A stretch of 64,000 nt of DNA, taken from the IMG/VR virus record IMGVR_UViG_3300049215_000223, positions 1 to 64,000 of that record, one strand, 5' to 3'. The notes under the pieces were generated by a model. It was not told where the DNA came from and did no database searches. It saw nothing but the letters and a program-made list of their open reading frames with translations. The stretch is from a virus. The position numbers and the translations under genes were made by a program. Below, one piece after another: positions 1 to 64,000 of this stretch. Every line of letters starts with the position of its first letter. The first letter of the stretch is position 1.

Positions 1-4
1 AGAC

Positions 5-75
5 CAAATAGTATGGGAATTGAACCCATCTCGATTCTATTACAAGTAGAACTGAAGCACCAGCTTCCACTATTA
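5..75 (-). tRNA. tRNA-Thr (anticodon TGT)
   Basis: The minus strand folds into a tRNA. The acceptor is TAATAGT/ACTATTT (6 of 7 pairs) and the T-stem ATGGG/CCCAT carries the loop TTCAATT. The anticodon stem TTCTA/TAGAA carries the loop CTTGTAA, which gives anticodon TGT (reads ACA). The variable loop is TCGAG. The D-arm is odd: it can only form a short-looped hairpin (GAAGC-TGGT-GCTTC). No CCA is encoded. Folded by eye, so exact ends may shift by one base. Confidence 0.72.
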
Positions 76-96
76 TATTGCCATCACATCACTCAG

Positions 97-139
97 CGCA
101 TTGACCAGGACTCGAACCTGATTGGTTGCCATACAATGC
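97..139 (-). ncRNA. tRNA-like minihelix (acceptor plus T-arm only)
   Basis: Acceptor-like strands GCATTGT/TCAATGC (6 of 7 pairs) flank a T-arm of TCAGG, loop TTCGAGT and CCTGG. Only an 11-nt connector stands where the D-arm, anticodon arm and variable loop should be. The discriminator position is G and CCA is not encoded. The element at 12476-12521 has the same architecture and the same connector length. It may be a tRNA deletion derivative or a functional minihelix RNA. Confidence 0.5.
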
Positions 140-147
140 TTTAGATA

Positions 148-228
148 TTATTTGTTATCAATAGGATGACCGCAAGACTGACAGTTCATATGTCGATAAT
201 CAATTTGAGGAATAGAAATTAGTAACAT
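148..228 (-). CDS. 26-aa peptide with one CxxC knuckle
   Basis: A short frame whose ATG overlaps the TAA of the gene upstream (TAATG), the coupling seen across this region. The C-terminal half reads MNCQSCGHPIDNK, like the first half of a zinc ribbon. It lies between a GW-tail gene and the tRNA cluster. Function unknown; it may be a truncated Cys-ribbon protein. Confidence 0.4.
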   Translation of the reverse strand: MLLISIPQIDYRHMNCQSCGHPIDNK

Positions 229-530
229 TAGCACACCGCCGAATGTTCCCAGCCATCATAATCTTCTGGTCAAACACTAAGAACATCAGAAACAAATTCT
301 CTGTCTAGATCACCAAACTTCTCTTCAAAAGAAGCTGGCGTGTAAGTTTGACTCAAAGGAGATACTTGGGCATGAAAGGGGATTCCATATTTTTCTGAAA
401 TCTTTACAGCCTCTTTGATTGCCTTCTCTGCAATTTCTAATTGAATTCCAACTTCATCATCAAACTTATCAGCTAGAGCTTTGAACTCGTCTTCAAGTTT
501 CAGTTCTTCCTCAGTCTTGTCGTCATCCAT
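228..530 (-). pseudogene. GW-tail family gene interrupted by in-frame TGA
   Basis: Eighty-six acidic, helical residues run from ATG 530 to an in-frame TGA at 270-272. The same frame then continues for 13 codons ending in DGWEHSAVC and TAA. That tail matches the C-termini of the neighbours at 1666, 2087, 4630 and 5032 (GW[ST]xSSxxC), so the stop probably interrupts an intact family member. Alternatives are readthrough of TGA or a base-calling error. Confidence 0.6.
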
Positions 531-539
531 AATATACTC

Positions 540-1511
540 CTATAGTTGTTTTGCTTTGGCTAGGTACCAGCCACGAGCTTTATCACTCAGCGGTTTCTGG
601 ACTTGCTTCCAATCCAGATTGCTAGCTGCCATTTCGTCTTGGGTTTCTTTTTGAACATCACCAAGAACCCAGGCTACGAATTTACCAGTCAGCTTCATAT
701 CAACACCGCCGACCGCCGTAGCGCCTTGGTCTAGACGAGCCTCAGTCAATACCATCGAAACGAAGGCATCAATGCTGGCAGCGGATGCTGCGTCAACCTG
801 AGCCGGTTTAGCAGTAGCAATGTTCTTATGCTTCTCACCTTTAGCTTTGAAGACTAGATTGGCGAAATTGGTATAACCAAGATGCTCTTGGGTAGTCGGG
901 TAAAAGACTAGACCTTCACCAGTGCCTTTGATGCCGAAAATAGCTTCCACCCAGGGATCGTTTTCTTCAACCGCACTTACCCAACTATTGATGTTATCCA
1001 CATCCTTAGTCAAAGTCTCGCTAGAAGCTGACCATTCCATATCCAAACCTTCATTGTACCAGGGTAGAATGTAGGTGTCAGGAATGCCGCCTACGATATG
1101 CTTTAGGTCGCCTGGCTCAATGACCAGGGATTCAGGATTCTCCATGGAACGAACGGCAAAGACCGCAAAGCACTTCTTGGGAAGTGTAGAGACCGCAACA
1201 CCTTTTTGAATGCCGGGACCGATCCATTCGCCATAGACGATATGGTTGTTCTTAAGATTCCACTTATCTTTGTTCTCTTCAACCCACCTGGCGAAGCCCG
1301 CATTGTCGTTACCAACTGACAGTTCAGCGGTACGACTTTGGGCAATCACCCTACCATCTTGATGACATTGGATGGCAGCGTTGGTACCATGGAGTTTTAC
1401 TTTTGGTCGATAGTGTACCAGGCTCTTACCATTTAGAATCTCTGGATGAGCGGAAGTAAACTTGCGTATATTGTGAAAACTTTCAATCTCTGTCCAAGCT
1501 ACAAATGCCAT
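540..1511 (-). CDS. RNA ligase, Rnl2-like nucleotidyltransferase
   Basis: A 323-aa ATP-dependent ligase that would seal nicked RNA through a lysyl-AMP intermediate. Nucleotidyltransferase motifs are visible in order: motif I KVKLHGTNAA (Lys near residue 39), motif III VYGEWIGPGI, motif IV EGLVFYP and motif V VFKAKGEKH. A C-terminal helical extension follows. It lies just downstream of tRNA-like genes, as expected for phage tRNA repair. The TAG stop is directly before the next gene, showing that TAG acts as a true stop here. Confidence 0.85.
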   Translation of the reverse strand: MAFVAWTEIESFHNIRKFTSAHPEILNGKSLVHYRPKVKLHGTNAAIQCHQDGRVIAQSRTAELSVGNDNAGFARWVEENKDKWNLKNNHIVYGEWIGPGIQKGVAVSTLPKKCFAVFAVRSMENPESLVIEPGDLKHIVGGIPDTYILPWYNEGLDMEWSASSETLTKDVDNINSWVSAVEENDPWVEAIFGIKGTGEGLVFYPTTQEHLGYTNFANLVFKAKGEKHKNIATAKPAQVDAASAASIDAFVSMVLTEARLDQGATAVGGVDMKLTGKFVAWVLGDVQKETQDEMAASNLDWKQVQKPLSDKARGWYLAKAKQL

Positions 1512-1666
1512 TATCTTCCTCTTGATTTAGTACTCAGTCGTGATCTAAATTTTTTCTTCTTTTGTTCCTGAGGAAACTTATAGAAGAATAGATAGATCAT
1601 TAGACAGATATCAAAGATACAAATTATAATATCTACGATACTGAGTATGATATCTAACTTATCCAT
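1511..1666 (-). CDS. 51-aa membrane protein with basic tail
   Basis: The frame opens at an ATG overlapping the TAA of the gene upstream (TAATG) and ends with a TAA overlapping the ATG of the RNA ligase gene. One Ile/Leu/Val-rich segment (about residues 4-27) is followed by a Lys/Arg-rich tail ending in RSRLSTKSRGR. This suggests a single-pass inner-membrane peptide. Both overlaps support it as real. Function unknown. Confidence 0.6.
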   Translation of the reverse strand: MDKLDIILSIVDIIICIFDICLMIYLFFYKFPQEQKKKKFRSRLSTKSRGR

Positions 1667-2076
1667 TAGCAGTAGCTACTAGAAGTAGACCAGCCAGCAG
1701 AATTGATTTCGGTTTCCAAATCGGAAACATCAATCATCTCTAGCTTTTGAGCCAGATAACAATCACCTTCATCACGTAGCCATTGACTATTGAAAAGAGC
1801 AGGTAAGTTAGCTTCTTCGCGGAGCCGATTAACTTCCCTCAAAGCCTTGGTTGCTTCCCTGATCTTGCGATTAATCTGAGAGGCGGTATCACCAAACTCA
1901 GCTTCCAAGTCTTTGTAAAGGTTAACATCGTTGACGTTGACCTTCCCAAGTCCGCCCTCTTCCCATTCAATCGCAATGATCTCGGGACCATCTTTAAGTT
2001 GATTGCCAATCACGACACCAACATTACCATCCTCATCTTGGATCTTGGTGTTGATTTCCATTTCAATAGCTTTCAT
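1666..2076 (-). CDS. GW-tail family protein (136 aa)
   Basis: The start at 2076 is set by an AAAGGAG ribosome site 7 nt upstream that overlaps the preceding stop. The N-terminal 50 residues look like a small beta-barrel (VGVVIGNQ...IIAIEWEEGG), as in KOW/SH3-like proteins. A helical, charged middle follows, then the tail INSAGWSTSSSYC. Members at 2087, 4630 and 5032 share this plan. Function unknown. Confidence 0.7.
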   Translation of the reverse strand: MKAIEMEINTKIQDEDGNVGVVIGNQLKDGPEIIAIEWEEGGLGKVNVNDVNLYKDLEAEFGDTASQINRKIREATKALREVNRLREEANLPALFNSQWLRDEGDCYLAQKLEMIDVSDLETEINSAGWSTSSSYC

Positions 2077-2086
2077 GATATCTCCT

Positions 2087-2491
2087 TTAGCAATGCAACG
2101 AAGATGTAGACCAACCGGCAGCATCCATTGCTCGAAGCAAAGGACCAACAGCCTCATACATTTCGTGCAGGTCTTGACCTCCAGCTTCAGCCATCTTAAC
2201 AGCTTCAGTCAGCTTGTTAGCGGCTTCCTGAACCCTTTCACGACATGCGGTTTGTAGCTTTGAGAACTCTTCAGATAGGCGATCGTATTCAGCCTTCGCA
2301 TCAGCCTCCAACATCAAAGCCGAAGTTTTGACTTTGTTGACCGTATCGCCCGCCCAACGCTTATCCCATTTAACAACTACCACATTAGGATCATCAGTCT
2401 GAGCAATTACTTTGCCAACAGGCGGAGGATTTTCATACCTGGCATTGGTCTTGCTAACCTTTTCCGAGACACGAGTTCCGATGCTAAACAT
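2087..2491 (-). CDS. GW-tail family protein (134 aa)
   Basis: Barrel-like N-terminus (GKVIAQTDDPNVVVVKWD), coiled middle and terminal GWSTSSLHC. The start at 2491 follows a good sigma-70-type promoter at 2514-2541, so this gene probably heads a leftward transcript with the genes at 1666, 1511 and 540. Function unknown. Confidence 0.7.
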   Translation of the reverse strand: MFSIGTRVSEKVSKTNARYENPPPVGKVIAQTDDPNVVVVKWDKRWAGDTVNKVKTSALMLEADAKAEYDRLSEEFSKLQTACRERVQEAANKLTEAVKMAEAGGQDLHEMYEAVGPLLRAMDAAGWSTSSLHC

Positions 2492-2513
2492 TTTGTTTTC
2501 CTTTATTGTTGAG

Positions 2514-2541
2514 AATTTATCCACTGTTAATTTTTTGTCAA
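2514..2541 (-). promoter_or_regulatory. sigma-70-like promoter
   Basis: TTGACA at 2541-2536, a 16-nt spacer and TAAATT at 2519-2514, about 23 nt upstream of the start at 2491. It lies between the displaced gene fragment and the GW-tail gene. Confidence 0.55.
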
Positions 2542-2543
2542 GA

Positions 2544-2711
2544 CTAGTATTTGGAGCCAGTGAAGGGTTTGACCAAACCAGACTGAACGTCCTTCTGAAA
2601 TTTGTCCCAGTAACCCTCTGGATACAATTTAAGAATTTCCAAAGCGTTCTCATAGGCAAACTCTCGGAACCAACCGGAAGTAATGCTAGAACATACCTTG
2701 GAAAGTGCAAA
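2544..2711 (-). pseudogene. Displaced 3' fragment of the nucleotidyltransferase-like gene
   Basis: About 55 codons (FALSKVCSSITSGWFRE... to a stop) closely match the C-terminus of the gene at 3016-3933 at protein level, though the DNA has diverged clearly. No start exists. The fragment is cut off from its parent by the plus-strand HNH gene. This looks like the original gene end left behind when an endonuclease element with its own version of that end inserted. Confidence 0.65.
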
Positions 2712-3041
2712 TATAATCTTTCTAAAAAAGAATATCTCAATCAGAAACGACAAGAGCGTCGTCAATCAAGATATCTTTATTTATTGAATTATTTATCAAA
2801 TCATGGGTGCGTGGATTGCGGAGAAACCGATCCTATCGTATTAGATTTTGACCATGTATCAGGTGACAAAATTGACGCTCTTAGTCATATGGCACATGCT
2901 GTTAGACCAATGGATGTTATCCAACAAGAGATTGAAAAATGTCAGATTAGATGTTCAAACTGCCATAGAAGAAAAACTGCCAAGGAGCAGAATTGGTACT
3001 ACTATGTAGATTTTTCTAATATGACACTGAAGACTTCGTAA
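2712..3041 (+). CDS. HNH homing endonuclease, 5' end unclear
   Basis: A basic N-terminal region leads into CVDCGETDPIVLDFDHV (first Cys pair and catalytic DH) and CQIRCSNCHRRKTAKEQ (second Cys pair and HxxR), a classic HNH nuclease. The frame is open leftward through antisense sequence, but no ATG lies near the homology start, so a non-ATG start or 5' truncation is likely. It sits on the opposite strand between duplicated ends of a minus-strand gene and overlaps the right copy by 26 nt. Confidence 0.75.
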   Translation, partial: YNLSKKEYLNQKRQERRQSRYLYLLNYLSNHGCVDCGETDPIVLDFDHVSGDKIDALSHMAHAVRPMDVIQQEIEKCQIRCSNCHRRKTAKEQNWYYYVDFSNMTLKTS

Positions 3042-3933
3042 AGGGTTTTACTAGACCTTTCTTGATATCTTCCTGGAATTTTTCCCAGTATCCAATAGGA
3101 TATAGCTTCAAGATATCAAGAGCGTTTTCGTATGCGAAAGCTCTAAACCAACCACTGGTAATAGAGCTGCACACTTTACTCAAGGCAAACTTCCAGGCGT
3201 ATTCTGGAGTCCATACATTGGGGTGTGGTACGAGAGAACGCTCAATGGCAAGAACGGCAGCCTCTTCGATAACACCATTCATTCGCACTTCCTTGGGAAG
3301 AGCAAAGAATTTGTTCTTGTCGCACTGAACCTGCTCGCCATCCTTCATGTAATAGGTGTAAGCTGGTCGCTCACCACGAGCAACGGATTCATGAATAGTA
3401 TCATGGTCATACACGTACTGAATAGCGTCGTCAGCAAAGAACCCATCCTTGGATTGATTCAGTTTGGGGTGAGAATAGTTGTAGGTCTCTTTCTCACGGA
3501 GCTTGAAGAAGGCTTGGTACTCCGGGCGAATCTCACAACCCACATGTTTCAACACATGGTAGTCAAGTAGAGTCTTCCAGAAGTGTGGGCTGTTCTTCAA
3601 GTACTTATGTGAAGCCTTGATGGTGAACAGCATGTCCAGCGAGGGAACATCACCGAAAGGAGTCTCGATAGATTCCGGATCACCTTCTACGATATCCAAA
3701 AGCATTTCCGTGCTGGTACCAGGAACATTGATTTCGAATTCGCAGTTGGTAGAACCTTCCACGATCATCTTGTTCTTGACAGCATACACCTTGGTCGGAT
3801 TGACCTTGGCGGAATTCTTTTCCATCCAAGTATCAAACTCTTCCTTCGTGCAAACGAAGTCAAAGTCCTTAGGTTGACGCATCAAAAGCTTGGGCGCGCG
3901 AAGTGCCAAAGCACGAGAGCCAATGAGAATCAT
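3016..3933 (-). CDS. Putative nucleotidyltransferase-fold protein (305 aa)
   Basis: Begins MILIGSRALALR and continues to PKDFDFVC, matching the GS-x-AL...D-x-D pattern of minimal nucleotidyltransferases. The rest is helical with several aromatic patches. Its last 55 residues are duplicated at 2544-2711 beyond the HNH insertion. Substrate unknown. The fold call rests on the N-terminal motif only. Confidence 0.55.
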   Translation of the reverse strand: MILIGSRALALRAPKLLMRQPKDFDFVCTKEEFDTWMEKNSAKVNPTKVYAVKNKMIVEGSTNCEFEINVPGTSTEMLLDIVEGDPESIETPFGDVPSLDMLFTIKASHKYLKNSPHFWKTLLDYHVLKHVGCEIRPEYQAFFKLREKETYNYSHPKLNQSKDGFFADDAIQYVYDHDTIHESVARGERPAYTYYMKDGEQVQCDKNKFFALPKEVRMNGVIEEAAVLAIERSLVPHPNVWTPEYAWKFALSKVCSSITSGWFRAFAYENALDILKLYPIGYWEKFQEDIKKGLVKPFTKSSVSY

Positions 3934-3951
3934 TTTCTAGATTTTTCTTTC

Positions 3952-4195
3952 TTAGCATGGTGTTCCCGAAGGAGACCACCCCTCATCATCATAATCGTAT
4001 GCGCCATTGCGATAGCCTAGATTGCACTCATAGGTAGAGCTATTCCAGCCTTCATCTCTAACGCCCCGTCTTTTGGATTAATAGCTGAATCAAAGCGTCC
4101 ACATCTACTGGAGACAGCTCACCTCGCGACTCCTTGTCGCGAATCTGTTGGTAAGTTTCTTGCATCAGCTTTTCAAATTCAGCATTCAAATCCAT
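3952..4195 (-). pseudogene. GW-tail gene with +1 frameshift
   Basis: ATG 4195 opens a frame that stops after 46 residues. A one-base shift near the G4 run (4064-4067) joins it to a frame carrying two copies of the family tail, DEGWNSSTYEC and DEGWSPSGTPC, then TAA. The N-terminus resembles the next gene (EFEKLMQ). One extra G explains it, so decay, programmed shifting or a homopolymer error are all possible. Confidence 0.55.
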
Positions 4196-4209
4196 TTTGA
4201 ATTCCTTAT

Positions 4210-4407
4210 TCAACCACACCAATTAGAACGACGCCAAGCTTCATCGGGCATTGGACCAAGATGGTCCTTCATGCCTAGGCGTTCTTCCAACATTTTCTGA
4301 AGCTTCTCAGCTTCCTCCTTACTATGCTTACGTTCCCTGTAATCATAGCGTAAGTTTTCAAAAACTGACTGCATCAGCTTTTAAAACTCCCATTCTAAAT
4401 CATCCAT
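4210..4407 (-). pseudogene. GW-tail relative with nonsense codon at position 9
   Basis: Starts MDDLEWEF, then TAA (4383-4381), then KLMQ. The neighbour at 4195 reads EFEKLMQ, so TAA replaces a Glu codon. The frame continues to DEAWRRSNWCG and TGA. Translation could restart at the in-frame ATG at 4374, giving a 54-aa product. The start overlaps an upstream TAA (TAATG). Confidence 0.5.
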
Positions 4408-4478
4408 TAATGCTTCCCTCTACACCAACAGGCGCAATGTGCAATGCACAATGCACAGTTTACGAGAGCAAACTTCAT
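4407..4478 (-). CDS. 23-aa Cys/His-rich peptide
   Basis: A tiny frame (MKFALVNCALCIAHCACWC...) ends with TAATG overlap into the next gene. The underlying DNA is a run of short GTGCATT-like repeats, so the Cys pattern may be a by-product. No strong ribosome site. Confidence 0.25.
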   Translation of the reverse strand: MKFALVNCALCIAHCACWCRGKH

Positions 4479-4553
4479 CCGGTTGCCAATTGCAATTGTC
4501 ACCGTCAATTTCGTTTGCCCTGCAATAAATAGATTTTTTTTGCTTGAGGCTTC

Positions 4554-4628
4554 TTATCTCTCAGAGAGAGAGAGAGAGAGAGCTAGCAATAAGCCGCCCA
4601 CAATACCAATACAAATAGCTGTAATCAT
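4554..4628 (-). CDS. 24-aa membrane peptide containing a (CT)10 tract
   Basis: ATG lies 1 nt after the TAA of the gene at 4630. The product is hydrophobic (MITAICIGIVGGLLLA) and then LSLSLS encoded by the dinucleotide run. Any change in repeat number other than a multiple of three units alters the frame. Real expression is uncertain. Confidence 0.35.
   Translation of the reverse strand: MITAICIGIVGGLLLALSLSLSER
4563..4582. repeat. (AG)10 microsatellite
   Basis: Ten uninterrupted AG units on the plus strand, inside the 24-aa frame on the minus strand. Dinucleotide tracts this long are prone to slippage. Confidence 0.9.
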
Positions 4629-4629
4629 A

Positions 4630-5025
4630 TTAACACCAAAGAGAAGAGCTGCTCCAACCACCATGTTCGATGGTTGATTCTAGCTCCTTTACATCAATGA
4701 GTTTCAATCGATGCAAATCGTAATGACTAACCTTAGATTTATTTTCTAGATTGTGAAGCTCTTGTAATGCATGAAAGGCTACTTGAAAGGCGTCTTTGGC
4801 AGCATCTATTTTGGATTGATACTCTACAGCAGTCTTCTTAATCTCTTCTAGATCGTAGAGGTGAAGCTCCTTAATATCAAAACTATCTGCCGCCCCGGAG
4901 GAGTCATTTGCAGGTTTGACTTGTACCAAACCATCCGCATCGGGCTGGGTAGTTACAATGTAACGATACTCGATACCATCACAAGTGAAAACCTCAGCGC
5001 CAACAACACAATCTTTTGCTTTCAT
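4630..5025 (-). CDS. GW-tail family protein (131 aa)
   Basis: Barrel-like N-terminus (VGAEVFTCDGIEYRYIVTT), then a long helical region and the tail EHGGWSSSSLWC. It is 6 nt downstream of the gene at 5032. Probably co-transcribed with 5032 and 5414 from the promoter at 5868-5896. Confidence 0.7.
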   Translation of the reverse strand: MKAKDCVVGAEVFTCDGIEYRYIVTTQPDADGLVQVKPANDSSGAADSFDIKELHLYDLEEIKKTAVEYQSKIDAAKDAFQVAFHALQELHNLENKSKVSHYDLHRLKLIDVKELESTIEHGGWSSSSLWC

Positions 5026-5031
5026 GATTCC

Positions 5032-5403
5032 TCAGTAGCAGTTAGAAGAAGACCAGCCAACGTCCATGGCAATCTCCTTCAATAGGCTAGTGTCAAGGTC
5101 GTAGTCGTAAGACAGGTTGCGAATAGTCGTGCCGCGCTTTTCAGCTATGTCCCTAGCTTCTGATAGAAGCTCTGTAGCTTGTTCAAGCTTTGCTTTAATC
5201 TGTTCAAAGTCCTTCTCAAAGGACTCATCATAGGCTTCTAGACAATCGAATGCTACCCTATCTAGCTCGCCATCTTCCCATTCGACAGCAATCATATCCG
5301 GTTCGGAAACGCTACGACCAATTACCGTAGCCTTACGAGGGGGATCCCAATCGGCATGACGGGCGATTACTTTCATACCAGCTTCAAAGTCTTCAGCTTC
5401 CAT
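5032..5403 (-). CDS. GW-tail family protein (123 aa)
   Basis: The N-terminus holds ATVIGRSVSEPDMIAVEWED, close to the matching stretch of the 1666 gene (VVIGNQ...IIAIEWEEG). A coiled region of about 55 residues and the tail DVGWSSSNCY follow. A small beta-barrel tied by a coil to a Trp/Ser/Cys tail is the family plan. Function unknown. Confidence 0.7.
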   Translation of the reverse strand: MEAEDFEAGMKVIARHADWDPPRKATVIGRSVSEPDMIAVEWEDGELDRVAFDCLEAYDESFEKDFEQIKAKLEQATELLSEARDIAEKRGTTIRNLSYDYDLDTSLLKEIAMDVGWSSSNCY

Positions 5404-5413
5404 TTTATTCTCT

Positions 5414-5818
5414 TTATTGAGTTACTTGTTGTCTCATCCTGGCATAGCGGGCAAATGCTTCTGCCGCAACTACCTTAGCCCCCTCACATAGGAAGCAATT
5501 AACATGAGTTACTGTATATCCAGTAGCCGTTTCTAAACGGTTCTCAAAGTGTCCCGCGCCCGCACATGCAGGACAAGTATTCTTGGTAACATCATCATTA
5601 CCAGCCAAGTCTTCGAGCACTTCCATATCTGAAATATACTCCTGAACAAGCTCAAGTGCCTCTGGACTGAGAGTTACTTCTTTTGCTTTTACGTAAGTTT
5701 GAGAAGCATCTTTTTCTAATTCTACCGAATAGAATGTTACTTGATCATTCTCAATACAGTGTGCTACAACTTTTCCAAATCCTCTAGGTGTGTTTACCCT
5801 AGTGCCTTTATGAAACAT
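5414..5818 (-). CDS. Barrel plus DnaJ-type zinc-finger protein (134 aa)
   Basis: Residues 1-45 resemble the family barrel (RVNTPRGFGKVVAHC). A CPACAGAG...CFLCEGAK module near residues 80-115 resembles a DnaJ-type zinc finger, and the protein ends in a basic helix without the GW tail. It is the first gene after the promoter at 5868-5896. Confidence 0.65.
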   Translation of the reverse strand: MFHKGTRVNTPRGFGKVVAHCIENDQVTFYSVELEKDASQTYVKAKEVTLSPEALELVQEYISDMEVLEDLAGNDDVTKNTCPACAGAGHFENRLETATGYTVTHVNCFLCEGAKVVAAEAFARYARMRQQVTQ

Positions 5819-5867
5819 TGCTCTTTACCTTTCCAATTAAATCCTAACTGCGAATATTGAGGATGTA

Positions 5868-5896
5868 ATTATAGGCACGAACATTTCGTTAGGCAA
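5868..5896 (-). promoter_or_regulatory. sigma-70-like promoter
   Basis: TTGCCT (5896-5891), 17-nt spacer, perfect TATAAT (5873-5868), about 50 nt upstream of the gene at 5414-5818. The best sigma-70-type site seen in the left half. Confidence 0.6.
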
Positions 5897-5940
5897 GGGG
5901 TACCATTTAGAAAAAATGATTCCCCTATCGGAAGGTTGGA

Positions 5941-6081
5941 TTAGGCATCCGCAGGAGGATGTTGAAGAACATCTACCGCAGCCATCACCATATGGCTACA
6001 ATTTTCTTCTTGGTCAATCAGCCAGTAATAGGCTGCCAGAACGAACAGAGCCGTGATGTGTTCATTATGAGAACGAATCAT
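5941..6081 (-). CDS. 46-aa helical protein
   Basis: ATG overlaps the TGA of the gene at 6078 (ATGA). The product has a hydrophobic stretch (ALFVLAAYYWLI) and ends HPPADA. Coupling to the coiled-coil gene upstream supports it. Function unknown. Confidence 0.55.
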   Translation of the reverse strand: MIRSHNEHITALFVLAAYYWLIDQEENCSHMVMAAVDVLQHPPADA

Positions 6082-6389
6082 TTCTTTTCCCTTTGGGCAA
6101 GAAGAATTTCCCAAGTTTCCGGATCCAAATCAGGAAGAATCTTTCGGAAGCGTTCAATATCTTCCTCACGTTCCAATGACTTGTGGTCCAGGTTCCTGTG
6201 CCGCCAGATACGCAATTCTTCCAGAAGCCTATCTCGAATGAGATTCGTTTCGATTAGAAGCGATTCGGCATCCGTCAAGGCTTTCTTAGCTTGAGAAACC
6301 TTGCTACGAATGCCCTTCTGCTCACGTTCTACTTCTGCAATCTTGAGAAGCAACGCCTCCTCTTGGAGGCGTTGCGCTTCGGTCAACAT
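6078..6389 (-). CDS. Coiled-coil protein (103 aa)
   Basis: Almost entirely charged helix with heptad-like Leu/Ile spacing (residues 1-75), ending in LPDLDPETWEILLAQREKK. I chose the start at 6389 because longer frames would overlap the gene at 6413. Function unknown. Confidence 0.6.
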   Translation of the reverse strand: MLTEAQRLQEEALLLKIAEVEREQKGIRSKVSQAKKALTDAESLLIETNLIRDRLLEELRIWRHRNLDHKSLEREEDIERFRKILPDLDPETWEILLAQREKK

Positions 6390-6412
6390 GCGAATCTCGT
6401 TTGTGAAATTGT

Positions 6413-6685
6413 TTACAGACCCAAGTGAATGCGATCGTTCACATTCATCTTGAGGATTGACTTCTGAGCTTCGGGGCTGAGACCATTCCAAATCTCGACA
6501 CCCTTCTCCGAAGAGCTGATCTCTCGTACGATCTCCCATCCGCGCCCACACTCGACTTCGATCCACTTGTTGGTCTCTTCATCGCGAACCCATTTCGTGT
6601 AAATGCGGTCTCGGCGTTCGACCACGATCTTGTGGCACTTGTCACCCAGATTTGTCATACGACCAGTAACTTGACATTGAAACAT
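6413..6685 (-). CDS. 90-aa phage protein
   Basis: Starts MFQCQVTGRMTNLGDKCHKIV and ends in a mixed alpha/beta segment (GLSPEAQKSILKMN). There are two Cys near the N-terminus but no full zinc site. A ribosome site (AAAGGAG) precedes it. Function unknown. Confidence 0.6.
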   Translation of the reverse strand: MFQCQVTGRMTNLGDKCHKIVVERRDRIYTKWVRDEETNKWIEVECGRGWEIVREISSSEKGVEIWNGLSPEAQKSILKMNVNDRIHLGL

Positions 6686-6697
6686 TTGATTTCTCCT

Positions 6698-6913
6698 TTA
6701 CCTCTTTTGAGGCATGTGTTTTTCACAAGAACATTTGGGCATCCAAAACCTTACTGTAACAATCACGCAGACAGCCATGACCAGTAAGGATTTGAATTCA
6801 ACCCTATAGCCTTCACCAACAATCAGGTTGTTGATTGTCCATAAACATGCAAGCGTGATTACACACTTGATGGTATATGGAATAACCCAATTGGTAATGA
6901 AGAATTTAAACAT
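6698..6913 (-). CDS. Two-helix membrane protein (71 aa)
   Basis: Two hydrophobic helices, about residues 10-32 and 42-57, then a short tail with CSC. Likely an inner-membrane protein. Function unknown. Confidence 0.55.
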   Translation of the reverse strand: MFKFFITNWVIPYTIKCVITLACLWTINNLIVGEGYRVEFKSLLVMAVCVIVTVRFWMPKCSCEKHMPQKR

Positions 6914-6924
6914 GACCTACCCTA

Positions 6925-7203
6925 TCACGAATCAGATTCGTCGTCAGCCTGCGTGCGCCGACGATGTTCCGCCTTCGTGTGCTTGTTGCGATCTTCCTTC
7001 TTCTCTCGTGCCTTGAGCGCGGGATTGAAAGGAATCAGATGCTTCCATTCGTCCATGATGTAGCTGTCGCGACCAAAGTCAACGACAACTTCATTCTCGG
7101 AATTGCCCACACGCGCATAGACAACGCCCTTTGCGCCCGCGAGATCCTCCGCGAACTTTGCGCCAACGTACGAAACTTCATCATCCTTCATGAAACGAGC
7201 CAT
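6925..7203 (-). CDS. Small beta-barrel protein with basic/acidic tail (92 aa)
   Basis: AKGVVYARVGNSENEVVVDF near residues 24-43 suggests a KOW/SH3-like barrel, related in style to the GW-tail N-termini. A highly charged KEDRNKHTKAEHRRR stretch and an acidic end follow. Function unknown. Confidence 0.6.
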   Translation of the reverse strand: MARFMKDDEVSYVGAKFAEDLAGAKGVVYARVGNSENEVVVDFGRDSYIMDEWKHLIPFNPALKAREKKEDRNKHTKAEHRRRTQADDESDS

Positions 7204-7207
7204 GTAT

Positions 7208-7378
7208 TTATTCCTTATTCTTGATTACTTGTGGACGCCACAAAACCTTGAGATGTTTACGGCATCTCAAACATTCCAAATTGCCACCGCCCCAATCGTG
7301 AAATTCATGAGGCTGATGACCTACAATCCAACACCAAGGACGGAGATTTAATTTAGTGATAGTCAGACTAACAATCAT
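7208..7378 (-). CDS. 56-aa protein with CxxC
   Basis: An open frame from ATG 7378 with a His-rich middle (HQPHEFHDWGGG), then LECLRCRKH and a basic end. Its stop is 5 nt before the gene at 7203. Probably zinc-binding through C-x2-C and neighbouring His. Function unknown. Confidence 0.55.
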   Translation of the reverse strand: MIVSLTITKLNLRPWCWIVGHQPHEFHDWGGGNLECLRCRKHLKVLWRPQVIKNKE

Positions 7379-7625
7379 TCACAGGTCATCTGATGCTATC
7401 GAGTTGTTGGTTCCTGCTCCGGTTAACGGTGATTGAACCTTTTGCGTCGATTCTAAGTGCCGATCCGCTACACCTGTGTGTCTATCTATTTAATATAAAA
7501 GTCATAACCAACCTACCACACCGAGAGAGGGTTAAGCCTAGCTGTTTCATTTTCACTCATTATCCCGCTAAGCGAACAATGATATGACACGTTTTATCTT
7601 TTAACGGACAAACGTGTAAAACTTT
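7379..7625. other. Non-coding gap
   Basis: No convincing gene. An 8-bp inverted repeat (ACACGTTT/AAACGTGT, about 7590-7620) lies just beyond the gene at 7626 and may act in 3'-end formation, but it lacks a clear T-run. Confidence 0.4.
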
Positions 7626-7988
7626 TTACTTCTTGGACTTGTGCTTGGCAGCCTTGGTAGCAGCACGCTCCAAAGCAACACGCGCAACATTCGTCTCGCT
7701 GCGCTTTTGATTCAAGCTTCCGTGCTTGTGCGCAAGCCAATCCTTGGCAACCTGCTCGCCTTCGGCGGCAAGCTTGGTTGCAAAGACCTTGAGCGAAGGC
7801 GCTCCCTTGGAAGGCTTCCAGGTCTTGCGATGAGGATGAGCATCGTTGCTCGTATCTTCACGCGTGAAATGTGCTTGATGCCAACGCTGCTTGATCGTAA
7901 GCTGCGTTGTGGCAGTACCGACTTCACCACGCGGTCCACGCGCAGCCTCTTGCGGCACTTCCTCTTGAGTCTCTTTCATGTCTTCCAT
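7626..7988 (-). CDS. Basic 120-aa protein
   Basis: An acidic N-terminus (about 15 residues), then a strongly basic body ending in AATKAAKHKSKK. The KHKSKK end and high Lys/Arg/His content suggest a nucleic-acid-associated protein. No known domain recognised. Confidence 0.55.
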   Translation of the reverse strand: MEDMKETQEEVPQEAARGPRGEVGTATTQLTIKQRWHQAHFTREDTSNDAHPHRKTWKPSKGAPSLKVFATKLAAEGEQVAKDWLAHKHGSLNQKRSETNVARVALERAATKAAKHKSKK

Positions 7989-8354
7989 ATCTCTGTTCCT
8001 TTGGCACTCGCTATTGCGATTCAGGGATTGTTGATGCGGCAGAGCAGACTTACCGTATCGATTGTCAATTTCCTCGTCTGTAGGTTTCCCCTATTCATTG
8101 GGGATTCGCCCATGCACGGGAGCTAGTTCTGCGGGGAGAAAAGAGTACATTCTTTTTCCTTGCGTCGGCTTTTCACCGCGAGTGTTTATTAATTTCCCCC
8201 AATACCTGTATCCACACAACTCGTTCTATTGGGTAATTCTTCAAACCTGTTTTATAGACTCCGGTGCCTAAATTACTTAGCATGCCAGCACCATCTATGT
8301 CTCAGGCAAGAAGAAGATTTTTAGAATCTAAGCATGACCAAGTAACTGTCAAGC
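7989..8354. other. Non-coding gap
   Basis: No well-supported gene; only a doubtful 36-aa minus-strand frame near 8283. It contains short hairpins (GGGGATTCGCCC region). I see no promoter or tRNA that I can defend. Confidence 0.35.
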
Positions 8355-8561
8355 TCAGTTCAGATTTTTATTATCCAATGGCTCGAAGCCCATCATGGCA
8401 CGGATGTAAGCTTCCTCCGTCCACCCACATGCATTGATGAAATCTGCAATGAATTCGCAGTGTTGGCTGATGGAATCGTCATCATCAGGATCGATCTTCT
8501 TATCGTAAAGAAGATCAACTTGTTTGGATACATACTCGTACGGAAGTTTCGGCAGGTTCAA
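8355..8561 (-). CDS. CGWT-motif protein (68 aa)
   Basis: Starts with TTG overlapping the TGA of the gene at 8558 (TTGA); an AAGGAGAG site about 8 nt upstream supports this start. It contains FINACGWTEEAY, matching YMQACGWTWDEL of the next gene, so the two are paralogues. Function unknown. Confidence 0.6.
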   Translation of the reverse strand: MNLPKLPYEYVSKQVDLLYDKKIDPDDDDSISQHCEFIADFINACGWTEEAYIRAMMGFEPLDNKNLN

Positions 8562-8731
8562 TTTGAACTCTCCTTGTAGTTCAGTAGTTCATCCCATGTC
8601 CAACCACAGGCTTGCATATATGCTTCAATTGTAGCAGCGCATTCTTCTGCCTGCTCTATGTTCTCTAGCTTACCACCAAAGAGCAATTGGTCAAGACCCA
8701 GAACCATTTGGCTGTAAGATAAACGTTTCAT
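8558..8731 (-). CDS. CGWT-motif protein (57 aa)
   Basis: Paralogue of the gene at 8355. Start 8731 overlaps the TGA of the metalloprotease gene (ATGA). Acidic helical segment, then ACGWTWDELLNY. Function unknown. Confidence 0.6.
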   Translation of the reverse strand: MKRLSYSQMVLGLDQLLFGGKLENIEQAEECAATIEAYMQACGWTWDELLNYKESSN

Positions 8732-9267
8732 TTTTGGCACGGAGGAAAACGGCGGGCATCGCACCACCAAATCTCACAAAAGGAATACATATCCCTACAT
8801 GTGAGGTGATCAGATGAATCATCAGTGTGACTCATCATAACTGTTTGTTTTCGATGACTCATATCATCGTCGTGATCTAAACCAATAGCATGACTAATCT
8901 CATGCAAAACGGCTTGGGCAAAGTCTCTTTTAGAAACATCTGTAGCTTCAAAAAGAACATTGTCTTCACCACGATAGTTAGCTCGACCAATCACCTCATG
9001 ACCATATACCTTTTCCAACTCTTTTCGAGTTGAAGGGAAAATGGCGATGAGGGCTTGTGAATGGTCCTCTTGGTTGGCGACTTCACGAAAGGTTACAGTA
9101 TCGTTAGTAGCAGCTTCCCATTCTACCAAAGCAGAGTGGATAGCTTTCTTTTGCTCGTCAGTGAATCCAGTTGGACTAACGTATACGTTGTACTGATGAG
9201 TTGGGCTAAGCATTCGAGGTGGAACGCAGCCAGTTAGTACAACGAAGCCAAGCATTTTGAAATTCAT
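8728..9267 (-). CDS. Matrixin-like zinc metalloprotease, lipoprotein
   Basis: A 179-aa secreted protein. The lipobox VVLTGC near residue 14 predicts lipid anchoring after export. HEISHAIGLDH is the metzincin zinc site HExxHxxGxxH, followed by a Met-turn candidate (VMMSHTD). A second protease with the same zinc motif but different sequence is at 34748-35383. Possible roles are envelope remodelling or attack on neighbouring cells. Confidence 0.8.
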   Translation of the reverse strand: MNFKMLGFVVLTGCVPPRMLSPTHQYNVYVSPTGFTDEQKKAIHSALVEWEAATNDTVTFREVANQEDHSQALIAIFPSTRKELEKVYGHEVIGRANYRGEDNVLFEATDVSKRDFAQAVLHEISHAIGLDHDDDMSHRKQTVMMSHTDDSSDHLTCRDMYSFCEIWWCDARRFPPCQK

Positions 9268-9294
9268 ACTACAACCGTCTTGGTTACAAGACGC

Positions 9295-9552
9295 CTACTT
9301 TCGATCCTCGAAATCTTTTTGAGCATCTTCTAGCTTGGAGAAGTAATGTCCCCAATAGAATTCAGCATGAGTCCATTCGAAAATACCAGGCTCAATTTCT
9401 TGAACCTTTAGATTCTCACGATGGACAACGTAATGGTTGTGCAGGTTTTCTGGAATGTGACGAATCACAATGCGAGCAGGCATCATGCCCTCATCCACTT
9501 TGATGGAACCAGACTGAATGATATCAGACTCGTTGACAATCTTCATCTTCAT
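9295..9552 (-). CDS. 85-aa phage protein
   Basis: Mixed alpha/beta: MPARIVIRHIPENLHNHYVVH, then FEWTHAEFYWGHYF and a charged helix. No motif recognised. 3 nt from the next gene upstream. Confidence 0.55.
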   Translation of the reverse strand: MKMKIVNESDIIQSGSIKVDEGMMPARIVIRHIPENLHNHYVVHRENLKVQEIEPGIFEWTHAEFYWGHYFSKLEDAQKDFEDRK

Positions 9553-9555
9553 GAT

Positions 9556-9744
9556 CTATCCCTTTCTTTCCAGAATCATACTGGTCGTTGCGCTGTTGGC
9601 TTCATTGAGAACAACCAGCTGCAAGTCACGTGTATCGACTTCAGGATGCTTCTTCATGATCTCTTCCAGAGCATTGAAGACCTCATCGCCGATATCAAAC
9701 CCTTCACGAGTATAACAAGCTTTATCATCGAACAATCGTTTCAT
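9556..9744 (-). CDS. 62-aa phage protein
   Basis: Starts MKRLFDDKACYTREGF and has a central helix (DEVFNALEEIMKKHPEV). First gene downstream of a 15-bp intercistronic element (36 nt). Function unknown. Confidence 0.55.
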   Translation of the reverse strand: MKRLFDDKACYTREGFDIGDEVFNALEEIMKKHPEVDTRDLQLVVLNEANSATTSMILERKG

Positions 9745-9780
9745 GCTCTTTCGTTCCGTTCCTTATACTCTATGGTTCTA

Positions 9781-9796
9781 GCCGTTGGGCGATGGG
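9781..9796 (-). repeat. 15-bp intercistronic element, copy 1
   Basis: CCGTTGGGCGATGGG on the plus strand (minus strand CCCATCGCCCAACGG). Leftmost copy, 36 nt upstream of the gene at 9744. Confidence 0.75.
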
Positions 9797-9869
9797 CGCC
9801 GTTCAGCCACACTGTAATTGTTACTGCAACATAGCAATAACTTTTTCTATGTGCTCGTCCTGCAAACCG

Positions 9870-10229
9870 TCATTGAACTTGGTTGCCACCAATCATTTGA
9901 CCCAACCGAAGATGGGGGTGCTGAACCCAAATGCTATACAGCTTCTCTACCATCATTCGTTTTTGTTTGAGACCCAAGGCATGTCCCCATTTAGCTCCAT
10001 TCCACCAAGCTTTACCAGTTGCTTCGCGTTGCTCATACCAGGCATCATTAGCCAGTCGAGCCTTTTCTTCTGCTGCCTTAGCCTTCATAGTAATATGATT
10101 AAGGTCAGTTTCCAACTCTCTGTTTCTTTCACTCAGAGCTTGAACGAGTTTCTCCAGTTCCACTACTCGTGGTGAACAGACGGAGCAAGCACATCGAACT
10201 AACTGGCTTGTATGTTTAAACTCATCCAT
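9870..10229 (-). CDS. Coiled-coil protein with CxCxxC N-terminus (119 aa)
   Basis: CACSVC near residue 13 precedes a long coiled coil (VVELEKLVQALSERNREL onwards), then a Trp-rich segment (GKAWWNGAKWGHALG). Probably structural or regulatory. Function unknown. Confidence 0.6.
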   Translation of the reverse strand: MDEFKHTSQLVRCACSVCSPRVVELEKLVQALSERNRELETDLNHITMKAKAAEEKARLANDAWYEQREATGKAWWNGAKWGHALGLKQKRMMVEKLYSIWVQHPHLRLGQMIGGNQVQ

Positions 10230-10238
10230 TGTTATCCC

Positions 10239-10376
10239 TCACCAATACTTGGCAATGAAATGCCATGCCACGCAAATGGCTGCGATAGTTGCAGCCAAAG
10301 ACAATAGCATTGTCACAATCCACACTACTAGGAAACCACTAACAAAAGTGGCTCCTGAATTGAAACGCGCTTTCAT
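10239..10376 (-). CDS. 45-aa single-pass membrane protein
   Basis: MKARFNSGA, then a hydrophobic helix of about 30 residues (VVWIVTMLLSLAATIAAICV). ATG lies 1 nt after the TGA of the gene at 10378, supporting co-translation. Confidence 0.55.
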   Translation of the reverse strand: MKARFNSGATFVSGFLVVWIVTMLLSLAATIAAICVAWHFIAKYW

Positions 10377-10377
10377 T

Positions 10378-10590
10378 TCAGCGGCGACCGAGAATCGTGG
10401 CTACGATGGCAACCAGAAGGAACAGGAGGAGGATCGAAAGACCAATGCCCGCACTGATCCAAAGCGGCGAAAGAACCCAAAGCCAGCTCCAAGTGATCAC
10501 ATGACCCAGCTTGAGACCGATGAAGAGAAGTGTGAGCAGCCCGGCAAATCCAACACCACTCGACGAAGACGACGATGAACTATCACTCAT
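10378..10590 (-). CDS. Membrane protein with poly-Ser N-terminus (70 aa)
   Basis: MSD followed by eight serines, then two hydrophobic helices (residues 13-30 and 40-66) and GRR. Function unknown. Confidence 0.55.
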   Translation of the reverse strand: MSDSSSSSSSSGVGFAGLLTLLFIGLKLGHVITWSWLWVLSPLWISAGIGLSILLLFLLVAIVATILGRR

Positions 10591-10726
10591 GATACTTATT
10601 CCTTTTTGTTTTGTTTATGCAGATTCTGCCAGATGATTTTCTGGCGAAAAATTCTTCTTCATAACCATCTAGATGAGGTCGGTCTGTCAACCATTCTTCA
10701 TGGAAGTATTCCGACCTAACATTCAA
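10583..10726 (-). CDS. Possible 47-aa protein with TTG start
   Basis: An open frame whose end overlaps the start of the gene at 10590. Composition looks protein-like (EYFHEEWLTDRP, DGYEEEFFARK). Only a TTG start is available, and it lies inside the 3' end of the gene at 10716. Tentative. Confidence 0.3.
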   Translation of the reverse strand: MNVRSEYFHEEWLTDRPHLDGYEEEFFARKSSGRICINKTKRNKYHE

Positions 10727-10898
10727 TTCTTGTTCCCACCTGTAACGCTCCTTCAGATGAACCGAAATCTAATTCTTCAAAACCAGAATCGGTTAATTTA
10801 TTGATGAAGCGGGTGTACTTCCTATCCGGGTTATAAACCCGTTCCTTCGGCATGGAGTCCAAAAGATCTTGTGCCGAACCCATCTTCACGTGCTTCAT
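10716..10898 (-). CDS. 60-aa protein
   Basis: I chose the second of two nearby ATGs (10904 or 10898) because AGGAGAA sits at proper spacing from it. It contains MPKERVYNPDRKYTRFIN. Function unknown. Confidence 0.5.
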   Translation of the reverse strand: MKHVKMGSAQDLLDSMPKERVYNPDRKYTRFINKLTDSGFEELDFGSSEGALQVGTRIEC

Positions 10899-10938
10899 TT
10901 TCATTTCTCCTGGCTTTACGCCAATTGATTGTTTCGTT

Positions 10939-11424
10939 TCACTCGTAATGCGGGCGAGGAGTTGACTCGCCCGGATGCTCTTCAACGCAGATACTCAACT
11001 CGGCACCACCTAGTACCGAATAGATATTACCTTCCTGCACTTCACCGAAGATGTTTTGCAGGTGCTTTTTGAATTGATCAACTTGCTTCTCGTCGGGAAC
11101 CAATTGGAATCCCCACTTGCAAGCTTTGATTGGATTGCCGTCGTCATCCTTAGCGCCTTCTTTGGCGCGGTTACAGGTCCAACAGGATGAGTCGTGATGT
11201 TCGTGCGAAGTGGCTTGAACCGGAATGCTGGCAAGAGGTTCACTATGATTGAACCACCATCCACCTTCTTCGGGTCCACCATAGTGGCGAGTCACCTGAT
11301 AAGCATTGACATACATCAATGTAGATGTGCCTGGGCGAACGTAATCCTCAGGAGGATAATCACATTCATGGCATGCGCCACAGCTATCTATCTCTTGGTC
11401 ACATGTCATACATACTTGACTCAT
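10939..11424 (-). CDS. Cys-rich phage protein (161 aa)
   Basis: An N-terminal CMTCDQ...CGACHEC zinc-binding region, then YGGPEEGGWWF and an ending EEHPGESTPRPHYE. The GGPEEGGWW and PRPHYE signatures are ones I associate with a widespread phage family of unknown function. A second CxxC (CWTCNRA) lies near residue 80. Confidence 0.65.
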   Translation of the reverse strand: MSQVCMTCDQEIDSCGACHECDYPPEDYVRPGTSTLMYVNAYQVTRHYGGPEEGGWWFNHSEPLASIPVQATSHEHHDSSCWTCNRAKEGAKDDDGNPIKACKWGFQLVPDEKQVDQFKKHLQNIFGEVQEGNIYSVLGGAELSICVEEHPGESTPRPHYE

Positions 11425-11426
11425 GA

Positions 11427-11753
11427 TTATTCGTCCTTCATGTCTTTCATTCCATGATGATCAACGACTTCGCCTTGACGCTTGTCCATGTACCTGACGA
11501 CTTCATCCAGAGAAACCGGACGATACTCGTGAGTAATTTCTTTGCAGTCCACTCCAACGTCAACGCTCTTTCCATGAGGAGGAAGCGAGCCGTGAGAATG
11601 TCCATACAAATGAATTGAATCGTGATGTGACTTGTTCCAAACACGCTGCCCGTAATGGAACAGAACGATGAACTTGCCTTCGACTTTCAATTCTTTATAG
11701 TTTTGAAACACGATTGGGTATACATCTGACAATTGCGTGTCCTGTTGCCGCAC
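11427..11753 (-). pseudogene. C-terminal half of a calcineurin-like phosphoesterase
   Basis: FIVLFHYGQRVW, then HLYGHSHG and VDVGVD are the distal half of a metallophosphoesterase, with the GHxHG metal-binding loop. The proximal half that supplies the other ligands (DxH, GDxxD, GNHD) is absent. Only a GTG start is available and the upstream 84 nt encode nothing matching. Probably a truncation. Confidence 0.6.
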
Positions 11754-11837
11754 TTGTAATAGTGCAAAAGGCGAGCTAACTCTAGAAGAGTTTAGAAGTT
11801 GGGCACTTAGACTGGCGGAAAATCTAAGCTAACATTT

Positions 11838-12362
11838 TTACCCGAATACGTGTTTGAACATTTTGCATTGATAGCACAAGTATGTGCCATCACGCTTGTC
11901 TGCGTAAGCGTCTGGATTATACTCGGCGTGAGAGCCACGACAAGTAGCTCCAGGAGTTGTAGCTTGGAAAGGAGAATCATCTTCATCCTCTTCTTCCTCG
12001 ACCTCTTCTACCTCCTCCTCGTCACACAATGCCACGAAGAAGTCGGGAGCCCAAGCAGTGGGAACACAACCTACAGTAGAGATTTGGTGTTCATTTACGT
12101 AGTAGAATTGAACATGTTCTGAATCGCAATTAATATTGCACGTGTTCCAGAACTCCAAAACTTTATCAAGCTGATTTAGAAGCACAAAATTATTCAGAGC
12201 TTGTGCGTCAGTTGCTTGATCCACATCGCTCATGTCCCATTCGTTTTCGATGATGGACATGATTTCCGTACTTGCTTGCGTGAGCGCTTCGTACTCTGTA
12301 TTCCAAAGAGTAATCCTATTCTCGTCGTCATACGGATATGACATTGTGAGTACCCACACCAT
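11838..12362 (-). CDS. 174-aa protein with acidic run and C-terminal Cys ribbon
   Basis: Start 12362 is preceded by AAAGGACG. An alpha/beta body, then an uninterrupted acidic stretch (EEEVEEVEEEEDEDD) near residues 115-130, then CRGSHAEYNPDAY...CYQCKMF, a possible zinc ribbon. It is downstream of a sigma-54-like box and a 15-bp element. Function unknown. Confidence 0.6.
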   Translation of the reverse strand: MVWVLTMSYPYDDENRITLWNTEYEALTQASTEIMSIIENEWDMSDVDQATDAQALNNFVLLNQLDKVLEFWNTCNINCDSEHVQFYYVNEHQISTVGCVPTAWAPDFFVALCDEEEVEEVEEEEDEDDSPFQATTPGATCRGSHAEYNPDAYADKRDGTYLCYQCKMFKHVFG

Positions 12363-12394
12363 GATACTTCGTCCTTTCAATTACTAGGTTCATA

Positions 12395-12409
12395 CCGTTG
12401 GGCGATGGG
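12395..12409 (-). repeat. 15-bp intercistronic element, copy 2
   Basis: CCGTTGGGCGATGGG, 32 nt upstream of the gene at 12362 and 28 nt downstream of a sigma-54-like box. Confidence 0.75.
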
Positions 12410-12437
12410 CTAGTTACAGCCACAACAGAATATTGCA

Positions 12438-12453
12438 TGCAAAATCTGTGCCA
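12438..12453 (-). promoter_or_regulatory. Sigma-54-like promoter box
   Basis: TGGCACAGATTTTGCA on the minus strand matches the sigma-54 consensus TGGCAC-N5-TTGC, with GG and GC exactly 10 nt apart. The predicted start near 12427 would put the 15-bp element in the leader of the gene at 12362. No activator site identified. Confidence 0.5.
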
Positions 12454-12475
12454 ACGATTTCAGAAAAAAGATAAA

Positions 12476-12521
12476 TGGCTGTCCAGCCTGGACTCGAACC
12501 AGGGACCTGAGCTACTGAACA
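12476..12521 (-). ncRNA. tRNA-like minihelix with encoded CCA
   Basis: TGTTCAG pairs over all 7 positions (one G-U) with CTGGACA, followed by discriminator G and an encoded CCA. The T-arm is CCTGG, loop TTCGAGT, CCAGG. Between the first acceptor strand and the T-arm lies only TAGCTCAGGTC (11 nt), so D and anticodon arms are missing. The connector begins like positions 8-15 of a normal tRNA (TAGCTCAG), which suggests an internal deletion. The element at 97-139 has the same plan. Confidence 0.6.
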
Positions 12522-12526
12522 ATACT

Positions 12527-12727
12527 TCAAAGGAAAATGCGGCGAAGATATTCGCGCGCAATTACGAATGGAATGAAAGGCAATGCAAAGACTGCTAGCC
12601 CACCATCACCACTATGATCGCTCTTGTGACCAGAAATTGCATACCACGCCCAAACAACAGCGCATAATGCTAACCACAAAAACAGTAAGGCTAGTGGGAC
12701 ACCCACCACCCAATAAATGACATGCAT
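12527..12727 (-). CDS. Membrane protein (66 aa)
   Basis: One long hydrophobic N-terminal helix (VVGVPLALLFLWLALCAVVW), a polar loop, a second hydrophobic segment and a basic end (REYLRRIFL). Function unknown. Confidence 0.55.
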   Translation of the reverse strand: MHVIYWVVGVPLALLFLWLALCAVVWAWYAISGHKSDHSGDGGLAVFALPFIPFVIAREYLRRIFL

Positions 12728-12940
12728 TTAGTTTTTCCAATTCTCCCAAAGTCTTAGAGCCCGTTCCTTATTCGGAGTACAACGCTCACGAACGTATACA
12801 TCAAGAGGCTCTTTGAATGTGCGCCCGCATACAAGGCAGTCTGCACTAGACTGCATCCCTAAACGATTAGTGTTTTGATGGTGAGCCAATGCATGACCAA
12901 ACCTATCAAACACAATCTTGGGATCGTATGGGGAACTCAT
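12728..12940 (-). CDS. 70-aa protein with His pair and CxxC
   Basis: HALAHHQNTNRLGM followed by ADCLVCGRTF suggests one zinc site. A basic helical end follows (RCTPNKERALRLWENWKN). Start 12940 overlaps the TGA of the frame upstream (ATGA). Confidence 0.6.
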   Translation of the reverse strand: MSSPYDPKIVFDRFGHALAHHQNTNRLGMQSSADCLVCGRTFKEPLDVYVRERCTPNKERALRLWENWKN

Positions 12941-13044
12941 GGCTTCTTGAGGAAGAGACGTAGTAGTTGATACACTAGACCAACCAGAAAGCCTGTAGCA
13001 AAAATTGCCCAGCTATATTTCCAACCAAACCCAGCCCAGCCCAT
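12937..13044 (-). CDS. 35-aa membrane peptide
   Basis: Starts inside the 3' part of the frame at 12975-13115 in another phase and ends in an ATGA overlap with the gene at 12728. Trp/Phe/Gly-rich and hydrophobic (WAIFATGFLVGLVYQLL). With the overlapping frame it may be one frameshifted gene; a GGGCT duplication lies at the junction. Confidence 0.4.
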   Translation of the reverse strand: MGWAGFGWKYSWAIFATGFLVGLVYQLLRLFLKKP

Positions 13045-13115
13045 GCAATGAATCCCACAACTAGCAGGATTGGTTGGAGTAGCCAGCAGATAGCAATAAT
13101 GATATCGCTTTTCAT
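12975..13115 (-). CDS. 46-aa membrane protein
   Basis: ATG overlaps the TGA of the gene at 13112 (ATGA). Two hydrophobic stretches (IIIAICWLLQPILLVVGFIA), ending in TAG. It may continue in the overlapping frame at 12937 if the duplicated GGGCT is an error. Confidence 0.45.
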   Translation of the reverse strand: MKSDIIIAICWLLQPILLVVGFIAWAGLGLVGNIAGQFLLQAFWLV

Positions 13116-13285
13116 TTCTCCAACTCTGCTTTCAGTTCGGTTGAGTCACTGCTTTCTAGAAGAGCAACGATCCACTGTGTAAGCACATGCTCTATGCCTT
13201 GACGAGGCATTCCGCTACGCTCCATATTCAGATGGAATTGAACTTGCTCCAAAATAGCTTTCTTGCCTTCGGGTCCGATTTTCAT
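13112..13285 (-). CDS. 57-aa helical protein
   Basis: ATG 13285 follows a structured leader (13294-13400) and a GGAG site. MKIGPEGKKAILEQVQFH, then a long helix ending AELEK. Ends in ATGA overlap with the next gene. Function unknown. Confidence 0.55.
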   Translation of the reverse strand: MKIGPEGKKAILEQVQFHLNMERSGMPRQGIEHVLTQWIVALLESSDSTELKAELEK

Positions 13286-13293
13286 ATTCGCTC

Positions 13294-13400
13294 CAAAAAA
13301 TTGTCCGGGTTTGTTTTATGAGAGAAGGTGTCGTCTGTAAGCAGCTTGTCCGACAGACTACCCGGAACCCTGGTCAGCCACACATCCCTATGCCCTGACC
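13294..13400 (-). promoter_or_regulatory. Structured RNA leader with terminator-like end
   Basis: In minus-strand order: hairpin GGTCAG/CTGACC (13400-13395 with 13377-13372), then a long-range stem ACCCGG/CCGGGT (13365-13360 with 13310-13305) enclosing GTCTGT/ACAGAC, then a T6 run, then the ribosome site of the gene at 13285. This resembles an attenuator or riboswitch-like leader. No known class recognised. Confidence 0.4.
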
Positions 13401-13486
13401 ATTTACTCTTGGATGCTTATGGTTGTTCTTAGATTTAGCCGCCCTTCATAGAGGGTAACCTAAGAGCCATTGGGGATTACATCTTG

Positions 13487-14197
13487 TTACTTTAGAAGTC
13501 CACGTACACCTGAACCCAAACCAGGTTTGGATTGCAAAGTGGATCCAGCTTGGTGACCTGTTCGCCACGCATCGGCATCAATGTTAGACTTGAAGCTAAC
13601 TGATCTAGATGAAGGATACTTGTGCTTCATAAGAGCGGCTGCATCATCCGCATGTTTATCCACAATTGCCAAAGCACTTGAAGATGCTTGCGCACGAACT
13701 TCTTTCTTGGCGGCAGCTAGCGATTCACCAATCGCTTGCACTGCGCCGAGGTAGAAACTGTTGTGCCAATGCTTGCCTTCACCACGATTGAGATCGCGAG
13801 GAGCAAGTAGATTGGCAAGACGAACCAGCTCTACCGCGAAGTAGGCATACTGATATCGCACCGTAGCAATATCAGACGGACGACCAATGCAATAGAATCC
13901 AAGCTTGCGATCCGCATTGTATCTGAGAACACCCTCGCACGCATATGCTTGCGTCAAGTATGTTAGCATTACATTCTGCCAACGCGTTTGCCGTTGATTC
14001 CAATCGGTAACTGCAATGCCATCTTCGATGGTTACTTCATTGCTACCTTCGGTGATTTCCAATTCAGCTTCTGCCAGGCAGTGTTCCTGAATTAGCTTCT
14101 CAGCCAAACGCGCAGCCGTAGCCGCTTCGTTCAGATTGCTGGATGTAGAAAGGTTCCGTAGTTTACGAACCTTATCGATCACAGATTCTCGTTCCAT
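13487..14197 (-). CDS. DUF2786-type protein (236 aa)
   Basis: Residues 1-45 (VIDKVRKLRNLST...NEAATAARLAEKLIQEH) match the DUF2786 helical repeat pattern found in many phage and bacterial proteins. The longer body (residues 60-236) follows the usual partner-domain layout. Molecular role unknown. Confidence 0.65.
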   Translation of the reverse strand: MERESVIDKVRKLRNLSTSSNLNEAATAARLAEKLIQEHCLAEAELEITEGSNEVTIEDGIAVTDWNQRQTRWQNVMLTYLTQAYACEGVLRYNADRKLGFYCIGRPSDIATVRYQYAYFAVELVRLANLLAPRDLNRGEGKHWHNSFYLGAVQAIGESLAAAKKEVRAQASSSALAIVDKHADDAAALMKHKYPSSRSVSFKSNIDADAWRTGHQAGSTLQSKPGLGSGVRGLLK

Positions 14198-14206
14198 TGT
14201 TTCCTC

Positions 14207-14923
14207 TTAGGGACAGCAGTATACGTGATTGGTTGAATCTACCAATGTACAAGGTGAACTCATACTTCCACCGAAATGACACTGATATGCAGAGTTTAGT
14301 CCGCTACAATCAGAGTCGAAGCCAGCAGCCTTGCCGCACGCGCAGACTTCTCCGTACACACAAGAACCATAATTGCAATTTCCGCAAGCAATGGTTCCTC
14401 CACACTGATCGCTTTGCGTATCGCAAAGCTCGTAGCCTTCCCAATTGCAGCTGCCCGTATGACCACACACCTGAGTGGTCAAGCAGGATTCACCGCTGCT
14501 GCAAGTGGTACCACATTGGGCGGGCGTTCCGCAATTGATATTGCCACCGCAGTTGTCGGAATGATTTCCACAATAGGGCAGACCACCATCCGCAGGATTG
14601 GTGCACGCTGCACTCTTGGTCAAAGGCACACACGAGTCTTGCCCGGATGAAGAATCCAAGGAAGAGTCATTGACTGGATTGATAGAAACATCTTGGCTCC
14701 CACCATCCAGCCCAACGCTTCCATCCACATCATTGCACTGACATGGATCGTATCCACTCTCATCCTTGGAACAAGTCTGAAAACTGCTGGTCCCATTGGG
14801 ACACACGCATGAGAGTGCTTGTCCAGACGTGCACTTGATATTGGAGACAACAGAATCTCCAACGCAAGCAGCGATGGCGAGACCAGCCATCATACTCATG
14901 ATTATGTAGCTATGACGGGTCAT
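14207..14923 (-). CDS. Cys/Gly-rich lipoprotein (238 aa)
   Basis: Start 14923 gives a signal peptide with lipobox AIAAC. A Ser/Asp-rich linker leads to repeated Cys/Gly motifs (DNCGGNINCG, DQCGGTIACGNC). This composition is typical of surface lipoproteins of Myxococcota, so it may be host-derived. It is 9 nt upstream of the DUF2786 gene. Function unknown. Confidence 0.7.
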   Translation of the reverse strand: MTRHSYIIMSMMAGLAIAACVGDSVVSNIKCTSGQALSCVCPNGTSSFQTCSKDESGYDPCQCNDVDGSVGLDGGSQDVSINPVNDSSLDSSSGQDSCVPLTKSAACTNPADGGLPYCGNHSDNCGGNINCGTPAQCGTTCSSGESCLTTQVCGHTGSCNWEGYELCDTQSDQCGGTIACGNCNYGSCVYGEVCACGKAAGFDSDCSGLNSAYQCHFGGSMSSPCTLVDSTNHVYCCP

Positions 14924-15012
14924 GGTTTCTCCTGAAAACAACTGCACTCAGTGGGTCGCCCACCACCATGGTAGCTCGTTCTAACACCGGATTCTGCGTG
15001 CAGGAACTTTTA

Positions 15013-15102
15013 GGTTAGGATTGACGTGGGCTAGATCCGGCGCTTCATCAGCAAGCTGATCGAATTGCCTGGGGATTGCCTCGTCGCCTTATTAGCCTAA
15101 CC
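15013..15102 (-). ncRNA. Candidate structured RNA
   Basis: GGTTAGG (15013-15019) and CCTAACC (15096-15102) can close a domain containing the perfect hairpin ATCAGC/GCTGAT and a GGCG/CGCC helix. No ORF overlaps convincingly. Orientation assumed from neighbours. Not matched to a known family. Confidence 0.35.
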
Positions 15103-15178
15103 AAAAGAAATGCGGGCGCTAATACGGAGCAGCTATGCCGGAAAGGAGGACTTGTTGCCTATCCATATCGGCGCCCAG

Positions 15179-15236
15179 CGCAATATAGGGGAGTCGAACC
15201 ACCCACAACAGGTTCCGGTGAACGGATTACCATTGC
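15179..15236 (-). ncRNA. Degenerate tRNA-like element
   Basis: Acceptor-like GCAATGG/ATATTGC (5 pairs plus G-U) and a T-arm with loop TTCGACT (stem 3 pairs plus one wobble). A 26-nt interior can form a 4-bp GTTC/GAAC hairpin. Discriminator G, no CCA. Weaker than the two minihelices. Confidence 0.35.
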
Positions 15237-15264
15237 CCTCTTTCCGGAGGAATTGCAATTGCTC

Positions 15265-15375
15265 TCAGCCTTTGAGACGAAAGAGCTTAGTAAGAAGATA
15301 CGCTATGAGATATAGCACTAGCAGTGCCATACCAATTACACACAACGTACCAACGATGTCGTATAGAGTTTTCAT
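15265..15375 (-). CDS. 36-aa membrane peptide
   Basis: ATG overlaps the TGA of the gene at 15372 (ATGA). One hydrophobic helix (TLCVIGMALLVLYLIAYLL) and a basic end (KLFRLKG). Function unknown. Confidence 0.5.
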   Translation of the reverse strand: MKTLYDIVGTLCVIGMALLVLYLIAYLLTKLFRLKG

Positions 15376-15713
15376 TCGCTTGGGAGCAAGTCCCGAATCT
15401 TGGCGAGACGTGCAATCATGTAATCGACTATCTCACGATTGTGAAAGTCTGATCGTTTTGTGTTGGTGATTGCTTCTGCCGCCTCTAACCAAGCATCACT
15501 CATTTGGCAAATCATATTGCCTGTAGAGTCGCATTGCCTAACTGCGACTGCTAGAAGCTCCTCAGCAGTAACAATGGTGCCTGTATCTGGATTGCGGTAA
15601 GTGGTCATGAGATCCGGATAGAGATTTCGCATGCGCTTGCCTTGCTCGGCATACGCTCGAAGACTCGCGCGAAAAACGGTCCAGTCGTCTTCTGACATGA
15701 GATTTGTAGTCAC
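15372..15713 (-). CDS. Helical protein (113 aa)
   Basis: Helical throughout: WTVFRASLRAYAEQGKRMR near the start and MIARLAKIRDLLPSE at the end. A second ATG at 15698 is possible. Function unknown. Confidence 0.55.
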   Translation of the reverse strand: MTTNLMSEDDWTVFRASLRAYAEQGKRMRNLYPDLMTTYRNPDTGTIVTAEELLAVAVRQCDSTGNMICQMSDAWLEAAEAITNTKRSDFHNREIVDYMIARLAKIRDLLPSE

Positions 15714-15790
15714 GACTCCACCTGCTTATGCCGAGCACGACCTCGTGTTACCTCACACACCCTCGAGCGATTCACTAAAATCGCTTCCCC

Positions 15791-16468
15791 CTATGGGATC
15801 TCGATCGTCCCGCGGTAAATCTCAACGTTGGCACGCACCCCAATCGTCATACGCAGTGCGCGATCTAGAGTGTCCTCATCCACGTCACGCACAGGAATAA
15901 CCTGGAGTCGTGACCCATCACGACGATACGAGCGCACCCAACTCGCGCGTTCCAATATGTCTTCAATCGGCTCAAGAATCTCCGCCGCGAGGATCTTGGC
16001 TACCTCGGCAGCATAGCGACCCTCTTCATATTCAACGGTAGTGTACCCCTGCTCACCGGTTTCCGGATTCTGCGCCCATGAGTCTGTCACGCGCGCGCAA
16101 CCGCAACGCATGCAACACTCTGTCACGATGACGCCGCCGCCGTTCCCATGTACGCCCGGATTCTCTTCGAGACCGCCAAGGATCTCGTACGGGCTCTGCC
16201 AATCGTGACTGCGAGCTGAGCACTCGGGCTCCTCCGCATCGAGTACCACGGTACGCGAGCCTAGCTCCTCGTAGTAGTCCTCATCTTCCGGCGCGCGCAC
16301 CTCGACGTGCACAAACAGCGCGCCCTCGCCGTCGTAGTTTGCGCGATCGACATTCGACTCTGCGATATCGAGCGCGTCATCCACGCTATCAGCCTCACAC
16401 GTGCCGTACTCTTCGCCCTCCTCGTATAGCGTCCACGTCCTCTCAGCGATTAACCGAGTTTTTGTCAT
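15791..16468 (-). CDS. GC-rich 225-aa protein with CCxxCGC
   Basis: Start 16468. An acidic N-terminal half with a helical array (DSVDDALDIAESNVDRANYDG), then TECCMRCGC and DSWAQNPETGEQGYTTVEY, then a basic helix. Codons are strikingly GC-rich compared with genes on either side, suggesting a different origin. No function recognised. Confidence 0.6.
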   Translation of the reverse strand: MTKTRLIAERTWTLYEEGEEYGTCEADSVDDALDIAESNVDRANYDGEGALFVHVEVRAPEDEDYYEELGSRTVVLDAEEPECSARSHDWQSPYEILGGLEENPGVHGNGGGVIVTECCMRCGCARVTDSWAQNPETGEQGYTTVEYEEGRYAAEVAKILAAEILEPIEDILERASWVRSYRRDGSRLQVIPVRDVDEDTLDRALRMTIGVRANVEIYRGTIEIP

Positions 16469-16700
16469 GTCTGTATCTGCCCTTGCGCATGGTTGAATGT
16501 AGCCGAATATCAAGCAATCGGATCTTTTTGCCGTTGGTCCCCGCACGATTGACTCGTCGCAATAGACACATGTGCCAACCCACGTGTCACGGATATTTAG
16601 AAGTAGATCATAGTACTAGGCAGCTCTCTTCCTCTTGATCCTTTACTGCTGCTCAACTTCTAGTGCTATGCGATTGATATGTAATCTCACGCACAGCTAT

Positions 16701-16737
16701 GAAAAGAATAAGGGGATAGGTTTGCACCCTATCCCCT
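16701..16737 (-). terminator. Rho-independent terminator
   Basis: Minus strand: GGGGATAGG, 7-nt loop, CCTATCCCC, then TTATTCTTTTC. It ends the gene at 16747. Confidence 0.75.
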
Positions 16738-16746
16738 CAGACTAGT

Positions 16747-17106
16747 TCACTTCGCGGGCTGATCGGCGCGGCGCGTGACGCCGCCCTTCTTGCCCTTCGC
16801 GATCACGAAGAGGCTCGAATCGCCCTTCGCGTTTTCGCGGACGTACTCCATGACGCGCGTTTCGAGCGTCTTGTAGTTTTCCGGCTGAGCATTGAGCTGC
16901 TGAAGCGCAAAGCCAGCGACGGCGGGCATGTTGATCGAAAGACCCTTGTGCGAGTCGAACACGGTGCGGACCGCATCCGCAATCGCCGAAAGCTCCGTCT
17001 CGCGTTCCGCGACGTACTTGACGAGAGCCGCATCGAACGCAAGGCGCGAAGCCTTCTCGTCGATCTTGCCATCCTTCGTAGCGAGTGTAATCGTAAGTGT
17101 ACTCAT
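16747..17106 (-). CDS. 119-aa protein, paralogue of 26131 gene
   Basis: Helical protein with INMPAVAGFALQQL and an ending AKGKKGGVTRRADQPAK. The 26131 gene reads LNVPALEGFVMQAL and AKGKNGGIWRWKDAK at the same positions, so they are paralogues. The basic Gly-rich tail suggests nucleic-acid contact. Start overlaps the TGA of the frame upstream. Confidence 0.65.
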   Translation of the reverse strand: MSTLTITLATKDGKIDEKASRLAFDAALVKYVAERETELSAIADAVRTVFDSHKGLSINMPAVAGFALQQLNAQPENYKTLETRVMEYVRENAKGDSSLFVIAKGKKGGVTRRADQPAK

Positions 17107-17285
17107 GATTTCGTATCTCCAATTTGATTTTCTGTGTTTGTATTTACTATGCCGATTTCACGAAATTGTGAATAGATCGTTAGCTCATACAACGAAGCAA
17201 AGTAAGTGCTAAGATTGCGCGGCGTGGTGCCACGCTTGGACTTGCGCCCAGCACCTACCGATTCATGCCGTTTGGCGATGGGCAC
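17103..17285 (-). CDS. Possible 60-aa protein starting in a repeat
   Basis: The frame ends in ATGA overlap with the gene at 17106. Its only good start is a GTG inside 15-bp element copy 3, so the first residues (PIAKR) are repeat-encoded. The body is basic, then helical (NLSTYFASLYELTIYSQF). Either real or leader sequence. Confidence 0.35.
   Translation of the reverse strand: MPIAKRHESVGAGRKSKRGTTPRNLSTYFASLYELTIYSQFREIGIVNTNTENQIGDTKS
17268..17282 (-). repeat. 15-bp intercistronic element, copy 3
   Basis: CCGTTTGGCGATGGG; lies at the 5' end of the doubtful frame at 17103-17285, otherwise 161 nt from the gene at 17106. Confidence 0.75.
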
Positions 17286-17451
17286 CGTTACAGTGTCCCT
17301 GAAATTAGAAGTACATGTTATTATGCTCGCTCAACACGAGACACATATATAATTTCCTTGGTACATGTACTAAAACCAAGGTTCATATCCTATATGGCGG
17401 CGGGTGCGGGCTGCTTAAAATTTTCTTTTTGGTTCAAAGTTAGAAATTGTT
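17286..17451. other. Non-coding gap with hairpin
   Basis: A 7-bp inverted repeat (CCTTGGT/ACCAAGG, about 17364-17389) without T-run. No credible gene. Confidence 0.4.
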
Positions 17452-17958
17452 TCAAGCGGCGAAGCTGCGAAGCCCCTTGAGAGCATCTTCAGCTGATTCT
17501 TGAGCATTTTGGTGCCCGTAGAAGCCCCAACAGGAGTCTACCTCCGCACCATCGTCATCCAGAATCCGATAACCAAAGACTTCACCAGCCAGGTAGTCGG
17601 AAAACTCTTGAACTTCACTTTGGAGACAGTTCAAGATAGTGGCATGAAGCTTGGGGCTAATGCGTTTGACCTTCCAATCCTCACGAACTTTGTACTTACT
17701 GACGTAGATGATTCCGCACTGCCCACTATCCCATGGACATGTGAACGGTCCCGTGCTAAGCACCACACCCGAATGGATGTAAGCATAAACAGGAAGCGTA
17801 ATCATGGAAGGATCTTTTACAGCCTCTTCGATCTCTGAAGCGGAGACACATTTGTCACCCAAGAGATAACGAGAAGAAGTGTAGAGCATTGTTCCAAGAT
17901 GATCAAACTCTTTTCGAGGATTGATCGGATCAATGTCGTGAACGATTTCGATTTTCAT
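17452..17958 (-). CDS. Conserved phage protein, WDSG type (168 aa)
   Basis: NPRKEFDHLGTMLYTSSRYLLGD near the start and TCPWDSGQCGIIYVS in the middle are a pattern I associate with a common phage family of unknown function. Full-length by that pattern. Confidence 0.6.
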   Translation of the reverse strand: MKIEIVHDIDPINPRKEFDHLGTMLYTSSRYLLGDKCVSASEIEEAVKDPSMITLPVYAYIHSGVVLSTGPFTCPWDSGQCGIIYVSKYKVREDWKVKRISPKLHATILNCLQSEVQEFSDYLAGEVFGYRILDDDGAEVDSCWGFYGHQNAQESAEDALKGLRSFAA

Positions 17959-17964
17959 GAATCC

Positions 17965-18381
17965 TCAGAGAGAGGTGAAGTTTGGTTGCGCCATGAACGG
18001 CGCGAAGAATTGCGGATTGTTGTAAGAGTAAACGCAAAGAACCGAATCCTTCGCAAGCTCTTCCGCTTTACGAATCAGCTTCGCACCAATGCCGCGCCGA
18101 CGATATTTCCATGACACGTAAATCTGAACGCAAGCATGACCGTCCTTGTTCAGGAAGTTGTAGGCATCAGACTCGTAAGTGAATAGAGCCCAACCAACTT
18201 TCAAATCATTGACGCAGGCATAAATGCCTTTGGCTTTGATCGAACGCTCGTGCCGGATTCTTGTATAGAAGTCCAGAGCTTGATTCATTCCGGAGAATCC
18301 ACCCAACGTCAATGAGCGAGTGATCGCCATGAGATCGGGATTGTCAACAATGTCATCCATCTCGATCACTTGGATCGTCAT
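17965..18381 (-). CDS. GNAT-family N-acetyltransferase
   Basis: A 138-aa acetyl-CoA-dependent transferase. VSWKYRRRGIGAKLIRKAEEL is the acetyl-CoA-binding motif A (R/QxxGxG/A), near residues 95-115. The substrate-side N-terminal half is variable. Substrate unknown. Confidence 0.75.
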   Translation of the reverse strand: MTIQVIEMDDIVDNPDLMAITRSLTLGGFSGMNQALDFYTRIRHERSIKAKGIYACVNDLKVGWALFTYESDAYNFLNKDGHACVQIYVSWKYRRRGIGAKLIRKAEELAKDSVLCVYSYNNPQFFAPFMAQPNFTSL

Positions 18382-18506
18382 GGTTTCTTGAAGAGATTTT
18401 TTTGAGGTGATCATCTTCTTTACTAAACATCAGGTAAAGTATTATGAGACATATTCCACCACAAACACAATAGATGGAGGTTTCATCGCAATACATGGTT
18501 ACTTCT

Positions 18507-18731
18507 TTAGGTCATTTGACCTTTGACAATTTTCAGAATCTCACGCGAAGAAACAAGCGTACACTTAGACATAATCTCAGCGATGCGTCGCTTCGGGATA
18601 TCATAGTGCGCATACGACTCATTGTGAAACCAACAACGCTTTATATTCAGCGTTTGTGCCATTGCATGCAGGTTCTCTATCGAATAGGGAAGGCACACTA
18701 GATGGCATTGATTGTCACAAAAGTATTGCAC
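18507..18731 (-). CDS. DUF4031-like protein (74 aa)
   Basis: CHLVCLP near the start, then LHAMAQTLNIKRCWFHN and HYDIPKRR, then SSREIL. This matches the DUF4031 pattern of small phage/bacterial proteins. Role unknown. Confidence 0.6.
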   Translation of the reverse strand: MQYFCDNQCHLVCLPYSIENLHAMAQTLNIKRCWFHNESYAHYDIPKRRIAEIMSKCTLVSSREILKIVKGQMT

Positions 18732-18733
18732 GT

Positions 18734-18910
18734 TCAGTAATGCCTGGTATTATCCGGGCACTGGCGAGCCAGACCCTTGATTTCCCACTTGCCACCGCTA
18801 TCTTTGTGATAGCAATACAAGCTGTCTTGGTAGTAGTTGGCAGGCGGCGCATAAGGATCATGCAAGCAACCTGCACACACGAGAATGAAAACGATGAGAG
18901 AGAGTTTCAT
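18734..18910 (-). CDS. Small lipoprotein (58 aa)
   Basis: Start 18910 gives MKLSLIVFILVCAGC, a signal peptide with lipobox VCAGC. The mature part is short with two further Cys. Probably lipid-anchored. Function unknown. Confidence 0.6.
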   Translation of the reverse strand: MKLSLIVFILVCAGCLHDPYAPPANYYQDSLYCYHKDSGGKWEIKGLARQCPDNTRHY

Positions 18911-18929
18911 GTTTTGAACTTTCAACTAA

Positions 18930-19397
18930 AAAGGGAGATGTGGGTGTCTTCAACGAGAACAATCTCGTACTGTTGCGAAGCGCATTGGTCTTGGAATCAA
19001 GAGCAGAAAATGTCCTGCTCATATAGCAACTGCAAAAGTTGTTTGGAAGCGCTATAAAGATGGGTGTTCGTTTGAAAAGTTCTTTGAACTATCTCAAAGC
19101 AATTGTTATTACTGTGATGCTCCACCATCAAATAAAGCTAATGCGTATAACTCTCAAAAGAAAACTACTGAAGAGCGGCGCGCTCAAGCTTGGTTTATTT
19201 ACAATGGATTGGATCGAGTAGATAGCTCAAAACCACATATAGAGGATAATATTGTACCATGTTGTAAGTTTTGTAACGCAGCTAAGATGGCTATGACTCA
19301 AAAAGAGTTTTATGATTGGATCAATCGTGCCCATTCTAATCTAGTTAGTAAGGGCAGGATTAACAATCCAAGTTCCATCGGAACCAACAATCTTTGA
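18930..19397 (+). CDS. HNH endonuclease without a visible start
   Basis: An open frame from after a TAA (18927-18929) to 19397. CYYCDAPP, then YNGLDRVDSSKPHIEDNIVPC and CKFCNAAKMAM form an HNH zinc-nuclease core of a type common in phage mobile genes. No ATG or GTG exists upstream of the core, so it is 5'-truncated or uses a rare start. It is on the opposite strand to all neighbours and its 3' end overlaps the gene at 19341. Confidence 0.65.
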   Translation, partial: KGRCGCLQREQSRTVAKRIGLGIKSRKCPAHIATAKVVWKRYKDGCSFEKFFELSQSNCYYCDAPPSNKANAYNSQKKTTEERRAQAWFIYNGLDRVDSSKPHIEDNIVPCCKFCNAAKMAMTQKEFYDWINRAHSNLVSKGRINNPSSIGTNNL

Positions 19398-19487
19398 CCA
19401 AGAGCGTAATTCAAGAAACGCATATAACCACGCATCCAGAAAGCAACCAAACTCAATCGCTTTGCTTTGATGGATAACGCGGTACAT
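19341..19487 (-). CDS. 48-aa protein
   Basis: MYRVIHQSKAIEFGCFLDAW, then a hydrophobic helix and SDGTWIVNPALTN. The last 57 nt overlap the HNH gene in antisense, so its end may have been replaced by the insertion. Confidence 0.45.
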   Translation of the reverse strand: MYRVIHQSKAIEFGCFLDAWLYAFLELRSWSKIVGSDGTWIVNPALTN

Positions 19488-19490
19488 GTT

Positions 19491-19667
19491 TTACTCCTCT
19501 GGCTCTAACCAACAGGGATCAGACCAAAACTCTTCTTGAAACTCTTCTTGAAACTTTTGTTTCTTCTCGTTGCGCTTTCGATCGCGAAAGGAATCCTTGG
19601 GAAGCATGTCGCGTGTGCCGAATCGCTTGGGAAGTTTCTGCTGACGGTGTTTGATTTTCTGTCCCAT
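19491..19667 (-). CDS. 58-aa basic/acidic protein with FQEE repeat
   Basis: A basic N-terminus (MGQKIKHRQQKLPKR), then a tandem FQEEFQEEF from an exact 12-nt duplication, ending SDPCWLEPEE. It starts 1 nt after the stop of the gene at 19669. Confidence 0.5.
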   Translation of the reverse strand: MGQKIKHRQQKLPKRFGTRDMLPKDSFRDRKRNEKKQKFQEEFQEEFWSDPCWLEPEE

Positions 19668-19668
19668 T

Positions 19669-19845
19669 TTACTTTGTCACTTCGATGGTACCAACGGTGT
19701 TGCCATTGGTATCCAGAATCTTGCCAGAAACGTCTAGCCAAGAAAGATGTAGGAATTTGTCGCTCAGCTTTTCCAAAGCTTTCGCCACATCGCCGCGCGT
19801 ACAGAAAGCAGCGTTACCAGTTTCCAGTTTGATGATGATGTTCAT
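19669..19845 (-). CDS. 58-aa phage protein
   Basis: MNIIIKLETGNAAF followed by VAKALEKLSDKFL and ILDTNGNTVGTIEVTK resembles a small phage family with KxxTxNAAF and DxNGNxVG. Start chosen at 19845. Function unknown. Confidence 0.55.
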   Translation of the reverse strand: MNIIIKLETGNAAFCTRGDVAKALEKLSDKFLHLSWLDVSGKILDTNGNTVGTIEVTK

Positions 19846-19849
19846 TGAC

Positions 19850-20065
19850 TCACCTATACAGGTAGAGAAACACAATTACTGACACCGATATGACTCTGAG
19901 TGTCCAGTGCGTTGACATTGCCATATCAGGATCGACGATCTTTCCTTCACCGCCACAATTATCACACAATTCCAACTTGGCAGGGAGCGAATGCTCTACC
20001 TCTTCACCATCATCGTCTTCGAGAGTGAAGGTGAACGGAGTGATAGCTGTTTTATTCTGAGTCAT
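19850..20065 (-). CDS. CxxCxGxG protein, C-terminus possibly frameshifted
   Basis: An N-terminus with a beta segment (TPFTFTLEDDDGEEVEHSLP), then LCDNCGGEGKI, half of a DnaJ-like zinc finger. The annotated end is hydrophobic and unlike a zinc protein. The +1 frame instead reads WQCQRTGHSESYRCQ, which would supply the second Cys pair. A frameshift near 19930 is suspected. Confidence 0.45.
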   Translation of the reverse strand: MTQNKTAITPFTFTLEDDDGEEVEHSLPAKLELCDNCGGEGKIVDPDMAMSTHWTLRVISVSVIVFLYLYR

Positions 20066-20289
20066 TTGCTAGCCATTTCTTCGGCAGTGTCTACGATCTT
20101 TTCTTTGACTGCGCTCATGTCGCCATTGTGCGCAATACAGTGTATCACCAACAACACATTGCAGAGGCAAAGACAAAAGACAAAGAAAGACAGACCCACA
20201 AGCATGAATCCGGTCAAGACATCTTTCCAATCAGGAAGAATCGCATCCGGTTCTGGCGGCGGTGGTGTGAAAATGTCTTGTGAATTCAT
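20062..20289 (-). CDS. Single-pass membrane protein (75 aa)
   Basis: Pro-rich N-terminus (FTPPPPEPD), one hydrophobic helix near residues 25-50 and a charged helical tail. Overlaps the next gene by ATGA. Confidence 0.55.
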   Translation of the reverse strand: MNSQDIFTPPPPEPDAILPDWKDVLTGFMLVGLSFFVFCLCLCNVLLVIHCIAHNGDMSAVKEKIVDTAEEMASK

Positions 20290-20293
20290 GTAC

Positions 20294-20638
20294 TTATTGA
20301 ACGGTGAGAGTCAACTTGTTGGAGATACTGCCCTTGTTCACAACCACGAGGACGAATACACTCGTAGTGCTAGGAGTATATTCCATGTGACAGGAATCTT
20401 TGGCGTTGATATCTTCGGCAACTGCGTCTGCATCCTTGTACAATACGCAATCGATATTGCCGCCGACATTCGTACCATGCGCATCGATGGTGGTCTTTTC
20501 TCCACCCTTCAATTCCACACTGTACATGACGCCTTGGCGCGGATCCAATTCACGAGAAACGACCAGCGTTCCACGAGTCGGACTGGCAAGCGCAATGCTG
20601 GAAAAGCAAAGCGCGCTAACGATGAGGCTGAGTTTCAT
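20294..20638 (-). CDS. Exported protein (114 aa)
   Basis: Signal peptide MKLSLIVSALCFSSIALASP with a likely cleavage after ALA. The mature part is beta-rich (GTLVVSRELDPRQGVMYSVEL) with two Cys. Probably periplasmic. Function unknown. Confidence 0.6.
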   Translation of the reverse strand: MKLSLIVSALCFSSIALASPTRGTLVVSRELDPRQGVMYSVELKGGEKTTIDAHGTNVGGNIDCVLYKDADAVAEDINAKDSCHMEYTPSTTSVFVLVVVNKGSISNKLTLTVQ

Positions 20639-20639
20639 A

Positions 20640-20831
20640 TCAACCGTTGTTGATTTTCTTGTCCAGCTCTTTGCGGACTTCGTGAACGTTCTCGCGAAGC
20701 TTGTTCACCTTTTGGGTCAAGCTCTTGTCTTTCACGTCTATGGAGCATTCCTCTGCCGCAATGAGTTTCTCTTCGGCTTTGCGCAGATAGTATTCCGTAT
20801 CTTGCGCGTTCCTCTTGGTCTCTTCGCTCAT
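20640..20831 (-). CDS. Coiled-coil protein (63 aa)
   Basis: Start 20831 (MSEETK). Two heptad-like helices, ending VRKELDKKINNG. Function unknown. Confidence 0.5.
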   Translation of the reverse strand: MSEETKRNAQDTEYYLRKAEEKLIAAEECSIDVKDKSLTQKVNKLRENVHEVRKELDKKINNG

Positions 20832-20848
20832 GATCTTCTCAATTCTTG

Positions 20849-21112
20849 TCAATCAGAATGACAGGCTTTTTGCTCAATCTCGAAATCGGACCAGTCATAA
20901 AATGACTCGTCCCATGAATCGAAACATAAGTAAGTGAATCCGTCAGTTGTATCAGTAGAGTCTCTGATCCACTCTTCGAAGAAGGGTCCGAATTTTTGAT
21001 TCGCATCCTCACTCATTTTTCCTAGAAGAGAAGAGGGCATCAGGTTATGATCGTCATCCTCTACATCAAAGCCCCAAAGAAGACAGAACTCTTTCAACTG
21101 ATCTTTAGTCAT
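20849..21112 (-). CDS. Acidic 87-aa protein
   Basis: LKEFCLLWGFDVEDDDHN, then FGPFFEEWIRD and a Tyr/Trp/Asp-rich end (SWDESFYDWSDFE). Function unknown. Confidence 0.5.
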   Translation of the reverse strand: MTKDQLKEFCLLWGFDVEDDDHNLMPSSLLGKMSEDANQKFGPFFEEWIRDSTDTTDGFTYLCFDSWDESFYDWSDFEIEQKACHSD

Positions 21113-21119
21113 GGCTCTC

Positions 21120-21317
21120 TCAGTTCTTTCGAATCGTTTGAACGAAAGACACGATTGCGTCTTTCATGTCGCGCCCTTCTGCGCGTGCCTTCTTGGCAAC
21201 ATCGAATACCTTAGAGATATCCATGATATCGATCTGGATGCCAGAACAGTTCTCGCAGTAAAGCTTGTTGATCTCTGCATCCAATTTCTTGGCTGCAATC
21301 TTTTCCGCTCGGGTCAT
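21120..21317 (-). CDS. 65-aa protein with CENC
   Basis: MTRAEKIAAKKLDAEINKLYC, then ENCSGIQID and a charged helix. I separate it from the upstream frame because the shifted frame there ends in an ATGA overlap exactly at this ATG. Confidence 0.5.
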   Translation of the reverse strand: MTRAEKIAAKKLDAEINKLYCENCSGIQIDIMDISKVFDVAKKARAEGRDMKDAIVSFVQTIRKN

Positions 21318-21491
21318 TTGAAATTCTCCCAATCGTATTCCTGATTCTCTTCTTCTGGCTTCTCCAGAAGCTAGGTTGACGTTGACAGTTTGAAGTTTGA
21401 AAAGCAAGACACCAATGGGATCATCTTTGGAATGTTTGCCATAGGCAAGAGCATTACCTACGAATGCCCGCGCTACTTCGAGATTGGTCAT
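21314..21491 (-). pseudogene. 59-codon gene with apparent frameshift
   Basis: MTNLEVARAFVGNALAYGK opens in one frame. After about 40 codons the +1 frame reads LLEKPEEENQEYDWENFK and stops with ATGA overlap, more natural than the in-frame continuation, which would fuse it to the next gene. The shift site is not at a long homopolymer. The alternative is a 123-aa fused gene (21120-21491). Confidence 0.4.
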
Positions 21492-21835
21492 GGTGCAAAG
21501 GCTCCCCATTCATTGTCAGAGATAGTATAGAAAACCATTTCTACACCTTGCGCACGCAGGGAAGCGCGGCAATAATCACAAGGCTTTGCTAATGCAAGCT
21601 GTCCGTTTCGCAACACTCGTGCTACGTAAACCTCAGCGCCATGCCCACACTTGCGAAGCAATCGCCTTTCCGCATGTACACTTGGGATCTTCTCGCTATT
21701 AGCAGCAGTCGAACCGTTACGACTGTAGACCAGAACTCGGTCTCTACGTAATGCTACTGCTCCGACAAAAGCTTTACGTACACGATCCGTATCAGGTCGT
21801 GCTACTTCGGCTGCTGTCAATAACAGTTTGAGCAT
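21488..21835 (-). CDS. Cytidine/deoxycytidylate deaminase-like protein (115 aa)
   Basis: HAERRLLRKCG (zinc His and catalytic Glu) and PCDYCRASL (two zinc Cys) are the CDA-fold signature HAE...PCxxC. This is short for a dCMP deaminase, so the substrate is uncertain (free nucleotide or RNA base). It would act on zinc-activated water to deaminate cytosine. Start M 21835. Confidence 0.65.
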   Translation of the reverse strand: MLKLLLTAAEVARPDTDRVRKAFVGAVALRRDRVLVYSRNGSTAANSEKIPSVHAERRLLRKCGHGAEVYVARVLRNGQLALAKPCDYCRASLRAQGVEMVFYTISDNEWGAFAP

Positions 21836-21839
21836 TGTA

Positions 21840-22049
21840 TTACTCGACGATGATCTCGATGCTTGCTAGTTTGCCCTTCACGTACTTCCAAGAAACGTGA
21901 CTGACGATTGCACCATACATATCATCACCACAATCGATGTAAATGAAATCACCCGAACGCGGAAGATCGATGGTGGGAATTTCCAGAGTAGTAAGCTCTT
22001 CTTCGTCGTCAGAATTGACTTGGCTTACTCGAAAGACTTTGACTTTCAT
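21840..22049 (-). CDS. Small beta protein (69 aa)
   Basis: Start 22049. MKVKVFRVSQVNSDDEEEL, then GDFIYIDCGDDMYGAIVSHVSW, a likely small beta-barrel. Function unknown. Confidence 0.5.
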   Translation of the reverse strand: MKVKVFRVSQVNSDDEEELTTLEIPTIDLPRSGDFIYIDCGDDMYGAIVSHVSWKYVKGKLASIEIIVE

Positions 22050-22270
22050 TTTGAGAACTCCTTCACGGAAACATCCGCGAACTTCCAATCGTCATGAGGC
22101 AGATTGATCTTGAGGCAATCGCCAATGGCATTCACCGTCAAGACAACAAAGGTTGGACGAAAGGGAGTTTCTTGAGCCTCCATCCAAGCCGCAATGATGA
22201 TTCTGCGATTGCACTCATCGTCTTCCAGGACGGAGCCACAAAGCTTTTGATGAATGAGCAGTTGATCCAT
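22046..22270 (-). CDS. 74-aa protein
   Basis: A short helix, then beta segments (PTFVVLTVNAIGDCLKIN) ending DVSVKEFSK. ATGA overlap with the next gene. Function unknown. Confidence 0.5.
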   Translation of the reverse strand: MDQLLIHQKLCGSVLEDDECNRRIIIAAWMEAQETPFRPTFVVLTVNAIGDCLKINLPHDDWKFADVSVKEFSK

Positions 22271-22271
22271 G

Positions 22272-22538
22272 TTAGCTTACCGCCTTCGTGCTGATACGAA
22301 TACCGAACTTCTTCTTGCCGTATTGCACGTGGTACGGATACCAATTGGTATCGCCTTTGCCCCACACACGTCCGAGCGAATCCGTAAAGAGTCCTTCGCC
22401 CAATAGCATCTTCAACCACTTCTTGGTCAAAGCAGGATCGTCATCCACTTCCAGGAAACGCTCCGATCCCAATTCCACCCAGCCGTCAAGCTGAATGGTG
22501 CATTGCGCATCTAGCTCTTTGTGGGTGAGGGTGAGCAT
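22272..22538 (-). CDS. 88-aa protein
   Basis: LDGWVELGSERFLEVDDD, then a helix and GDTNWYPYHVQYGKKKFGIRI. Mixed alpha/beta. Function unknown. Confidence 0.5.
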   Translation of the reverse strand: MLTLTHKELDAQCTIQLDGWVELGSERFLEVDDDPALTKKWLKMLLGEGLFTDSLGRVWGKGDTNWYPYHVQYGKKKFGIRISTKAVS

Positions 22539-22643
22539 TTACAGCCAGCGATCGATCTTGGGAGAATGCCGAGTCTTGCTCGGATCCGAAGGCTGAGGCG
22601 TACATGCCGTCAGCAAAAGACAGATGAGGAGAATCGTTTTCAT
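22539..22643 (-). CDS. 34-aa lipopeptide
   Basis: MKTILLICLLLTAC is a signal peptide with lipobox LLTAC; only about 20 mature residues follow. Stop TAA directly precedes the next ATG. A very small predicted lipoprotein. Confidence 0.5.
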   Translation of the reverse strand: MKTILLICLLLTACTPQPSDPSKTRHSPKIDRWL

Positions 22644-22644
22644 T

Positions 22645-22934
22645 TCATTTTCTGAAGGTGTAATTGGCTTCGTAGCTTTCGCAGTAGCCAGGTTTGTCGT
22701 ACGTAACTTTCCAACAGGCTTTCCGGTAGTGAGACTCCACATCCATCCATTGATGATTGAAGATGTGGTTCCTGGAAACATCTAGCTTTGCAGCAATGAG
22801 TCCAACCGCTTCACTTTGAAGAACGACGGCATACTTACCCGTACAATTCTCTTTGATGAGCTGGTTGAAAACCTCGAAGACTTCGTTGGGAATGCTTCGG
22901 CAGCTTCCAAAAGCCTTTGCTGCTGGATATTCAT
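22645..22934 (-). pseudogene. Conserved phage protein with one-base deletion
   Basis: MNIQQQRLLEAAEAF opens in one frame. The shifted frame carries IPNEVFEVFNQLIKEN, a helix, then DVESHYRKACWKVTYDKPGY and YTFRK. Together they form one continuous family-like protein of about 96 aa. One extra C in the run at 22888-22890 (GGG on plus) would restore it. Decay or homopolymer sequencing error. Confidence 0.6.
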
Positions 22935-23119
22935 CGCTTCCGCCTGTTGACTAGAGGGAAAGCATATCCTTGTTGCTCACTTGGTTGCCACTTCTCTTGC
23001 CAGCTAGGACGTAACCAGTCTTCTGACCAGCACTTACCAGTATAAAGAACGAGCCCCATAATGAACACCGCATAGATTCTGCTAAGCAGATCAATGTTGT
23101 CCACGATGAAGTGACTCAT
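22931..23119 (-). CDS. Membrane-associated protein (62 aa)
   Basis: A hydrophobic helix near residues 12-28 (IYAVFIMGLVLYTG), then a Trp-rich amphipathic stretch and NRRKR. ATGA overlap with the next gene. Confidence 0.5.
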   Translation of the reverse strand: MSHFIVDNIDLLSRIYAVFIMGLVLYTGKCWSEDWLRPSWQEKWQPSEQQGYAFPLVNRRKR

Positions 23120-23131
23120 GTCTTTATCCCT

Positions 23132-23383
23132 TTAGTCTACGAGAGCTTGTTTCACGAACAAGGCATGATCTTTTTTCTGATCGCCTCTCAGCCCAAGAGA
23201 GAACGCTTCTCCATATAGGACAATCGTTCCATCCATCAGCCGAAAGAATCCGCCTCGAACAGCTTTCCACTGTTTGGGCATTCGTGCGGCGAAGTCTGCA
23301 TGCTTCTCCGTCTCTGGAAAGAGATACAGAGTTTCGATTCCGTTATCCTCGTATTGGAATACCAAGTACTTCATCCCATTCAT
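23132..23383 (-). CDS. 83-aa protein
   Basis: MKYLVFQYEDNGIETLYLFPE, then HADFAARMPKQWKAVRGGFF. Alpha/beta, phage-like, no motif. ATG overlaps the TGA of the gene upstream. Confidence 0.5.
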   Translation of the reverse strand: MNGMKYLVFQYEDNGIETLYLFPETEKHADFAARMPKQWKAVRGGFFRLMDGTIVLYGEAFSLGLRGDQKKDHALFVKQALVD

Positions 23384-23634
23384 GATTGATCTTTGGGAGC
23401 GTTGTAGAATATCTCTACCGCGAATCCAAACTTCTCACGAGCACGCATCGCCGCGAGAATGGTTTCGTTCCTGGTCTTCTGATTCATTCGACCAAAGGGC
23501 ATGTATCCACCTCCATATCGACCAAACCAAAAGAACGACATTGCACTGTTTGAAATGTCATCGGGCAGAATCCAACAGCGAGATACCCCGCCGTCTTTCT
23601 GTTTCCAGACGTGTAGCTTTGCTTTCTCATTCAT
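23380..23634 (-). CDS. 84-aa protein
   Basis: Start 23634. Basic, then Gly/Phe-rich (FFWFGRYGGGYMPFGRMN) and a helix. Function unknown. Confidence 0.5.
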   Translation of the reverse strand: MNEKAKLHVWKQKDGGVSRCWILPDDISNSAMSFFWFGRYGGGYMPFGRMNQKTRNETILAAMRAREKFGFAVEIFYNAPKDQS

Positions 23635-23670
23635 GCCGCAACCTCGCATGATTCGGGCATCTTGACCCAT

Positions 23671-23789
23671 GCAGGAATTGAATGCCCACTTCGGGCAACC
23701 AAATTGAACTCACACCCGCATGGTTGTGCATGAGCAATCAATCGGGATAGAACCCGCTGCTCGAAACACTCTTGACAGAAGCTTGCACC
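23671..23789. other. Non-coding gap with nested hairpins
   Basis: GAGCA/TGCTC (23732-23736 with 23758-23762) encloses CGGG/CCCG. Several T-loop-like strings occur but no tRNA fold is satisfied. No gene seen. Confidence 0.35.
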
Positions 23790-24212
23790 TCAGTTGAAAC
23801 AGTTGCCGTTCAATGCAGGCGGTCCCGCATCAGCTCCCAAGCAAACCGCATTGGGGTGACCAGGATCCACGCAATCGGAATCCTGCAAACACGAATGCGT
23901 GCAAAGCGGAGGAACTCCCGGAATCGGTTGTTCGCATGTGTCCCTTGCCGGAAGAGCACAAGGCTGAACCGGACTGCACGTCCAGTAAAGACAAGGCTCC
24001 AAGTAGCCAGCAGGTTGATCGCATGCCGATGAATCCTCATCCGACGCATCCGAAACCACATCAGCCATGACTACATCGACCGTAACCACATCGGCAACGG
24101 ACGAATCAGAAGCGCCTGCTTCGGTCGGATTGCAATCGGAGGGAATGTAAACGTTCCCCGTTCCGCCGCATGCTAGCAACGCGCTGCATACCAGAAGTGA
24201 AATGACTTTCAT
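23790..24212 (-). CDS. Asp/Val/Ser-rich lipoprotein (140 aa)
   Basis: Start 24212. Signal peptide MKVISLLVCSALLACGG with lipobox. A low-complexity linker built from V-D-V-V-x-A-D units, then a Cys-rich domain (CSPVQPCALPARDTCEQP) with 12 or more Cys. The layout is typical of Myxococcota surface lipoproteins. Ligand unknown. Confidence 0.7.
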   Translation of the reverse strand: MKVISLLVCSALLACGGTGNVYIPSDCNPTEAGASDSSVADVVTVDVVMADVVSDASDEDSSACDQPAGYLEPCLYWTCSPVQPCALPARDTCEQPIPGVPPLCTHSCLQDSDCVDPGHPNAVCLGADAGPPALNGNCFN

Positions 24213-24349
24213 ATTACTCTGTACTTTCCTTTGGGTCCAACCAAGTTGTATCCTTCGATACCACAATAGGACATGCCACACCAGAAAGGAATGGCTTCCA
24301 AGTTTGCGGTTGGAATGTCGTACTTACGACCACGCACAAACTTCTTCAT
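24209..24349 (-). CDS. 46-aa protein
   Basis: MKKFVRGRKYDIPTANLEAI, then FWCGMSYCGIEGYNLVG and a basic end. ATGA overlap with the lipoprotein gene downstream; compact basic N-terminus. Function unknown. Confidence 0.5.
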   Translation of the reverse strand: MKKFVRGRKYDIPTANLEAIPFWCGMSYCGIEGYNLVGPKGKYRVI

Positions 24350-24816
24350 GTGAATTGATCTTCGGTTCCTTGGTTCCAATCACGAACGATTCGCCCGTAA
24401 TTGTCAATGCGTTCGTTCCAGCTGTATTGGATTCGAGCCTTGGTGCCCTTGCGAATCCACATCTTGCCTTTGACGTCATAGGGCAAGGTCCAAACATCCG
24501 CATGCGTGCGGTATCGGTTCAATGCCTTGTTGACGATGGAATGAAACTTGACCCAATCTTCCCATTCCAAAAGACTGGACACGGGTTTGGGCTTGGAGGA
24601 AATCGGGCATTCGCCAGGATGGTTTCCGCAATACGCCTTCTTCTTGGTCAAGCGAACCTTACGCAACCAAGCGCAGGAAAAACCCTTGGACGTTCGCCCA
24701 ATGGTCAGCTCCGCGCGAAAGCGTCCGTCCTTTTCGATTCGGGCTTTCAGATGGTTGACAATGATGCTAACCTTTTCGTCCGTGTACGCGCTATGAAACT
24801 GAATCGTGTATGCCAT
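24346..24816 (-). CDS. 156-aa basic protein
   Basis: MAYTIQFHSAYTDEKVSIIV, a Cys/Lys-rich centre (WLRKVRLTKKKAYCGN) and ...RIVRDWNQGTEDQFT. No domain recognised. 17 nt downstream of 15-bp element copy 4. Confidence 0.5.
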   Translation of the reverse strand: MAYTIQFHSAYTDEKVSIIVNHLKARIEKDGRFRAELTIGRTSKGFSCAWLRKVRLTKKKAYCGNHPGECPISSKPKPVSSLLEWEDWVKFHSIVNKALNRYRTHADVWTLPYDVKGKMWIRKGTKARIQYSWNERIDNYGRIVRDWNQGTEDQFT

Positions 24817-24833
24817 GATATCCTCGCTTCATG

Positions 24834-24848
24834 CCGTTGGACGATGGG
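24834..24848 (-). repeat. 15-bp intercistronic element, copy 4 (variant)
   Basis: CCGTTGGACGATGGG; one base differs in the core. 17 nt upstream of the gene at 24816. Confidence 0.7.
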
Positions 24849-24874
24849 TTCCTAGGTTTCGCCTTGAAAGAATC

Positions 24875-25186
24875 TTATAAATTGTTACAGTAGACCCACG
24901 CTTGATTCTTATCGTTCACCCCGCACACGTAGTAATACGTATGCACCTGGTCTTGAAAGCAAACGGTTCCAATGTAATTGTACCCCAATGCTTCCACCAC
25001 CATCCATTGACTGTCACCGTCTTTGCAAGTGAAGTGAATCGCATTCCTGCAATCCGTCTCACTCACAATCGGTGTGTAATCCATCTCGCAAGTGTTGAAC
25101 CATTCTTGCGCTTGTGTTCCTGTATCTTCGGGTGCAGACGATCCGCAACCCATGAGAATCATTGCAAGAATTGAAAGCTTGACCAT
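24875..25186 (-). CDS. Lipoprotein (103 aa)
   Basis: Start 25186. MVKLSILAMILMGCGSS is a signal peptide with lipobox. The mature part has six Cys, probably disulfide-bonded (DYTPIVSETDCRNAIHFTC). Function unknown. Confidence 0.6.
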   Translation of the reverse strand: MVKLSILAMILMGCGSSAPEDTGTQAQEWFNTCEMDYTPIVSETDCRNAIHFTCKDGDSQWMVVEALGYNYIGTVCFQDQVHTYYYVCGVNDKNQAWVYCNNL

Positions 25187-25307
25187 ATCCAAACGCTCCT
25201 GTTTACTTGTCTTGGAACTGGCGCACCACTAGGGCGCGGGAGTGGATTATACCAAGCCCGAAGTCAAGCGGTTTATAGATTCCCGTCAAGCTAAAGTAAC
25301 CAGTACA

Positions 25308-25370
25308 TTAGCCATCTTAGGATTGAACCTAGGGAGCGTCATACGCCATGTGCGTTTGGGTATATGGTCA
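25308..25370 (-). ncRNA. Degenerate tRNA-like element
   Basis: Acceptor-like TGACCAT/ATGGCTA (6 of 7 with one wobble), T-arm CTAGG, loop TTCAATC, CTAAG (4 of 5), and a 31-nt interior with a 4-bp ACGC/GCGT hairpin. No CCA. No ORF competes. Confidence 0.35.
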
Positions 25371-25402
25371 CAATCAAAGCACCTTCCACGTTTATCCTAT
25401 GC

Positions 25403-25567
25403 TTAGATTGCGCTTTCAGTCTTACAGTCAAGACACATGAATAAACGTAGCCATGTGTCGTTTCCGCTTTGATGCCATGTGCCTTTGGCAAGATTCTCGC
25501 CCGCACACTTGCATCCCTCTTGGCTCAATTCCTCTTTGGGATCTTGAGGCTTTCCAAACACTTGCAT
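25403..25567 (-). CDS. 54-aa protein with two CxC/CxxC pairs
   Basis: GCKCAGENL and CLDCKTESA flank a WHQSGNDTWLRLF segment, a possible small zinc ribbon. ATG is 1 nt from the stop of the gene at 25569. Confidence 0.5.
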   Translation of the reverse strand: MQVFGKPQDPKEELSQEGCKCAGENLAKGTWHQSGNDTWLRLFMCLDCKTESAI

Positions 25568-25568
25568 G

Positions 25569-25805
25569 TCAGTGACTCAGTTTGGGCATGAGCGCGAGAG
25601 AGAACTCTCGCATAATCTCTTTATCCACCTTAGCCTTTAGGACTTCCAGCTTGGATAGAGCTTCGGCATATTCGCCAGGTGCGAATACTTCCTTACACTT
25701 GTCAATGCTCACTAACAAGGATAGCTGAACCGTAATCAGCTCATCCAATGTCAGTGTCATCGTTGGCTCGCTTACAGACGCAAGCAGTTTCTTTTTGCGT
25801 CTCAT
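25569..25805 (-). CDS. Helical protein (78 aa)
   Basis: Start 25805, 15 nt after 15-bp element copy 5. Basic N-terminus (MRRKKKLLAS), then amphipathic helices. Function unknown. Confidence 0.5.
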   Translation of the reverse strand: MRRKKKLLASVSEPTMTLTLDELITVQLSLLVSIDKCKEVFAPGEYAEALSKLEVLKAKVDKEIMREFSLALMPKLSH

Positions 25806-25820
25806 GCTTATTCCTTCTAG

Positions 25821-25835
25821 CCGTTTGGCGATGGG
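25821..25835 (-). repeat. 15-bp intercistronic element, copy 5
   Basis: CCGTTTGGCGATGGG, 15 nt upstream of the gene at 25805. Confidence 0.75.
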
Positions 25836-25960
25836 AAAAGATTCGTCTCTACACCATTGCAATGGCTACTCATCCCTCATCACCTTGGGTTGCAGCCCGC
25901 TGGTAAGTAGACTTTGGATATTCCCACTAATATGCAGAGACGAACATTCTCGTAAGCACT

Positions 25961-26057
25961 GTTCTACAGACGTCCCAATAACCGATCTCAGAGGCGATCG
26001 AATCTCTTACTCTCGATTAGAGGTTAGTGGCGATCATCCCACGACTATCTGTAGAAC
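25961..26057 (-). ncRNA. Candidate structured RNA
   Basis: A perfect 10-bp stem GTTCTACAGA (25961-25970) with TCTGTAGAAC (26048-26057) encloses about 77 nt that can form further hairpins (ATCGA/TCGAT, GTGG/CCAC). It lies in a 268-nt gap with no gene. Transcribed strand unknown; minus assumed. Confidence 0.4.
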
Positions 26058-26089
26058 GGTACCTACGAAGATACCGTGTGTTGGGAATT

Positions 26090-26113
26090 GGGGCATATGT
26101 TTCCACATGCCCC
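26090..26113 (-). terminator. Possible terminator stem-loop
   Basis: GGGGCAT...ATGCCCC immediately past the gene at 26131, but without a following T-run, so it may be only a stabilising hairpin. Confidence 0.35.
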
Positions 26114-26130
26114 CATGTTCCCTTTGCGGA

Positions 26131-26487
26131 TTACTTGGCGTCCTTCCAACGCCAGATGCCGCCGTTCTTTCCCTTCGCCGTGCCGAGGAGCTTGCCCGAA
26201 GCCTTCTCCGCGTGACGGTTCTCTTCGAGAAACGCCTTGACGCGTTCCGAAAGGCGCGAATACGTCGCGGGAGTCGCCTGCAACGCCTGCATGACGAAAC
26301 CTTCGAGCGCAGGAACGTTCAGACGAGCACCCGGATAGCGATCGAAGATCGCATTCACCGCGTTGCTGATTGCTTCCTGATCCGCCGATTGCTCCGCCAC
26401 GTAGACGTCGAATGCATCCGACGCCGCCTGAAGAAACGCCGCCTTGTCCGAAAGGCTCTTGACCTCGATCTCGATTGACTTGCTCAT
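26131..26487 (-). CDS. 118-aa protein, paralogue of 16747 gene
   Basis: Start 26487. Helical, with RLNVPALEGFVMQALQA and AKGKNGGIWRWKDAK aligning with the 16747 protein. GC-rich. The basic Gly/Lys end may bind nucleic acid. 58 nt downstream of element copy 6. Confidence 0.6.
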   Translation of the reverse strand: MSKSIEIEVKSLSDKAAFLQAASDAFDVYVAEQSADQEAISNAVNAIFDRYPGARLNVPALEGFVMQALQATPATYSRLSERVKAFLEENRHAEKASGKLLGTAKGKNGGIWRWKDAK

Positions 26488-26545
26488 GATGTTTTTCCCT
26501 TTTTCCTTTTCCTTGTTTCGTGACCCTTGTACCCTCATCTTCATG

Positions 26546-26560
26546 CCGTTTGGCGATGGG
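26546..26560 (-). repeat. 15-bp intercistronic element, copy 6
   Basis: CCGTTTGGCGATGGG, between the genes at 26581 and 26487. Confidence 0.75.
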
Positions 26561-26580
26561 GCTTAGACTTGACCGAACGG

Positions 26581-26790
26581 TCAGTAATCGTCTTCGATCT
26601 GCTCTTCGACTACATCCTCGTAATTGCCCCGCTCGCCCAATACCTCAGGCGCATAGGTGCTCTTGACTACGTGAATGCATTCGTCGCAAACCCTAGAAAG
26701 CGGAATCCCTCGCGCATCATTCATCCACCAAGAATTCATCTTGTCATGGGTTTGCTTGTGCGCTTGCAGATTGTCTCGATTGACGCTCAT
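26581..26790 (-). CDS. 69-aa protein with CDEC
   Basis: Start 26790, 9 nt past element copy 7. MSVNRDNLQAHKQTHDKM, then LSRVCDECIHVVKS and an acidic end. Possible zinc site. Function unknown. Confidence 0.5.
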   Translation of the reverse strand: MSVNRDNLQAHKQTHDKMNSWWMNDARGIPLSRVCDECIHVVKSTYAPEVLGERGNYEDVVEEQIEDDY

Positions 26791-26799
26791 GCTCTCTAA

Positions 26800-26814
26800 C
26801 CGTTGGGCGATGGG
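26800..26814 (-). repeat. 15-bp intercistronic element, copy 7
   Basis: CCGTTGGGCGATGGG, 9 nt upstream of the gene at 26790 and 14 nt left of a GG-N10-GC palindrome. Confidence 0.75.
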
Positions 26815-26828
26815 AGGTTTTGAGAATT

Positions 26829-26861
26829 GGTATAGGGACTGCACATAGCAATCCCCATACC
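26829..26861. promoter_or_regulatory. GG-N10-GC palindrome (sigma-54-like boxes)
   Basis: Plus GG(26829)-N10-GC and minus GG(26861)-N10-GC face each other with 5 nt between the GC pairs. The minus box reads TTGGTATGGGGATTGCTA. Lies upstream of the gene at 26790. Confidence 0.55.
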
Positions 26862-26880
26862 AAGTTACGCGAAAGCCCTT

Positions 26881-27300
26881 TCAGGCTTTCAGCACCCGCT
26901 TTGCAGCGCTGATCATTGCGGCAAGCACCGCATCGCTCTTGCTCACCAATTCGGGATACTCTTGACGCAAAGCGTCGTATCCAGCTTTGCCAGGAGCAAT
27001 GCCGTTGTTCTTCTGCACGTAGGTGCGAATCTTGCCCGACATGCTGTTGGGCTGATTGCCACGCCCCTTTTTGCCCTTGCCCTTGTTGACTTCCTTTTCC
27101 AGGGAAGCCAGGGAGATCGCATCTTGGCTCTGCTCGTCGATGCTCTTTTGATCCTTGAGCGTCAAGCATGCCGCCAGCATCTTTCGATGATTGTCGGTCA
27201 TGGGTTCCTTGACGTTCGGCTTCAAACCGAGAAGGTTTGCATGCGTGCCGACGATGGCGACCAGGGATTGAAGCTGCTCGCGACTGTTGATCTGAATCAT
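26881..27300 (-). CDS. 139-aa protein
   Basis: Helical N-terminus, a Lys/Gly-rich hinge (NKGKGKKGRGNQP) and a C-terminal helical region. Possibly nucleic-acid-binding through the hinge. ATGA overlap with the gene at 27297. Confidence 0.5.
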   Translation of the reverse strand: MIQINSREQLQSLVAIVGTHANLLGLKPNVKEPMTDNHRKMLAACLTLKDQKSIDEQSQDAISLASLEKEVNKGKGKKGRGNQPNSMSGKIRTYVQKNNGIAPGKAGYDALRQEYPELVSKSDAVLAAMISAAKRVLKA

Positions 27301-27647
27301 CGAACCACCTTACCTTTGAAACCGCACTTCTTGGCGACGTGCGGGAAGTGACGACGAAGCGTCTTCACACGAGACGGATTGACCCTGTAGGACATGCTGC
27401 CTTCGATCTTCATGATGGCACCATGCTCGCATGCACGACTCAGATCGTGCAGGATGTGATTCAGGTTGTAGGTTCGGTCCACCTTGAGAAAGTGAACCAG
27501 GGCTTCACCTGCCGTGAACGTTCCACCCGATTCCAGACGGGTCCAGAAGAGAAGGTGTCGAACGCGCGAAGGCACGTTGTGATGCACCGCATTCCCTTTG
27601 ATCGTGGTGAACTCTGCCGGAAACACACTCGCATTCAAGTAACGCAT
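27297..27647 (-). CDS. 116-aa protein, winged-helix-like
   Basis: Start 27647. TTIKGNAVHHNVPSRVRHLLFW, then ALVHFLKVDRTYNLNHILHDL and MSYRVNPSRVKTLRRHF. Helix, helix, beta-turn order suggests a small DNA-binding domain, but I do not recognise the family. Confidence 0.45.
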   Translation of the reverse strand: MRYLNASVFPAEFTTIKGNAVHHNVPSRVRHLLFWTRLESGGTFTAGEALVHFLKVDRTYNLNHILHDLSRACEHGAIMKIEGSMSYRVNPSRVKTLRRHFPHVAKKCGFKGKVVR

Positions 27648-27667
27648 TCTCGTTCTCTTGTTTCTCG

Positions 27668-27682
27668 CCGTTGGGCGATGGG
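27668..27682 (-). repeat. 15-bp intercistronic element, copy 8
   Basis: CCGTTGGGCGATGGG, 6 nt after the stop of the gene at 27689 and 20 nt before the start at 27647. Confidence 0.75.
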
Positions 27683-27688
27683 TTGTGG

Positions 27689-28225
27689 TTACTTCGGAAT
27701 CACTGTCAGACCACGACTCGATTGCATGTACTCCCCCGCATAGAAGCGCTTGAGGAGATCCCACAATGCCGCACGTGGTATCGGAAAGTTTGGAACCTGA
27801 TTGATCTTCTCTTCCCTATTGAACTTGCGTCCAGGGATATTGCGCCAAGCTTGCAAGGTCTCTTCCTTGTAGGGCGCACGAATGTGCAGGTAATCACCAT
27901 GGTCTTCTACCATGACAGTCACCTTGCGATCGATGAGAACGTTTGCGAGCATATCGAAACCGATCTCGCGCAGACGAACGATTGCCGCCATTAGATGCTC
28001 ACCGGGCAATCCACACGCAATGCTGTAGACGATTCGATTGCCTTCCTTGCGGGCGTCTTCTGAAACGTTGGGCGCTTTCTTGCCCATGAAGCCATGCTTG
28101 CTTCGACATGAAGGACCCATGCCATATTCGATAGACTTGGAATCCAGTAAGGCTTCCCCGCAGATTGCGCAGGTTACCTTCAACATCTTGGTTGCGGGCG
28201 CGTCATGATAATCTGTCATGCTCAT
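27689..28225 (-). CDS. DUF6011-like zinc motif plus HARP-like protein (178 aa)
   Basis: CAICGEALLDSKSIEYGMGP and a later Cys resemble the DUF6011 zinc motif. Residues 105-150 (DYLHIRAPYKEE...WRNIPGRKFNREEK...NFPI) resemble the HARP repeat of SMARCAL1-type proteins. Suggests a nucleic-acid-related role. Domain calls are by eye. Confidence 0.55.
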   Translation of the reverse strand: MSMTDYHDAPATKMLKVTCAICGEALLDSKSIEYGMGPSCRSKHGFMGKKAPNVSEDARKEGNRIVYSIACGLPGEHLMAAIVRLREIGFDMLANVLIDRKVTVMVEDHGDYLHIRAPYKEETLQAWRNIPGRKFNREEKINQVPNFPIPRAALWDLLKRFYAGEYMQSSRGLTVIPK

Positions 28226-28240
28226 ACCCTCACATTCAAA

Positions 28241-28255
28241 CCGTTTGGCGATGGG
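28241..28255 (-). repeat. 15-bp intercistronic element, copy 9
   Basis: CCGTTTGGCGATGGG; begins directly after the TAA of the gene at 28256 and ends 15 nt before the start at 28225. Confidence 0.75.
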
Positions 28256-28408
28256 TTACTTACACCTACGCTTGTAGTCAGAACGATAGGTTCTGGCGCT
28301 TGTGTTGAAGTGTACCATGCCCATTGCCGCAAGCGCAGGCATGCTGATGTACTTAGCATCGCGATACTTTTTGAGTACCGTATCCAATGCTCGCTTCATG
28401 GAAGCCAT
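28256..28408 (-). CDS. 50-aa basic protein
   Basis: MKRALDTVLKKYRDAKYISMP, then AALAAMGMVHF and a basic end (SDYKRRCK). ISMPALAA resembles the NMPAVAG stretch of the 16747 family. ATG directly follows the TAG of the gene at 28409. Confidence 0.5.
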   Translation of the reverse strand: MASMKRALDTVLKKYRDAKYISMPALAAMGMVHFNTSARTYRSDYKRRCK

Positions 28409-28630
28409 CTACTTTGGTCCCGTCCAAGTCAGCACATGGTTATCCTCAGACACCATGCCCGTGCGCTTGAGAAGATCGATGACCTTGTTGTAGGATTCCT
28501 GGGATAGCTGTCCCATGAGTTCGGCATACAGTCTGCCGTTGGGAACACTTCCCAAGTCACGGATAGCAGATCCTACTGCCATGACTGCGCTCAATCCCGC
28601 TTTGACTTCTTCCTTGGTGACCGTGTTCAT
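28409..28630 (-). CDS. 73-aa helical protein
   Basis: VTKEEVKAGLSAVMAVGSAIRD, then a helix and LTWTGPK. Ends in TAG immediately before ATG. 15 nt downstream of element copy 10. Confidence 0.5.
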   Translation of the reverse strand: MNTVTKEEVKAGLSAVMAVGSAIRDLGSVPNGRLYAELMGQLSQESYNKVIDLLKRTGMVSEDNHVLTWTGPK

Positions 28631-28645
28631 GCATTCACCTTCTAA

Positions 28646-28660
28646 CCGTTATGCGATGGG
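28646..28660 (-). repeat. 15-bp intercistronic element, copy 10 (variant)
   Basis: CCGTTATGCGATGGG; 15 nt upstream of the start at 28630. Confidence 0.7.
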
Positions 28661-28683
28661 TAGCACACACTCCCGATTGAGAG

Positions 28684-28734
28684 GGTATCAGGGAATACAA
28701 GGGATTCTAACCCCGCATGCGTATCCCTGATACC
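28684..28734. ncRNA. Strong hairpin between two element copies
   Basis: GGTATCAGGG pairs perfectly with CCCTGATACC (10 bp), then ATAC/GTAT extends the stem; the loop holds GGG/CCC. Bracketed by copies 10 and 11 with no gene. Terminator, processing site or small RNA. Confidence 0.5.
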
Positions 28735-28746
28735 TTGTCGTTTCTC

Positions 28747-28761
28747 CCGTTATGCGATGGG
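28747..28761 (-). repeat. 15-bp intercistronic element, copy 11 (variant)
   Basis: CCGTTATGCGATGGG; 6 nt after the stop of the gene at 28768. Same variant as copy 10. Confidence 0.7.
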
Positions 28762-28767
28762 TTTCTC

Positions 28768-29403
28768 TCAGCCGTGAGAGAAGCTTGCTCGCGTGGTAAC
28801 TGCGGCTTTCATTCCGAAGGTAAGCTTGCCAGTTGATCCGCCTGTCTTACGGCATGCTGGACCCTTGGGCTGAGCTAGAATCCTAGCAATGGCATCTTGG
28901 CGAAGGATGACGGTAGAGATCGGTTGACCGTCCTTGCCAAACATCTTGGTTGACACGACCGTGCCAAACCAATCGGGCGCACCATCGAAGAGACGACGAT
29001 CACACCATCGATCCGCATCCGAACACGAATCGAACCCTTGACGCAAGGTGATATCGTCACCCGCCGCGTTGAAGATACAAGCGATCCACGCCTTTTCCTC
29101 TCGCGGTTCTTTGATCGGTTTGGTCGCAGGTTCACCCTTGGCGCTCGTGTCGGCATTGGCGATGTTTTCCGCCAACATGTGACCCAGCACGACCGCAGAG
29201 ATTGCTTGCAGTGCAGGCGTAGGATACAATTCCTTCGCATCCAATTGCGTGAGAATGGGAGTCACGAATTGCGCCAACGTTCCCGTCAGAAGCCATTCGC
29301 GATGTTGGGCGATGAAACCTTCTGCACTACGTGCGCCCTGCTTGGCAGCCTTATTCAGGAAGCCCTTGGCAGTCATCTTGCGCTCTTTCTTTTCGGTGCT
29401 CAT
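28768..29403 (-). CDS. 211-aa protein of unknown function
   Basis: Basic N-terminus (MSTEKKERKMTAKGFLNKAAK), two helical stretches, a middle with FDSCSDADRWCDRRLFDGAPD and a Gly/Ser-rich end. GC-rich. No domain recognised. Confidence 0.55.
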   Translation of the reverse strand: MSTEKKERKMTAKGFLNKAAKQGARSAEGFIAQHREWLLTGTLAQFVTPILTQLDAKELYPTPALQAISAVVLGHMLAENIANADTSAKGEPATKPIKEPREEKAWIACIFNAAGDDITLRQGFDSCSDADRWCDRRLFDGAPDWFGTVVSTKMFGKDGQPISTVILRQDAIARILAQPKGPACRKTGGSTGKLTFGMKAAVTTRASFSHG

Positions 29404-29418
29404 GACTTACCTTTCATA

Positions 29419-29433
29419 CCGTTGGGCGATGGG
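29419..29433 (-). repeat. 15-bp intercistronic element, copy 12
   Basis: CCGTTGGGCGATGGG, 15 nt upstream of the start at 29403. Confidence 0.75.
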
Positions 29434-29447
29434 TTGACGTTGCGAAT

Positions 29448-29586
29448 TAGCTAAGAGCATCCCCTTGGGGCATTACGCTTTTATGCTTAGCTATAGAGAG
29501 TAAAGAGCGGAGCACTATAGCATGGTTCAGTAACTAATTACAGCACGCAGCGCGCCTGTATAACACACTATAGTCGGTCTGCTCTT
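29448..29586 (-). ncRNA. Candidate structured RNA, two stem-loops
   Basis: Stem 1: TAGCTAA + GCAT with ATGC + TTAGCTA (29448-29493), apex CCCC/GGGG. Stem 2: AAGAGC/GCTCTT (29503-29508 with 29581-29586) plus ACTATAG/CTATAGT, with an internal loop. No gene in 29434-29701. Strand unknown; minus assumed. Confidence 0.4.
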
Positions 29587-29588
29587 AG

Positions 29589-29669
29589 TTGTGGATTAGG
29601 GAATCGAACCCAATGCGACACCAACCTTGGAAGGCGCAACGTCCCGTTGCCTTTTCAGTGTCATTCACA
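29589..29669 (-). ncRNA. tRNA-like element with enlarged middle arm
   Basis: TGTGAAT/ATCCACA acceptor-like stem (6 of 7), T-arm with loop TTCGATT, and a central arm closed by GACAC/GTGTC that contains a strong CAACG/CGTTG hairpin where D and anticodon arms would be. No CCA. Abuts the structured RNA on its left. Confidence 0.35.
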
Positions 29670-29684
29670 ATTCATTGATTCACG

Positions 29685-29699
29685 CCGTTTGGCGATGGG
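29685..29699 (-). repeat. 15-bp intercistronic element, copy 13
   Basis: CCGTTTGGCGATGGG; 2 nt after the stop of the gene at 29702, with structured RNAs rather than a gene downstream. Confidence 0.75.
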
Positions 29700-29701
29700 C
29701 T

Positions 29702-29875
29702 TCACTTCCCAGTCAATCGATGGTAGCCGTAGAAGACGACACCACCGATCAAGAAGTACCACGGCACGCCGTGATCGGAAACATGAAACGCCGTTTGACC
29801 CGTTCCCGGAATCATCGAGATCACGATCGCCATGGTGAAAACCGTGGCGAGAAGAATGACGAACAATCGACCCAT
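29702..29875 (-). CDS. 57-aa membrane protein
   Basis: MGRLFVILLATVFTMAIVIS is a hydrophobic helix, then a loop and a second hydrophobic stretch ending GYHRLTGK. ATG is preceded by AAGGGAG. Function unknown. Confidence 0.55.
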   Translation of the reverse strand: MGRLFVILLATVFTMAIVISMIPGTGQTAFHVSDHGVPWYFLIGGVVFYGYHRLTGK

Positions 29876-29904
29876 TGTCTTGCTCCCTTGCCCTTCGCTT
29901 CATG

Positions 29905-29919
29905 CCGTTTGGCGATGGG
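29905..29919 (-). repeat. 15-bp intercistronic element, copy 14
   Basis: CCGTTTGGCGATGGG; 29 nt upstream of the start at 29875 and just downstream of a terminator hairpin. Confidence 0.75.
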
Positions 29920-29923
29920 AAAA

Positions 29924-29966
29924 GCTACGGCAAAGTAAAAACGACCACGCCCTACTTTGCCGTAGC
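29924..29966 (-). terminator. Long terminator-like hairpin
   Basis: A 14-bp perfect stem (29924-29937 with 29953-29966), followed on the minus strand by TTTTCCC. No gene precedes it within 400 nt, so it may end a non-coding transcript from the palindrome-bearing region to the right. Confidence 0.55.
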
Positions 29967-30005
29967 ATGTTTTGGTTTTACGCAGCTTGTCTCAGGTACT
30001 TCGCG

Positions 30006-30020
30006 CCGTTTGGCGATGGG
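30006..30020 (-). repeat. 15-bp intercistronic element, copy 15
   Basis: CCGTTTGGCGATGGG; no gene directly downstream. Confidence 0.75.
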
Positions 30021-30054
30021 TATGTTTCATTGTTCACATACCTTTGGTTATTAG
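30021..30054. other. Hairpin between copies 15 and 16
   Basis: GGTATGT/ACATACC (7 bp) fills most of the 34 nt between two element copies. No coding frame. Confidence 0.4.
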
Positions 30055-30069
30055 CCGTTTGGCGATGGG
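30055..30069 (-). repeat. 15-bp intercistronic element, copy 16
   Basis: CCGTTTGGCGATGGG, 34 nt from copy 15. Confidence 0.75.
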
Positions 30070-30080
30070 CTAGCTTCCCT

Positions 30081-30096
30081 TGGCACCATTCTTGCA
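30081..30096 (+). promoter_or_regulatory. Sigma-54-like box
   Basis: TGGCACCATTCTTGCA, a full match to TGGCAC-N5-TTGC with 10 nt between GG and GC. No plus-strand gene follows, so it may be a lone box of the palindrome family or a promoter for a non-coding RNA. Confidence 0.4.
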
Positions 30097-30134
30097 ACGC
30101 GTGCGCGCGTCGCGCGTTATGAGGCGGCGACTTT

Positions 30135-30167
30135 GGCACGCACCCTGCACATTGCAACGACCATGCC
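30135..30167. promoter_or_regulatory. GG-N10-GC palindrome
   Basis: Plus box TGGCACGCACCCTGCA and minus box TGGCATGGTCGTTGCA facing each other with 5 nt between GC pairs. Beside an alternating GC-rich stretch (30100-30120). Confidence 0.55.
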
Positions 30168-30294
30168 ATATCCCGTTTGACATTATGTGAAGGCGTAGCC
30201 CGCTGCGCTGACCATACATTGCCCTATATGACACTACATGTATGGTGGGCAAGTGCGTTCGCTATAAAATTTCAGCCACACTGGAATCCCGCTT

Positions 30295-30327
30295 GGCATG
30301 TAAACTGCATATAGCAACAAGCATGCC
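30295..30327. promoter_or_regulatory. GG-N10-GC palindrome
   Basis: Plus box TGGCATGTAAACTGCA and minus box TGGCATGCTTGTTGCT, with the 33-bp geometry of the other copies. Located just left of the terminator at 30341. Confidence 0.55.
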
Positions 30328-30340
30328 AGCCCGAAAGCGG

Positions 30341-30387
30341 AAAAAGAAAAAGCCCTACCACCTTTCCGCCAAGAAGGTGATAGGGCT
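30341..30387 (-). terminator. Rho-independent terminator
   Basis: A 14-bp stem (30351-30364 with 30374-30387, one mismatch), then TTTTTCTTTTT on the minus strand. Ends the operon carrying the genes at 30395-30943. Confidence 0.75.
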
Positions 30388-30394
30388 AAGAAGT

Positions 30395-30451
30395 TTAGTA
30401 GCCCGAGCAGGGCATGATGAACAGCTCGACGAGACACTCGATCTTGATCAT
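30395..30451 (-). CDS. 18-aa peptide with perfect ribosome site
   Basis: MIKIECLVELFIMPCSGY, preceded by AAGGAGG at ideal spacing, directly after the stop of the gene at 30462 and directly before a terminator. The ribosome site is the best in the window, which supports translation despite the length. Confidence 0.45.
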   Translation of the reverse strand: MIKIECLVELFIMPCSGY

Positions 30452-30461
30452 GACTCCTCCT

Positions 30462-30713
30462 TCAGAAGAGATCGGTTCGTTCGCTGGGCAGAGCCACACG
30501 CGTGCATTGCGGGTAACTCTGAATCAGACACATCCCCTTGAGGTCGCACCAATCCTCCAAGGACAGATGCGACACCACCGTGCCATACAGCACGTCGCGT
30601 GGATTGTGACGCTTGCAGACCATCACGTGATACTGCATCGCGATAGCTTCCGCTTCGACGACACGGATCTCGAATGTCTTGGACGTGAGAAGACTTTGAA
30701 CGACAGTCATCAT
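30462..30713 (-). CDS. 83-aa protein
   Basis: Tandem ATGs at 30713 and 30710. A beta/alpha start (TVVQSLLTSKTFEIRVVEAE), then LEDWCDLKGMC. Function unknown. Confidence 0.5.
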   Translation of the reverse strand: MMTVVQSLLTSKTFEIRVVEAEAIAMQYHVMVCKRHNPRDVLYGTVVSHLSLEDWCDLKGMCLIQSYPQCTRVALPSERTDLF

Positions 30714-30943
30714 ACACCTTCCTTCAAGAGACGGGAGAAGTACACTTCCCATTCGCGGGAAGCGATACCAGCAAAGTCGAGAGGAGAACCCTCCTCGTGG
30801 TCTGACTCTTCGGGCAACATGCCCACGAAGGGACAAGTGCTTTCGCAGTCGTCGTCACACGGACCCTCGCGTCGCTCCGATTCACGAAAGCGATCGATTG
30901 CCGTGTAGTCGTCACCTGCAACGATGTCGAGATAGAAACTCAT
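30710..30943 (-). CDS. Acidic 77-aa protein
   Basis: MSFYLDIVAGDDYTAIDRF, a Cys-containing acidic middle (GPCDDDCESTCPF) and a helix (WEVYFSRLLKEGV). Overlaps the next gene start. Confidence 0.5.
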   Translation of the reverse strand: MSFYLDIVAGDDYTAIDRFRESERREGPCDDDCESTCPFVGMLPEESDHEEGSPLDFAGIASREWEVYFSRLLKEGV

Positions 30944-30972
30944 GTCATCCTCCGATATGATGGCGGTTCATG

Positions 30973-30987
30973 CCGTTGGGCGATGGG
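30973..30987 (-). repeat. 15-bp intercistronic element, copy 17
   Basis: CCGTTGGGCGATGGG; 2 nt after the stop of the gene at 30990, 29 nt before the start at 30943. Confidence 0.75.
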
Positions 30988-30989
30988 AC

Positions 30990-31322
30990 TCAGGGGAAGC
31001 ACTTGTTATACTTGTCGCGCCAATCCTGAATTGCTGCGTCAGCGCTCGTACCTTTTCCGATGATAGAGTATCCCGGATGATGAGCCGTCCAATCGAATCG
31101 ACTCCACTTCGTGCAGACGATCTGATAGTCCGGTATGTGTGCAGACTTGGGACGTTCCGGTTTCGCAATCAAAGGGATCTTGCGATCTCCCTCGCGAAAC
31201 TCTAGGGAATCGCTATGGGAATTGGGAAACACACAATCCCCTTGTTTGACGTGTTTGATGATACGGGTTAGAGGTATGGCTTTACCATCCGTATCTAGAC
31301 GTGCTTTGGTTGCTTTAGCCAT
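30990..31322 (-). CDS. 110-aa basic protein
   Basis: Start 31322 inside the end of the upstream gene (8-nt overlap). LTRIIKHVKQGDCVFPNSH, then FDWTAHHPGYSIIGKGTSA and a helix. Function unknown. Confidence 0.5.
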   Translation of the reverse strand: MAKATKARLDTDGKAIPLTRIIKHVKQGDCVFPNSHSDSLEFREGDRKIPLIAKPERPKSAHIPDYQIVCTKWSRFDWTAHHPGYSIIGKGTSADAAIQDWRDKYNKCFP

Positions 31323-31473
31323 CGAGCCATTCTCGCTTTCGACGAGCATCGTTGGCACGGCGATCCTGCTTGGATCGCATCTTGCCTGCTTTGCGGTGCA
31401 TGGCTGCAACTGCAACCCCCGAACGCTTGGGACGATGATCCTCTTCTTTGATGTGAATCAAAGTCTTGCTCAT
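31315..31473 (-). CDS. Basic 52-aa protein
   Basis: MSKTLIHIKEEDHRPKRSG, then a Lys/Arg-rich helix (RRANDARRKREWLDG). Likely nucleic-acid-associated. 15 nt after element copy 18. Confidence 0.5.
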   Translation of the reverse strand: MSKTLIHIKEEDHRPKRSGVAVAAMHRKAGKMRSKQDRRANDARRKREWLDG

Positions 31474-31488
31474 GTCTACACCTTCAAG

Positions 31489-31503
31489 CCGTTTGGCGAT
31501 GGG
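31489..31503 (-). repeat. 15-bp intercistronic element, copy 18
   Basis: CCGTTTGGCGATGGG; 1 nt after the stop of the 27-aa frame and 15 nt before the start at 31473. Confidence 0.75.
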
Positions 31504-31504
31504 T

Positions 31505-31588
31505 TTAGGTACGAATCTCGACGATACACAGATAGGCGAGAATACCCACTACCGCCCAACCTGCAAGTGTCATGCCAATGATGACCAT
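31505..31588 (-). CDS. 27-aa membrane peptide
   Basis: MVIIGMTLAGWAVVGILAYL, then IVEIRT. The ATG is buried in an 11-bp hairpin stem. No clear ribosome site. Confidence 0.35.
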   Translation of the reverse strand: MVIIGMTLAGWAVVGILAYLCIVEIRT

Positions 31589-31596
31589 GACACTTG
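31564..31596. repeat. 11-bp perfect inverted repeat over a start codon
   Basis: CAAGTGTCATG (31564-31574) and its complement (31586-31596) around an 11-nt loop. In RNA it would hide the ATG of the 27-aa frame, or act as a 3' hairpin of the gene at 31612. Confidence 0.7.
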
Positions 31597-31611
31597 TGAG
31601 AGGGGTGGCTT

Positions 31612-31938
31612 TCAATCCCGCCCCATTGCTTCATTGTAGCCATCGCAACCAAACGCCATGCCAGCTTGCATAGCATTCTCGCGCTTCCAATCGGAATCGT
31701 CGTCGCGAGTTTTGCGGTAGTTCGGATTCTTGCGGTACCTGGAAGAGATCCCGTGCTTTGATAGCTCGGAATCCTCCAATCCGTCAAGCTCGATGTACTT
31801 CACGCTTGAATCCCCAGGATCCGCGTGGAATGCTTCGATCGCTTCTTCGAGTGAATCGAAGTCTTCGCCCGTGAAGCAATCGTCGTTTTCCTCGTCAGGG
31901 TGCGAACCCCAATGCGAGACACTGAACGGCTTACTCAT
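31612..31938 (-). CDS. 108-aa protein
   Basis: VSHWGSHPDEENDDCFTGED, a helix, YIELDGLED, then RKNPNYRKTRDDDSDWKREN and a Gly-rich end (GMAFGCDGYNEAMG). The RNPxYR...DDDSxWKRE stretch looks like a conserved phage pattern. Function unknown. Confidence 0.55.
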   Translation of the reverse strand: MSKPFSVSHWGSHPDEENDDCFTGEDFDSLEEAIEAFHADPGDSSVKYIELDGLEDSELSKHGISSRYRKNPNYRKTRDDDSDWKRENAMQAGMAFGCDGYNEAMGRD

Positions 31939-31961
31939 CCGTCACCTCACATCAACCTGTT

Positions 31962-32081
31962 TCACACCGTTTGGCGATGGGCGTCGCAGTAACGACATTG
32001 TGAGCGAATGCACATGGCATACTTATTGCTCACGTAGTCCGCGCATGAGTACATGCACCTTGGATACCGCAACAATTGCAC
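31962..32081 (-). CDS. Cys-rich ~39-aa peptide running into a repeat
   Basis: CMYSCADYVSNKYAMC, then SQCRYCDAHR gives three CxxC-like pairs. The stop lies beyond element copy 19, so the last residues come from the repeat. Start uncertain (GTG 32081 or ATG 32054). Confidence 0.4.
   Translation of the reverse strand: MQLLRYPRCMYSCADYVSNKYAMCIRSQCRYCDAHRQTV
31967..31981 (-). repeat. 15-bp intercistronic element, copy 19
   Basis: CCGTTTGGCGATGGG, 28 nt upstream of the start at 31938. Confidence 0.75.
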
Positions 32082-32128
32082 GACAACCGTTTTACCGTAT
32101 CGCCGCGACTGACAACCTACCTTTCATA

Positions 32129-32143
32129 CCGTTTGGCGATGGG
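32129..32143 (-). repeat. 15-bp intercistronic element, copy 20
   Basis: CCGTTTGGCGATGGG, 25 nt left of a GG-N10-GC palindrome. Confidence 0.75.
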
Positions 32144-32168
32144 ACATTCATCCAGCTGCAATTGACTT

Positions 32169-32201
32169 GGCTCGAACATTGCACATTGCAAAACCAATGC
32201 C
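32169..32201. promoter_or_regulatory. GG-N10-GC palindrome
   Basis: Plus box TGGCTCGAACATTGCA, minus box TGGCATTGGTTTTGCA, 5 nt between GC pairs. It follows the terminator of the gene at 32273, so a promoter for the leftward operon is plausible. Confidence 0.6.
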
Positions 32202-32220
32202 AACCAAAAAGCAGAACGCA

Positions 32221-32253
32221 AAAAAGCCCGACACCCTTTCGGGCATCGGGCTC
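32221..32253 (-). terminator. Rho-independent terminator
   Basis: AGCCCGA/TCGGGCT with an inner GCCCG/AGGGT-like stem, followed by a T6 run on the minus strand; 20 nt past the gene at 32273. Confidence 0.75.
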
Positions 32254-32272
32254 TTTCTGCTGCGGCTGGAAA

Positions 32273-33055
32273 TCAGCTTTCCAGTGCGGCGCGAATCTCG
32301 GCGAGGCGATCTTCTTCGAGCTTGATCGTCTGCGCGTAGGTCAGCGCTTGCGTCGCACTGAGCACCGCGAAGCACTCCGCTGCTGGCATGGCGAGCGCTT
32401 GATCGAGCAAGCGCATCTCGTTTTCGCTGAGCGCTTCCCTCGCCGCTTCGCGAGTCTCGCAGATCGTATCAGCCGCGAGACGTTCGCGAGCGATCAGATC
32501 GCGCATCCGTCGCGCCTCGTAATCGGGCATTCCTGCGACGTAACCCTTACCCGTGGCGCGACGTTCGACCGTTTGGACGGGGCGAGGGTCGAGCGCACGG
32601 ATCGCTGTCATGTTGGCGCGCAATTCTTGCGCCCCGAACGTGAGGACGTTGTGCTCGTGAACGTTGCCCGAATCATCTACGACGCGCGGACCTTGCGCAT
32701 CGTAGCCAGTGAACGCGGCGATGGCACGGATCTTGTCGTTCAGGATCTCCTTGTCCAGCGTGAACGGAATTCCGTTCTCGGTGTAACGAGTGCCAGCGGC
32801 GCGCATGGCGAGCACGAAACCCTTGGCATCGATCGTGCCTTTCGGCTCGACGGGAAAGGCGAGACGCGGGGCGGCGAGCTCGATGGGTGCGCTCTCTTCT
32901 TTCTTGGCACGGAGCTTGCGCATCGTGGGTTTCACGACGGGCGACGCAGGGCGGTCGATCGCCTCGACGATGGCATGGCTCTTGCTATCGTCCGTGACGG
33001 GCGAGGCGTAGGACGCGGCGAGGGAAGCGAGAAACGTTGCGGTCAGATCAGTCAT
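32273..33055 (-). CDS. GC-rich 260-aa protein
   Basis: Disordered Ala/Pro/Lys-rich N-terminal third, a middle beta/alpha part (DAKGFVLAMRAAGTRYTENGI) and a long charged helix (ARRMRDLIARERLAADTI onwards). First gene left of the divergent region. Its GC-rich codons contrast with the AT-rich DNA to its right. No domain recognised. Confidence 0.6.
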   Translation of the reverse strand: MTDLTATFLASLAASYASPVTDDSKSHAIVEAIDRPASPVVKPTMRKLRAKKEESAPIELAAPRLAFPVEPKGTIDAKGFVLAMRAAGTRYTENGIPFTLDKEILNDKIRAIAAFTGYDAQGPRVVDDSGNVHEHNVLTFGAQELRANMTAIRALDPRPVQTVERRATGKGYVAGMPDYEARRMRDLIARERLAADTICETREAAREALSENEMRLLDQALAMPAAECFAVLSATQALTYAQTIKLEEDRLAEIRAALES

Positions 33056-33084
33056 GGCGGGAACCTCCTAACCCTAGGTGCTAG

Positions 33085-33099
33085 CCGTTTGGCGATGGG
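33085..33099 (-). repeat. 15-bp intercistronic element, copy 21
   Basis: CCGTTTGGCGATGGG, 29 nt upstream of the start at 33055. Rightmost copy. Confidence 0.75.
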
Positions 33100-33120
33100 G
33101 CGACCGCCCTGTTTTGCCTT

Positions 33121-33153
33121 GGCTCGGGCTTTGCATAGTGCAAAAGGTATGCC
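33121..33153. promoter_or_regulatory. GG-N10-GC palindrome
   Basis: Plus box GGCTCGGGCTTTGC, minus box TGGCATACCTTTTGCA, 5 nt between GC pairs. Its minus box could drive the gene at 33055. Confidence 0.6.
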
Positions 33154-33200
33154 AAAGTAGGGAAAACTCCCACCATGTAGGCAAAACTCTTATCCTTCGT

Positions 33201-33233
33201 GGTACCGACCTTGCTTATTGCAAAAACAATACC
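33201..33233. promoter_or_regulatory. GG-N10-GC palindrome
   Basis: Plus box TGGTACCGACCTTGCT, minus box TGGTATTGTTTTTGCA. Second of three palindromes in 220 bp. Confidence 0.55.
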
Positions 33234-33311
33234 AATGATCAATAAGAAAAGAAAAAACTATTATGTTATCATTGTAAAAGAATAATTACTATCTAATTGT
33301 AATTGATCGAT

Positions 33312-33344
33312 GGTATGATCATTGCTTAGAGCAATAACAGTGCC
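33312..33344. promoter_or_regulatory. GG-N10-GC palindrome
   Basis: Plus box TGGTATGATCATTGCT, minus box TGGCACTGTTATTGCT; the minus box is a perfect sigma-54 consensus. Confidence 0.6.
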
Positions 33345-33389
33345 ACCCCCAATTCCACAGCCAGAGTAAACCTGGGGGATGACCGGCAT

Positions 33390-33405
33390 TGGCACGCTTC
33401 TTGCC
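33390..33405 (+). promoter_or_regulatory. Sigma-54-like promoter box
   Basis: TGGCACGCTTCTTGCC matches TGGCACG-N4-TTGC exactly, without a partner box. It points to the two protease genes 560 nt to the right, so a long leader or another RNA would lie between. Confidence 0.5.
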
Positions 33406-33966
33406 TCCCAAACGGGGGTCTAACTGCCAATTGAACCACCAAACTAGATACAAACAGATACAAACTAACCCCAAACAAACATAATTACCATATCTGTATC
33501 GCCATTACCATATAAAACCATACAAATATCGTCACATATGGTCATTTTACAATTCCATATTCCTTAAAGCATCTTATCACATTATAAACAATATAATATC
33601 AACCATACATGAACATATATGACCATATGTTGCCATACATATATGACCATATGTTGCCATACATATAGTATCACATATAGTCATTCAATAGATTAGGGTA
33701 GCCAGTCAACACCAGGCGAGGATAACCTACCTGACACCCAATTGCTGGCACGAGAATCAATTTAAAACTATCTTCCCACCCCAAACAACCCCATGACGCC
33801 AGAAGAGAGACCAAGAGTCTTATAAATAGATTTAAGGGCAAAGCTCATCCATAAATATTAATGAGTAAAATGCAAATAGATCAAAAGGTTCTGGGGTTAA
33901 TAAGGCATTTTTCTTTTAACCTTCTCACACGCAAGCCACCTGCAGGGTTAGAAGATCGGAATTTAC
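33406..33966. other. AT-rich non-coding divergent region
   Basis: No gene supported. Many CCATAT/ATATGG motifs at 33485-33690 around a 24-bp tandem repeat. Gene direction changes here and base composition shifts. A replication origin, partition site or regulatory hub is possible. Confidence 0.4.
33613..33660. repeat. 24-bp tandem repeat, two perfect copies
   Basis: Units 33613-33636 and 33637-33660 are identical (each starts ACATATATGACC), followed by a partial third unit. Confidence 0.9.
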
Positions 33967-34743
33967 ATGAAGAACGCTTCAAGATTGCTCGCTCTTTTCA
34001 CATTGGCATTAGTAATAACCTCATGCGGAGGGATGATAACCAACAGGCAACCCAGTTCATTAGTAAGGCACATGGGAAGTAGTACGGTAGCATTAGTATT
34101 CCAGGTAGAGGGAGAATACAGACCATTTTGCACAGGTGTATGGGTAGAAGACAAGAAGATACTAACAGCCAATCACTGTATTAATGCGGTAGCCAAGGCG
34201 ATAGCTCAGAAGGAATCAGGCGATGAGGAAGCGCTTGTACCAGACGATACGGTAGGCACACCAATTCATTATATTTTAGAGAACGAAGTCCAAGCGGTAG
34301 GACAAGAGCCATATGCCATTCACTTAGGCAAAGCGGTCAAGGTAGATGAGGATCATGACTTAGCATTAGTGGAAGCATTAGGACCGGTACCATCGCATGA
34401 CGTAGCGAAGTTAGTAAGTACCTCACCAGCGATTGGAGAGAAGCTACATTTTGTGGGACATGTTAGAGGTTTGTATTGGACATATGTTGATGGAATAGTT
34501 GCAGCATATCGTGAGGATTTGGTACATAAGGGACCAATCATGCAAGTATCAGCACCAGTTTACTTTGGTAATTCTGGAGGCGGAGCCTTTACAGAAAGTG
34601 GCGAGTTATGTGGCATTGCATCTTATTTGATGCCAGCACCAATTACAGCGGGATACATTCACGCAGAGAGCATTCGCAAGTTTTTAATGCCATCGGACGA
34701 TGTTAAGGCACCATTCCGTGGCAAGATCATCAACAAGGAGTGA
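33967..34743 (+). CDS. Trypsin-like serine protease, lipoprotein
   Basis: A 258-aa exported protease. Signal peptide with lipobox VITSCGG near residue 20. The catalytic triad is visible: His in LTANHCIN, Asp in DHDLALVE, Ser in GNSGGGAF. Lipid-anchored in the envelope or secreted. It overlaps the ribosome site of the metalloprotease gene, so both are co-expressed. Confidence 0.85.
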   Translation: MKNASRLLALFTLALVITSCGGMITNRQPSSLVRHMGSSTVALVFQVEGEYRPFCTGVWVEDKKILTANHCINAVAKAIAQKESGDEEALVPDDTVGTPIHYILENEVQAVGQEPYAIHLGKAVKVDEDHDLALVEALGPVPSHDVAKLVSTSPAIGEKLHFVGHVRGLYWTYVDGIVAAYREDLVHKGPIMQVSAPVYFGNSGGGAFTESGELCGIASYLMPAPITAGYIHAESIRKFLMPSDDVKAPFRGKIINKE

Positions 34744-34747
34744 AAGT

Positions 34748-35383
34748 ATGTTTAAACGCTTTTGCTTATTCGTTATGGTTATCATTCTTAGTTTAGTTGG
34801 AGTAGATTGTGGACCGCCACCGGTTCGCCCATTTGCTTATACGCATCACGGACATGCAGCTTATGCACCCATTAAGATCATTCCAATATGGATTGACAAG
34901 GAATTTAGTGAGGGAGATAAGCTAGCGATAGACGATGCGATTAACCAATGGAATTTTGCATTGAACAACTACATAGTGTTGAGGGTAGTGAACGACAACT
35001 TTGATATGGAGCCGAGTGTAATTAATCGGGTTATGTTAAAGGGCGAGGGATGGTTGATACTCAAGATTAACAGTGGCAGTGAGTTTGTGCATGATGAAGG
35101 GTGTATGTTGACACTTGCCTTTGTGAACGAGATAGGTGGAAACAGGGCATACTTTATTAGGGACAGGCTTGGGAGTGATCAGATGATAGGGGTAGCGATG
35201 CATGAGATTGGGCATTTGCTAGGTGCAAAGCATGATCATGCTCATTTGATGAGACCTGTATTTAATTGGGCGACTTATCGATGTGTAGATGAGGAAGCTA
35301 TCAAGAAGGTAGCGGCATATCAGCATTTAGAGTTCAAGTACATGAATTACTGTGAATATGGACCAGAGCTTCAGGACAAGTGA
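34748..35383 (+). CDS. Matrixin-like zinc metalloprotease, exported
   Basis: Start 34748 follows GGAGTGAAAG. N-terminal hydrophobic signal with VDCGPPP (possible lipobox). MHEIGHLLGAKHDH is HExxHxxGxxH; a later Met (HLMRPVF) may form the Met-turn. 211 aa. Similar plan to the 8728 protease. Confidence 0.8.
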   Translation: MFKRFCLFVMVIILSLVGVDCGPPPVRPFAYTHHGHAAYAPIKIIPIWIDKEFSEGDKLAIDDAINQWNFALNNYIVLRVVNDNFDMEPSVINRVMLKGEGWLILKINSGSEFVHDEGCMLTLAFVNEIGGNRAYFIRDRLGSDQMIGVAMHEIGHLLGAKHDHAHLMRPVFNWATYRCVDEEAIKKVAAYQHLEFKYMNYCEYGPELQDK

Positions 35384-35442
35384 TTTAGGAGAACAAAGAA
35401 TAGGAGAGGAACTTATCTTTGACGTTCATTGGATTGATATTA

Positions 35443-35634
35443 TTAGGACTCATCGGCTTCGATGAGAGTTTTATTTTCCACTGTATCTAGGGCGATGGCA
35501 TAGCTATTTTCAAGGAAGATATCTCGCCATCTAGAATAGATTTGAACTCTAGTAACGCCTGGATGTTTGGCATTGGAGCAGGTAGAACAATAGCCAATGT
35601 TTACTAGGGTATTTTGGCAGAATGGGCAGATCAT
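35443..35634 (-). CDS. Cys-ribbon array, last member, truncated (63 aa)
   Basis: MICPFCQNTLV...CSTCSNA is the family ribbon (CxxC...CxxC), but the usual C-terminal ITPxNV...TFS part is missing. Translation is coupled to the 35631 gene by ATGA. Confidence 0.6.
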   Translation of the reverse strand: MICPFCQNTLVNIGYCSTCSNAKHPGVTRVQIYSRWRDIFLENSYAIALDTVENKTLIEADES

Positions 35635-35984
35635 GAGAAGGTTAGGATGGTTGCTAGTTTTTGCTCGGCATTTTGGGGAGTGACATTTTGGATGAGATAA
35701 GGGATGTCAAGGATTTTTTTAGCGAAGAACCAGGTTAGTTTTGAGTTATTAGTTTCTGGATTTTTGGTACGAAAGATGATGGTACGATTGCCAGTGAGCC
35801 GCAGATTGAGTTCATACTCGAAGTCTTCCTTTTGGATTTTGAATACAATCTCTTGGAGGTCTTTGTCATGGTAGAATCTAGCTTTGCAAGGTTCGCAATT
35901 CCACCAAGGGGACATGACAGTAGAACAGGCTCCATGGCAGAAGGGACAATAGAATTGGGGCGTTTTGAAGATATTGGGGTCCAT
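35631..35984 (-). CDS. Cys-ribbon array protein (117 aa)
   Basis: CPFCHGAC...WWNCEPC ribbon, beta-rich middle, end NVTPQNAEQKLATILTFS. A complete member that shows the family signature well. Preceded by a 46-nt gap, so it may have its own start signals. Confidence 0.7.
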   Translation of the reverse strand: MDPNIFKTPQFYCPFCHGACSTVMSPWWNCEPCKARFYHDKDLQEIVFKIQKEDFEYELNLRLTGNRTIIFRTKNPETNNSKLTWFFAKKILDIPYLIQNVTPQNAEQKLATILTFS

Positions 35985-36030
35985 GAGGGAGGGTCCGGGC
36001 GAGATCGGAAATTTATGTCGCGTAAATTTA

Positions 36031-36369
36031 TTAAATAAAGGTTCTTAGTTTATAGAATCTATCTGCCCAATCCTTGGCGTTATTTGGATTGATATTTGGA
36101 AGATAGTCTAAGGAGATGAGATGGTCATCTTTGGATCTAGATTTGTTGAGGATGTAAGAAGCGAAGGTATGTTCTTGGATAGCGAGGCAGAGAAGGATAT
36201 TATATTCTGGAGTTTGGACTTCGAATTGAATTAGCCAAGGTTCGATGCCTTCATTTTCGGATGGATCCTTTTTGAACATATACATTATTCTTGAGACAGG
36301 GCAGGCATCACAGACCCAAATGAGTCTGGTAAGTCTATCTGCTTCACACTGACAATATCTGCATTTCAT
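36031..36369 (-). CDS. Cys-ribbon array protein (112 aa)
   Basis: CRYCQCEA...WVCDACP ribbon. The C-terminal signature is degenerate (INPNNAKDWADRFYKLRTFI). Confidence 0.65.
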   Translation of the reverse strand: MKCRYCQCEADRLTRLIWVCDACPVSRIMYMFKKDPSENEGIEPWLIQFEVQTPEYNILLCLAIQEHTFASYILNKSRSKDDHLISLDYLPNINPNNAKDWADRFYKLRTFI

Positions 36370-36692
36370 GAGAATACTGCCAGCTTGAGGAGTTTCAATG
36401 CCAATGCTTCAACTTGTTTAAGATTAATTTCGGCTGGCATTTTGTTAACATTCATTATATGACTTCCAGAATTGGAGTATCTTCCGTCATGAAGAGGTCT
36501 GAAATTATCTTTCAATCCACTTAAACTAGTTGTATTCTTTGCTAGATCGATATCAATTTCATATTATTTATCTTTAAGAATCATATAAAAAGTAATACGA
36601 TTAGGTCTAAACCAAACGCGACATGGGGTGCAGTATTGCGTATCGTGGGTACCAGAGGTAATTTTAGAACAGAATTTGCAAAAAGATATCAT
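36366..36692 (-). pseudogene. Cys-ribbon array gene with in-frame TAA
   Basis: MISFCKFCSKI...CTPCRVWFR runs 42 codons to TAA (36566-36564), then the same frame continues 65 codons to KLLKLAVFS and TGA, overlapping the next ATG. Every family landmark is intact apart from the stop. A recent nonsense mutation, readthrough, or a miscalled base. Confidence 0.75.
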
Positions 36693-36958
36693 GAGAATAA
36701 CACGTAGGTTTTAACTTTTTCAATCATATTTTCGGGCGTGAAGTTTGGCAAGGAATCCATCTGGAACAGCAGCTCTCCATTTGTATATATTTCGCACTTT
36801 TGATCTTCAAAGTTAAGATAAACTTCATATTTGCCTGTAGCTAAAACAACGCCATTGAGTTTGTCTTTTTTACCAAACTGATGGACGACCACGACAGAAT
36901 GGTAATCGCAACAATTACTTACTGGAATGGGAGACTGGCAGTAGTAACATTTTTTCAT
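36689..36958 (-). CDS. Cys-ribbon array protein, short (89 aa)
   Basis: CYYCQSPIPVSNCC ribbon with unusual second pair, end NFTPENMIEKVKTYVLFS. Shortest member with a full signature. Confidence 0.65.
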   Translation of the reverse strand: MKKCYYCQSPIPVSNCCDYHSVVVVHQFGKKDKLNGVVLATGKYEVYLNFEDQKCEIYTNGELLFQMDSLPNFTPENMIEKVKTYVLFS

Positions 36959-37269
36959 GAAAAGGTAACAATAGTTTTAAGTTTGGCGTACAATTTTTCT
37001 GGGGAGTCTAGTTTGAGTTCTTCATTAAGAACTATTGGCATATCTCCAAAATTTTTGGTTTCTTTATTATAATAAAATATATAAGACTTACCATTGTACA
37101 AGTGTAATCTAAAGGGAGGGATGCTACATACTTGTAATTGATTGGTAGTATGTAGAGAATAATGAGATTGCTTGATGAAGGTGTCAGCATCAAAACTAAT
37201 ATGAGTAGGACAGATAAAATCCTCAAGGGCGGCAGGAGTTAGTTCACGTTGGCATAATGGACATTTCAT
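36955..37269 (-). CDS. Cys-ribbon array protein (104 aa)
   Basis: CPLCQREL...FICPTHI: the second half has C and H rather than CxxC. End DSPEKLYAKLKTIVTFS. Confidence 0.65.
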   Translation of the reverse strand: MKCPLCQRELTPAALEDFICPTHISFDADTFIKQSHYSLHTTNQLQVCSIPPFRLHLYNGKSYIFYYNKETKNFGDMPIVLNEELKLDSPEKLYAKLKTIVTFS

Positions 37270-37637
37270 AGGAAGATTAGATAGGTTTTGAGTTTGTGCT
37301 TAGCATTCTCGGGAGTGATTGGAAGGATTTCGTTAGCAATCATTAGAACGTCTACCAGTTTAGCACGGACACGTTGACGTTCAGGAGTATATGGAACTTT
37401 ATAAATCAATAGAGTTTGAGTCGTTTCGAAATCAAATTGAAAATGATAAGTTCCATCCTTAGTAGGATCATTTGTATGAAGGGTGAATTCCACATAAACC
37501 AATTTACCATTATTGTATCTTATAAGCGTGGTACAATGTTTAGTACAAGTTTCACAATACCAAGACTCTGGCTGACGATCCTTAAACATAGGTAAAGGAA
37601 CTGTATGATCAGGGGTTTGGCAGAATGGACAATTCAT
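37266..37637 (-). CDS. Cys-ribbon array protein (123 aa)
   Basis: CPFCQTPD...SWYCETCTKHC, beta-rich middle, end PITPENAKHKLKTYLIFL. ATGA coupling on both sides. Confidence 0.7.
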   Translation of the reverse strand: MNCPFCQTPDHTVPLPMFKDRQPESWYCETCTKHCTTLIRYNNGKLVYVEFTLHTNDPTKDGTYHFQFDFETTQTLLIYKVPYTPERQRVRAKLVDVLMIANEILPITPENAKHKLKTYLIFL

Positions 37638-37935
37638 GAAAAAGTTAGTAGAGTTGGAAGTTTCTTTTCAAAGTTTTGGGGTGATACTCTAGCTCTAAAA
37701 TGATATTATTAATTTTGACATCAGTACTATTGGTAGTTAGTCTAAAGAAAGGCTGATCAAAATAGAAGAAAGAAGCAGTATAGTTCTTATAGTAAAATGA
37801 ATAAGAAGCTATATCATTCATCACTATAGAGAACCAATAGTTAACATTATACTTGGAACAGTGATATCGTATGTATGCTCCATCATTGGTACTGAACATT
37901 TCAGTAATCATTCTTACACAGAAATAGCACTTCAT
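37634..37935 (-). pseudogene. Cys-ribbon array gene with frameshift near its end
   Basis: CYFCVRMI...YHCSKYN opens normally. At the C4 run (37678-37681, GGGG on plus) the frame leaves the family signature. The neighbouring frame reads PQNFEKKLPTLLTFS and overlaps the next ATG. One missing C restores it. Decay or homopolymer miscall. Confidence 0.7.
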
Positions 37936-38270
37936 GCGAATGTTAACAAGGTTTGGAGTTTTTCTTTTACATTTTGCGGATTGACTCCCTGGATTAGTTC
38001 TGAGATTTCCAAGATAGGAGGCTTATACATGTCGAGCCCATTGAAGAGTCCAGTCTCACTATGTAATGCTCTGACTCTAGTTTTATTTTGGGTAAACAGT
38101 AGTTCTATAATATACATGGTGTTGGGTTTTCTGACAGAGAACGACATAGCCTCTAGTGATTCGGGACCTTCTTTAAACTCGACGCAGCATACGGCACATC
38201 TCCACCAATCACCAGGTTGGATGGTTATTTTAATACAGCGCCCGGAGCAGAAATAGCAATAGTAGTTCAT
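37932..38270 (-). CDS. Cys-ribbon array protein (112 aa)
   Basis: CYFCSGRC...WWRCAVCC, end GVNPQNVKEKLQTLLTFA. Typical length and signature. Confidence 0.7.
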   Translation of the reverse strand: MNYYCYFCSGRCIKITIQPGDWWRCAVCCVEFKEGPESLEAMSFSVRKPNTMYIIELLFTQNKTRVRALHSETGLFNGLDMYKPPILEISELIQGVNPQNVKEKLQTLLTFA

Positions 38271-38629
38271 GAAAATGTAATTATTGTTTTGATTCTTTTA
38301 GGAGAGATTAATGTGGAAGTAAGATTATCAAACTGTTGCAGTGGCATATCATAAATCTTGCTATACCCCGAGGCGTCTCGTCTTTCCAACCAAACAGCTG
38401 TATAGTCCATTTCGAAAAAAGAAGTTAACGAAATTATTCTATCATCATAGAAATATGCAACTTCAGCATAAGACATTCCTGTTTTAGGACGAAACTCAAA
38501 CCAAGACTCAGGAATTGAATGTTCTCTAAGTTTACTAACTATTTCTTTATTACAGTAGTATATTTGTTTCTGAGCATCTGAATGATGAAGTTGTAATATA
38601 CTTTGACAGATGGGGCACTTATAACTCAT
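38267..38629 (-). CDS. Cys-ribbon array protein (120 aa)
   Basis: CPICQSIL...YYCNKEI: second Cys pair reduced to one Cys. End STLISPKRIKTIITFS. Confidence 0.65.
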   Translation of the reverse strand: MSYKCPICQSILQLHHSDAQKQIYYCNKEIVSKLREHSIPESWFEFRPKTGMSYAEVAYFYDDRIISLTSFFEMDYTAVWLERRDASGYSKIYDMPLQQFDNLTSTLISPKRIKTIITFS

Positions 38630-38943
38630 AGGAATGTTAGGATAGTTGTGATTTTAGATTCAATATTTTTAGGATTAATATTGGGGGCTGGATTAAAATG
38701 ATGGATGTTCTGACCCTTTTCATCTATCAAATCAGCTTTATCAGCTTCGGGGAAAATATGAAGTATATATTTTTTACCTCTAATAAGAGTCCACAGTTCA
38801 ATAGTATATGCTGTAATTTGTCTATTAACACGAAATGTAGATCGGCAAGACGTACAACCCCAATATATATTATTACCTGACATTTTACCTATTTGGCATC
38901 GGCGCTTACAAAAATAACAAATATAAAATAATGATTCGCTCAT
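38626..38943 (-). CDS. Cys-ribbon array protein (105 aa)
   Basis: CYFCKRRC...WGCTSCRSTF, end NINPKNIESKITTILTFL. Confidence 0.7.
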   Translation of the reverse strand: MSESLFYICYFCKRRCQIGKMSGNNIYWGCTSCRSTFRVNRQITAYTIELWTLIRGKKYILHIFPEADKADLIDEKGQNIHHFNPAPNINPKNIESKITTILTFL

Positions 38944-39251
38944 AGGAAAGTTAAGTACAGTTTAATTTTTTCTTCTACATTGCTTGGAGTAATATTGGGT
39001 GGAATAAATGGAAGACGAACAACCGAATCATGAATATATCCGGGACCACATATTTCAGAGCATTTATACTCTAAGTCTATAACAAAAGAATATCCAGGCT
39101 GATTGCCTTTCTTACCAAGTTTACAATCCATGAATACCCATTTAATAACATCCTGTTCAAGTTGGTATTCTACATTGCAATCGAAGCATTTACGACGAAT
39201 AGCGGAGCCGTAAAACTGTGGGAGCATGTTATTGCAATATAAGCAGTTCAT
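38940..39251 (-). CDS. Cys-ribbon array protein (103 aa)
   Basis: CLYCNNML...RKCFDCNVEY, end NITPSNVEEKIKLYLTFL; a textbook copy of the family ending. Confidence 0.7.
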   Translation of the reverse strand: MNCLYCNNMLPQFYGSAIRRKCFDCNVEYQLEQDVIKWVFMDCKLGKKGNQPGYSFVIDLEYKCSEICGPGYIHDSVVRLPFIPPNITPSNVEEKIKLYLTFL

Positions 39252-39607
39252 AGGAAATAAGCTAGTGTTTGTAGCTTCCTATCTAAATCTTCTAAATTAA
39301 AAATATCTATTTTCTTAGTTGGCAGTTTAATGAGTGTGGAAGCAACGCCGCCATAGCGCTTTAATATTTGTCTGGAATAGATATGAGCTTCGTTAGGGAA
39401 CGAGGAATTTTGGAAGTAAGTGTATACATTAAAATTTTTAGTAGAGAACCGCAAATAACTTAATTCTGGCTCATCAAAAGCATCCTTGAAATACTGCGAG
39501 TATTCAGTTGCACAATACCCACTACAATATTCATAATACAATCTGCCCTGCAAAGGTGGACGATGGATAGCTCCATTACAATAGGGGCAATGAATAAATG
39601 GTTTCAT
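39248..39607 (-). CDS. Cys-ribbon array protein (119 aa)
   Basis: CPYCNGAI...YEYCSGYC, end DIFNLEDLDRKLQTLAYFL; the ITPxN core is replaced by NLED. Confidence 0.65.
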   Translation of the reverse strand: MKPFIHCPYCNGAIHRPPLQGRLYYEYCSGYCATEYSQYFKDAFDEPELSYLRFSTKNFNVYTYFQNSSFPNEAHIYSRQILKRYGGVASTLIKLPTKKIDIFNLEDLDRKLQTLAYFL

Positions 39608-39972
39608 GAGAACGTTAGATAGACAGGTAATTTAGACTCTACATTTTCTGGTGTAATATCGGGGTGAAAGTCTAAGGTAAAAATAGTTTCGCTGGGTTTC
39701 CTATTATCGAATGGAATCTTAGCGATGGAAAATTTGGGGTGAGTTGGATCTAACTTGCCGTGGTAGAAGTTGACACGGTAATTTGTTTCTTTGAAGCGGC
39801 AGATCAAAGATGTCCATGTATAGCTAGTAACATCGCCAAGAGCCATCGCAATAAATTGTACCCTTACTGAACCATGATAATCGCACTGATAGGCAGGAAA
39901 ATTCATTCTTCCCCCAGGTCTATCGTTGGTTGCAGTTTTACGACACTCAGTTTGGCAATATGTACATTTCAT
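39604..39972 (-). CDS. Cys-ribbon array protein (122 aa)
   Basis: CTYCQTEC...YQCDYHG (C and H in the second half), end DITPENVESKLPVYLTFS. Its start lies 1 nt after the stop of 39974, a rare spaced junction. Confidence 0.7.
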   Translation of the reverse strand: MKCTYCQTECRKTATNDRPGGRMNFPAYQCDYHGSVRVQFIAMALGDVTSYTWTSLICRFKETNYRVNFYHGKLDPTHPKFSIAKIPFDNRKPSETIFTLDFHPDITPENVESKLPVYLTFS

Positions 39973-39973
39973 G

Positions 39974-40303
39974 TTAGCTAAATATTAGATAGGTTTTAAT
40001 TTTGTTTTCTATATTTTGAGGAGTGATATGATCTGGTATAAAATTTAGTGAGAAGATTAAATCTCCAAACCACATAGACATAAAATCATCTCTTATCCAT
40101 TCTAGGATTTCAAACTTATTACTTACAATATGTAATCTGGCATCGTAATCTTTATTATTAATAGTTCTTCTAAATAGAATTAAATCATAAACATTATCTT
40201 TCTTTCGAAAGTAACAATTACAAGATTGGCACGTCCAATGTTCTTCCTGAGAAATATTCCACTCATACTGTGTACAAGATGTATTACAATAACTACAGAT
40301 CAT
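39974..40303 (-). CDS. Cys-ribbon array protein (109 aa)
   Basis: CSYCNTSC...HWTCQSCNCYF, end HITPQNIENKIKTYLIFS. Confidence 0.7.
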   Translation of the reverse strand: MICSYCNTSCTQYEWNISQEEHWTCQSCNCYFRKKDNVYDLILFRRTINNKDYDARLHIVSNKFEILEWIRDDFMSMWFGDLIFSLNFIPDHITPQNIENKIKTYLIFS

Positions 40304-40632
40304 GAGAAGTTGATATACGTTCTTATTTTATCGGCAACATTTTGTGGAGTAACACCAATTAAAATATATGGGAATGACACTACAATAATAAGGGTTCCCT
40401 CGGGATCTTCTGGGTAAGCAACTATTCTAGATTCACCACTATCGTACATTAGTTGTAGACTATAAAGATGATTCTTTACCCGTGCATCTAAACAAACAAC
40501 ATTCACGTCGCCATTATAGTGAATTTGATAATGAGCCATACAATCTTCACAATACCACCAATCATCAACTAAATCAGCCTCATCTCTGTCCATGCAGTTT
40601 TTATTGCAAAAACTGCAAATTGGTGTAGTCAT
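40300..40632 (-). CDS. Cys-ribbon array protein (110 aa)
   Basis: CSFCNKNC...WWYCEDCMAHY, end GVTPQNVADKIRTYINFS. Confidence 0.7.
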   Translation of the reverse strand: MTTPICSFCNKNCMDRDEADLVDDWWYCEDCMAHYQIHYNGDVNVVCLDARVKNHLYSLQLMYDSGESRIVAYPEDPEGTLIIVVSFPYILIGVTPQNVADKIRTYINFS

Positions 40633-41069
40633 GTGAACACCGTCAGATTCATAAGACGGTTGAATAGTTTCTGCGCTTCTGTGTGCATATCATTGTCAGT
40701 TGAGATTGGTATAAATTTGACGCTAATAATAGGGGATACGAGATTTTTAGCCGTCCAGCTTGAAGGGATCATGTACCCATCCATCGTACTGAACGAAGGG
40801 CTAGCTTTCCCTGTAAGTTGATGTATTCTAGTACATTGTTTGCCTTCCATAGCAAACCAATTATTTTTAACTTTGAAAGGCAGATGGTAATTCCAGCACT
40901 GCCACCTTTCACTCTCACGGACCAAGACTCCCATATGAGGAGTGTACGCTACTTTACGGGCTGGGCAATCAATGTTCCAGCAATGCAAGTCCATGCGTTT
41001 AGTTGTTTCATTAAACTTATTTATCTCACTGCGATTATACATTACTGAGAAACAAGATGGACAGTTCAT
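40629..41069 (-). CDS. Cys-ribbon array protein, longer (146 aa)
   Basis: CPSCFSVM...LHCWNIDC, a larger middle, end AQKLFNRLMNLTVFT. Longest of the short subfamily, with a divergent tail. Confidence 0.65.
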   Translation of the reverse strand: MNCPSCFSVMYNRSEINKFNETTKRMDLHCWNIDCPARKVAYTPHMGVLVRESERWQCWNYHLPFKVKNNWFAMEGKQCTRIHQLTGKASPSFSTMDGYMIPSSWTAKNLVSPIISVKFIPISTDNDMHTEAQKLFNRLMNLTVFT

Positions 41070-41434
41070 AGGAAGACCTTTAGATTCAAAATTCTTCTAA
41101 CCAAATTCTCATAGAAAGAAATGTCATCGGCAACTGGGTAAAATTGATTATCAAGTGTTATGCATTGATTTGCGCTCTGCCCTGGTTGCCATATTTCTGA
41201 ATAAGACCAACCATCATTATAACTAGTGAAATCATAGCTTTTGCCATCTACTACAATATTAATTTCATAGTCATTAATACGCTGGCTAGGATATTCTGCA
41301 AATCCCCAGAATCTAGTATTCTCTCCATCATCTAGACAGTAAGGGTTTTGACATTCCACTTCATAATACCTAGGACCTCCCTTAGGCTCTCGTTCTTTGA
41401 ATGTAAGTGGAGTTAGGCAGACGGGGCAGTTCAT
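41066..41434 (-). CDS. Cys-ribbon array protein (122 aa)
   Basis: CPVCLTPL...VECQNPYC, end ISFYENLVRRILNLKVFL. Ending resembles that of the 40629 gene, so these two may be recent sisters. Confidence 0.65.
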   Translation of the reverse strand: MNCPVCLTPLTFKEREPKGGPRYYEVECQNPYCLDDGENTRFWGFAEYPSQRINDYEINIVVDGKSYDFTSYNDGWSYSEIWQPGQSANQCITLDNQFYPVADDISFYENLVRRILNLKVFL

Positions 41435-41775
41435 AGGAAAGTTAGTATAGTTGATAGTTTATGTACGACGTTGGATGGAGTGACGTTGGGAATGGTAGGC
41501 AACTCAAGCACGACTCTTTGAGTAAATTGTGCATCATCTGCTTGTAAAATTTCAGTGATACGACATTCCTGACCAGGATATAACAATTGAACTGAATATC
41601 TATTGTTACTTATTGATACTGCCAAACAAATCATACTTAGTTCTTGAGTCTTAACATCTACAGTATGACGAACCATAACTGGACATTTATGACATTTCCA
41701 AACCTCAAGAAATTGGGACAGATTGTCTTCTAGTTGTGCCAGCTCGCATGGTTGTTGGCAGAAGTGACAGTTCAC
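41431..41775 (-). CDS. Cys-ribbon array protein (114 aa)
   Basis: CHFCQQPC...WKCHKCPVMV, end NVTPSNVVHKLSTILTFL. The start may be GTG/ATG at the overlap with the 41772 stop. Confidence 0.7.
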   Translation of the reverse strand: MNCHFCQQPCELAQLEDNLSQFLEVWKCHKCPVMVRHTVDVKTQELSMICLAVSISNNRYSVQLLYPGQECRITEILQADDAQFTQRVVLELPTIPNVTPSNVVHKLSTILTFL

Positions 41776-42173
41776 GAGAACACCAGTAGCATTCTTATTT
41801 TAGCCTCAACATTCTGTGGCGTCATCTCAGGAAAGATATCTCCCTTGTCAGCATCAAACTGCCTAATGCACTGTAAGTCCTTATTGACTTTCTCACCAGG
41901 AATACCGGGATCTCCGATATACCAGAGCGAAGCAATCTTCCTATCAGGAGTGCAGCTCCATCGATACGTCTCTCCATTAATTTTGGTATAGAGATTGATT
42001 CCGCTTATATTTCCGCTTTGATAATGTAGATATTCAGATTGACAATGATGACAAAAATAAACGCTCATACCATATCTACTTACTTCTTCTAATGGAGCAT
42101 ATGGCGCGGGGCGTCCGCAGAACTTACATGGTTTAGGTAAATGATGCTTTTGAAACTGATTATCATCACTCAT
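41772..42173 (-). CDS. Cys-ribbon array protein (133 aa)
   Basis: A polar N-terminal extension of about 15 residues, then CKFCGRPA...YFCHHCQSEY, end EMTPQNVEAKIRMLLVFS. Confidence 0.7.
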   Translation of the reverse strand: MSDDNQFQKHHLPKPCKFCGRPAPYAPLEEVSRYGMSVYFCHHCQSEYLHYQSGNISGINLYTKINGETYRWSCTPDRKIASLWYIGDPGIPGEKVNKDLQCIRQFDADKGDIFPEMTPQNVEAKIRMLLVFS

Positions 42174-42538
42174 AGGAATATCATTAATTTTTGAAGTCTG
42201 TCCAATAGATTTTCAGAAGTATCAGCTTTAATCCGAGAGGTTTGTATCACAAACTTCCAGGCATTCATCATGGTCTTGTTTGCATATTGGTCATGAATTT
42301 TATAAACTCTAGATTTTGATTCATTTCCAAAATTATCTATTGCATATGGAAGGACATACATATGCTGGATAGCCGCGCGATTATCCGACTCCACTTCATA
42401 GTGATTGATTTCGTGAACGTTGGTAGCCCCTTGCAACTCAACTTTGGTAGGACAAAAGTATACGTTGACTTTTGCCACCTGACGGTACTGTAATACTTTA
42501 CCGCACAGTGGACAGGTCCTAATTTCAAAATTAATCAT
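42170..42538 (-). CDS. Cys-ribbon array protein (122 aa)
   Basis: CPLCGKVL...YFCPTKV, end SENLLDRLQKLMIFL. I prefer ATG 42538 over 42556 because the promoter at 42562-42590 would start transcription near 42555. Confidence 0.6.
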   Translation of the reverse strand: MINFEIRTCPLCGKVLQYRQVAKVNVYFCPTKVELQGATNVHEINHYEVESDNRAAIQHMYVLPYAIDNFGNESKSRVYKIHDQYANKTMMNAWKFVIQTSRIKADTSENLLDRLQKLMIFL

Positions 42539-42561
42539 AGCTGGGGAGGGCTCCATCCTAT

Positions 42562-42590
42562 ATTGTATGTCTTTTGAGGCGCAGAGTCAA
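42562..42590 (-). promoter_or_regulatory. Sigma-70-like promoter inside the array
   Basis: TTGACT (42590-42585), 17-nt spacer, TACAAT (42567-42562), in the largest gap between short array genes (after 42594). Confidence 0.6.
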
Positions 42591-42593
42591 GGA

Positions 42594-42965
42594 TCACGAG
42601 AACACTAAGTACATCTTTATGCGGTTAACAACCTCTTGTGTATCGTGCCAAGGCAAATAGAGTGCCTTCTCCAACGTTATAAGATGTTTTTCAAATTGAT
42701 TGGGTCCTTCTAACCCATCTCTCCAGTCTGTAGTGCAAATTCTTGTTTTCTTGGCATCTTCAGTATCCCACATGGTTATGTCATATGGTCCAACTTCTAG
42801 AGAGAATATCTCTGGATTATTATTATATGGATTAACCCAAACAGAAGCATGACTAATGTTAACCATAATTTCCAAATCTTCTATCCAAGTTTGTTTTTTA
42901 GGGCATTGGAGAATTTCTTTATTGAAAGTAACTTCCATTAAATTATTACAAATAGGACAATTCAT
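42594..42965 (-). CDS. Cys-ribbon array protein (123 aa)
   Basis: CPICNNLM...LQCPKKQ, end HDTQEVVNRIKMYLVFS. Its stop is followed by the internal promoter rather than an overlapping gene. Confidence 0.7.
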   Translation of the reverse strand: MNCPICNNLMEVTFNKEILQCPKKQTWIEDLEIMVNISHASVWVNPYNNNPEIFSLEVGPYDITMWDTEDAKKTRICTTDWRDGLEGPNQFEKHLITLEKALYLPWHDTQEVVNRIKMYLVFS

Positions 42966-43291
42966 GAGAACAACATTAGGGTATCTAGTTTATCTTCCAT
43001 CAAATCAAGATTCTTAAAATCAGTTTTAAGAACTCTGTCAATTTTAACTGCATCGTATAACAAACAATAATCTAATTTATAAACAATAGTGTGTAAATCA
43101 TCATAGTTTATTCTAACGTAATACTTACCCAACATAAATTCTTGTCTAGATATTGTGGTTGGATAGTTATTATAGATTGCTATAAAGCGAGCCATATCAC
43201 TCACAGCACAGCCTGATGCCGTACACCAATACGCAGTGTCATTTAGGGCTTGATGAGACATCAGCTTTGCAGCGCAGAAGGGACAATTCAT
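42962..43291 (-). CDS. Cys-ribbon array protein (109 aa)
   Basis: Start 43291 overlaps the TGA of the GIY-YIG gene (ATGA). CPFCAAKL...YWCTASGC, end LDLMEDKLDTLMLFS. Confidence 0.7.
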   Translation of the reverse strand: MNCPFCAAKLMSHQALNDTAYWCTASGCAVSDMARFIAIYNNYPTTISRQEFMLGKYYVRINYDDLHTIVYKLDYCLLYDAVKIDRVLKTDFKNLDLMEDKLDTLMLFS

Positions 43292-43914
43292 TTCCAAATT
43301 TTGCCAGCGACAATAAGACCAATTGTTCTGTGAGATACTCCGTATTTCTCTCCCAATAATCTGTGAGATTGACCACCATTTTTATAATCTAATCTTATGA
43401 AGTTAACAATTTCATAAGTAAGCTTTGCATTTGGGTTATTTTCACCCTGAACTTTTAGAGCAACTGATTTAGATATCTTTTTGGAAGTTTCGATAGATAT
43501 TGTTTTCCCAAAATTTGCATTATTAGCACCAGAATGTGCGAGAGACATTTTTAATTTAGTATCTTTAGATGCGCATTTGCCACGCTTTATCACAGACATT
43601 TTCTTTTTACTTTCTTCTGAATGTTTGCCGTGTGAACCGCCTTCTTTGATATTATAACCAAATTTATTATTTCTGGTTTCTAAAAGATTTATCCAAAAAA
43701 TCTCAGCAATGTCTACCTCCTCCTGAGTTGTAAAATTTTCGATGGGCACAAACTGAAATTTATCTATTCCATATTTTTGCATTGCTAGATAAATGGGATA
43801 TTTGTATCTAGTTGAATTATACTTGTGCCTGCTCCATCTACCAAATGGATTATCTGTCTGACCGACATATAATTTACCGTTTATAATATTTTTGATTATA
43901 TAAATAAAGTGCAT
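43288..43914 (-). CDS. GIY-YIG homing endonuclease
   Basis: A 208-aa nuclease. FIYIIKNIINGKLYVGQTD is the GIY-YIG core, RWSRH supplies the catalytic Arg, and a Glu (VPIENF) follows. A NUMOD3-like DNA-binding stretch (GGSHGKHSEESKKKMS) and a C-terminal helix-turn-helix (LLGEKYGVSHRTIGLI) follow. It is inserted between two array genes with TAATG and ATGA overlaps, so coupling along the array is kept. Confidence 0.88.
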   Translation of the reverse strand: MHFIYIIKNIINGKLYVGQTDNPFGRWSRHKYNSTRYKYPIYLAMQKYGIDKFQFVPIENFTTQEEVDIAEIFWINLLETRNNKFGYNIKEGGSHGKHSEESKKKMSVIKRGKCASKDTKLKMSLAHSGANNANFGKTISIETSKKISKSVALKVQGENNPNAKLTYEIVNFIRLDYKNGGQSHRLLGEKYGVSHRTIGLIVAGKIWK

Positions 43915-44279
43915 TAGCTAAAAATTATATAAAGAGATACTACTTCTTTTAATTTGGTTAAATCAGGGAAATCTGGAATTAGCATTTTTGGTATGTCAAT
44001 ATACGATGACTTGCCTTCTTTCATACAATTAATTCTACATTTCTGTAGAACAAAATCTATCTCTAAAAATCTTGAATATTTTGGATTCAAAGATAGCTTC
44101 ATAAAATCTACTTTACCAGTTTCTTCATTAACTTTTAGTTGTAGAGTATGATTCATTCCCCTATTACAGGTACGCTCTTTACAATAGGTTAAAGTTGCTG
44201 AATTTGGTGCTACGGGCTCTAATTTTCTTAAATTACGAAGCTTATTGCCACAGATTGGGCAGGTCAGAGTATCGTCCAT
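43914..44279 (-). CDS. Cys-ribbon array protein (121 aa)
   Basis: CPICGNKL...TYCKERTC, end PDLTKLKEVVSLYIIFS. First gene left of the plus-strand gene at 44352, so it probably has its own start of transcription in 44280-44351. Confidence 0.7.
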   Translation of the reverse strand: MDDTLTCPICGNKLRNLRKLEPVAPNSATLTYCKERTCNRGMNHTLQLKVNEETGKVDFMKLSLNPKYSRFLEIDFVLQKCRINCMKEGKSSYIDIPKMLIPDFPDLTKLKEVVSLYIIFS

Positions 44280-44351
44280 GTATCAGTATATAACCCACGA
44301 AATCGAGTAATAATGTCGCATCCTTACAATAAAAGAAAAGATAAGGAAAAT

Positions 44352-44747
44352 ATGAAATTATTTGACAGAGTTGAATGGTACTACAAACTGGCACAAGAAA
44401 CCACTTCACCACATCAAATACTTAAATCTGTTATTCAGAATATTATTAAAACCGTCGAGTCACGCCCACATGCTTCTGCAGAAGAGAAGGGCGACCTACT
44501 TAAAGTACTTAAAGAAGCTACCAGTAATGGAGAACCTGATGGTAATGTTGATGCTACCTGGTCTGCAAAATTAGCCAAACTAATGGATCAAGTTAATTCA
44601 TTAAGAGGGGATGAAGATCAAAAGGATCAAGATAAAGTGGGACACGATGTGTTTCATACTTTAGAATACGCCTGGAAACATATAGAGAGTTGTGGGCACA
44701 AAGCACACGTGCAAAAGCCAGTAGGAACCAGTAAGTTAGGAAAATAA
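44352..44747 (+). CDS. 131-aa protein with LA-type N-terminus
   Basis: AAGGA 5 nt upstream of ATG 44352 supports this start over 44313. MKLFDRVEWYYKLAQ resembles the N-termini of the proteins at 50156 and 53656. Charged helical body, His/Lys-rich end. Convergent 3' overlap with 44736. Confidence 0.55.
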   Translation: MKLFDRVEWYYKLAQETTSPHQILKSVIQNIIKTVESRPHASAEEKGDLLKVLKEATSNGEPDGNVDATWSAKLAKLMDQVNSLRGDEDQKDQDKVGHDVFHTLEYAWKHIESCGHKAHVQKPVGTSKLGK

Positions 44748-45125
44748 CGTATAGGTATCTAATTTCTTTTTAAGCAATTCAAGATCATAGAATGGAAGTT
44801 CCAGCAGACTATCTATCTCACATACTGGTTTAGATAATGACATTGGTTCCATATCTGGAGAGTTCTCAAAAATTCCAATCACGTTCTTAAAAATCATTGT
44901 ATAATTACACTTACTACTTATCAAGCTTCTGCGATAGAACAAATTAATATAGTACTCATCAATCCTAAAAGAGTCAGCCAACATATTATTAGAAGCATCA
45001 TACAATCTTCTGTGTAGGGTATTATATTTTGGAAACTGACAGTTTCTACATTCCCTTAATGTGAGCAAATCAGAATTGGTATGACTAGCCCAAACTAATG
45101 GTTGATGGCAAAAAGAGCAGTTCAT
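44736..45125 (-). CDS. Cys-ribbon array protein (129 aa)
   Basis: CSFCHQPL...RECRNCQ, end YDLELLKKKLDTYTLFS. Confidence 0.7.
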   Translation of the reverse strand: MNCSFCHQPLVWASHTNSDLLTLRECRNCQFPKYNTLHRRLYDASNNMLADSFRIDEYYINLFYRRSLISSKCNYTMIFKNVIGIFENSPDMEPMSLSKPVCEIDSLLELPFYDLELLKKKLDTYTLFS

Positions 45126-45454
45126 GAAAATGTTATGTAAGTTTTTAACTTTTTAATCAAATGTTTATAATCAGAGAAATCAGGTTCAAAATATGGCAAG
45201 TGCTGACCTTCTGTCTTACTAGTATTTCTAATCTCTAGATCTTTAATAAGCGGAGACCATATTACTATTACTCCATGTGTTAATGGAATTGATACCAATG
45301 ATAATTCATCATATGAGTCCATCAGAGAAATATAGTATATTTTGTGATCTAATTTATTGGTACATTCTTTCTGTAAGCAATTACTTTTTTCGGAACCTAA
45401 AAATGAATTGCACAATGGTTCTTTACAGATTGGACAGTTGATTGGCATTTTCAT
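45122..45454 (-). CDS. Cys-ribbon array protein (110 aa)
   Basis: CPICKEPLC...CLQKEC, end SDYKHLIKKLKTYITFS. Possible second start at 45448. Divergent from the plus gene at 45518 across a 63-bp gap containing a TATACAT/ATGTATA inverted repeat. Confidence 0.7.
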   Translation of the reverse strand: MKMPINCPICKEPLCNSFLGSEKSNCLQKECTNKLDHKIYYISLMDSYDELSLVSIPLTHGVIVIWSPLIKDLEIRNTSKTEGQHLPYFEPDFSDYKHLIKKLKTYITFS

Positions 45455-45517
45455 GATGAATGGATTCCGTATATTTTTTATACATAAGCATGTATAGATT
45501 CAAGAGAAGTTAAGAAG

Positions 45518-45943
45518 ATGAGTGTAGTTAGAAGTAAATTAGAACATAGAACGATACTAGATTTTAGCAAGGGCAAGTTATCCAAGAATTTAGTTAAGAA
45601 CTCGCTGCGACAAGTGGATGTACTAGATTGTGTGTCAGCTCCTGGAGTTCATAAACTGATTGTCAACAGAATAAAAGTTGGCATGTATATGATTCAATTA
45701 TGGTTTTCAGATAGAGACACTTCTAGAAATAGAAGAAAATTAAAAGAGTATGGGAAGTTCAATATTCATATTTATGAAGAATGCGCTTCTGGAGATTACA
45801 GATTGATTAGATTAAACCGTGATGTTAGATTTAATAACCAGTACTGGGCATCACTTAATAAAAAGTCAGGCTTAATGGCTAACTCTCTCACTGATGCAAT
45901 TGTTCATTGTAATAGACTCAGTCGTTTAAAAGCATTCTTATGA
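45518..45943 (+). CDS. AFL-tail protein (141 aa)
   Basis: A beta-rich middle (KVGMYMIQLWFSDRD), then SGDYRLIRLNRDVRFNNQYW and an end NRLSRLKAFL. The 50199 protein has the same order (VGEFIIRIEEY, MTYRKNFHQD, LKRMTAFL), so the two are related. Function unknown. Overlaps the converging array gene by 6 nt. Confidence 0.55.
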   Translation: MSVVRSKLEHRTILDFSKGKLSKNLVKNSLRQVDVLDCVSAPGVHKLIVNRIKVGMYMIQLWFSDRDTSRNRRKLKEYGKFNIHIYEECASGDYRLIRLNRDVRFNNQYWASLNKKSGLMANSLTDAIVHCNRLSRLKAFL

Positions 45944-46591
45944 AAACATATTGTATATTTTTATCTTATTGATTAGCTGCTCTTTATTGTGAGTATTGGT
46001 TAGATTAACGGCAGGAACACTCAAGTCCATGAGGTCCTCTAGTTTCTGTGTAAAATCAGCGCGGAATATTCTAGATGTGCCAGTGGTAAAGTCCGTGTTA
46101 ATATGGAAGAAAGAGTTATCTAAGCTGAACCCAGCAAACTCACGAAACATCCAACAATTGTAAGTACCATCATCATTAATATTCAGTGCAAATGAATAGA
46201 AGCAAATCTTCTTCTTCAAATTATCAATAGAAGAAAAAACAGATGGCGTATGACTCGTTGCTGCCATAGTCATATTGCTGCTACTGAGACTAGGAGCTGG
46301 AGTACTTGGTTTTATAAGTCGAGTGTCTATATCGTAATTGCAAACGGGACAAGTTTTGCACACAATAAATGGTTTGGCATAAATAGACCAAAATCGGTCA
46401 CCAAGTTCATAGGTGCCATCAAACTTGAAGTTAGCATATACTCTACCCTTAGGTTTGTCTTTGAGGCGGATGCGTAGTTCGTCTGGACTAACGGACAAGC
46501 TCATTCCCACTAACTCTGCACTACCAACAATCATTGGTCGTTGACAGATCAGACACTTATTACGATAGTTTAATAGCTCTTGTAAATTCAT
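45938..46591 (-). CDS. Long Cys-ribbon array protein (217 aa)
   Basis: LQELLNYRNKCLICQRPM...CKTCPVCNYD, then a second beta domain, end KEQLINKIKIYNMFS. Twice the length of the short members, with an LxxLLxYRxxC lead shared by the other long ones. Confidence 0.65.
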   Translation of the reverse strand: MNLQELLNYRNKCLICQRPMIVGSAELVGMSLSVSPDELRIRLKDKPKGRVYANFKFDGTYELGDRFWSIYAKPFIVCKTCPVCNYDIDTRLIKPSTPAPSLSSSNMTMAATSHTPSVFSSIDNLKKKICFYSFALNINDDGTYNCWMFREFAGFSLDNSFFHINTDFTTGTSRIFRADFTQKLEDLMDLSVPAVNLTNTHNKEQLINKIKIYNMFS

Positions 46592-47202
46592 GAAAATATC
46601 AAGTAAGTTTTCATCTTGGTGAGAAAATGTTCCTTGTTCCTAAACCTATATCGTGGTAGCAACGGAAGTACGATTGAACCAATAGAATCAGCTCCCCAAT
46701 TATTTTCTAGACTATAATCTTTTTTACCATATGTCAAGGCGCTTTTATTTTCTTTAAAACTAGATGCCATCACATACCAATTGATATTATCACTACAAGA
46801 TAATACTTCATTCTCAATAGGGAATGAGTAAATAAATTCTTTAGTTAAATCAAATCGTAAACACTCACTTTTAATATAAGTAAGACAGCTGCAAAAAGAT
46901 TCTATCCAAATATCATTCTCTGTTAAAAATTTTAATAATCTGGGCTCATCATTTGTTTTAAACTTATTGGTCTTATGAAATATTTTAAGTTTGAGAGTCT
47001 TTTTGTAAGTAATTCTTAAATTCATTTCTACATACTCTGGTGTTACCAGAGGAGTTATCTCTACATTTTTTTCTTCATCAGATTTAGATCCTCTTCCTGT
47101 AGTAATTGATTTTCTAGTTACTATTTTAATAGTAACCGCTTCGCCACAACTGAAACAGGGATTATTATAAGTAATAAAATCTTTAACAGTAAATTTTTTC
47201 AT
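46588..47202 (-). CDS. Long Cys-ribbon array protein (204 aa)
   Basis: VKDFITYNNPCFSCGEA...SFCSCLTYI, end KEHFLTKMKTYLIFS. TAATG overlap with prfB upstream: the release-factor gene sits inside the array transcript. Confidence 0.65.
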   Translation of the reverse strand: MKKFTVKDFITYNNPCFSCGEAVTIKIVTRKSITTGRGSKSDEEKNVEITPLVTPEYVEMNLRITYKKTLKLKIFHKTNKFKTNDEPRLLKFLTENDIWIESFCSCLTYIKSECLRFDLTKEFIYSFPIENEVLSCSDNINWYVMASSFKENKSALTYGKKDYSLENNWGADSIGSIVLPLLPRYRFRNKEHFLTKMKTYLIFS

Positions 47203-48296
47203 TATTCTAATTTACTCTTTGTATGAAGAAACGAAACAATGAACCCATGTAAGTTCCCATTAAGCACATCATCGGCATCCCTAATCTCATGTTCAGTACG
47301 ATGATCTTTAACAAGTTGATAAGGAGAAAGCGTGTATGTACGCATTTGATTACCAAAAGCATTTTCTGATTGTGATAAGAAGTATTTTTCTTTTTCGGAC
47401 ATTTGCTTCTTCAGTTCTATGTCATACAACTTAGCTTTAAGCATTTTTAGAGCCGTTCGTTTGTTAGCGTGAAAGTCTCTTTCCGTTCTAACGAAGATAT
47501 GTATACCACTAGGAAAATGCTTTAATCTAACTGCCGAACTTACCTTGTTCTGGTTTTGACCTCCAGGTCCACCAGAAGTTTGAGCTGTTATTTCCATATC
47601 TTTATCATTTATCTTTATGTCAATTGTGTCTTCAATGTCAGGCACAACAGCCACAGCGGCAAAAGAGGTATGTCGAGCGTCGCCAGAGTTAAAAGGAGAG
47701 TTACGGATCAGTCTATGAACTCCAGCTTCTCCCTTAAAGAAACCATATGCATAAGGACCATCTATCCTTAGAGATACAGAATCGGTACAGATGCCGCCAT
47801 GCTCTTCAGATGGCTTCATGTCTAATATCTCTAGTTTGAATTTATAACTATCTGCATAGCGAGAATACATACGGAGCAGCATAGTAACCCAATTGGCTGC
47901 CTCCAAGCCTCCTGCGCCTGCGCTGATGGTCAAAATGGCAGGGTTGTTATCTGTAGGATCATTCATCATTTCTTGAAACTCAATTCTGGACAGAATCTCT
48001 TCTACCAAACTGATTTCAGGAATCATAGCCTCTGTTTCTTTAGGCATGGTATTCAGGCACTCTTGAAAGAAAGATACCTGCTCTTTGAGGTATGCCAACT
48101 GCTCTAACAAATCGGATAGCTTCTGCCTTTCCTTCATAAGATCGGCAGCTTCTTTAGGATTGTCCCAAAAGTTAGGGTTGTTGACGAGACTATCTATTTG
48201 TTCCAATCGCAATGTGTGCTGATTGACTGGAACCATTTTTTCCAGGGATTTTATTTTGCCCTGGCAGGATTCAATTAATTGTATTATAGTTTTCAT
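47202..48296 (-). CDS. prfB: Peptide chain release factor 2
   Basis: A 364-aa, full-length class-1 release factor that terminates translation at UGA and UAA. N-terminal helical domain; the SPF codon-recognition tripeptide is in LIRNSPFNSGDARHTSF; the catalytic GGQ is in SGGPGGQNQNK. The C-terminal YQLVKDHRT stretch is typical. SPF, rather than PxT, marks RF2. Unlike most bacterial prfB there is no internal UGA frameshift. It is coupled by overlaps to array genes on both sides, whose stop codons are mostly UGA. Confidence 0.93.
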   Translation of the reverse strand: MKTIIQLIESCQGKIKSLEKMVPVNQHTLRLEQIDSLVNNPNFWDNPKEAADLMKERQKLSDLLEQLAYLKEQVSFFQECLNTMPKETEAMIPEISLVEEILSRIEFQEMMNDPTDNNPAILTISAGAGGLEAANWVTMLLRMYSRYADSYKFKLEILDMKPSEEHGGICTDSVSLRIDGPYAYGFFKGEAGVHRLIRNSPFNSGDARHTSFAAVAVVPDIEDTIDIKINDKDMEITAQTSGGPGGQNQNKVSSAVRLKHFPSGIHIFVRTERDFHANKRTALKMLKAKLYDIELKKQMSEKEKYFLSQSENAFGNQMRTYTLSPYQLVKDHRTEHEIRDADDVLNGNLHGFIVSFLHTKSKLE

Positions 48297-48916
48297 GAGA
48301 AGGTAACCAAAGTTTTTATGCGTGTAATTATCTTATCTCTACCCATACCCTCTAGATTCATAATCTTTGTTCTAAGGGGTTCGGTGTTCGCATTATCGCG
48401 GAGGTAAATGTTGGTAGAGTTAAAGATCCAGTCATTCTGAACCCAGAGATTGTCTACCACAAAACTCTCCATATATAGTCGAACACTTCTAATTTTCCAA
48501 ACTGAAGGTTCGTTCGGTACTGAGTCACATCTAAAGTTATCGCTAGAGATACAGTAATTTAAACCACATGATCTACTGGGGCAGTATAGCTCAATGTGTG
48601 GTCCCAAATTTTCGAATGTCTCTTGTACCAAAAAGCAATCTAGTATTTCAGTACTGCGATCTTCTTTATTTAAAAGATCGAACTTAACGAGATTAGTTCT
48701 AATGTCTATTTCTACATTAGCCTCTAACTCAAAGCCCGGCGTCGTATGCTTCATGTGAAATTGGAATTTACCATCTTTTTCCTTGGACTTTATAATAGGA
48801 ACATCATTGGAAGAACGGCTGAAATTGATGAATATTATTTCCAATTTGCCACCACAGAAGACGCAACTTTCTTTTATCTTAAAGAAGTCTTCTATGCTGT
48901 CAAAATAACATTTCAT
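48293..48916 (-). CDS. Long Cys-ribbon array protein (207 aa)
   Basis: IEDFFKIKESCVFCGGKL with a later LYCPSRSCGLNYC pair, end GRDKIITRIKTLVTFS. ATGA-coupled to prfB. Confidence 0.65.
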   Translation of the reverse strand: MKCYFDSIEDFFKIKESCVFCGGKLEIIFINFSRSSNDVPIIKSKEKDGKFQFHMKHTTPGFELEANVEIDIRTNLVKFDLLNKEDRSTEILDCFLVQETFENLGPHIELYCPSRSCGLNYCISSDNFRCDSVPNEPSVWKIRSVRLYMESFVVDNLWVQNDWIFNSTNIYLRDNANTEPLRTKIMNLEGMGRDKIITRIKTLVTFS

Positions 48917-49518
48917 ACAAAAACTAATAGCCTCTTTATCCTACTCAATGCTTCTTGTGGATTTTTGAGATCCATAGGAATCAATGGAATATATTCGTCA
49001 TTAATGGATCCGTCAACTAAGTGTGCAGTGTAATGAGTTTGTTTGGTTGAATAAATACTAGTGATTTCATACAAGATTCCGTTTTCTTCTAAACTAACTC
49101 TTTCTGAGTTTAATAAAACTTTAGTTAATTTCTTATCAGTTAAATCAATACATATTTGCCAAGTACATGAAAATAAGAAACACTGTTCACATTCTGCTCT
49201 TAGACCCTGATATAAAGTCCCAGAGCGGGGAAGAGGGTTAGGATTAGATGCTATAATTCCCTTAACCCTCCCGCCTGTATACATATGCCGTGTAACTTCC
49301 CTACCGTAAACCTCTATTTTAATTTCGTTGGTATGTGGGTCGATAGTTAAAATATCCTCATTGTTTCCGCCAGACAAGTAAAAAGATATTTTTTGTTTGC
49401 CTCCCTGCCACACAAAATCTTCTACCATAAACTCATTGTTAAAAGTAAGCGTGGAGTCACAGAATGGGCAGTATTTGTGATATTCTAGCGCTTGCTTGAT
49501 GTCAGTGAAAGATATCAT
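48913..49518 (-). CDS. Long Cys-ribbon array protein (201 aa)
   Basis: ITDIKQAL-type lead, CPFCDSTL...ECEQCFLFSC, end PQEALSRIKRLLVFV. ATGA overlap with the kinase-like gene upstream. Confidence 0.65.
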   Translation of the reverse strand: MISFTDIKQALEYHKYCPFCDSTLTFNNEFMVEDFVWQGGKQKISFYLSGGNNEDILTIDPHTNEIKIEVYGREVTRHMYTGGRVKGIIASNPNPLPRSGTLYQGLRAECEQCFLFSCTWQICIDLTDKKLTKVLLNSERVSLEENGILYEITSIYSTKQTHYTAHLVDGSINDEYIPLIPMDLKNPQEALSRIKRLLVFV

Positions 49519-50156
49519 GAGGATGACGAGTCGTAATATTCATCGAACACTTCTTCGGTAAGTCCTGCGTCAATCAAAATAGGACGACCATCTTTGGTTC
49601 CCCAGGAAGATATCCTAGCAATGTCTCCTGCCAGTAAATCAAATTTTTCGCCTAGACGTTTCATTTCTTTATAAACCTCTGAGTCGGCAACCTTATCAAA
49701 TCCTTTAGGCTTTTCTGAGGTGGACTTCAAACCATATCTAAGAGCCTCACCAAAATCATCAAAATCTAGCCCAGTCATCTCTTTGAAATCTTTGGTAGTT
49801 ATCTTGTCTAAATAGTGTGTTTCTAGCCAGGAGTGATTCTTTGCGCAACTGATGATTTCATTGATGAACTTGGACTTCATCTTAGGGTTGCATTCCACTT
49901 CGTTTTGAGCAATTCCTTTGTCATTCTTAGCCATTTTAACAACTGTCTTATCAGGTGTCAAATACACAATTCTGGAGGAGCCAGAGGATAAGTGCTCTAA
50001 GTTTTTCTCAGCATATTCCTTGCGGGCGGTATACGTTTCCAGCCCTTCCAAGTTCTTTAGGATTGTCTTTAGATCCTTAGAATCGGCAGGCAGCTCTTCG
50101 CTTTCGGCTAGCGATTGGAAGAAATGGGCTAATTTGAGCAACTTATTGATATCCAT
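49515..50156 (-). CDS. Protein kinase-like protein
   Basis: Start 50156. HLSSGSSRIVYLTPDKTVVKMA looks like kinase strands 1-3 with the Lys, AQNEVE like the helix-C Glu, and GRPILIDAGLTEEV like the DxG metal loop. The HRD loop is not clear, so catalysis is uncertain. The N-terminus INKLLKLAHFFQSLA is shared in style with 44352 and 53656. About 213 aa. Confidence 0.55.
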   Translation of the reverse strand: MDINKLLKLAHFFQSLAESEELPADSKDLKTILKNLEGLETYTARKEYAEKNLEHLSSGSSRIVYLTPDKTVVKMAKNDKGIAQNEVECNPKMKSKFINEIISCAKNHSWLETHYLDKITTKDFKEMTGLDFDDFGEALRYGLKSTSEKPKGFDKVADSEVYKEMKRLGEKFDLLAGDIARISSWGTKDGRPILIDAGLTEEVFDEYYDSSSS

Positions 50157-50198
50157 ACGATAATGCAAACTTAGTAATATTACGTTATATTTTAGAAT

Positions 50199-50741
50199 AT
50201 GAACAATGTATCTAAGGAAGAATACCTAAGACTTATTGAAGAATATGTCAATGACCAATATGGTGATAATGATGGCGATGAAACAACCTTAGACGTTGGA
50301 GCATTTGAAGGGGGATGGATCCCCGCCGATCCACCTGCCAAAGAAAGAATGAAAAATGCTCTAGGTGGGGGCAGTAGCTGCATTGATTTAACCACCGCTA
50401 AGAAAGATAAGATTTCAGACGCACTTTACAAATATCACAATATAAAGGTTGGGGAATTCATTATTAGAATTGAAGAATATCACGGCAGACCTGGTAAAAC
50501 TGGTAAGACTGTTAACCTAACAATGGACGTTTCAGTATGGGAAGAAGTATACAGGACCCCATCTGGTACCCCTTGTAAAATGACATATCGTAAGAATTTC
50601 CACCAAGATAATAAATTTGACAAACGACCTTGGCTAAACTACTTTAGTAATAGTGGAGATGCTCATAACATCCCAGCAGATACAGTAGTTGATGTTATTA
50701 GATGGATGCAAGCTCTTAAGAGAATGACTGCGTTTCTTTAA
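50199..50741 (+). CDS. AFL-tail protein (180 aa)
   Basis: Acidic N-terminal third, Gly-rich turn (NALGGGSSCID), then the same beta-rich order as the 45518 protein and an end LKRMTAFL. Convergent 4-nt overlap with the array gene at 50738. Confidence 0.55.
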   Translation: MNNVSKEEYLRLIEEYVNDQYGDNDGDETTLDVGAFEGGWIPADPPAKERMKNALGGGSSCIDLTTAKKDKISDALYKYHNIKVGEFIIRIEEYHGRPGKTGKTVNLTMDVSVWEEVYRTPSGTPCKMTYRKNFHQDNKFDKRPWLNYFSNSGDAHNIPADTVVDVIRWMQALKRMTAFL

Positions 50742-51379
50742 GAGAACAATATTAATTTTTCTAATCTTTTCAAAGTCTCATCATGAGATGTAAATGGAAT
50801 TAAACCTGTATGCAAATGATTAGTTAATTCATCAGTTATATATTTATTTTCTCTCAAAGATTTAACTTTACCATAATTAATAAAAGTTTCCTTGGATTTA
50901 TAGTATGTTACCATGCTGTATACTTTATAGCCACCTAACATTGCTGGCTTAATTAGCCAACATTGTTCAGTGTGAACTGATAATTCTCCAATAGAGCAAT
51001 TTTTATAATCAAAATTCAAAGGGTTAGTTGCATAATTATATCTTTCACAACTATTACAGTGTTTGTAAATCTTATAACCAGCCAAATTTTCATCTAAACT
51101 TTTGAATCGATCCATTAGAAATCGTGGAGATACATCCTCATATCTAATTTCATCGTGAGTAAAAAATTCTATTCTAAGAGAGTTGTCATCGAATCCAAAA
51201 GAATAACCAACCTTGTAGTGCTTCTGCTTTTTGGTCAAACCATCTAACGGAAACAGAATCAACATACGATTATCTTCAAACCTAATTTTTTGTCTTCTGT
51301 TAGAGTGAAATGCAATGTTCAATGGGTTTTGACAGATAGGGCACTCTTTTTTATAATCAAGGAATTCGCGTAGTTTCAT
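50738..51379 (-). CDS. Long Cys-ribbon array protein (213 aa)
   Basis: LREFLDYKKECPICQNPL...KHCNSCERYNYAT, end DETLKRLEKLILFS. ATGA overlap with the lipoprotein gene upstream. Confidence 0.7.
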   Translation of the reverse strand: MKLREFLDYKKECPICQNPLNIAFHSNRRQKIRFEDNRMLILFPLDGLTKKQKHYKVGYSFGFDDNSLRIEFFTHDEIRYEDVSPRFLMDRFKSLDENLAGYKIYKHCNSCERYNYATNPLNFDYKNCSIGELSVHTEQCWLIKPAMLGGYKVYSMVTYYKSKETFINYGKVKSLRENKYITDELTNHLHTGLIPFTSHDETLKRLEKLILFS

Positions 51380-52206
51380 GGGATAGTCTTACAGCATCTA
51401 AAACCGGTATCATAATAGGAAAATGTGGGTCCATGACCATCTGTTCGGGGGCTGCAACGATTTCTAACGCCATGTGGGTGTCCACCCTTAAATACAGATA
51501 CATAAGGTGTGCCGCCTGATGAAACTGCCCACTCATCGGCATTCCCCGTCATATCATATACTCCATATGGTGAGATACAGTTTGGCATTGAACCGGAAGG
51601 AACAGTTTTATCTAGTTGCTCAAAGGTATGTGTTGCTGGGTCTTGCCAAGGTAAATCTATACGGCAAGCATTGGTATCACGAACATACCCATAAGGGTAT
51701 GGAAGATCACTTGGACCTCGACAAGCTTGCGTCCATTCTGTATCTACACAGAGACGTTTACCTTCTGATTCACAAGTCGCTTTAGCTTGATTCCAAGTAG
51801 TTTGCAATTGAGGTTTACTTCCTAATTTATTTGGATATTCGTATTTATCAATACAAAAATTCATGTGTCTAGTCTGACCTTTACAGACCGTTGGCTTCTG
51901 GAACTCCCCGCACCTCATCGGAGAACTCCACTCTTCACAAGTACCAGCATCGTCTTTCTTTACACAAAGAGGAGCATCTAGCCATTTGAGGCAAATCTCT
52001 TCTAGATTTATGCAATATTCTCCGGTTATTTGAACCATATCAGATGGGCAGGTAGATACTGGTTGCACCACAACATCATCTAATGTCAGATCTATAGGGC
52101 TAGAATCTTTTGTTATTGTCTGTGCTCCAATCCGAGATGAAAATTTCTCCGTAGCACAACTCGTTAAAACCAACAAAACTAAAATACAAATACTACTGCG
52201 TCTCAT
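51376..52206 (-). CDS. FGE/SUMF1-like lipoprotein
   Basis: Start 52206 after GAGG. Signal peptide with lipobox VLTSC, then a 240-aa formylglycine-generating-enzyme-type domain: CIDKYEYPN near the start, GKRLCVDTEWTQACRG, PYGVYDMTGNADEW, KGGHPHGVRNRC and GFRCC at the end. These are the family landmarks; whether it oxidises a Cys or only keeps the fold is unknown. Lipid-anchored outside the cytoplasm. Shares the array transcript. Confidence 0.75.
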   Translation of the reverse strand: MRRSSICILVLLVLTSCATEKFSSRIGAQTITKDSSPIDLTLDDVVVQPVSTCPSDMVQITGEYCINLEEICLKWLDAPLCVKKDDAGTCEEWSSPMRCGEFQKPTVCKGQTRHMNFCIDKYEYPNKLGSKPQLQTTWNQAKATCESEGKRLCVDTEWTQACRGPSDLPYPYGYVRDTNACRIDLPWQDPATHTFEQLDKTVPSGSMPNCISPYGVYDMTGNADEWAVSSGGTPYVSVFKGGHPHGVRNRCSPRTDGHGPTFSYYDTGFRCCKTIP

Positions 52207-52252
52207 GCAACCTCGCACCCATATAATATAGCCACAGTGGGGCGAAGTGCAA

Positions 52253-52951
52253 CTAAGAAAACAATAACAGCGTCTTGAGTTTATTCAGTAAAAATTCATG
52301 CTCCAGAGGATACCTTAAAAATTTCTCCGAATTCATTTGTATAACTTGCTGCGTCCCCAAGATGTAGGGTGGCATTGGCATATTGTAAGTAATGCTAGTA
52401 GTCTCTGTTGCAAAATCAGTTTTGAAATAATACTTCATTCTCATACCATTGAGAATGAAGTATTCCGATATAAGAGTAATTGGTTTTAGCTGCATCATGT
52501 CCATGTCAAAAATAATAGGTCCTGTAGATAATTGGTATCTGTACTGACAGCTGGAATGATGGGAGCACTGCAATCTTAGATTGATATTGAATCCAGTTTG
52601 TAACTGTTGAGTAAAGTGTCTCTTAACAAAATCATCCGGTGATGTACTGTATTCCGTGACTGTAGAGACTCCACCCGTTTCATAATATTCAGACTTAATA
52701 CTACAGGACGGATCTTTTAAGTTAGCAAGTATAAGAAAATATACCTGTCCTGATGGAGAAAGACGAGATTCCAAACAGCATGGGAAGGCTACCTGATCTC
52801 CCCCTTTAACTAACTTATAAGCACTCATTGGCTTGATAACAGTATAATCATCATCCATATGAATACCATGATTGAATACGATGGATAAAGGATTACCGCA
52901 TAGACAATTAGTCCTGAAGTTGAAGAGCTGCTCAAATGTCGCAAGTTGCAT
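52253..52951 (-). CDS. Long Cys-ribbon array protein, first of the array (232 aa)
   Basis: FEQLFNFRTNCLCGNPL (one Cys of the first pair shifted), later LQCSHHSSCQY, end HEFLLNKLKTLLLFS. No array gene lies upstream; a terminator at 53016-53060 separates it from the next gene. Confidence 0.65.
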   Translation of the reverse strand: MQLATFEQLFNFRTNCLCGNPLSIVFNHGIHMDDDYTVIKPMSAYKLVKGGDQVAFPCCLESRLSPSGQVYFLILANLKDPSCSIKSEYYETGGVSTVTEYSTSPDDFVKRHFTQQLQTGFNINLRLQCSHHSSCQYRYQLSTGPIIFDMDMMQLKPITLISEYFILNGMRMKYYFKTDFATETTSITYNMPMPPYILGTQQVIQMNSEKFLRYPLEHEFLLNKLKTLLLFS

Positions 52952-53143
52952 GATCGTCTATATAACTCCCTCCCCCTATAAGATCCCCCATGCGAATGTC
53001 GAGATCGGGTTGGGCAAAAAGAAAAAATAAAGAGCGGCAAACTTTGACATTTGCCGCTCTAAGATTAAGCTATGGGTTGTGTACGCTACCGAACTAACAG
53101 ACCTGGTAGTGGGTCATTACATAACTACCCGACACTCGGATTA
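52952..53143. other. Intergenic region
   Basis: Holds the terminator at 53016-53060, a GGTAGT/ACTACC hairpin near 53105-53130 and, on the minus strand before 52951, AT-rich TATATA-like sequence that may be the array promoter. Confidence 0.4.
53016..53060 (-). terminator. Rho-independent terminator
   Basis: An 11-bp perfect stem AGAGCGGCAAA/TTTGCCGCTCT, then TTATTTTTTC on the minus strand. Confidence 0.8.
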
Positions 53144-53656
53144 TTAAAATGGTGCTTTGGTTACTAAGCCTGGATTTTTAACTTGTAGGTAAACTTCTTT
53201 AATAGCGTCGGCAGTTCCTGGTTTGCTATAAGTCTTTTTGAACTCACTAATGGCTTTTTGGGTCTCTGGACCTAATATGCCGTCTACTTTTATTGGAAGT
53301 ATTTTACCGTATGGTACTAATATTTGGTTTAATTGATCTTGAGTTTCTTTTGAAACAGATGGTGCGGTCGGAGCAACAGTTGCGGGAGGAGCAGGTGCAT
53401 CCTCTTTGGTTACCATATCTTTCCAGCTTTTTAATGGCTTATCTTCTACTCCGGACAATTGCTCACGCAAAGTAAGCTTCCTACCACCAGGCGTTCCTGG
53501 TGAACCTGGAGTTTTAACGGTTGGTCCAGTCAATGTTGCTTGTGGTACTGGTATTTGTCCTTGTGCTATTGCTTGTAAGAATGTAGCGCGGTCGCCATAA
53601 ACGGCAAGTTTCTCAAATTCTTCAGCTCTTTTTAACAATGAATCATATTTCTTCAT
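53144..53656 (-). CDS. Peptidoglycan-binding-domain protein (170 aa)
   Basis: An N-terminal helix (LLKRAEEFEKLA), a Pro/Ala-rich linker, and a C-terminal PG_binding_1-like module (LPIKVDGILGPETQKAISEF), near residues 115-155. Suggests a cell-wall-associated or virion protein. No catalytic domain visible. Confidence 0.6.
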   Translation of the reverse strand: MKKYDSLLKRAEEFEKLAVYGDRATFLQAIAQGQIPVPQATLTGPTVKTPGSPGTPGGRKLTLREQLSGVEDKPLKSWKDMVTKEDAPAPPATVAPTAPSVSKETQDQLNQILVPYGKILPIKVDGILGPETQKAISEFKKTYSKPGTADAIKEVYLQVKNPGLVTKAPF

Positions 53657-53707
53657 ATTTAAGCACCTTCTGAAAATACTACAAAATATATGTTGTTATG
53701 CCTAGCA

Positions 53708-54400
53708 TTATTCATCATCATCGTCATCTTCTTCTTCATTTTCAGGGAGAGGGTAACAATGATCATCGTCATGGTTAATGGGTATTTCTTCTAATAATTC
53801 TCCCAATCCCTCTGATTCGGGTCTGAGTTTATCCCCAAATACACCTTCATCAATACCATTTCCCTCTAGATTTTCTACTCCAAATAGTTCTAATGCACCT
53901 AATCCTTCAGGGCGCCTTGGACTCAAATGGAAATGTGGCTTTGGATTCTCTGGGGTCTGAGTTTGAGGCGGGGCAAGAGGGTGTGGGAATGGTGAACAGG
54001 CTGAATTGGAGCCTTTGATGCCATTTATCAAATTCCAAATATTGAGTCGCATAACTGGCAAAGTTAGTCCAGGAGGACCGAAGTTATTTTTTTCTACACT
54101 GGCAAGACCCGCCTTGGCAAAAATAACAATATCAGCCAGGTTTCGGTTGGTATAATCCCTGAAGTCAGGTAGCACCACCAAAATTCTCAGACGCTGGAGG
54201 TGCACATTACTTGGATAATTTGGATCTGCCGCCACTCTAGCATTGAATTCAATTAGACTCATAGCCTCATTGATTTCTAATTGCTTTGCTAAAGTAGATT
54301 CAATACTTTGGTTTTGGCTGGTATCAGTTTGCAACAAACCCAAAACACTTGAGTTAATGGTGTCGTTGACAAAGATGATAATTCCTGGCATTTGACTCAT
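53708..54400 (-). CDS. 230-aa protein with Pro-rich and acidic tail
   Basis: An ordered N-terminal half (MPGIIIFVNDTINSSVLGLL), a Pro/His-rich middle and a run of acidic residues at the end (ENEEEDDDDDE). No domain recognised. May be a virion or scaffold-type protein. Confidence 0.5.
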   Translation of the reverse strand: MSQMPGIIIFVNDTINSSVLGLLQTDTSQNQSIESTLAKQLEINEAMSLIEFNARVAADPNYPSNVHLQRLRILVVLPDFRDYTNRNLADIVIFAKAGLASVEKNNFGPPGLTLPVMRLNIWNLINGIKGSNSACSPFPHPLAPPQTQTPENPKPHFHLSPRRPEGLGALELFGVENLEGNGIDEGVFGDKLRPESEGLGELLEEIPINHDDDHCYPLPENEEEDDDDDE

Positions 54401-54475
54401 AATTGTATGATATTTTATCCCATTGACAATTTAAAGGATCGTGATTAAGTTGTCATGACATATTTTGGAGAAACC

Positions 54476-54976
54476 ATGATTGATAATCCTACTTTTCGTT
54501 TTGCTATTAGAGAAGACTTATCAGACCAAGAAGATAAGTTTGTACCGTCACGTGGCACTGAACGTGCGACTGGCTGGGATGTGCGAGCCGCAATGAAAGA
54601 CCATCAAAATCTAGTAATACGTGCAGGTTTCTATTACAAAATTCCGCTGGGGTTTCGCGTTTTTGCGCCTGAAGGCTGGTGGTTAGAACTACGTCCCCGT
54701 TCCTCAACCTTTGGCAAAAAGCAATTACATTCTTTATATGGTGTTATAGATGAGGACTACGAAGGCGAGTGCCTATTTGCCTGCCAATATCTACCGGATA
54801 TTAGAAGCATGGGCGCGGACCTCACAATTGAATTTGGAGAAGCCATTGGTCAGATTCTTCCCGTCAAAAGACAAGAAATGCAAGTCGAGAAAATCTCGAA
54901 CGAAGATTACCAACGTGCATGTCAGGCAAGAAATGCCAAAAGAGGAGCTGGGGGCTTTGGCTCAACAGGAAAGTAA
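54476..54976 (+). CDS. dut: dUTP diphosphatase (dUTPase)
   Basis: A 166-aa trimeric-type enzyme that splits dUTP to dUMP and PPi, keeping uracil out of DNA and supplying ThyA. All five motifs are present: GWDVRA, RPRSST, GVIDEDYEGE, GEAIGQILPV and RGAGGFGSTG. Start 54476 has TTGGAG at proper spacing, better than 54455. It leads the plus-strand nucleotide cluster. Confidence 0.9.
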   Translation: MIDNPTFRFAIREDLSDQEDKFVPSRGTERATGWDVRAAMKDHQNLVIRAGFYYKIPLGFRVFAPEGWWLELRPRSSTFGKKQLHSLYGVIDEDYEGECLFACQYLPDIRSMGADLTIEFGEAIGQILPVKRQEMQVEKISNEDYQRACQARNAKRGAGGFGSTGK

Positions 54977-54977
54977 T

Positions 54978-55904
54978 ATGATAGATTTATTTGATAACAG
55001 CAAACATTACGAATTGGATCCAGAGAGCTTGAAAAAGAAAGATAATCCAACCGCTCACAAAGAACACGCCCGCACACTATTGGGAGCTAGTGGAAGCACT
55101 GGTCCTATGGGAGCGACAGGGTATATGCCACCCACGGTGGTGGGAGTTACTGGACCCACAGGATCTGCAGGGCATACATTCAGACCCATCGTAACTCCAG
55201 AGGAAGAGGATGTTATTAAAAAGTTCTTTGATGCGAACCCTCAACTCAAGGCTGACAAAGAAAGTATAGATAATTCACGCTATGTAACTAGCGTTTTTGT
55301 TGAAGGAAATGATAGAACTTATAAATATGATCCAGATGTTGAGTGGATTCAAACCTATTCGGGCAGACGTTTTTGTCCAACCAATCCTAATCCAGACGCT
55401 ATTGTCATTCAAGATATTGCTCACTCACTAGCCATGCAGTGCCGCTTTAGCGGGCATGTAAAGAAGTTTTATTCAGTAGCTCAGCATAGCGTATTAGTTA
55501 GTTACATCTGTGACTCTGCTGATGCTCTATGGGGATTGATGCATGACGCTTCAGAAGCTTACCTAGTAGATGTGCCGCGACCGCTAAAGCGCTCCGGTAA
55601 GTTTGATGCTTATTTAAGGTTTGAGGCAGAAATGCAAAGAGCCGTTTGTACCAGATTTGGATTGCCAGAAAAAGAACCGCCTTCAGTCAAGAGGGCTGAT
55701 ACCATATTACTAGCCACAGAAGCTAGAGACTTAATGTCGCCACTACATCCAGATTGGACTCAGGCATGTGATCCATTACCATTCAAGATTGATCCATTGC
55801 CACCAGATAAGGCTAAAGATCTATTCATGAAGAGATTCTTTGAATTGACTGGAATGCCTGGAGCCTATGAACATTATCTGGATTATGAATACAATAACTC
55901 TTGA
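54978..55904 (+). CDS. HD-domain phosphohydrolase with collagen-like insert
   Basis: About 308 aa. The C-terminal part carries YSVAQHSVLVS (His) and GLMHDASEAYLVDVPRPLK (HD pair and later Asp), as in YfbR-type 5'-deoxynucleotidases, which fits the dNTP genes around it. The N-terminal 100 residues contain GXY-like repeats (GASGSTGPMGATG, GVTGPTGSAG), unusual for this enzyme. Starts 1 nt after the dut stop. Confidence 0.75.
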   Translation: MIDLFDNSKHYELDPESLKKKDNPTAHKEHARTLLGASGSTGPMGATGYMPPTVVGVTGPTGSAGHTFRPIVTPEEEDVIKKFFDANPQLKADKESIDNSRYVTSVFVEGNDRTYKYDPDVEWIQTYSGRRFCPTNPNPDAIVIQDIAHSLAMQCRFSGHVKKFYSVAQHSVLVSYICDSADALWGLMHDASEAYLVDVPRPLKRSGKFDAYLRFEAEMQRAVCTRFGLPEKEPPSVKRADTILLATEARDLMSPLHPDWTQACDPLPFKIDPLPPDKAKDLFMKRFFELTGMPGAYEHYLDYEYNNS

Positions 55905-55917
55905 TATAGATATATTT

Positions 55918-56307
55918 ATGAAAAATCCTCAATTTGATAAAGCTAAAGCTCAGATAGAAGCTCTCTTTAAAGTAAAGATGGCTGAAGCTGAAACAAAAGA
56001 GCAAGAGACAGAAAAGAAAAATTTAGTTGCCAAGGCAAAAGCTGAGCGTACCCACGCACTTAAAGAATTGACAGCAGCTTTACCTAAACCCAAATACTAC
56101 TACGATGTTAAAGTAGAGTGTATGTTGCCTGCCACTTTGACCTATAGAGTTCTAGCTGAAGATGCTCAGCAAGCGGCTGAACTGATTAAAGGCAAAAGTC
56201 CAAACTCTGTCCAACATAAGTTGATTGGTAGGAAAGAGATGGTTCTTAGAGTTTACGATGCTAGTAGTACGATGATGAGATTTATGAAAAAGCTATTGGG
56301 GGGCTAA
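55918..56307 (+). CDS. 129-aa protein
   Basis: Start 55918 (MKNPQF). A charged N-terminal helix (residues 10-50), then a small alpha/beta part. Function unknown. Directly abuts the SET gene. Confidence 0.5.
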   Translation: MKNPQFDKAKAQIEALFKVKMAEAETKEQETEKKNLVAKAKAERTHALKELTAALPKPKYYYDVKVECMLPATLTYRVLAEDAQQAAELIKGKSPNSVQHKLIGRKEMVLRVYDASSTMMRFMKKLLGG

Positions 56308-56799
56308 ATGTATAAGGATTATCTTAGAAGACTTCCTACAGCAAAAGGTTTTGGAGTTTTCACAACAGTAGTTATTCCTGCCAAAGTACCTATTGTAGAA
56401 TTTAAAGGTGATTTGTTTTTAACAGATCAAGTTAAACATGATAGTGAATATATTCTTCAGATTGGTATCAATACCTTTTTAGGTCCATCCGGAGAAATAG
56501 ACGACTATATTAATCATAGCTGTAATCCGAATTGCTTAGTTCATATTGTTGGTAATAGAGCTATACTTTATTCCATGTATCTCATTCCAGCTAATATAGA
56601 ATTAACCTTTGATTATTCAACAACTGCTACCGACACTCCAGAAGAGTGGAGCATGTCTTGTCAGTGTGGATCTTCCAATTGCCGAAGAACAATTAGCGGA
56701 TATAATACATTAGATCGGCAGGCAAAGGATAGTTATAAGAATGCTAATGCGCTTCCGTTGTACATAACTAATCCAAGTATGGTTCAAAAGAAATTCTAA
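56308..56799 (+). CDS. SET-domain protein (putative lysine methyltransferase)
   Basis: A 163-aa compact SET fold. KGFGVFTTVVIPAK at the start, YINHSCNPNC (NHSCxPN signature), ELTFDYS, and post-SET CQCGSSNCR. It would transfer methyl from SAM to a protein Lys. SET proteins are uncommon in phages; the target is unknown (host or phage protein). Confidence 0.8.
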   Translation: MYKDYLRRLPTAKGFGVFTTVVIPAKVPIVEFKGDLFLTDQVKHDSEYILQIGINTFLGPSGEIDDYINHSCNPNCLVHIVGNRAILYSMYLIPANIELTFDYSTTATDTPEEWSMSCQCGSSNCRRTISGYNTLDRQAKDSYKNANALPLYITNPSMVQKKF

Positions 56800-56814
56800 T
56801 ATTTAAGAGGAAAG

Positions 56815-57468
56815 ATGAGTTTATTATATTATGTAATCGATACAGAAACTACTGGATTAAAAGCTGGCTATAATGAAATGACCGAAATAGGTATCATACG
56901 TTGTACAGATCGTGTGCAACTATGGCGACAAATCAGATGTGAATATCCTGAAAGAGCAAACTTCGATGCTCTTGCCATTACCAAAAAGACTATGGCAGAT
57001 TTGGATAAAGGGTTTAACAAAGAAGCAGTAGTTGGAGAGTGTAATAAGTTCTTTGCAGAAGATGGGGCAACTTCGGCTCATCGATGCATCGTCGCACACA
57101 ATGCACCCTTTGATAGGCGCTTTTTGCATGCTCTTTGGGAATCATGTGGTTTAGAATTTCCAGCCAACTTATGGCTAGATACCATCGCCCTAACTAAGGA
57201 CTACGCCAAGAAAGTAGGGCTGGTTGCACCAAATGTCAAGCAATCTTTTGCCTTACACCCAGCTTGTGACTTGGTGGGAATCAAAAAAATCTCTGAAGCT
57301 CACAATGCTAAAGTCGATAGTAGAAACACTTTCTTACTGCATCGCCATCTTGTGGAAGAGAAGAAATGGGATTACCTTCCTTTCGTCAAGACAGCTGTTC
57401 ATACTGTAACGACACAGCCAGTTGCAGATGATGATGAGGGATTAGATCCATCATTACTTGATTTATGA
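56815..57468 (+). CDS. DnaQ-like 3'-5' exonuclease
   Basis: A 217-aa DEDDh-type nuclease. YYVIDTETTGL (DxE), HNAPFDRRFLHALW (Asp of ExoII), HNAKVDSRNTFLLHRHL (HxxxxD). Could proofread or trim DNA or RNA. Starts after AAGAGGAAAG. Overlaps the next gene by ATGA. Confidence 0.85.
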   Translation: MSLLYYVIDTETTGLKAGYNEMTEIGIIRCTDRVQLWRQIRCEYPERANFDALAITKKTMADLDKGFNKEAVVGECNKFFAEDGATSAHRCIVAHNAPFDRRFLHALWESCGLEFPANLWLDTIALTKDYAKKVGLVAPNVKQSFALHPACDLVGIKKISEAHNAKVDSRNTFLLHRHLVEEKKWDYLPFVKTAVHTVTTQPVADDDEGLDPSLLDL

Positions 57469-58115
57469 AAAGCCCTAGCCTCGATAAACTGTACGCCATA
57501 TTAAATAAGCATATATTATTAGCTCAGTCTTATACTGAGATTGATGGATTAGAGTTTATCATTAAGTCTTGCAGATTAAAACCATATTCATACTTCTTTG
57601 AAGATAGAGATGAGAGAATAATTCTACATCGTCATTGGTTTGATGAGTTCGGAAATTCTATCAAAATAGATAAGAACAAAAGAGTTAGAATAGTCTATGG
57701 AGATCTTTCCTTGGATCAAAATAAGGCTGTGTGTACAGATTTGTACCATGGTCTGTCTATGGAGAAGGTTGCTAAGATGAGCAAGCTGGCTTATCTATTG
57801 GCGGGTAAAGATGAGGATTTGTACGAGGACTGTTTCTTTTTAACTTTCCTAGGGATTGACAATTATCTCAGGTGCTACACCTATCTGTATAATGAATGGC
57901 ATCAGGTTTCGCCATTGATACTAGGAATGAAGCATTTAAAAAACATCAGTAAAAACGCGGATATCAAGCATTTTCTGGAATTAAAAAACAAAGATAATAT
58001 GCCGGTACCTTGCATTTCGGTAAATGAATGGATAACATTGATGCCACCCAATGCCGAATTCACGGCAATTATCGAGAAGCAGCATGAAGTTGTCTCTCAA
58101 TTTTTTAGAAAGTAA
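57465..58115 (+). CDS. 216-aa protein
   Basis: Helical start (LDKLYAILNKHILLAQSY), a mixed middle (RIVYGDLSLDQNKAVC) and a helical end. No domain recognised. Between the exonuclease and IF-1 genes. Confidence 0.5.
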   Translation: MKSPSLDKLYAILNKHILLAQSYTEIDGLEFIIKSCRLKPYSYFFEDRDERIILHRHWFDEFGNSIKIDKNKRVRIVYGDLSLDQNKAVCTDLYHGLSMEKVAKMSKLAYLLAGKDEDLYEDCFFLTFLGIDNYLRCYTYLYNEWHQVSPLILGMKHLKNISKNADIKHFLELKNKDNMPVPCISVNEWITLMPPNAEFTAIIEKQHEVVSQFFRK

Positions 58116-58118
58116 CGT

Positions 58119-58337
58119 ATGAATAACAGAGATAGACTGGAATTTGAAGGTGAAGTGCTCGATGCGAACAAAGGAAAATTTAAGGTCAAGGTTCATGAGA
58201 ACATGATCGTCCTTTGTACTTTGAGCGGAAAAATCCGCATGAACTCCGTTAAGATTTTAATCGGAGACAAAGTTAAAATTGAAGTTTCAGAGTATGATAC
58301 TACGCAGGGTAGAATAATTTACCGCATCAAAGCCTAA
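58119..58337 (+). CDS. infA: Translation initiation factor IF-1
   Basis: A 72-aa OB-fold protein. DRLEFEGEVLDANKGKFKV, LCTLSGKIRMNSVKILIGD and VSEYDTTQGRIIYR line up with bacterial IF-1 over its whole length. IF-1 binds the 30S A site during initiation. Rare in phages; suggests control of initiation. Stands 3 nt after the gene upstream. Confidence 0.88.
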   Translation: MNNRDRLEFEGEVLDANKGKFKVKVHENMIVLCTLSGKIRMNSVKILIGDKVKIEVSEYDTTQGRIIYRIKA

Positions 58338-58461
58338 GCTTCTTTTCTAGGCGCGACAAAAAGCTAACCAACCTTTGCAAAAGCGAAGGGGCGGCGGCTG
58401 TCTGTGCAGAAACATGGGATGGCTCAACTAGAATACTATGTATATCTATACTCATGTGCTC

Positions 58462-58734
58462 TCAGGCGTCATCAAATTCTAATTTCTCTAAAGTTACCTT
58501 GATGTTAGGCAACTCCTTCAAAAGGTCCATATTTTCTTTTAGATCCTTAAGAAGGTAAGAGTCGTAGTCCTGTATCGAAAATAGATCAGGAAAGACTATT
58601 TCAACTTGTGGTAACAGGTAATCGACACTGGCGTGAAACCTAATGTCTTGAATTAAACCAATTTGGCGATCACCTACGAAAACTTTGGTGGTCCCAGTAG
58701 TTGGTCCTACAATTATCTTTAATTCTTTATCCAT
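58462..58734 (-). CDS. 90-aa protein
   Basis: Start 58734. ELKIIVGPTTGTTKVFVGDR, then a beta segment and a charged helix ending EKLEFDDA. Divergent from the IMPDH-like gene. Function unknown. Confidence 0.5.
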   Translation of the reverse strand: MDKELKIIVGPTTGTTKVFVGDRQIGLIQDIRFHASVDYLLPQVEIVFPDLFSIQDYDSYLLKDLKENMDLLKELPNIKVTLEKLEFDDA

Positions 58735-58831
58735 CTTAAAACTCCTGATAGGTGGCAAAATAAACCACCATATATATACGATAATATGAGGGATGATATA
58801 GGTTGCGCGGTGCTCAAATTGCGGAGGCAAA

Positions 58832-59875
58832 ATGATTCGTGAAGGCTTAACATTTGATGATGTGCTACTTGTTCCTCAACACTCCACCGTAGAAAGTCGC
58901 TCCAAAGTAGACCTTTCTGTTACTTGGGGAGATTTACACTATAATCATCCCATTATTCCTGCCAATATGAAAACCGTAACTGGTTTAGAAATGGCAACAA
59001 AAGTAATTGAGAGTACTGGTCTAGCCATACTACACCGCTTCATGCCTATTGAAGAGCAAATACAGGCAGCAAAATTTTTAAACGATAAGTTCAAAAATAA
59101 GCATTTCGCAATGTCTGTAGGTGTAAAATCATCTGACCGTGAAGCAGTCAAACGCTTCATGGAAGTGGGTGTTAGGATGTTTTGCATCGATATTGCCCAT
59201 GGCGATTCCAAACATTGCCTGGATATGATTTCCTGGATTAAAAATAACAGCATGATGGGCGCCTTTGTAATTGCTGGAAACGTGGCTACAGGTCATGGAG
59301 CTAGACTATTGTGGGAAGCTGGCGCTGATGTAGTTAAAGTAGGCGTTGGTCCAGGCAGTTTGTGCACCACTAGGATTGAGACAGGTAATGGTGTTCCTCA
59401 GCTAACCGCCCTAATGGATGTAGCAGAGACTCAAAGACAATTACGAGAGCGTGAACGAGCTTCTAAATATCCAAATGAAAAACAGCGTACATTTCCATTC
59501 ATTGCTGATGGTGGCATCAAGAGTCCTGGCGATGTAGTCAAGGCTCTTTGCTTTGCTGATATGGTTATGGTGGGTAACATGTTCGCTGGTTGTGCAGAAA
59601 CACCAGGTCAAGTATTGTCAATAGATGGGCGCTCTTTCAAAGAATATGTTGGAAGCTCTACTCATAAAACAAACCGAGTGGAAGGTGTAGCTGCTATCGT
59701 TCCTATCAAAGGAACATTCCAAAGCGTCTTGAACAAGCTTATAGAAGGATTACAATCAGGCTGCTCATATCAAGGTGCCCATAATTTGGCTGAACTTAGG
59801 GATAATCCCGAATTTATTAGAATCACTGTAGCGGGATTAAAAGAATCCCACCCACATGATGTAATTTTAAAATGA
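58832..59875 (+). CDS. IMP dehydrogenase/GMP reductase family enzyme
   Basis: A 347-aa TIM barrel without CBS domains. GLTFDDVLLVPQ at the start, GVGPGSLCTTRIETG with the catalytic Cys, and GCSYQGAHNLAEL near the end. Length and the last motif fit GMP reductase; the N-terminal motif is shared with IMPDH. Either would alter guanine nucleotide pools. The IMPDH Arg-Tyr flap is not clear. Confidence 0.8.
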   Translation: MIREGLTFDDVLLVPQHSTVESRSKVDLSVTWGDLHYNHPIIPANMKTVTGLEMATKVIESTGLAILHRFMPIEEQIQAAKFLNDKFKNKHFAMSVGVKSSDREAVKRFMEVGVRMFCIDIAHGDSKHCLDMISWIKNNSMMGAFVIAGNVATGHGARLLWEAGADVVKVGVGPGSLCTTRIETGNGVPQLTALMDVAETQRQLRERERASKYPNEKQRTFPFIADGGIKSPGDVVKALCFADMVMVGNMFAGCAETPGQVLSIDGRSFKEYVGSSTHKTNRVEGVAAIVPIKGTFQSVLNKLIEGLQSGCSYQGAHNLAELRDNPEFIRITVAGLKESHPHDVILK

Positions 59876-59882
59876 GGATAAC

Positions 59883-60098
59883 ATGCCAATCGCACTTAGA
59901 ATTGTATTAGCTATCGCCACTTTGCTTACTACTTTATTCCTATTGGGATTAGGTGTGTATGGATTAGTTACAGGATCAATAGGGCTAGCTATCACCTGCC
60001 TGTTTATGGGAGCAGGTTTCGGTTATTTTGATTACATAGATTACAGATTCTTTTTCATGAAAAAGACTGTTGCAACGACACCTCCACCTAAAGAGTAA
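59883..60098 (+). CDS. Membrane protein (71 aa)
   Basis: Two hydrophobic helices (residues 6-30 and 34-50), aromatic loop (YFDYIDYRFFF) and a short polar tail. Between the IMPDH-like and ThyA genes. Confidence 0.5.
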   Translation: MPIALRIVLAIATLLTTLFLLGLGVYGLVTGSIGLAITCLFMGAGFGYFDYIDYRFFFMKKTVATTPPPKE

Positions 60099-60103
60099 GT
60101 AAT

Positions 60104-61000
60104 ATGAATGGGGAAGAATTAAGTTATTTACAACTACTGGGAGAGATCTTACATAAAGGCTCTCAGCGCGAGGATAGAACTGGTGTTGGTACCATTGGAT
60201 TATTTGGAACTCAGCTAAGATTCTCTTTGGAGAATAGTAAAGTTCCCATGCTAACTACCAAAAAGATGTTTACCAAAGGTGTAATTGAAGAATTGTTATT
60301 CTTCCTACGCGGTGAGACAGACACAAAGAAACTAGAAGCCAAAGGTGTTAACATTTGGAAAGGTAATACGAGCCGAGAATTCCTTGACAAAAGAGGACTT
60401 CAGCATCTACCCGAAGGTAGCATGGGTAAAGGTTATGGCTTTCAGTGGAGAAACTTTGGCGGATATGTCGATCAGGTAAGTGATGGCGGCATTGGATATG
60501 AACTATATGATATTCCAGGTATCGATCAATTAAAGAGTGTTATTAATACCTTAAAGTATAATCCAACCGATAGGCGCATAATCATGTCAGCCTGGAATCC
60601 ACAACAGCTACCAGAAATGGCACTGCCACCATGCCACATGATGGTTCAATTCTATGCTGATGCTGGTAAGTTGTCAGCCCAATTCTACATGCGCTCCGTA
60701 GATACCTTCCTAGGGCTCCCATTCAATTTATTAAGTTATGCCATCCTGACCCACATCATTGCCCATACCGTGGGCATGGAAGCGAAGGAGCTGGTGTTTG
60801 TGGGCGGCGATACCCATATTTATCAGAACCACATCCAGCAGGTAGTTCAGCAGATTAGCCGAGAGCCTTATCCATTCCCAACTATGAAAATAAATAAGAG
60901 CTTGACTTGCGTTGAAGACATAGAAGCCTTACAATTATCAGACTTTGAATTTATTGATTATCAATGCCACCCTGCAATTAAAGCAGAAATGGCAGTATGA
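60104..61000 (+). CDS. thyA: Thymidylate synthase
   Basis: A 298-aa enzyme making dTMP from dUMP with methylene-THF. REDRTGVGTIGLFG near the start, nucleophile Cys in LPPCHMM, then LPFNLLSYA and GDTHIYQNH. Full length. Works with dut upstream and the DHFR gene downstream, which regenerates THF. Confidence 0.93.
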   Translation: MNGEELSYLQLLGEILHKGSQREDRTGVGTIGLFGTQLRFSLENSKVPMLTTKKMFTKGVIEELLFFLRGETDTKKLEAKGVNIWKGNTSREFLDKRGLQHLPEGSMGKGYGFQWRNFGGYVDQVSDGGIGYELYDIPGIDQLKSVINTLKYNPTDRRIIMSAWNPQQLPEMALPPCHMMVQFYADAGKLSAQFYMRSVDTFLGLPFNLLSYAILTHIIAHTVGMEAKELVFVGGDTHIYQNHIQQVVQQISREPYPFPTMKINKSLTCVEDIEALQLSDFEFIDYQCHPAIKAEMAV

Positions 61001-61332
61001 TTACTAGAAAATTGAAATCTATGTCTAATACTCCTATGATTGTTACCAGCGGATTTACCAGCACTCACTTGTTCTTCTATCATGAAGGTGCTGCTGTGAA
61101 GATTTATCGTAATAGATTAGTAGTCACTGGAAGCCTTAAGAATGCCGCATTTGCACTTGCTAGAGATGTGTTGAATGATAAAGCAGTTTCCACAAGCTGG
61201 AATAACATACTTGAAGCTAATCGTAGTTCTGGCAAATATGTATTGAAATATTTAAAAAATAATAAACCAGATTTTTTTGATGAGCTTAATCAACATTTTC
61301 AAAGAATTTGTAACATGAAAGCATTTTGGTGA
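60997..61332 (+). CDS. 111-aa protein
   Basis: ATG overlaps the thyA stop (ATGA). TSTHLFFYHEGAAVKIYRNRL, helical end with ICNMKAFW. The end resembles the AFL-tail proteins at 45518 and 50199 but similarity is weak. Function unknown. Confidence 0.5.
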   Translation: MITRKLKSMSNTPMIVTSGFTSTHLFFYHEGAAVKIYRNRLVVTGSLKNAAFALARDVLNDKAVSTSWNNILEANRSSGKYVLKYLKNNKPDFFDELNQHFQRICNMKAFW

Positions 61333-61336
61333 AACT

Positions 61337-61774
61337 ATGCGTGTTAATGGAAGTTTTACAGATAATTATAATAGACTGTTAGAGATGAATAAGCAATTGG
61401 GTGATGATGTTGAAGAGCATCTATTAGTATGGGCGCGCGATGTAGTGGACACTTTAAAAGCGCTTAATAAAAAAGCTACCTATAAAGTAGTTATTACTTT
61501 AGAGCCCAACCCTTCTGATGAAAAGGGTACCGATAATGCTAAAATAGAAGTATGGCAAACTGATCAAAGTGAAATGGAAGTTACTCTCCAGGACCACTAT
61601 TGGGTTGGCGCTCAACACAAACCATTCATTAAAGTAATGTCTGGCAGGCGCGATAATTTAGCGACTTGTATTAAAGAAGTTAATGAACGCATGGACAATA
61701 TTGCTAAAAGATTAGCAAGCTCCGACATCATTGAAAAAGATGGCAAGAAATATAGATTGGTGGAAATCAAATGA
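61337..61774 (+). CDS. 145-aa protein
   Basis: Helical first half, beta segments with HYWVGAQHKPFIKVMSGR, and a helix (NERMDNIAKRLA). ATGA overlap with the DHFR gene. Function unknown. Confidence 0.5.
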   Translation: MRVNGSFTDNYNRLLEMNKQLGDDVEEHLLVWARDVVDTLKALNKKATYKVVITLEPNPSDEKGTDNAKIEVWQTDQSEMEVTLQDHYWVGAQHKPFIKVMSGRRDNLATCIKEVNERMDNIAKRLASSDIIEKDGKKYRLVEIK

Positions 61775-62307
61775 TTGGAATTATAGCTGCAGTAACACAA
61801 AATGGCGTAATCGGTGTCGAAAACAAATTGCCCTTCGACTATCCTGAAGACATGAAACACTTTAGAACTACGACAGCAAACTCTACTATTATCATGGGAC
61901 GTAAGACTTTTGAAGGTATCGGAAAGCCATTACCAAAGAGACGCAATATTGTCATCAGCCGAACAAAAGTAGATGTGCCGGGTGTTGAAACTTTTCCAAG
62001 TATTTCTGCTGCCGGGGATGCTGGTGCATTCCATGCTTTAGAAGTACAATTTACAAATGAAAAAACTGGTGAGGTAAAGATTATCCCTCAACCCAATACT
62101 TGGTTTATTGGTGGAGCCTCAATATATGAAGAGGGCATGCAACATGCTCACAAGATTGTTCTCACCCTAACGCCTGATGTAGAGCTACGTACCCCTGCCA
62201 TTAAGTTTCCCTGGATCAATCCAATGAAGTTTTCGCTCGACAGCGTGATGCCACTTTCCGAAGGTAGTGTTTTACGACTAGCCACTTATACGGCAGTTAG
62301 TGTGTAA
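61771..62307 (+). CDS. folA: Dihydrofolate reductase
   Basis: A 178-aa enzyme reducing DHF to THF with NADPH. MIGIIAAVTQNGVIGVENKL, PEDMKHFR (acidic catalytic region), IIMGRKTFEGIG, NTWFIGGASIYE. An insert near residues 80-110 makes it a little longer than usual. Complements ThyA. Confidence 0.9.
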   Translation: MIGIIAAVTQNGVIGVENKLPFDYPEDMKHFRTTTANSTIIMGRKTFEGIGKPLPKRRNIVISRTKVDVPGVETFPSISAAGDAGAFHALEVQFTNEKTGEVKIIPQPNTWFIGGASIYEEGMQHAHKIVLTLTPDVELRTPAIKFPWINPMKFSLDSVMPLSEGSVLRLATYTAVSV

Positions 62308-62785
62308 AAGTAGAAACAACTGTAATATTAATCAGAGTGTGACCACTTGGAGGATTGGTATTTGGTGATCCGATCCCAACCCAAGTTTCATAAACAGCGC
62401 CCGCAACATAGTAGCCTTGCATCTTGTAGTAAGTAATCTCTACTATTCCAGTAATGGAACCAATACTCGCTATACGACCAGAGATAACAGCTCCTTCTGG
62501 CACATCAGCTGCACTTTGCGTCGTACTAAACTCAGCATATACCTGACCTTGGCTAGTTCCAATGTTATTATTAATACGTCCAGCTGGTGTCAGTTTAGAT
62601 GTTAAACCAACTTGAGCATCTGATTGCAGATTGGGCTGTAGCTGTCCAATAAGTATTTGATCATTATAAGAATCACCTTGCGCTCCAGAAGAGGATAGTG
62701 CTGGAAAGGCAGTGCCAGACCTTCCCAAAGGTGAAATTGGGCTGCTTAATCCAGTATGTGCTATATTCCAATCAGTTGATGCCAT
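62297..62785 (-). CDS. 162-aa probable virion protein
   Basis: Ser/Gly/Thr-rich and beta-predicted (GAVISGRIASIGSITGIVEI), like tail or fibre-associated proteins. 4 nt after the larger structural gene. Overlaps the folA 3' end by 11 nt. Confidence 0.5.
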   Translation of the reverse strand: MASTDWNIAHTGLSSPISPLGRSGTAFPALSSSGAQGDSYNDQILIGQLQPNLQSDAQVGLTSKLTPAGRINNNIGTSQGQVYAEFSTTQSAADVPEGAVISGRIASIGSITGIVEITYYKMQGYYVAGAVYETWVGIGSPNTNPPSGHTLINITVVSTFTH

Positions 62786-62789
62786 TTAT

Positions 62790-64000
62790 TTATGCCTGTA
62801 CTTGTACTGATACTCCGTCCCAAGGACCGATTACGAAAGCATAGGTTTGTGTGGTGTTAGCATTAGCTAGCTGTAACCAAAGTTTACCACCATATAGATC
62901 GCCACCAACTCCACCCTGAACAGCTTTCAGCCAACGACAACTTCCCTTACGAATTTTGCCTACAGGTGTAGCTCCAGTTAAAAGTGCTTGGTACGAAATA
63001 CACCATACATCTTCTAAAACGTAAGTATCATTATATGTATTTGCCAGTTTTTCTCTATCATAGTTATTTTGTGAGATAACTACAGTAGCCGAGGCTTGAG
63101 CAGTCATTAGACCAAATGTTCCATTTTGAAACGAATCATTGACTCCACCCCAACCACGCCTTCTCCAGAATCTAAAGTAATTATTTCCAATTGAAACATT
63201 TTGTGGTTGCCACAAATCTTGGCTTGCTGTTGTAAAGGTTGTAGTTTGAGCGGTTCTACTTGGGGTGAATATCGCATCAGCAGTTGGGCAATACCAAACA
63301 TATGGATCCACGTCGCCATCTTCTTGGTTATCAACTCGTGTAAATGCAAATCCCATGTACGAGCCAGCATTCACAAATGGCGTTCCAATTGCCAGAGTAA
63401 AAGAGCCGTCAGCTGATACTCCAGTACCATAAACATTGTTTACTGCAACAATAGCAGCTTTTCCTATATTATTAATGCTAGTTGAGTTACCAAACCAGTT
63501 AGAGGGCGTGTTTACACCACCGGTACCTTCAATTACAAATGTTCCGGCAGTTGGAAATCCATTATTAGTACCTCCGCCCGCAGGTGCGATGATTCCCGTA
63601 CATCCGGTACTTGTAGATAAACTAGAGAATCTAGAAGTAGATTCTGCATAACCATCTACGCACTGATAATATACTGTGCCCGATGTGGTAGTATTTTGTT
63701 TCCAGATAACAATTTCCCTGAAAAATTCAATTGCTGTTGCACTTGGCGTCACTGAAGCGCCCGATAAATCTCCAGTGATAACGTGAGTGTGATCCCAGCC
63801 ATGAGGGTCTGCTCCATATCCATCTACACGAGGTTGTACTACCAAATAACCTTGTCCTTGCGCAACTGAACCGCCTGTGGACATAGTTCCTGTACCACCA
63901 GAACATCCAGTAAAGCTGATTCCATTTGTTCCAGTATAGGTAACGGTCTGAACTCCAGCATTTGTAGTTACTAAAATAGTTCCTGAAGAGTAAAATCCAG
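62790..64000 (-). CDS. Large probable tail/structural protein, cut by window edge
   Basis: The frame stays open to the right edge; a Met at 63884 is internal, and upstream codons read GVQTVTYTGTNGISFTG. Gly/Thr/Ser/Asn-rich beta-type sequence throughout (STGGSVAQGQGYLVV, VTPSATAIEFFREIV) without Cys clusters. Typical of phage tail-fibre or base-plate proteins. At least 403 codons present. Confidence 0.6.
   Translation of the reverse strand, partial: GFYSSGTILVTTNAGVQTVTYTGTNGISFTGCSGGTGTMSTGGSVAQGQGYLVVQPRVDGYGADPHGWDHTHVITGDLSGASVTPSATAIEFFREIVIWKQNTTTSGTVYYQCVDGYAESTSRFSSLSTSTGCTGIIAPAGGGTNNGFPTAGTFVIEGTGGVNTPSNWFGNSTSINNIGKAAIVAVNNVYGTGVSADGSFTLAIGTPFVNAGSYMGFAFTRVDNQEDGDVDPYVWYCPTADAIFTPSRTAQTTTFTTASQDLWQPQNVSIGNNYFRFWRRRGWGGVNDSFQNGTFGLMTAQASATVVISQNNYDREKLANTYNDTYVLEDVWCISYQALLTGATPVGKIRKGSCRWLKAVQGGVGGDLYGGKLWLQLANANTTQTYAFVIGPWDGVSVQVQA

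Follow-up and report, generated by a model that had tools for sequence, protein, structure and literature searches.

A 42-base hairpin resembling the upper half of a tRNA beside a phage tRNA-Thr gene, and its possible origins

Next to an intact tRNA-Thr gene, a virus record carries a real 42-base RNA hairpin that resembles the upper half of a tRNA (element 1). The window that we analysed is the first 64 kb of this record, which is 178,722 nt long and carries phage-like genes, for example an RNA ligase (PF09414); a second hairpin of similar build (element 2) is found in the same window. We rank two explanations for element 1 above all others. The first, for which we consider the scales to be evenly balanced, is that it is a shortened tRNA gene, reduced to acceptor stem and T-arm by one internal deletion. 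The second, which we place below the first, is that it belongs, as an outlier, to a family of minihelices that occurs in other phages.

Read on the minus strand from 139 to 97, the sequence is GCATTGT ATGGCAACCAA TCAGG TTCGAGT CCTGG TCAATGC G. A preliminary description had assigned to it a 7-11-5-7-5-7 layout with the T-loop TTCGAGT. Layout and loop are both present, but the seventh acceptor pair is a T.T mismatch, so that six of the seven acceptor positions pair, and RNA folding favours a 6-bp stem, 11 nt and another 6-bp stem. What both elements have of a tRNA is a T-arm with a TTCRA loop and an acceptor stem (6/7 pairs in element 1, 7/7 in element 2). The anticodon arm is absent in both, with just 11 nt separating acceptor and T-stem. 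In its tRNA mode ARAGORN called neither element, and an Rfam search up to E <= 10 gave no tRNA match for either of them. The 50 low-specificity calls of the mitochondrial mode of ARAGORN were set aside, and an antisense Rfam match to Plastid-ycf2 (21.6 bits against a cut-off of 65.7) was read as a resemblance to a T-arm. The folding energies are unremarkable (z = -1.55 for element 1 and -0.45 for element 2), and because of these weak z-scores we dropped the argument from folding energy.

Table 1. Positions in the window of the two elements, their parts and the neighbouring genes
Feature	Position	Strand	Remarks
tRNA-Thr (TGT)	about 5..75	-	intact; at contig end, 22 nt downstream of element 1; ARAGORN
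Base at the discriminator place of element 1	97..97	-	G; with C96 gives the tail GC
Element 1	98..139	-	acceptor/T-arm minihelix GCATTGT-ATGGCAACCAA-TCAGG-TTCGAGT-CCTGG-TCAATGC; 42 bases
T-loop of element 1	110..116	-	TTCGAGT
Connector of element 1, 7+5 framing	122..132	-	ATGGCAACCAA; 11 nt
Connector of element 1, 6+6 framing	123-133	-	TATGGCAACCA; GG = connector positions 4-5
Possible 26-codon ORF	148..228	-	MLLISIPQIDYRHMNCQSCGHPIDNK; stop 8 nt upstream of element 1
RNA ligase (PF09414)	540..1511	-	upstream of element 1, same strand
Discriminator and tail of element 2	12476..12479	-	G + CCA, encoded (GCCA)
Element 2	12480..12521	-	TGTTCAG-TAGCTCAGGTC-CCTGG-TTCGAGT-CCAGG-CTGGACA; tRNA-Asn minus 30 nt internally
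66-aa ORF	12527..12727	-	weak match to DUF2244 (membrane-protein family), below cut-off; stop 5 nt upstream of element 2

Element 2 can be demonstrated by alignment to be a tRNA-Asn with a single 30-nt internal deletion between CAG repeats. A BLAST search with positions 12470-12530 retrieved phage tRNA-Asn genes, and 41 of 46 positions, the tail included, are identical to the tRNA-Asn of Pseudomonas phage phiK7B1, with one gap of 30 nt. In the tRNA-Asn of Acinetobacter phage MD-2021a, TAGCT[CAG]TCGG...CCG[CAG]GTCCCTGG, the junction of element 2 lies between the two CAG repeats set in brackets. When single deletions were scored against all intact tRNAs of the collected loci (854 counted), element 2 without its tail reached 38/43, compared with a maximum of 26 in 30 shuffled versions. 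Exact searches of viral contigs gave 0 matches for its core and 0 for its T-arm/acceptor end, a search for related loci starting from the adjoining protein found none, and no intrinsic terminator was found at the element.

We infer that element 1 came about in a similar way, one internal deletion having removed the D-arm and the anticodon arm of a tRNA beside the tRNA-Thr. Element 2 is a proven case of internal deletion in the same phage, and element 1 lies only 22 nt from a tRNA. Its stack is 12 bp long like that of a tRNA (7+5, one acceptor position being mismatched), and at the discriminator place it has G, as bacterial tRNA-Ser has at position 73. Deleted tRNAs with an 11-nt connector also occur in the viral contigs L020, L033 and L295, and a relative, G003, bears tRNA arrays (57 of the 58 ARAGORN tRNAs of the 15 sampled regions). 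The best single-deletion matches of element 1, with 29/43, are tRNA-Ser(TGA) genes that carry GGCAACCA beside the T-arm. However, this score is barely above the shuffled maximum of 26, both of these tRNA-Ser loci had been retrieved with the GGCANNCA pattern, and no parent tRNA was found for element 1 among the tRNAs scored.

The RNA of such a shortened tRNA could still stack its acceptor stem and T-arm coaxially into a minihelix, but could not decode. The acceptor/T-arm minihelix is the minimal substrate of RNase P, and the host enzyme might still cut element 1 on its 5' side; by default, element 1 would be a possible cleavage point between the short ORF upstream and the tRNA-Thr. The putative product of that ORF has a CxxC motif and no Pfam match. 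The presence of the RNA ligase gene near element 1 and the tRNA-Thr may point to tRNA repair. As a shortened tRNA, element 1 would be a minor curiosity.

It had been argued that two independent copies with one geometry speak against random decay. By themselves the two copies do not support this, as element 2 is itself a deleted tRNA-Asn and the length of the connector varies elsewhere. We searched viral contigs for TAGCTCAG closely preceding GGTTCRANYCC and kept those rows with a paired acceptor (at least 6/7); this left 8 of 34 rows, with connectors of 7 (three times), 10, 11 (three times) and 14 nt. In bacterial genomes, where 8 of 92 rows had a paired acceptor, the connectors measured 8, 10, 12, 17, 19 (three times) and 20 nt. 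The 11-nt connector is common, but not exclusive, among deleted tRNAs, and since their connectors range from 7 to 20 nt, the shared length of 11 is weak evidence against decay or for selection on length. A peak at 13 nt in the bacterial genomes (66 of 92 rows) was rejected; judged by eye, it consists of ordinary tRNA-Tyr genes with TAGCTCAG in the long variable arm.

A descriptor search across related phages, as had been suggested, did not bring up further copies: in the sampled relatives (58 ARAGORN tRNAs) there was no minihelix with an 11-nt connector outside a called tRNA, and the two framings with this length sit within ordinary tRNAs. The relatives G001 and G003 show 66% and 56% identity in the ligase. 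Element 1 is absent from the sampled stretches of both, and no such element was found at the syntenic places (ligase; 11838-12380; 13487-14197). A megablast search of window positions 1-20000 against phages gave no match. As a separate observation, ARAGORN missed tRNAs of G003 (480 kb; loci L068 and L069) whose D-arms are odd or reduced, for example near 8939 in L069 and near 11573 in L068.

The second explanation draws on other phages. Comparison of their sequences gives good support to a large and apparently undescribed family of tRNA-like minihelices of about 40 nt, which lie between genes. Its members consist of a 5-bp stem, an 11-nt connector A-N-Y-GGCA-N-N-CA, a 6-bp T-stem and the loop TTCGAGT, and are carried by Streptomyces, Mycobacterium, Microbacterium and uncultured phages. 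A BLAST search with element 1 gave weak matches only (E about 4), some of them in Send513 and other Mycobacterium phages, where they fall between genes in DNA without annotation. Between 25 and 71.5 kb, Send513 has 14 T-arm hairpins with GG-TTCRA, all on the coding strand and 0 on the opposite one. Eleven of the 14 are intergenic, and 11 of the 14 follow the 5/11/6 layout of stem, connector and T-stem (GGCA in 9, AACGGTTTTCG in 2). Scanning viral contigs with a pattern gave at least 181 matches in at least 119 loci; among the matches listed (181), both stems are present in 159, of which 124 fit an 11-nt connector best. The tail is AC or GC (purine-C) in 206 of 212 copies taken by the 5/11/6 descriptor.

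Family members tend to start shortly after a gene. When ORFs of 50 codons or more are considered, 147 of 191 members start 0-20 nt past a stop, compared with 451 of 3,771 controls, and in 86 of the 191 the distance is 6-8 nt. In Streptomyces phage Endor1 all 8 elements lie between genes, 7 of them 6-15 nt past a stop. One family member matched 135 phage records (111 Streptomyces, 24 Mycobacterium), with a feature annotated there in 0 of the 30 that were listed; another matched 26 records (19 Streptomyces, 7 Microbacterium), with 0 of 26 annotated. In six family loci Rfam gave no match at the gathering score except for GOLLD elsewhere, the best near-match of the family on the plus strand being mascRNA with 16.3 bits (cut-off 42.5). 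ARAGORN found no tRNA in seven loci, the six with the family and L213. Going by search listings, we found no description of the family in the literature, and a look-up of terms in the phiJoe paper (PMC5311408) gave no match.

A covariance model (R1) was built from 44 of the 165 unique copies (85% redundancy filter, GGCA only). In this alignment 99.8% of the cells pair and the covariation is 0.945, compared with 0.205 after shuffling; note that the stems were chosen for pairing and that GGCA, CA and, in the pattern-matched copies, the T at loop position 7 were fixed by the search pattern, so that independent evidence comes only from the pair 2:8 and the variants at the pair 9:loop 7. Covariation is seen at two pairs beyond the stems: among the matches listed, connector positions 2 and 8 pair in 158 of 160 unique copies (C-G, A-T, G-C, T-A), and connector position 9 pairs with T-loop position 7 in all 160, both partners varying. 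The connector may therefore be understood as standing in for a D-arm, one pair closing a YGGCA loop and a tertiary pair reaching to the T-loop, on which the GG could dock like G18-G19 of a tRNA. R1 was run on 81 of the 120 family loci (L318-L437); 156 of the 175 matches there score at least 34 bits (34-68), and a few Send513 variants score 23-27.

That element 1 is an outlying "elbow minihelix" of this kind (a stem of 5 to 6 bp, a miniature D-loop of 11 nt whose GG would dock on the T-loop TTCGAGT, and a T-stem of 6 bp) is a possibility that we take seriously without favouring it. With the actinophage elements (Send513, Endor1 and others) it shares the loop TTCGAGT, the 6-bp T-stem, the purine-C tail and a connector of 11 nt in which GGCA occupies positions 4-7 and CA positions 10-11. 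Its start 8 nt past the stop of the putative 26-codon ORF may match their place behind stop codons. R1 detects it with 25.3 bits (E = 6e-4, entire record). In two control searches, one of the relatives and one of 87 other loci picked from earlier searches, ordinary tRNA T-arms scored at most 19.8 bits, two family-like matches of 35-36.5 bits aside. This score speaks against a shortened tRNA, and so do the stop codons 5-8 nt upstream of both elements and the connector: it agrees with the family consensus at 7 of 9 positions, and just 64 of 9,504 simulated tRNA deletions agree that closely. On the other hand, we did not accept the likeness in GGCA alone as proof of membership: deleted tRNAs can yield it too, as these 64 simulated cases illustrate, and real tRNA-Ser genes bear GGCAACCA before the T-arm.

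What decided us against filing element 1 as a family member is that it has neither covarying pair, that its score is below that of the bulk of the family and that its stack is 12 bp (6+6) instead of 11 (5+6). Connector positions 2 and 8 are A.A and position 9 faces loop position 7 as C.T, whereas 0 of the 160 unique members among the matches listed are without both pairs. In addition, the ORF upstream has just 26 codons, and R1 found no family-like match in the relatives over 313 kb, the best score there being 18.9 bits. The 11-nt geometry is borne out in so far as it recurs in other phages, but element 1 itself has neither of the pairs that mark the 11-nt family.

Lying just past stop codons, elbow minihelices would serve as punctuation in the polycistronic transcripts of phages; a cut by RNase P or another tRNA enzyme is the most plausible means. 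If element 1 were a family outlier, a cut right behind the stop codon would be its function; whether it belongs to the family and works is uncertain. The full proposal, which we consider rather unlikely, would make element 1 a remote relation within a large undescribed family of phage RNAs, 40-nt minimal tRNA-elbow mimics that stand behind stops and punctuate mRNAs. It would have anticodon-armless tRNA-like elements, which we describe below, as proposed larger cousins. The connector geometry seen in element 1 does recur, unannotated in the records listed, in cultured phages of Streptomyces, Mycobacterium and Microbacterium. If the minihelices recruit tRNA-processing enzymes, these phages would possess a counterpart of mitochondrial tRNA punctuation that does without tRNAs, and this could be tested directly in the laboratory phages Endor1 (Streptomyces coelicolor) and Send513 (Mycobacterium smegmatis).

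Known systems offer partial parallels. RNase P generates a transcript end at mascRNA and menRNA, which are eukaryotic, larger and have a longer D-like part. Like element 1 they are tRNA-like RNAs without an anticodon, and their Rfam model (RF01684) had no match in window positions 1-260 up to E 10. Truncated prokaryotic tRNA genes and tRNA gene fragments, as far as they are described in the portion of PMC9897764 consulted, likewise have acceptor and T-arm without the anticodon region, but the elements here keep both acceptor strands and the T-arm in register and not just one end. Armless mitochondrial tRNAs (e.g. PMC7730189, in part) are also drastically shortened; they are without D- and T-arms and keep the anticodon, whereas element 1 keeps the T-arm and has no anticodon.

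We think it improbable that this phage has kept both elements as functional minihelices, be it as primers, decoys or processing signals, because they converged on the 11-nt connector. There are two copies with one geometry, each on the coding strand 5-8 nt past a stop codon, but the sampled relatives show no conservation and connector lengths vary widely in deleted tRNAs elsewhere. Moreover, the connector of element 2, TAGCTCAGGTC, departs from the family consensus, and its R1 score of 18.2 bits comes from the T-arm alone.

Finally, we scanned the entire record with a descriptor (T-loop TTCRANN, T-stem 5/5, acceptor at least 6/7, connector 0-90 nt). It returned six rows, namely the tRNA-Thr, elements 1 and 2 with a connector of 11, a reframing of element 1 with a connector of 36, and two rows for one place near 90,007, which we dismissed as chance-like. 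In 300 dinucleotide shuffles of the record the 11-nt descriptor gave 0.023 matches on average, at least one match in 7 shuffles and two matches in none. The real record is thus far above the rate in shuffled sequence, the comparison on which the preliminary description had staked its case, and because no shuffle yields two such matches the pair is not due to chance. A chance hairpin, to which the ordinary folding energy (z = -1.55) and, for element 1 alone, the 7 of 300 shuffles would lend themselves, is hardly credible given the 0 of 300 for two matches and the demonstrable tRNA origin of element 2.

Several tRNA-like structures came up in other phages. A 180-kb phage (L213, IMGVR_UViG_2529292852_000001) has 19 tRNA-like T-arm elements of several families within 13.5 kb of one strand. 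Many of them directly precede AATAGGG or TAGGAGG, which resembles a Shine-Dalgarno site, and two copies are of the 5/11/6 type with the connector TTTGGAATAAA. In Send513 a GOLLD RNA (RF02032, 180 bits; L318:26205-26665) lies in a 1.2-kb gap between the annotated genes gp68 and gp69. In L026, L030, L047, L049, L054, L058, L189, L225 and other IMG/VR loci there are tRNA-like elements that have no anticodon arm but whose acceptor, D-arm and T-arm are intact. Their acceptor is paired in 56 of 102 non-duplicate pattern matches, and the linker from D-stem to T-stem begins sharply at 8 nt (16 with 8 nt, 12 with 9 nt). Many of these loci were scanned without an ordinary tRNA being found, while four meet the Rfam cut-off for tRNA; 19 of 63 elements begin at most 20 nt past a stop, compared with 106 of 1,251 controls.

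The window itself contains, from 35.4 to 53.0 kb, a long run of small ORFs (about 100-230 aa), mostly on the minus strand, which looks like an expanded gene family. Between 45.9 and 53.0 kb, five small ORFs start with a cysteine-containing stretch and end in FS.

Follow-up and report, generated by a model that had tools for sequence, protein, structure and literature searches.

A phage-borne tRNA minihelix, reduced to acceptor stem and T-arm and placed past a stop codon in an operon, may be an intercistronic processing signal

Minihelices are the textbook minimal domain of tRNA and are known mainly from laboratory constructs. The tRNA-like domain of tmRNA, mascRNA and viral tRNA-like structures also have an acceptor stem and T-arm without a normal anticodon arm, and are possible substrates of tRNA enzymes. 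Structured RNA is also found between genes: tRNA punctuation, with RNase P cleavage in intercistronic mRNA, occurs in organelles and in E. coli operons, and RNase III sites sit between the early genes of T7. In vitro, the combination of acceptor stem, T-stem and T-loop suffices for cleavage by bacterial RNase P (PMC11143913).

The window analysed here comprises 64,000 nucleotides (positions 1 to 64,000) of the 178,722-base phage record IMGVR_UViG_3300049215_000223. A preliminary description had reported in it a tRNA minihelix with a 7-bp acceptor, T-arm, discriminator G, encoded CCA and 11-nt connector, and the sequence and coordinates proved exact on the minus strand (Table 1). All seven acceptor pairs (one of them U-G) and all five T-stem pairs are present, the T-loop is consensus, and the structure generated by RNAfold consisted of exactly the acceptor and T-stem helices. 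The D-arm, anticodon arm and variable region of the canonical tRNA (RF00005) are missing. Folding energy was unexceptional relative to shuffled sequences (z -0.30); what is special about the element is its tRNA-specific combination of parts and not its energy. It was unreported by ARAGORN and had no Rfam match, whether at the gathering threshold or with E values up to 10. The connector opens with TAGCTCAG, which corresponds to U8-G15 of an ordinary tRNA, and the element is thus tRNA-derived: it descends from a tRNA gene and has been reduced to acceptor stem and T-arm.

A pattern of T-loop, T-stem and acceptor with a connector of 6-30 nt was scanned across the record and five relatives (1.35 Mb). 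Six sites were returned, and the Markov-shuffled control gave nine matches in 6.7 Mb, or about 0.24 expected per 178-kb record. Only two of the six sites, the present element and one in a relative (G006), had all seven acceptor pairs. The element is present in the 178-kb record as a single copy.

Table 1. Location of the minihelices, their parts and neighbouring or related features in the window
Feature	Position	Strand	Sequence, evidence or context
tRNA-derived minihelix	12476..12521	minus	sequence, RNAfold, genome-wide scan with shuffles
Minihelix 5' acceptor	12521-12515	minus	TGTTCAG
Minihelix connector, 11 nt	12514-12504	minus	TAGCTCAGGTC
Minihelix T-stem/loop	12503-12487	minus	CCTGG-TTCGAGT-CCAGG
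Minihelix 3' acceptor	12486-12480	minus	CTGGACA
Minihelix discriminator	12479	minus	G
Minihelix encoded CCA	12478-12476	minus	CCA
66-aa putative membrane protein ORF	12527..12727	minus	stop ends 5 nt upstream of minihelix 12476-12521
70-aa ORF	12728..12940	minus	TAA stop abuts ATG of 66-aa ORF; same operon
Next downstream ORF	11838..12362	minus	ATG at 12362, GAAAGGAC upstream; 113 nt past minihelix CCA
Second minihelix	94..139	minus	T-loop/T-stem/acceptor scan; models R2 and R3, both built without 94-139
Full-length tRNA-Thr (UGU)	5..75	minus	ARAGORN; 18 nt downstream of minihelix 94-139
RNA ligase (PF09414)	540-1511	minus	near tRNA-Thr and minihelix 94-139
DUF7275/DUF7277 protein	3016-3933	minus	near tRNA-Thr and minihelix 94-139
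Release factor, RF1/RF2 family (PCRF and RF-1 domains)	47202-48296	minus	phage-encoded

The minihelix sits inside an operon of small co-directional ORFs on the minus strand. Its placement directly past a stop codon had been overlooked in the preliminary description, as had the minihelix at 94-139. Neither the 66-aa ORF nor the ORF at 11838-12362 matched a Pfam or PHROGs family, the 236-aa ORF at 13487-14197 retrieved no relatives as a query, and no DNA similar to the surrounding region was found in INPHARED phages. Terminator calling around the element returned none, and promoter-like matches were at chance level. No homologous DNA was found at this site in 15 related records; an orthologue was therefore not found among them, and selection on the element cannot be demonstrated. 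The phage also encodes a contractile-tail sheath, NrdA and a DnaB-like helicase, and a PhuZ-tubulin match was weak. By eye, the N-terminus of the DUF7275/DUF7277 protein is nucleotidyltransferase-like (GSRA...DFDFV); this protein and the RNA ligase possibly act in tRNA repair or end maturation.

Other structured sequences were seen in the record. A 63-nt hairpin at 15114-15176 (minus strand) has a conserved loop (TAGGCAACAAGTCCTCC...GGCATAGCT) and no Rfam match. Its counterpart near 202.5 kb in relative G006 has kept the loop and has the 13-bp stem swapped for different pairs, and the two fold far better than shuffled sequences (z -2.6 and -4.7, respectively). At 15176-15236 and 29586-29669 (minus strand), T-arm motifs are flanked by acceptor-like ends that pair in part; these are possibly decayed or D-armless tRNA-like sequences.

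The second minihelix reads, on the minus strand from 139 to 94, GCATTGT ATGGCAACCAA TCAGG TTCGAGT CCTGG TCAATGC G CTG, with an 11-nt connector. Six of seven acceptor pairs and five of five T-stem pairs are present, GG occupies element positions 10-11, the tail is CTG without CCA, and a 35-codon frame stops at -8. The neighbouring tRNA-Thr is the sole full tRNA gene called by ARAGORN in the record. In relative G006, whose sheath is 73% identical to that of the present phage, a minihelix with a 12-nt connector (GCGGCAT ATAGGCGCCTAG GTGGG TTCGACT CCCAC ATGCCGC) is located between two ORFs.

A covariance-model search, as the preliminary description had suggested, did yield relatives. Minihelices with a connector GG from phage contigs, a Ligilactobacillus megaplasmid and a haloarchaeal plasmid apparently constitute an undescribed family; no description of natural intergenic minihelices was found in the open-access literature, which does not in itself prove novelty. 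The family is characterized by a split helix of 12 bp, which covaries extensively, together with a TTCRANY loop, a connector of 8-17 nt (mode 11-12) and a conserved GG. The covariance search of fetched loci identified a 42-kb phage (G016) in which a single operon holds four minihelices; each is at or just past a gene end and is followed by a hairpin, an ACAAAC-type leader (ACAAACAAAC), GGAG and the next ATG. Two relatives of this phage (neighbour protein 90% and 69% identical) have three and four such units, likewise followed by hairpin, leader, GGAG and ATG, with 12/12 pairs despite sequence change, and in an orthologous unit of the group the acceptor has changed from ACCTG/CAGGT to ACCCGA/TCGGGT. 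Arrays of about 20 and about 14 minihelices are present in a 180 kb record that matches Ligilactobacillus salivarius plasmids (G023) and in the complete plasmid NZ_CP123973.1, and array copies with shared flanks have undergone compensatory changes in the T-stem (e.g. TGGTGG/CTACCA versus TAACGG/CCGTTA). A complete Halobaculum plasmid holds one minihelix, with 11/12 pairs, just past a gene. In L140/G023 (60-75 kb) and NZ_CP123973.1 (88.5-97.5 kb), the arrays are dense, the DNA is largely non-coding, and a small hairpin follows each minihelix.

The family was collected by degenerate patterns, a biased sampling that gave 51 distinct elements among the matches listed. Members were picked for pairing, and their 100% pairing is thus by construction. 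In the last pattern scan, which was blind to pairing, the full 12-bp helix was found in 35 of 124 matches, and shuffled viral sequence gave one match in 2.47 Mb. Across 12 aligned members, 11 of the 12 pairs have changed on both sides; the covariation score was 1.17, whereas shuffles gave 0.25 (0/500) and sliding gave no more than 0.25, and 61 cells were changed on both sides versus 17.5 in shuffles (0/500). Among the 51 elements, 41 start at most 16 nt from the stop of an ORF of at least 60 codons, and 35 have an ORF stop within -12 to +3, compared with 5.9% of random positions. Downstream of 35/51 there is a Shine-Dalgarno-like site with a start, versus 31%. The GG is at element positions 9-11 in 26/26 connectors of the G016 group and G023, and probably corresponds to the GG of the D-loop, which docks in the T-loop. 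GG minihelices are probably intercistronic processing signals, which would be cut by RNase P and mark cut sites in long messages.

Family membership of the two window elements was assessed with models R2 and R3, for which training used other phages and plasmid only and both elements were excluded. The top two matches in each search were 94-139 and the G006 element (E 0.014 and 0.002 with R2 in 0.38 Mb; E 0.0012 and 0.013 with R3 in 1.08 Mb), and in cellular loci R3 matched T-arms only (model positions 19-35). Model R1, trained on window elements and thus not independent evidence, ranked many ordinary tRNA 3' halves. Judged by these sequence comparisons, 94-139 is assigned to the GG family. The element at 12476-12521 agrees with the family in its helices and TTCRANY loop (7+5 pairs, TTCGAGT), connector length (11 nt) and placement (stop at -5). 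It was missing from both the R2 and R3 lists at E values up to 10, and its GG is at element positions 15-16, versus 9-11 in the family; on these two counts it is left outside the GG family. Somewhat short of probable is the broader proposal that both elements represent a natural class of phage and plasmid minihelices that is widespread and undescribed, built of acceptor, T-arm and a D-loop-like connector with a T-loop-docking GG, that would serve as intercistronic punctuation cut by host tRNA-processing enzymes.

A complete scan of viral contigs with TAGCTCAR-N4-8-GGTTCRANTCC returned 31 loci. A perfect acceptor was present in three of the four loci whose gap makes the connector 11 nt long (L055, L125, L136) versus two of 27 at neighbouring gaps (Fisher p 0.008). 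Placement of the other TAGCTCAG-type minihelices (L055, L125, L136, L223) after ORF stops is not tight. In cellular genomes, no N-free, acceptor-intact TAGCTCAR-type minihelix with an 11-nt connector was found among the matches listed. The first scans, for TAGCTCAG...GGTTC, gave mostly anticodon-armless, D-arm-bearing tRNA-like sequences and ordinary tRNA pieces, and the short-gap subset alone is relevant here. The anticodon-armless sequences, seen in L013, L015, L033, L047, L059, L076 and many more viral loci, have a 7-bp acceptor, D-arm and T-arm, with about 8 nt (often CYWWRGGTC-like) replacing the anticodon arm; several passed the Rfam tRNA threshold and none was called by ARAGORN in the loci checked. 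One of them is conserved and unannotated downstream of the endolysin gene in Lactococcus phage 63301 and other lactococcal phages (L063/L481).

The explanation favoured for 12476-12521, which we place only a little short of probable, is that of a processing signal between operon messages. RNase P accepts an acceptor plus T-arm and the minihelix lies directly after a stop in an operon, and it is thus most simply a processing signal. The preliminary description had called the element a minimal RNase P substrate, and acceptor stem, T-stem and T-loop together are an established model substrate of the bacterial enzyme (PMC11143913). In the operon transcript, 12476-12521 would fold into the minihelix, RNase P could cut its 5' side (12521/12522), with which the predicted structure is compatible, and a 3' tRNA nuclease could trim its 3' side. 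The upstream message would be parted from the downstream message, structured ends would remain, and the element would work like the intercistronic minihelices of other phages and plasmids. We infer that the element is transcribed, that it is cleaved by RNase P, that the phage benefits, and that this is the job of 12476-12521 itself. The intact helices and CCA, the upstream ORF stop at -5, the covarying minihelices of matching size and architecture between genes of unrelated mobile elements, and the recurrence in viral contigs of 11-nt-connector minihelices with a perfect acceptor argue for a processing signal; the absence from the R2 and R3 lists, the position of the GG and the loose placement of TAGCTCAG-type minihelices argue against it. 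If an ordinary tRNA had recently lost 30 nt, its helices would be just as intact, which weakens the processing-signal reading.

Such a dead tRNA gene is a close rival and a serious possibility. An internal deletion of about 30 nt would have taken the D-loop, anticodon arm and variable region from a tRNA with an Asn- or Gln-like end, leaving a remnant not yet decayed. Consistent with this, the connector, TAGCTCAG followed by GTC, reads as a normal D-arm start joined to a variable-loop end, the element lacks the GG signature, and further decayed-looking T-arm sites occur at 15190 and 29600 in the record. A related 446-kb phage (G009) carries about 50 tRNAs, several of them odd, on a single strand, and no orthologue is at hand to show selection. 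However, two minihelices with 11-nt connectors in the record, plus one with 12 nt in a relative, exceed chance, viral contigs have their perfect acceptors concentrated where the connector is 11 nt, and the position 5 nt past an ORF stop fits the functional family.

The preliminary description had also raised an aminoacylated minihelix. Its acceptor combines U1-A72 and U3-A70 with G73 and lacks G3-U70 and G-1, and the element has no anticodon; to our knowledge, none of the identity sets used by minihelices is thus present. The U1-A72/G73 end presumably resembles that of tRNA-Asn or -Gln, the synthetases for which need the anticodon, and EF-Tu binding requires a charged RNA. From its sequence, charging of the element appears unlikely.

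Nothing pointed to a primer or to a decoy, both of which had been suggested. As a decoy, the element would compete for enzymes that handle tRNAs or for host defences directed against them (RNase P, CCA enzyme, TruB/TrmA, nucleases), which is improbable. The parts recognised by such enzymes are kept, an RNA-ligase gene adjoins minihelix 94-139, and phages employ tRNAs against defences (e.g. PMC11555353, PMC13096335). However, the element occurs once and lacks a clear dedicated promoter, known tRNA-cutting defences mostly target the anticodon or variable loop that it lacks, and the GG family is fixed to gene ends, which would be needless for a free decoy.

Marginally less credible still is a tRNA mimic that acts where it stands, at the stop codon or the 3' end of the mRNA, promoting termination-reinitiation or serving as a tRNA-like 3' end that protects the upstream message. 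In 12 of the 51 family elements among the matches listed, the stop codon overlaps the first helix base, and a terminating ribosome and the folded helix would thus be mutually exclusive; tails are CTA or CAA in 15 of the 51, and CCA is rare. Against this, the L. salivarius arrays are in non-coding DNA and not past genes.

An assembly artefact, in which a normal tRNA was collapsed, is very unlikely. All four acceptor-intact minihelix-like matches in draft cellular genomes among the matches listed contain Ns, as the tRNA gene middles do in L338, L357, L382 and L384, and N-filled assembly gaps within tRNAs mimic minihelices and are a trap for pattern scans. However, 12476-12521 has no N, the joint would need to be present in reads, and the class also occurs in the complete plasmids NZ_CP123973.1 and NZ_CP058532.1. 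A phage attachment site carrying the 3' part of a host tRNA was rejected as scarcely credible: attP sites often carry a tRNA 3' end, but this element also has the 5' strand of the acceptor, paired with the 3' strand, and no tyrosine integrase (PF00589) was found in the possibly fragmentary 178-kb record.

If minihelices do form a natural intergenic family, its spread over phages, a Gram-positive megaplasmid and an archaeal plasmid would indicate that mobile elements turn the universal machinery of tRNA processing to cutting their messages. The minihelices would then provide a natural test of RNase P requirements and account for tRNA-like pieces overlooked by annotation tools. The tRNA-like domain of tmRNA, mascRNA and viral tRNA-like structures likewise keep the acceptor and T-arm, but are larger and have other domains, whereas the minihelix has no mRNA-like part. 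In the plastid-ycf2 5'UTR RNA (Rfam RF04354), an acceptor-like stem closes a T-arm-like hairpin; 94-139 matches it in antisense (21.6 bits, E 0.043), on the opposite strand to a plastid RNA and below the 65.7-bit gathering score, and 12476-12521 had no match to RF04354. The RNase III sites of T7 are also repeated structured processing sites between phage genes, but differ in structure and presumably in enzyme. In tRNA punctuation, a tRNA-like structure between genes likewise marks a processing site; a full tRNA or a stem of less definite form usually does the punctuating, whereas here it would be a dedicated minihelix that lacks the D-arm, the anticodon and the variable region. The RNase P model substrates AT1 and pMini share with the minihelix the coaxial acceptor/T-stem helix, the T-loop and the 3' RCCA (PMC11143913), but these are artificial, whereas 12476-12521 is natural and genomic, has an 11-nt connector and lies between gene ends.
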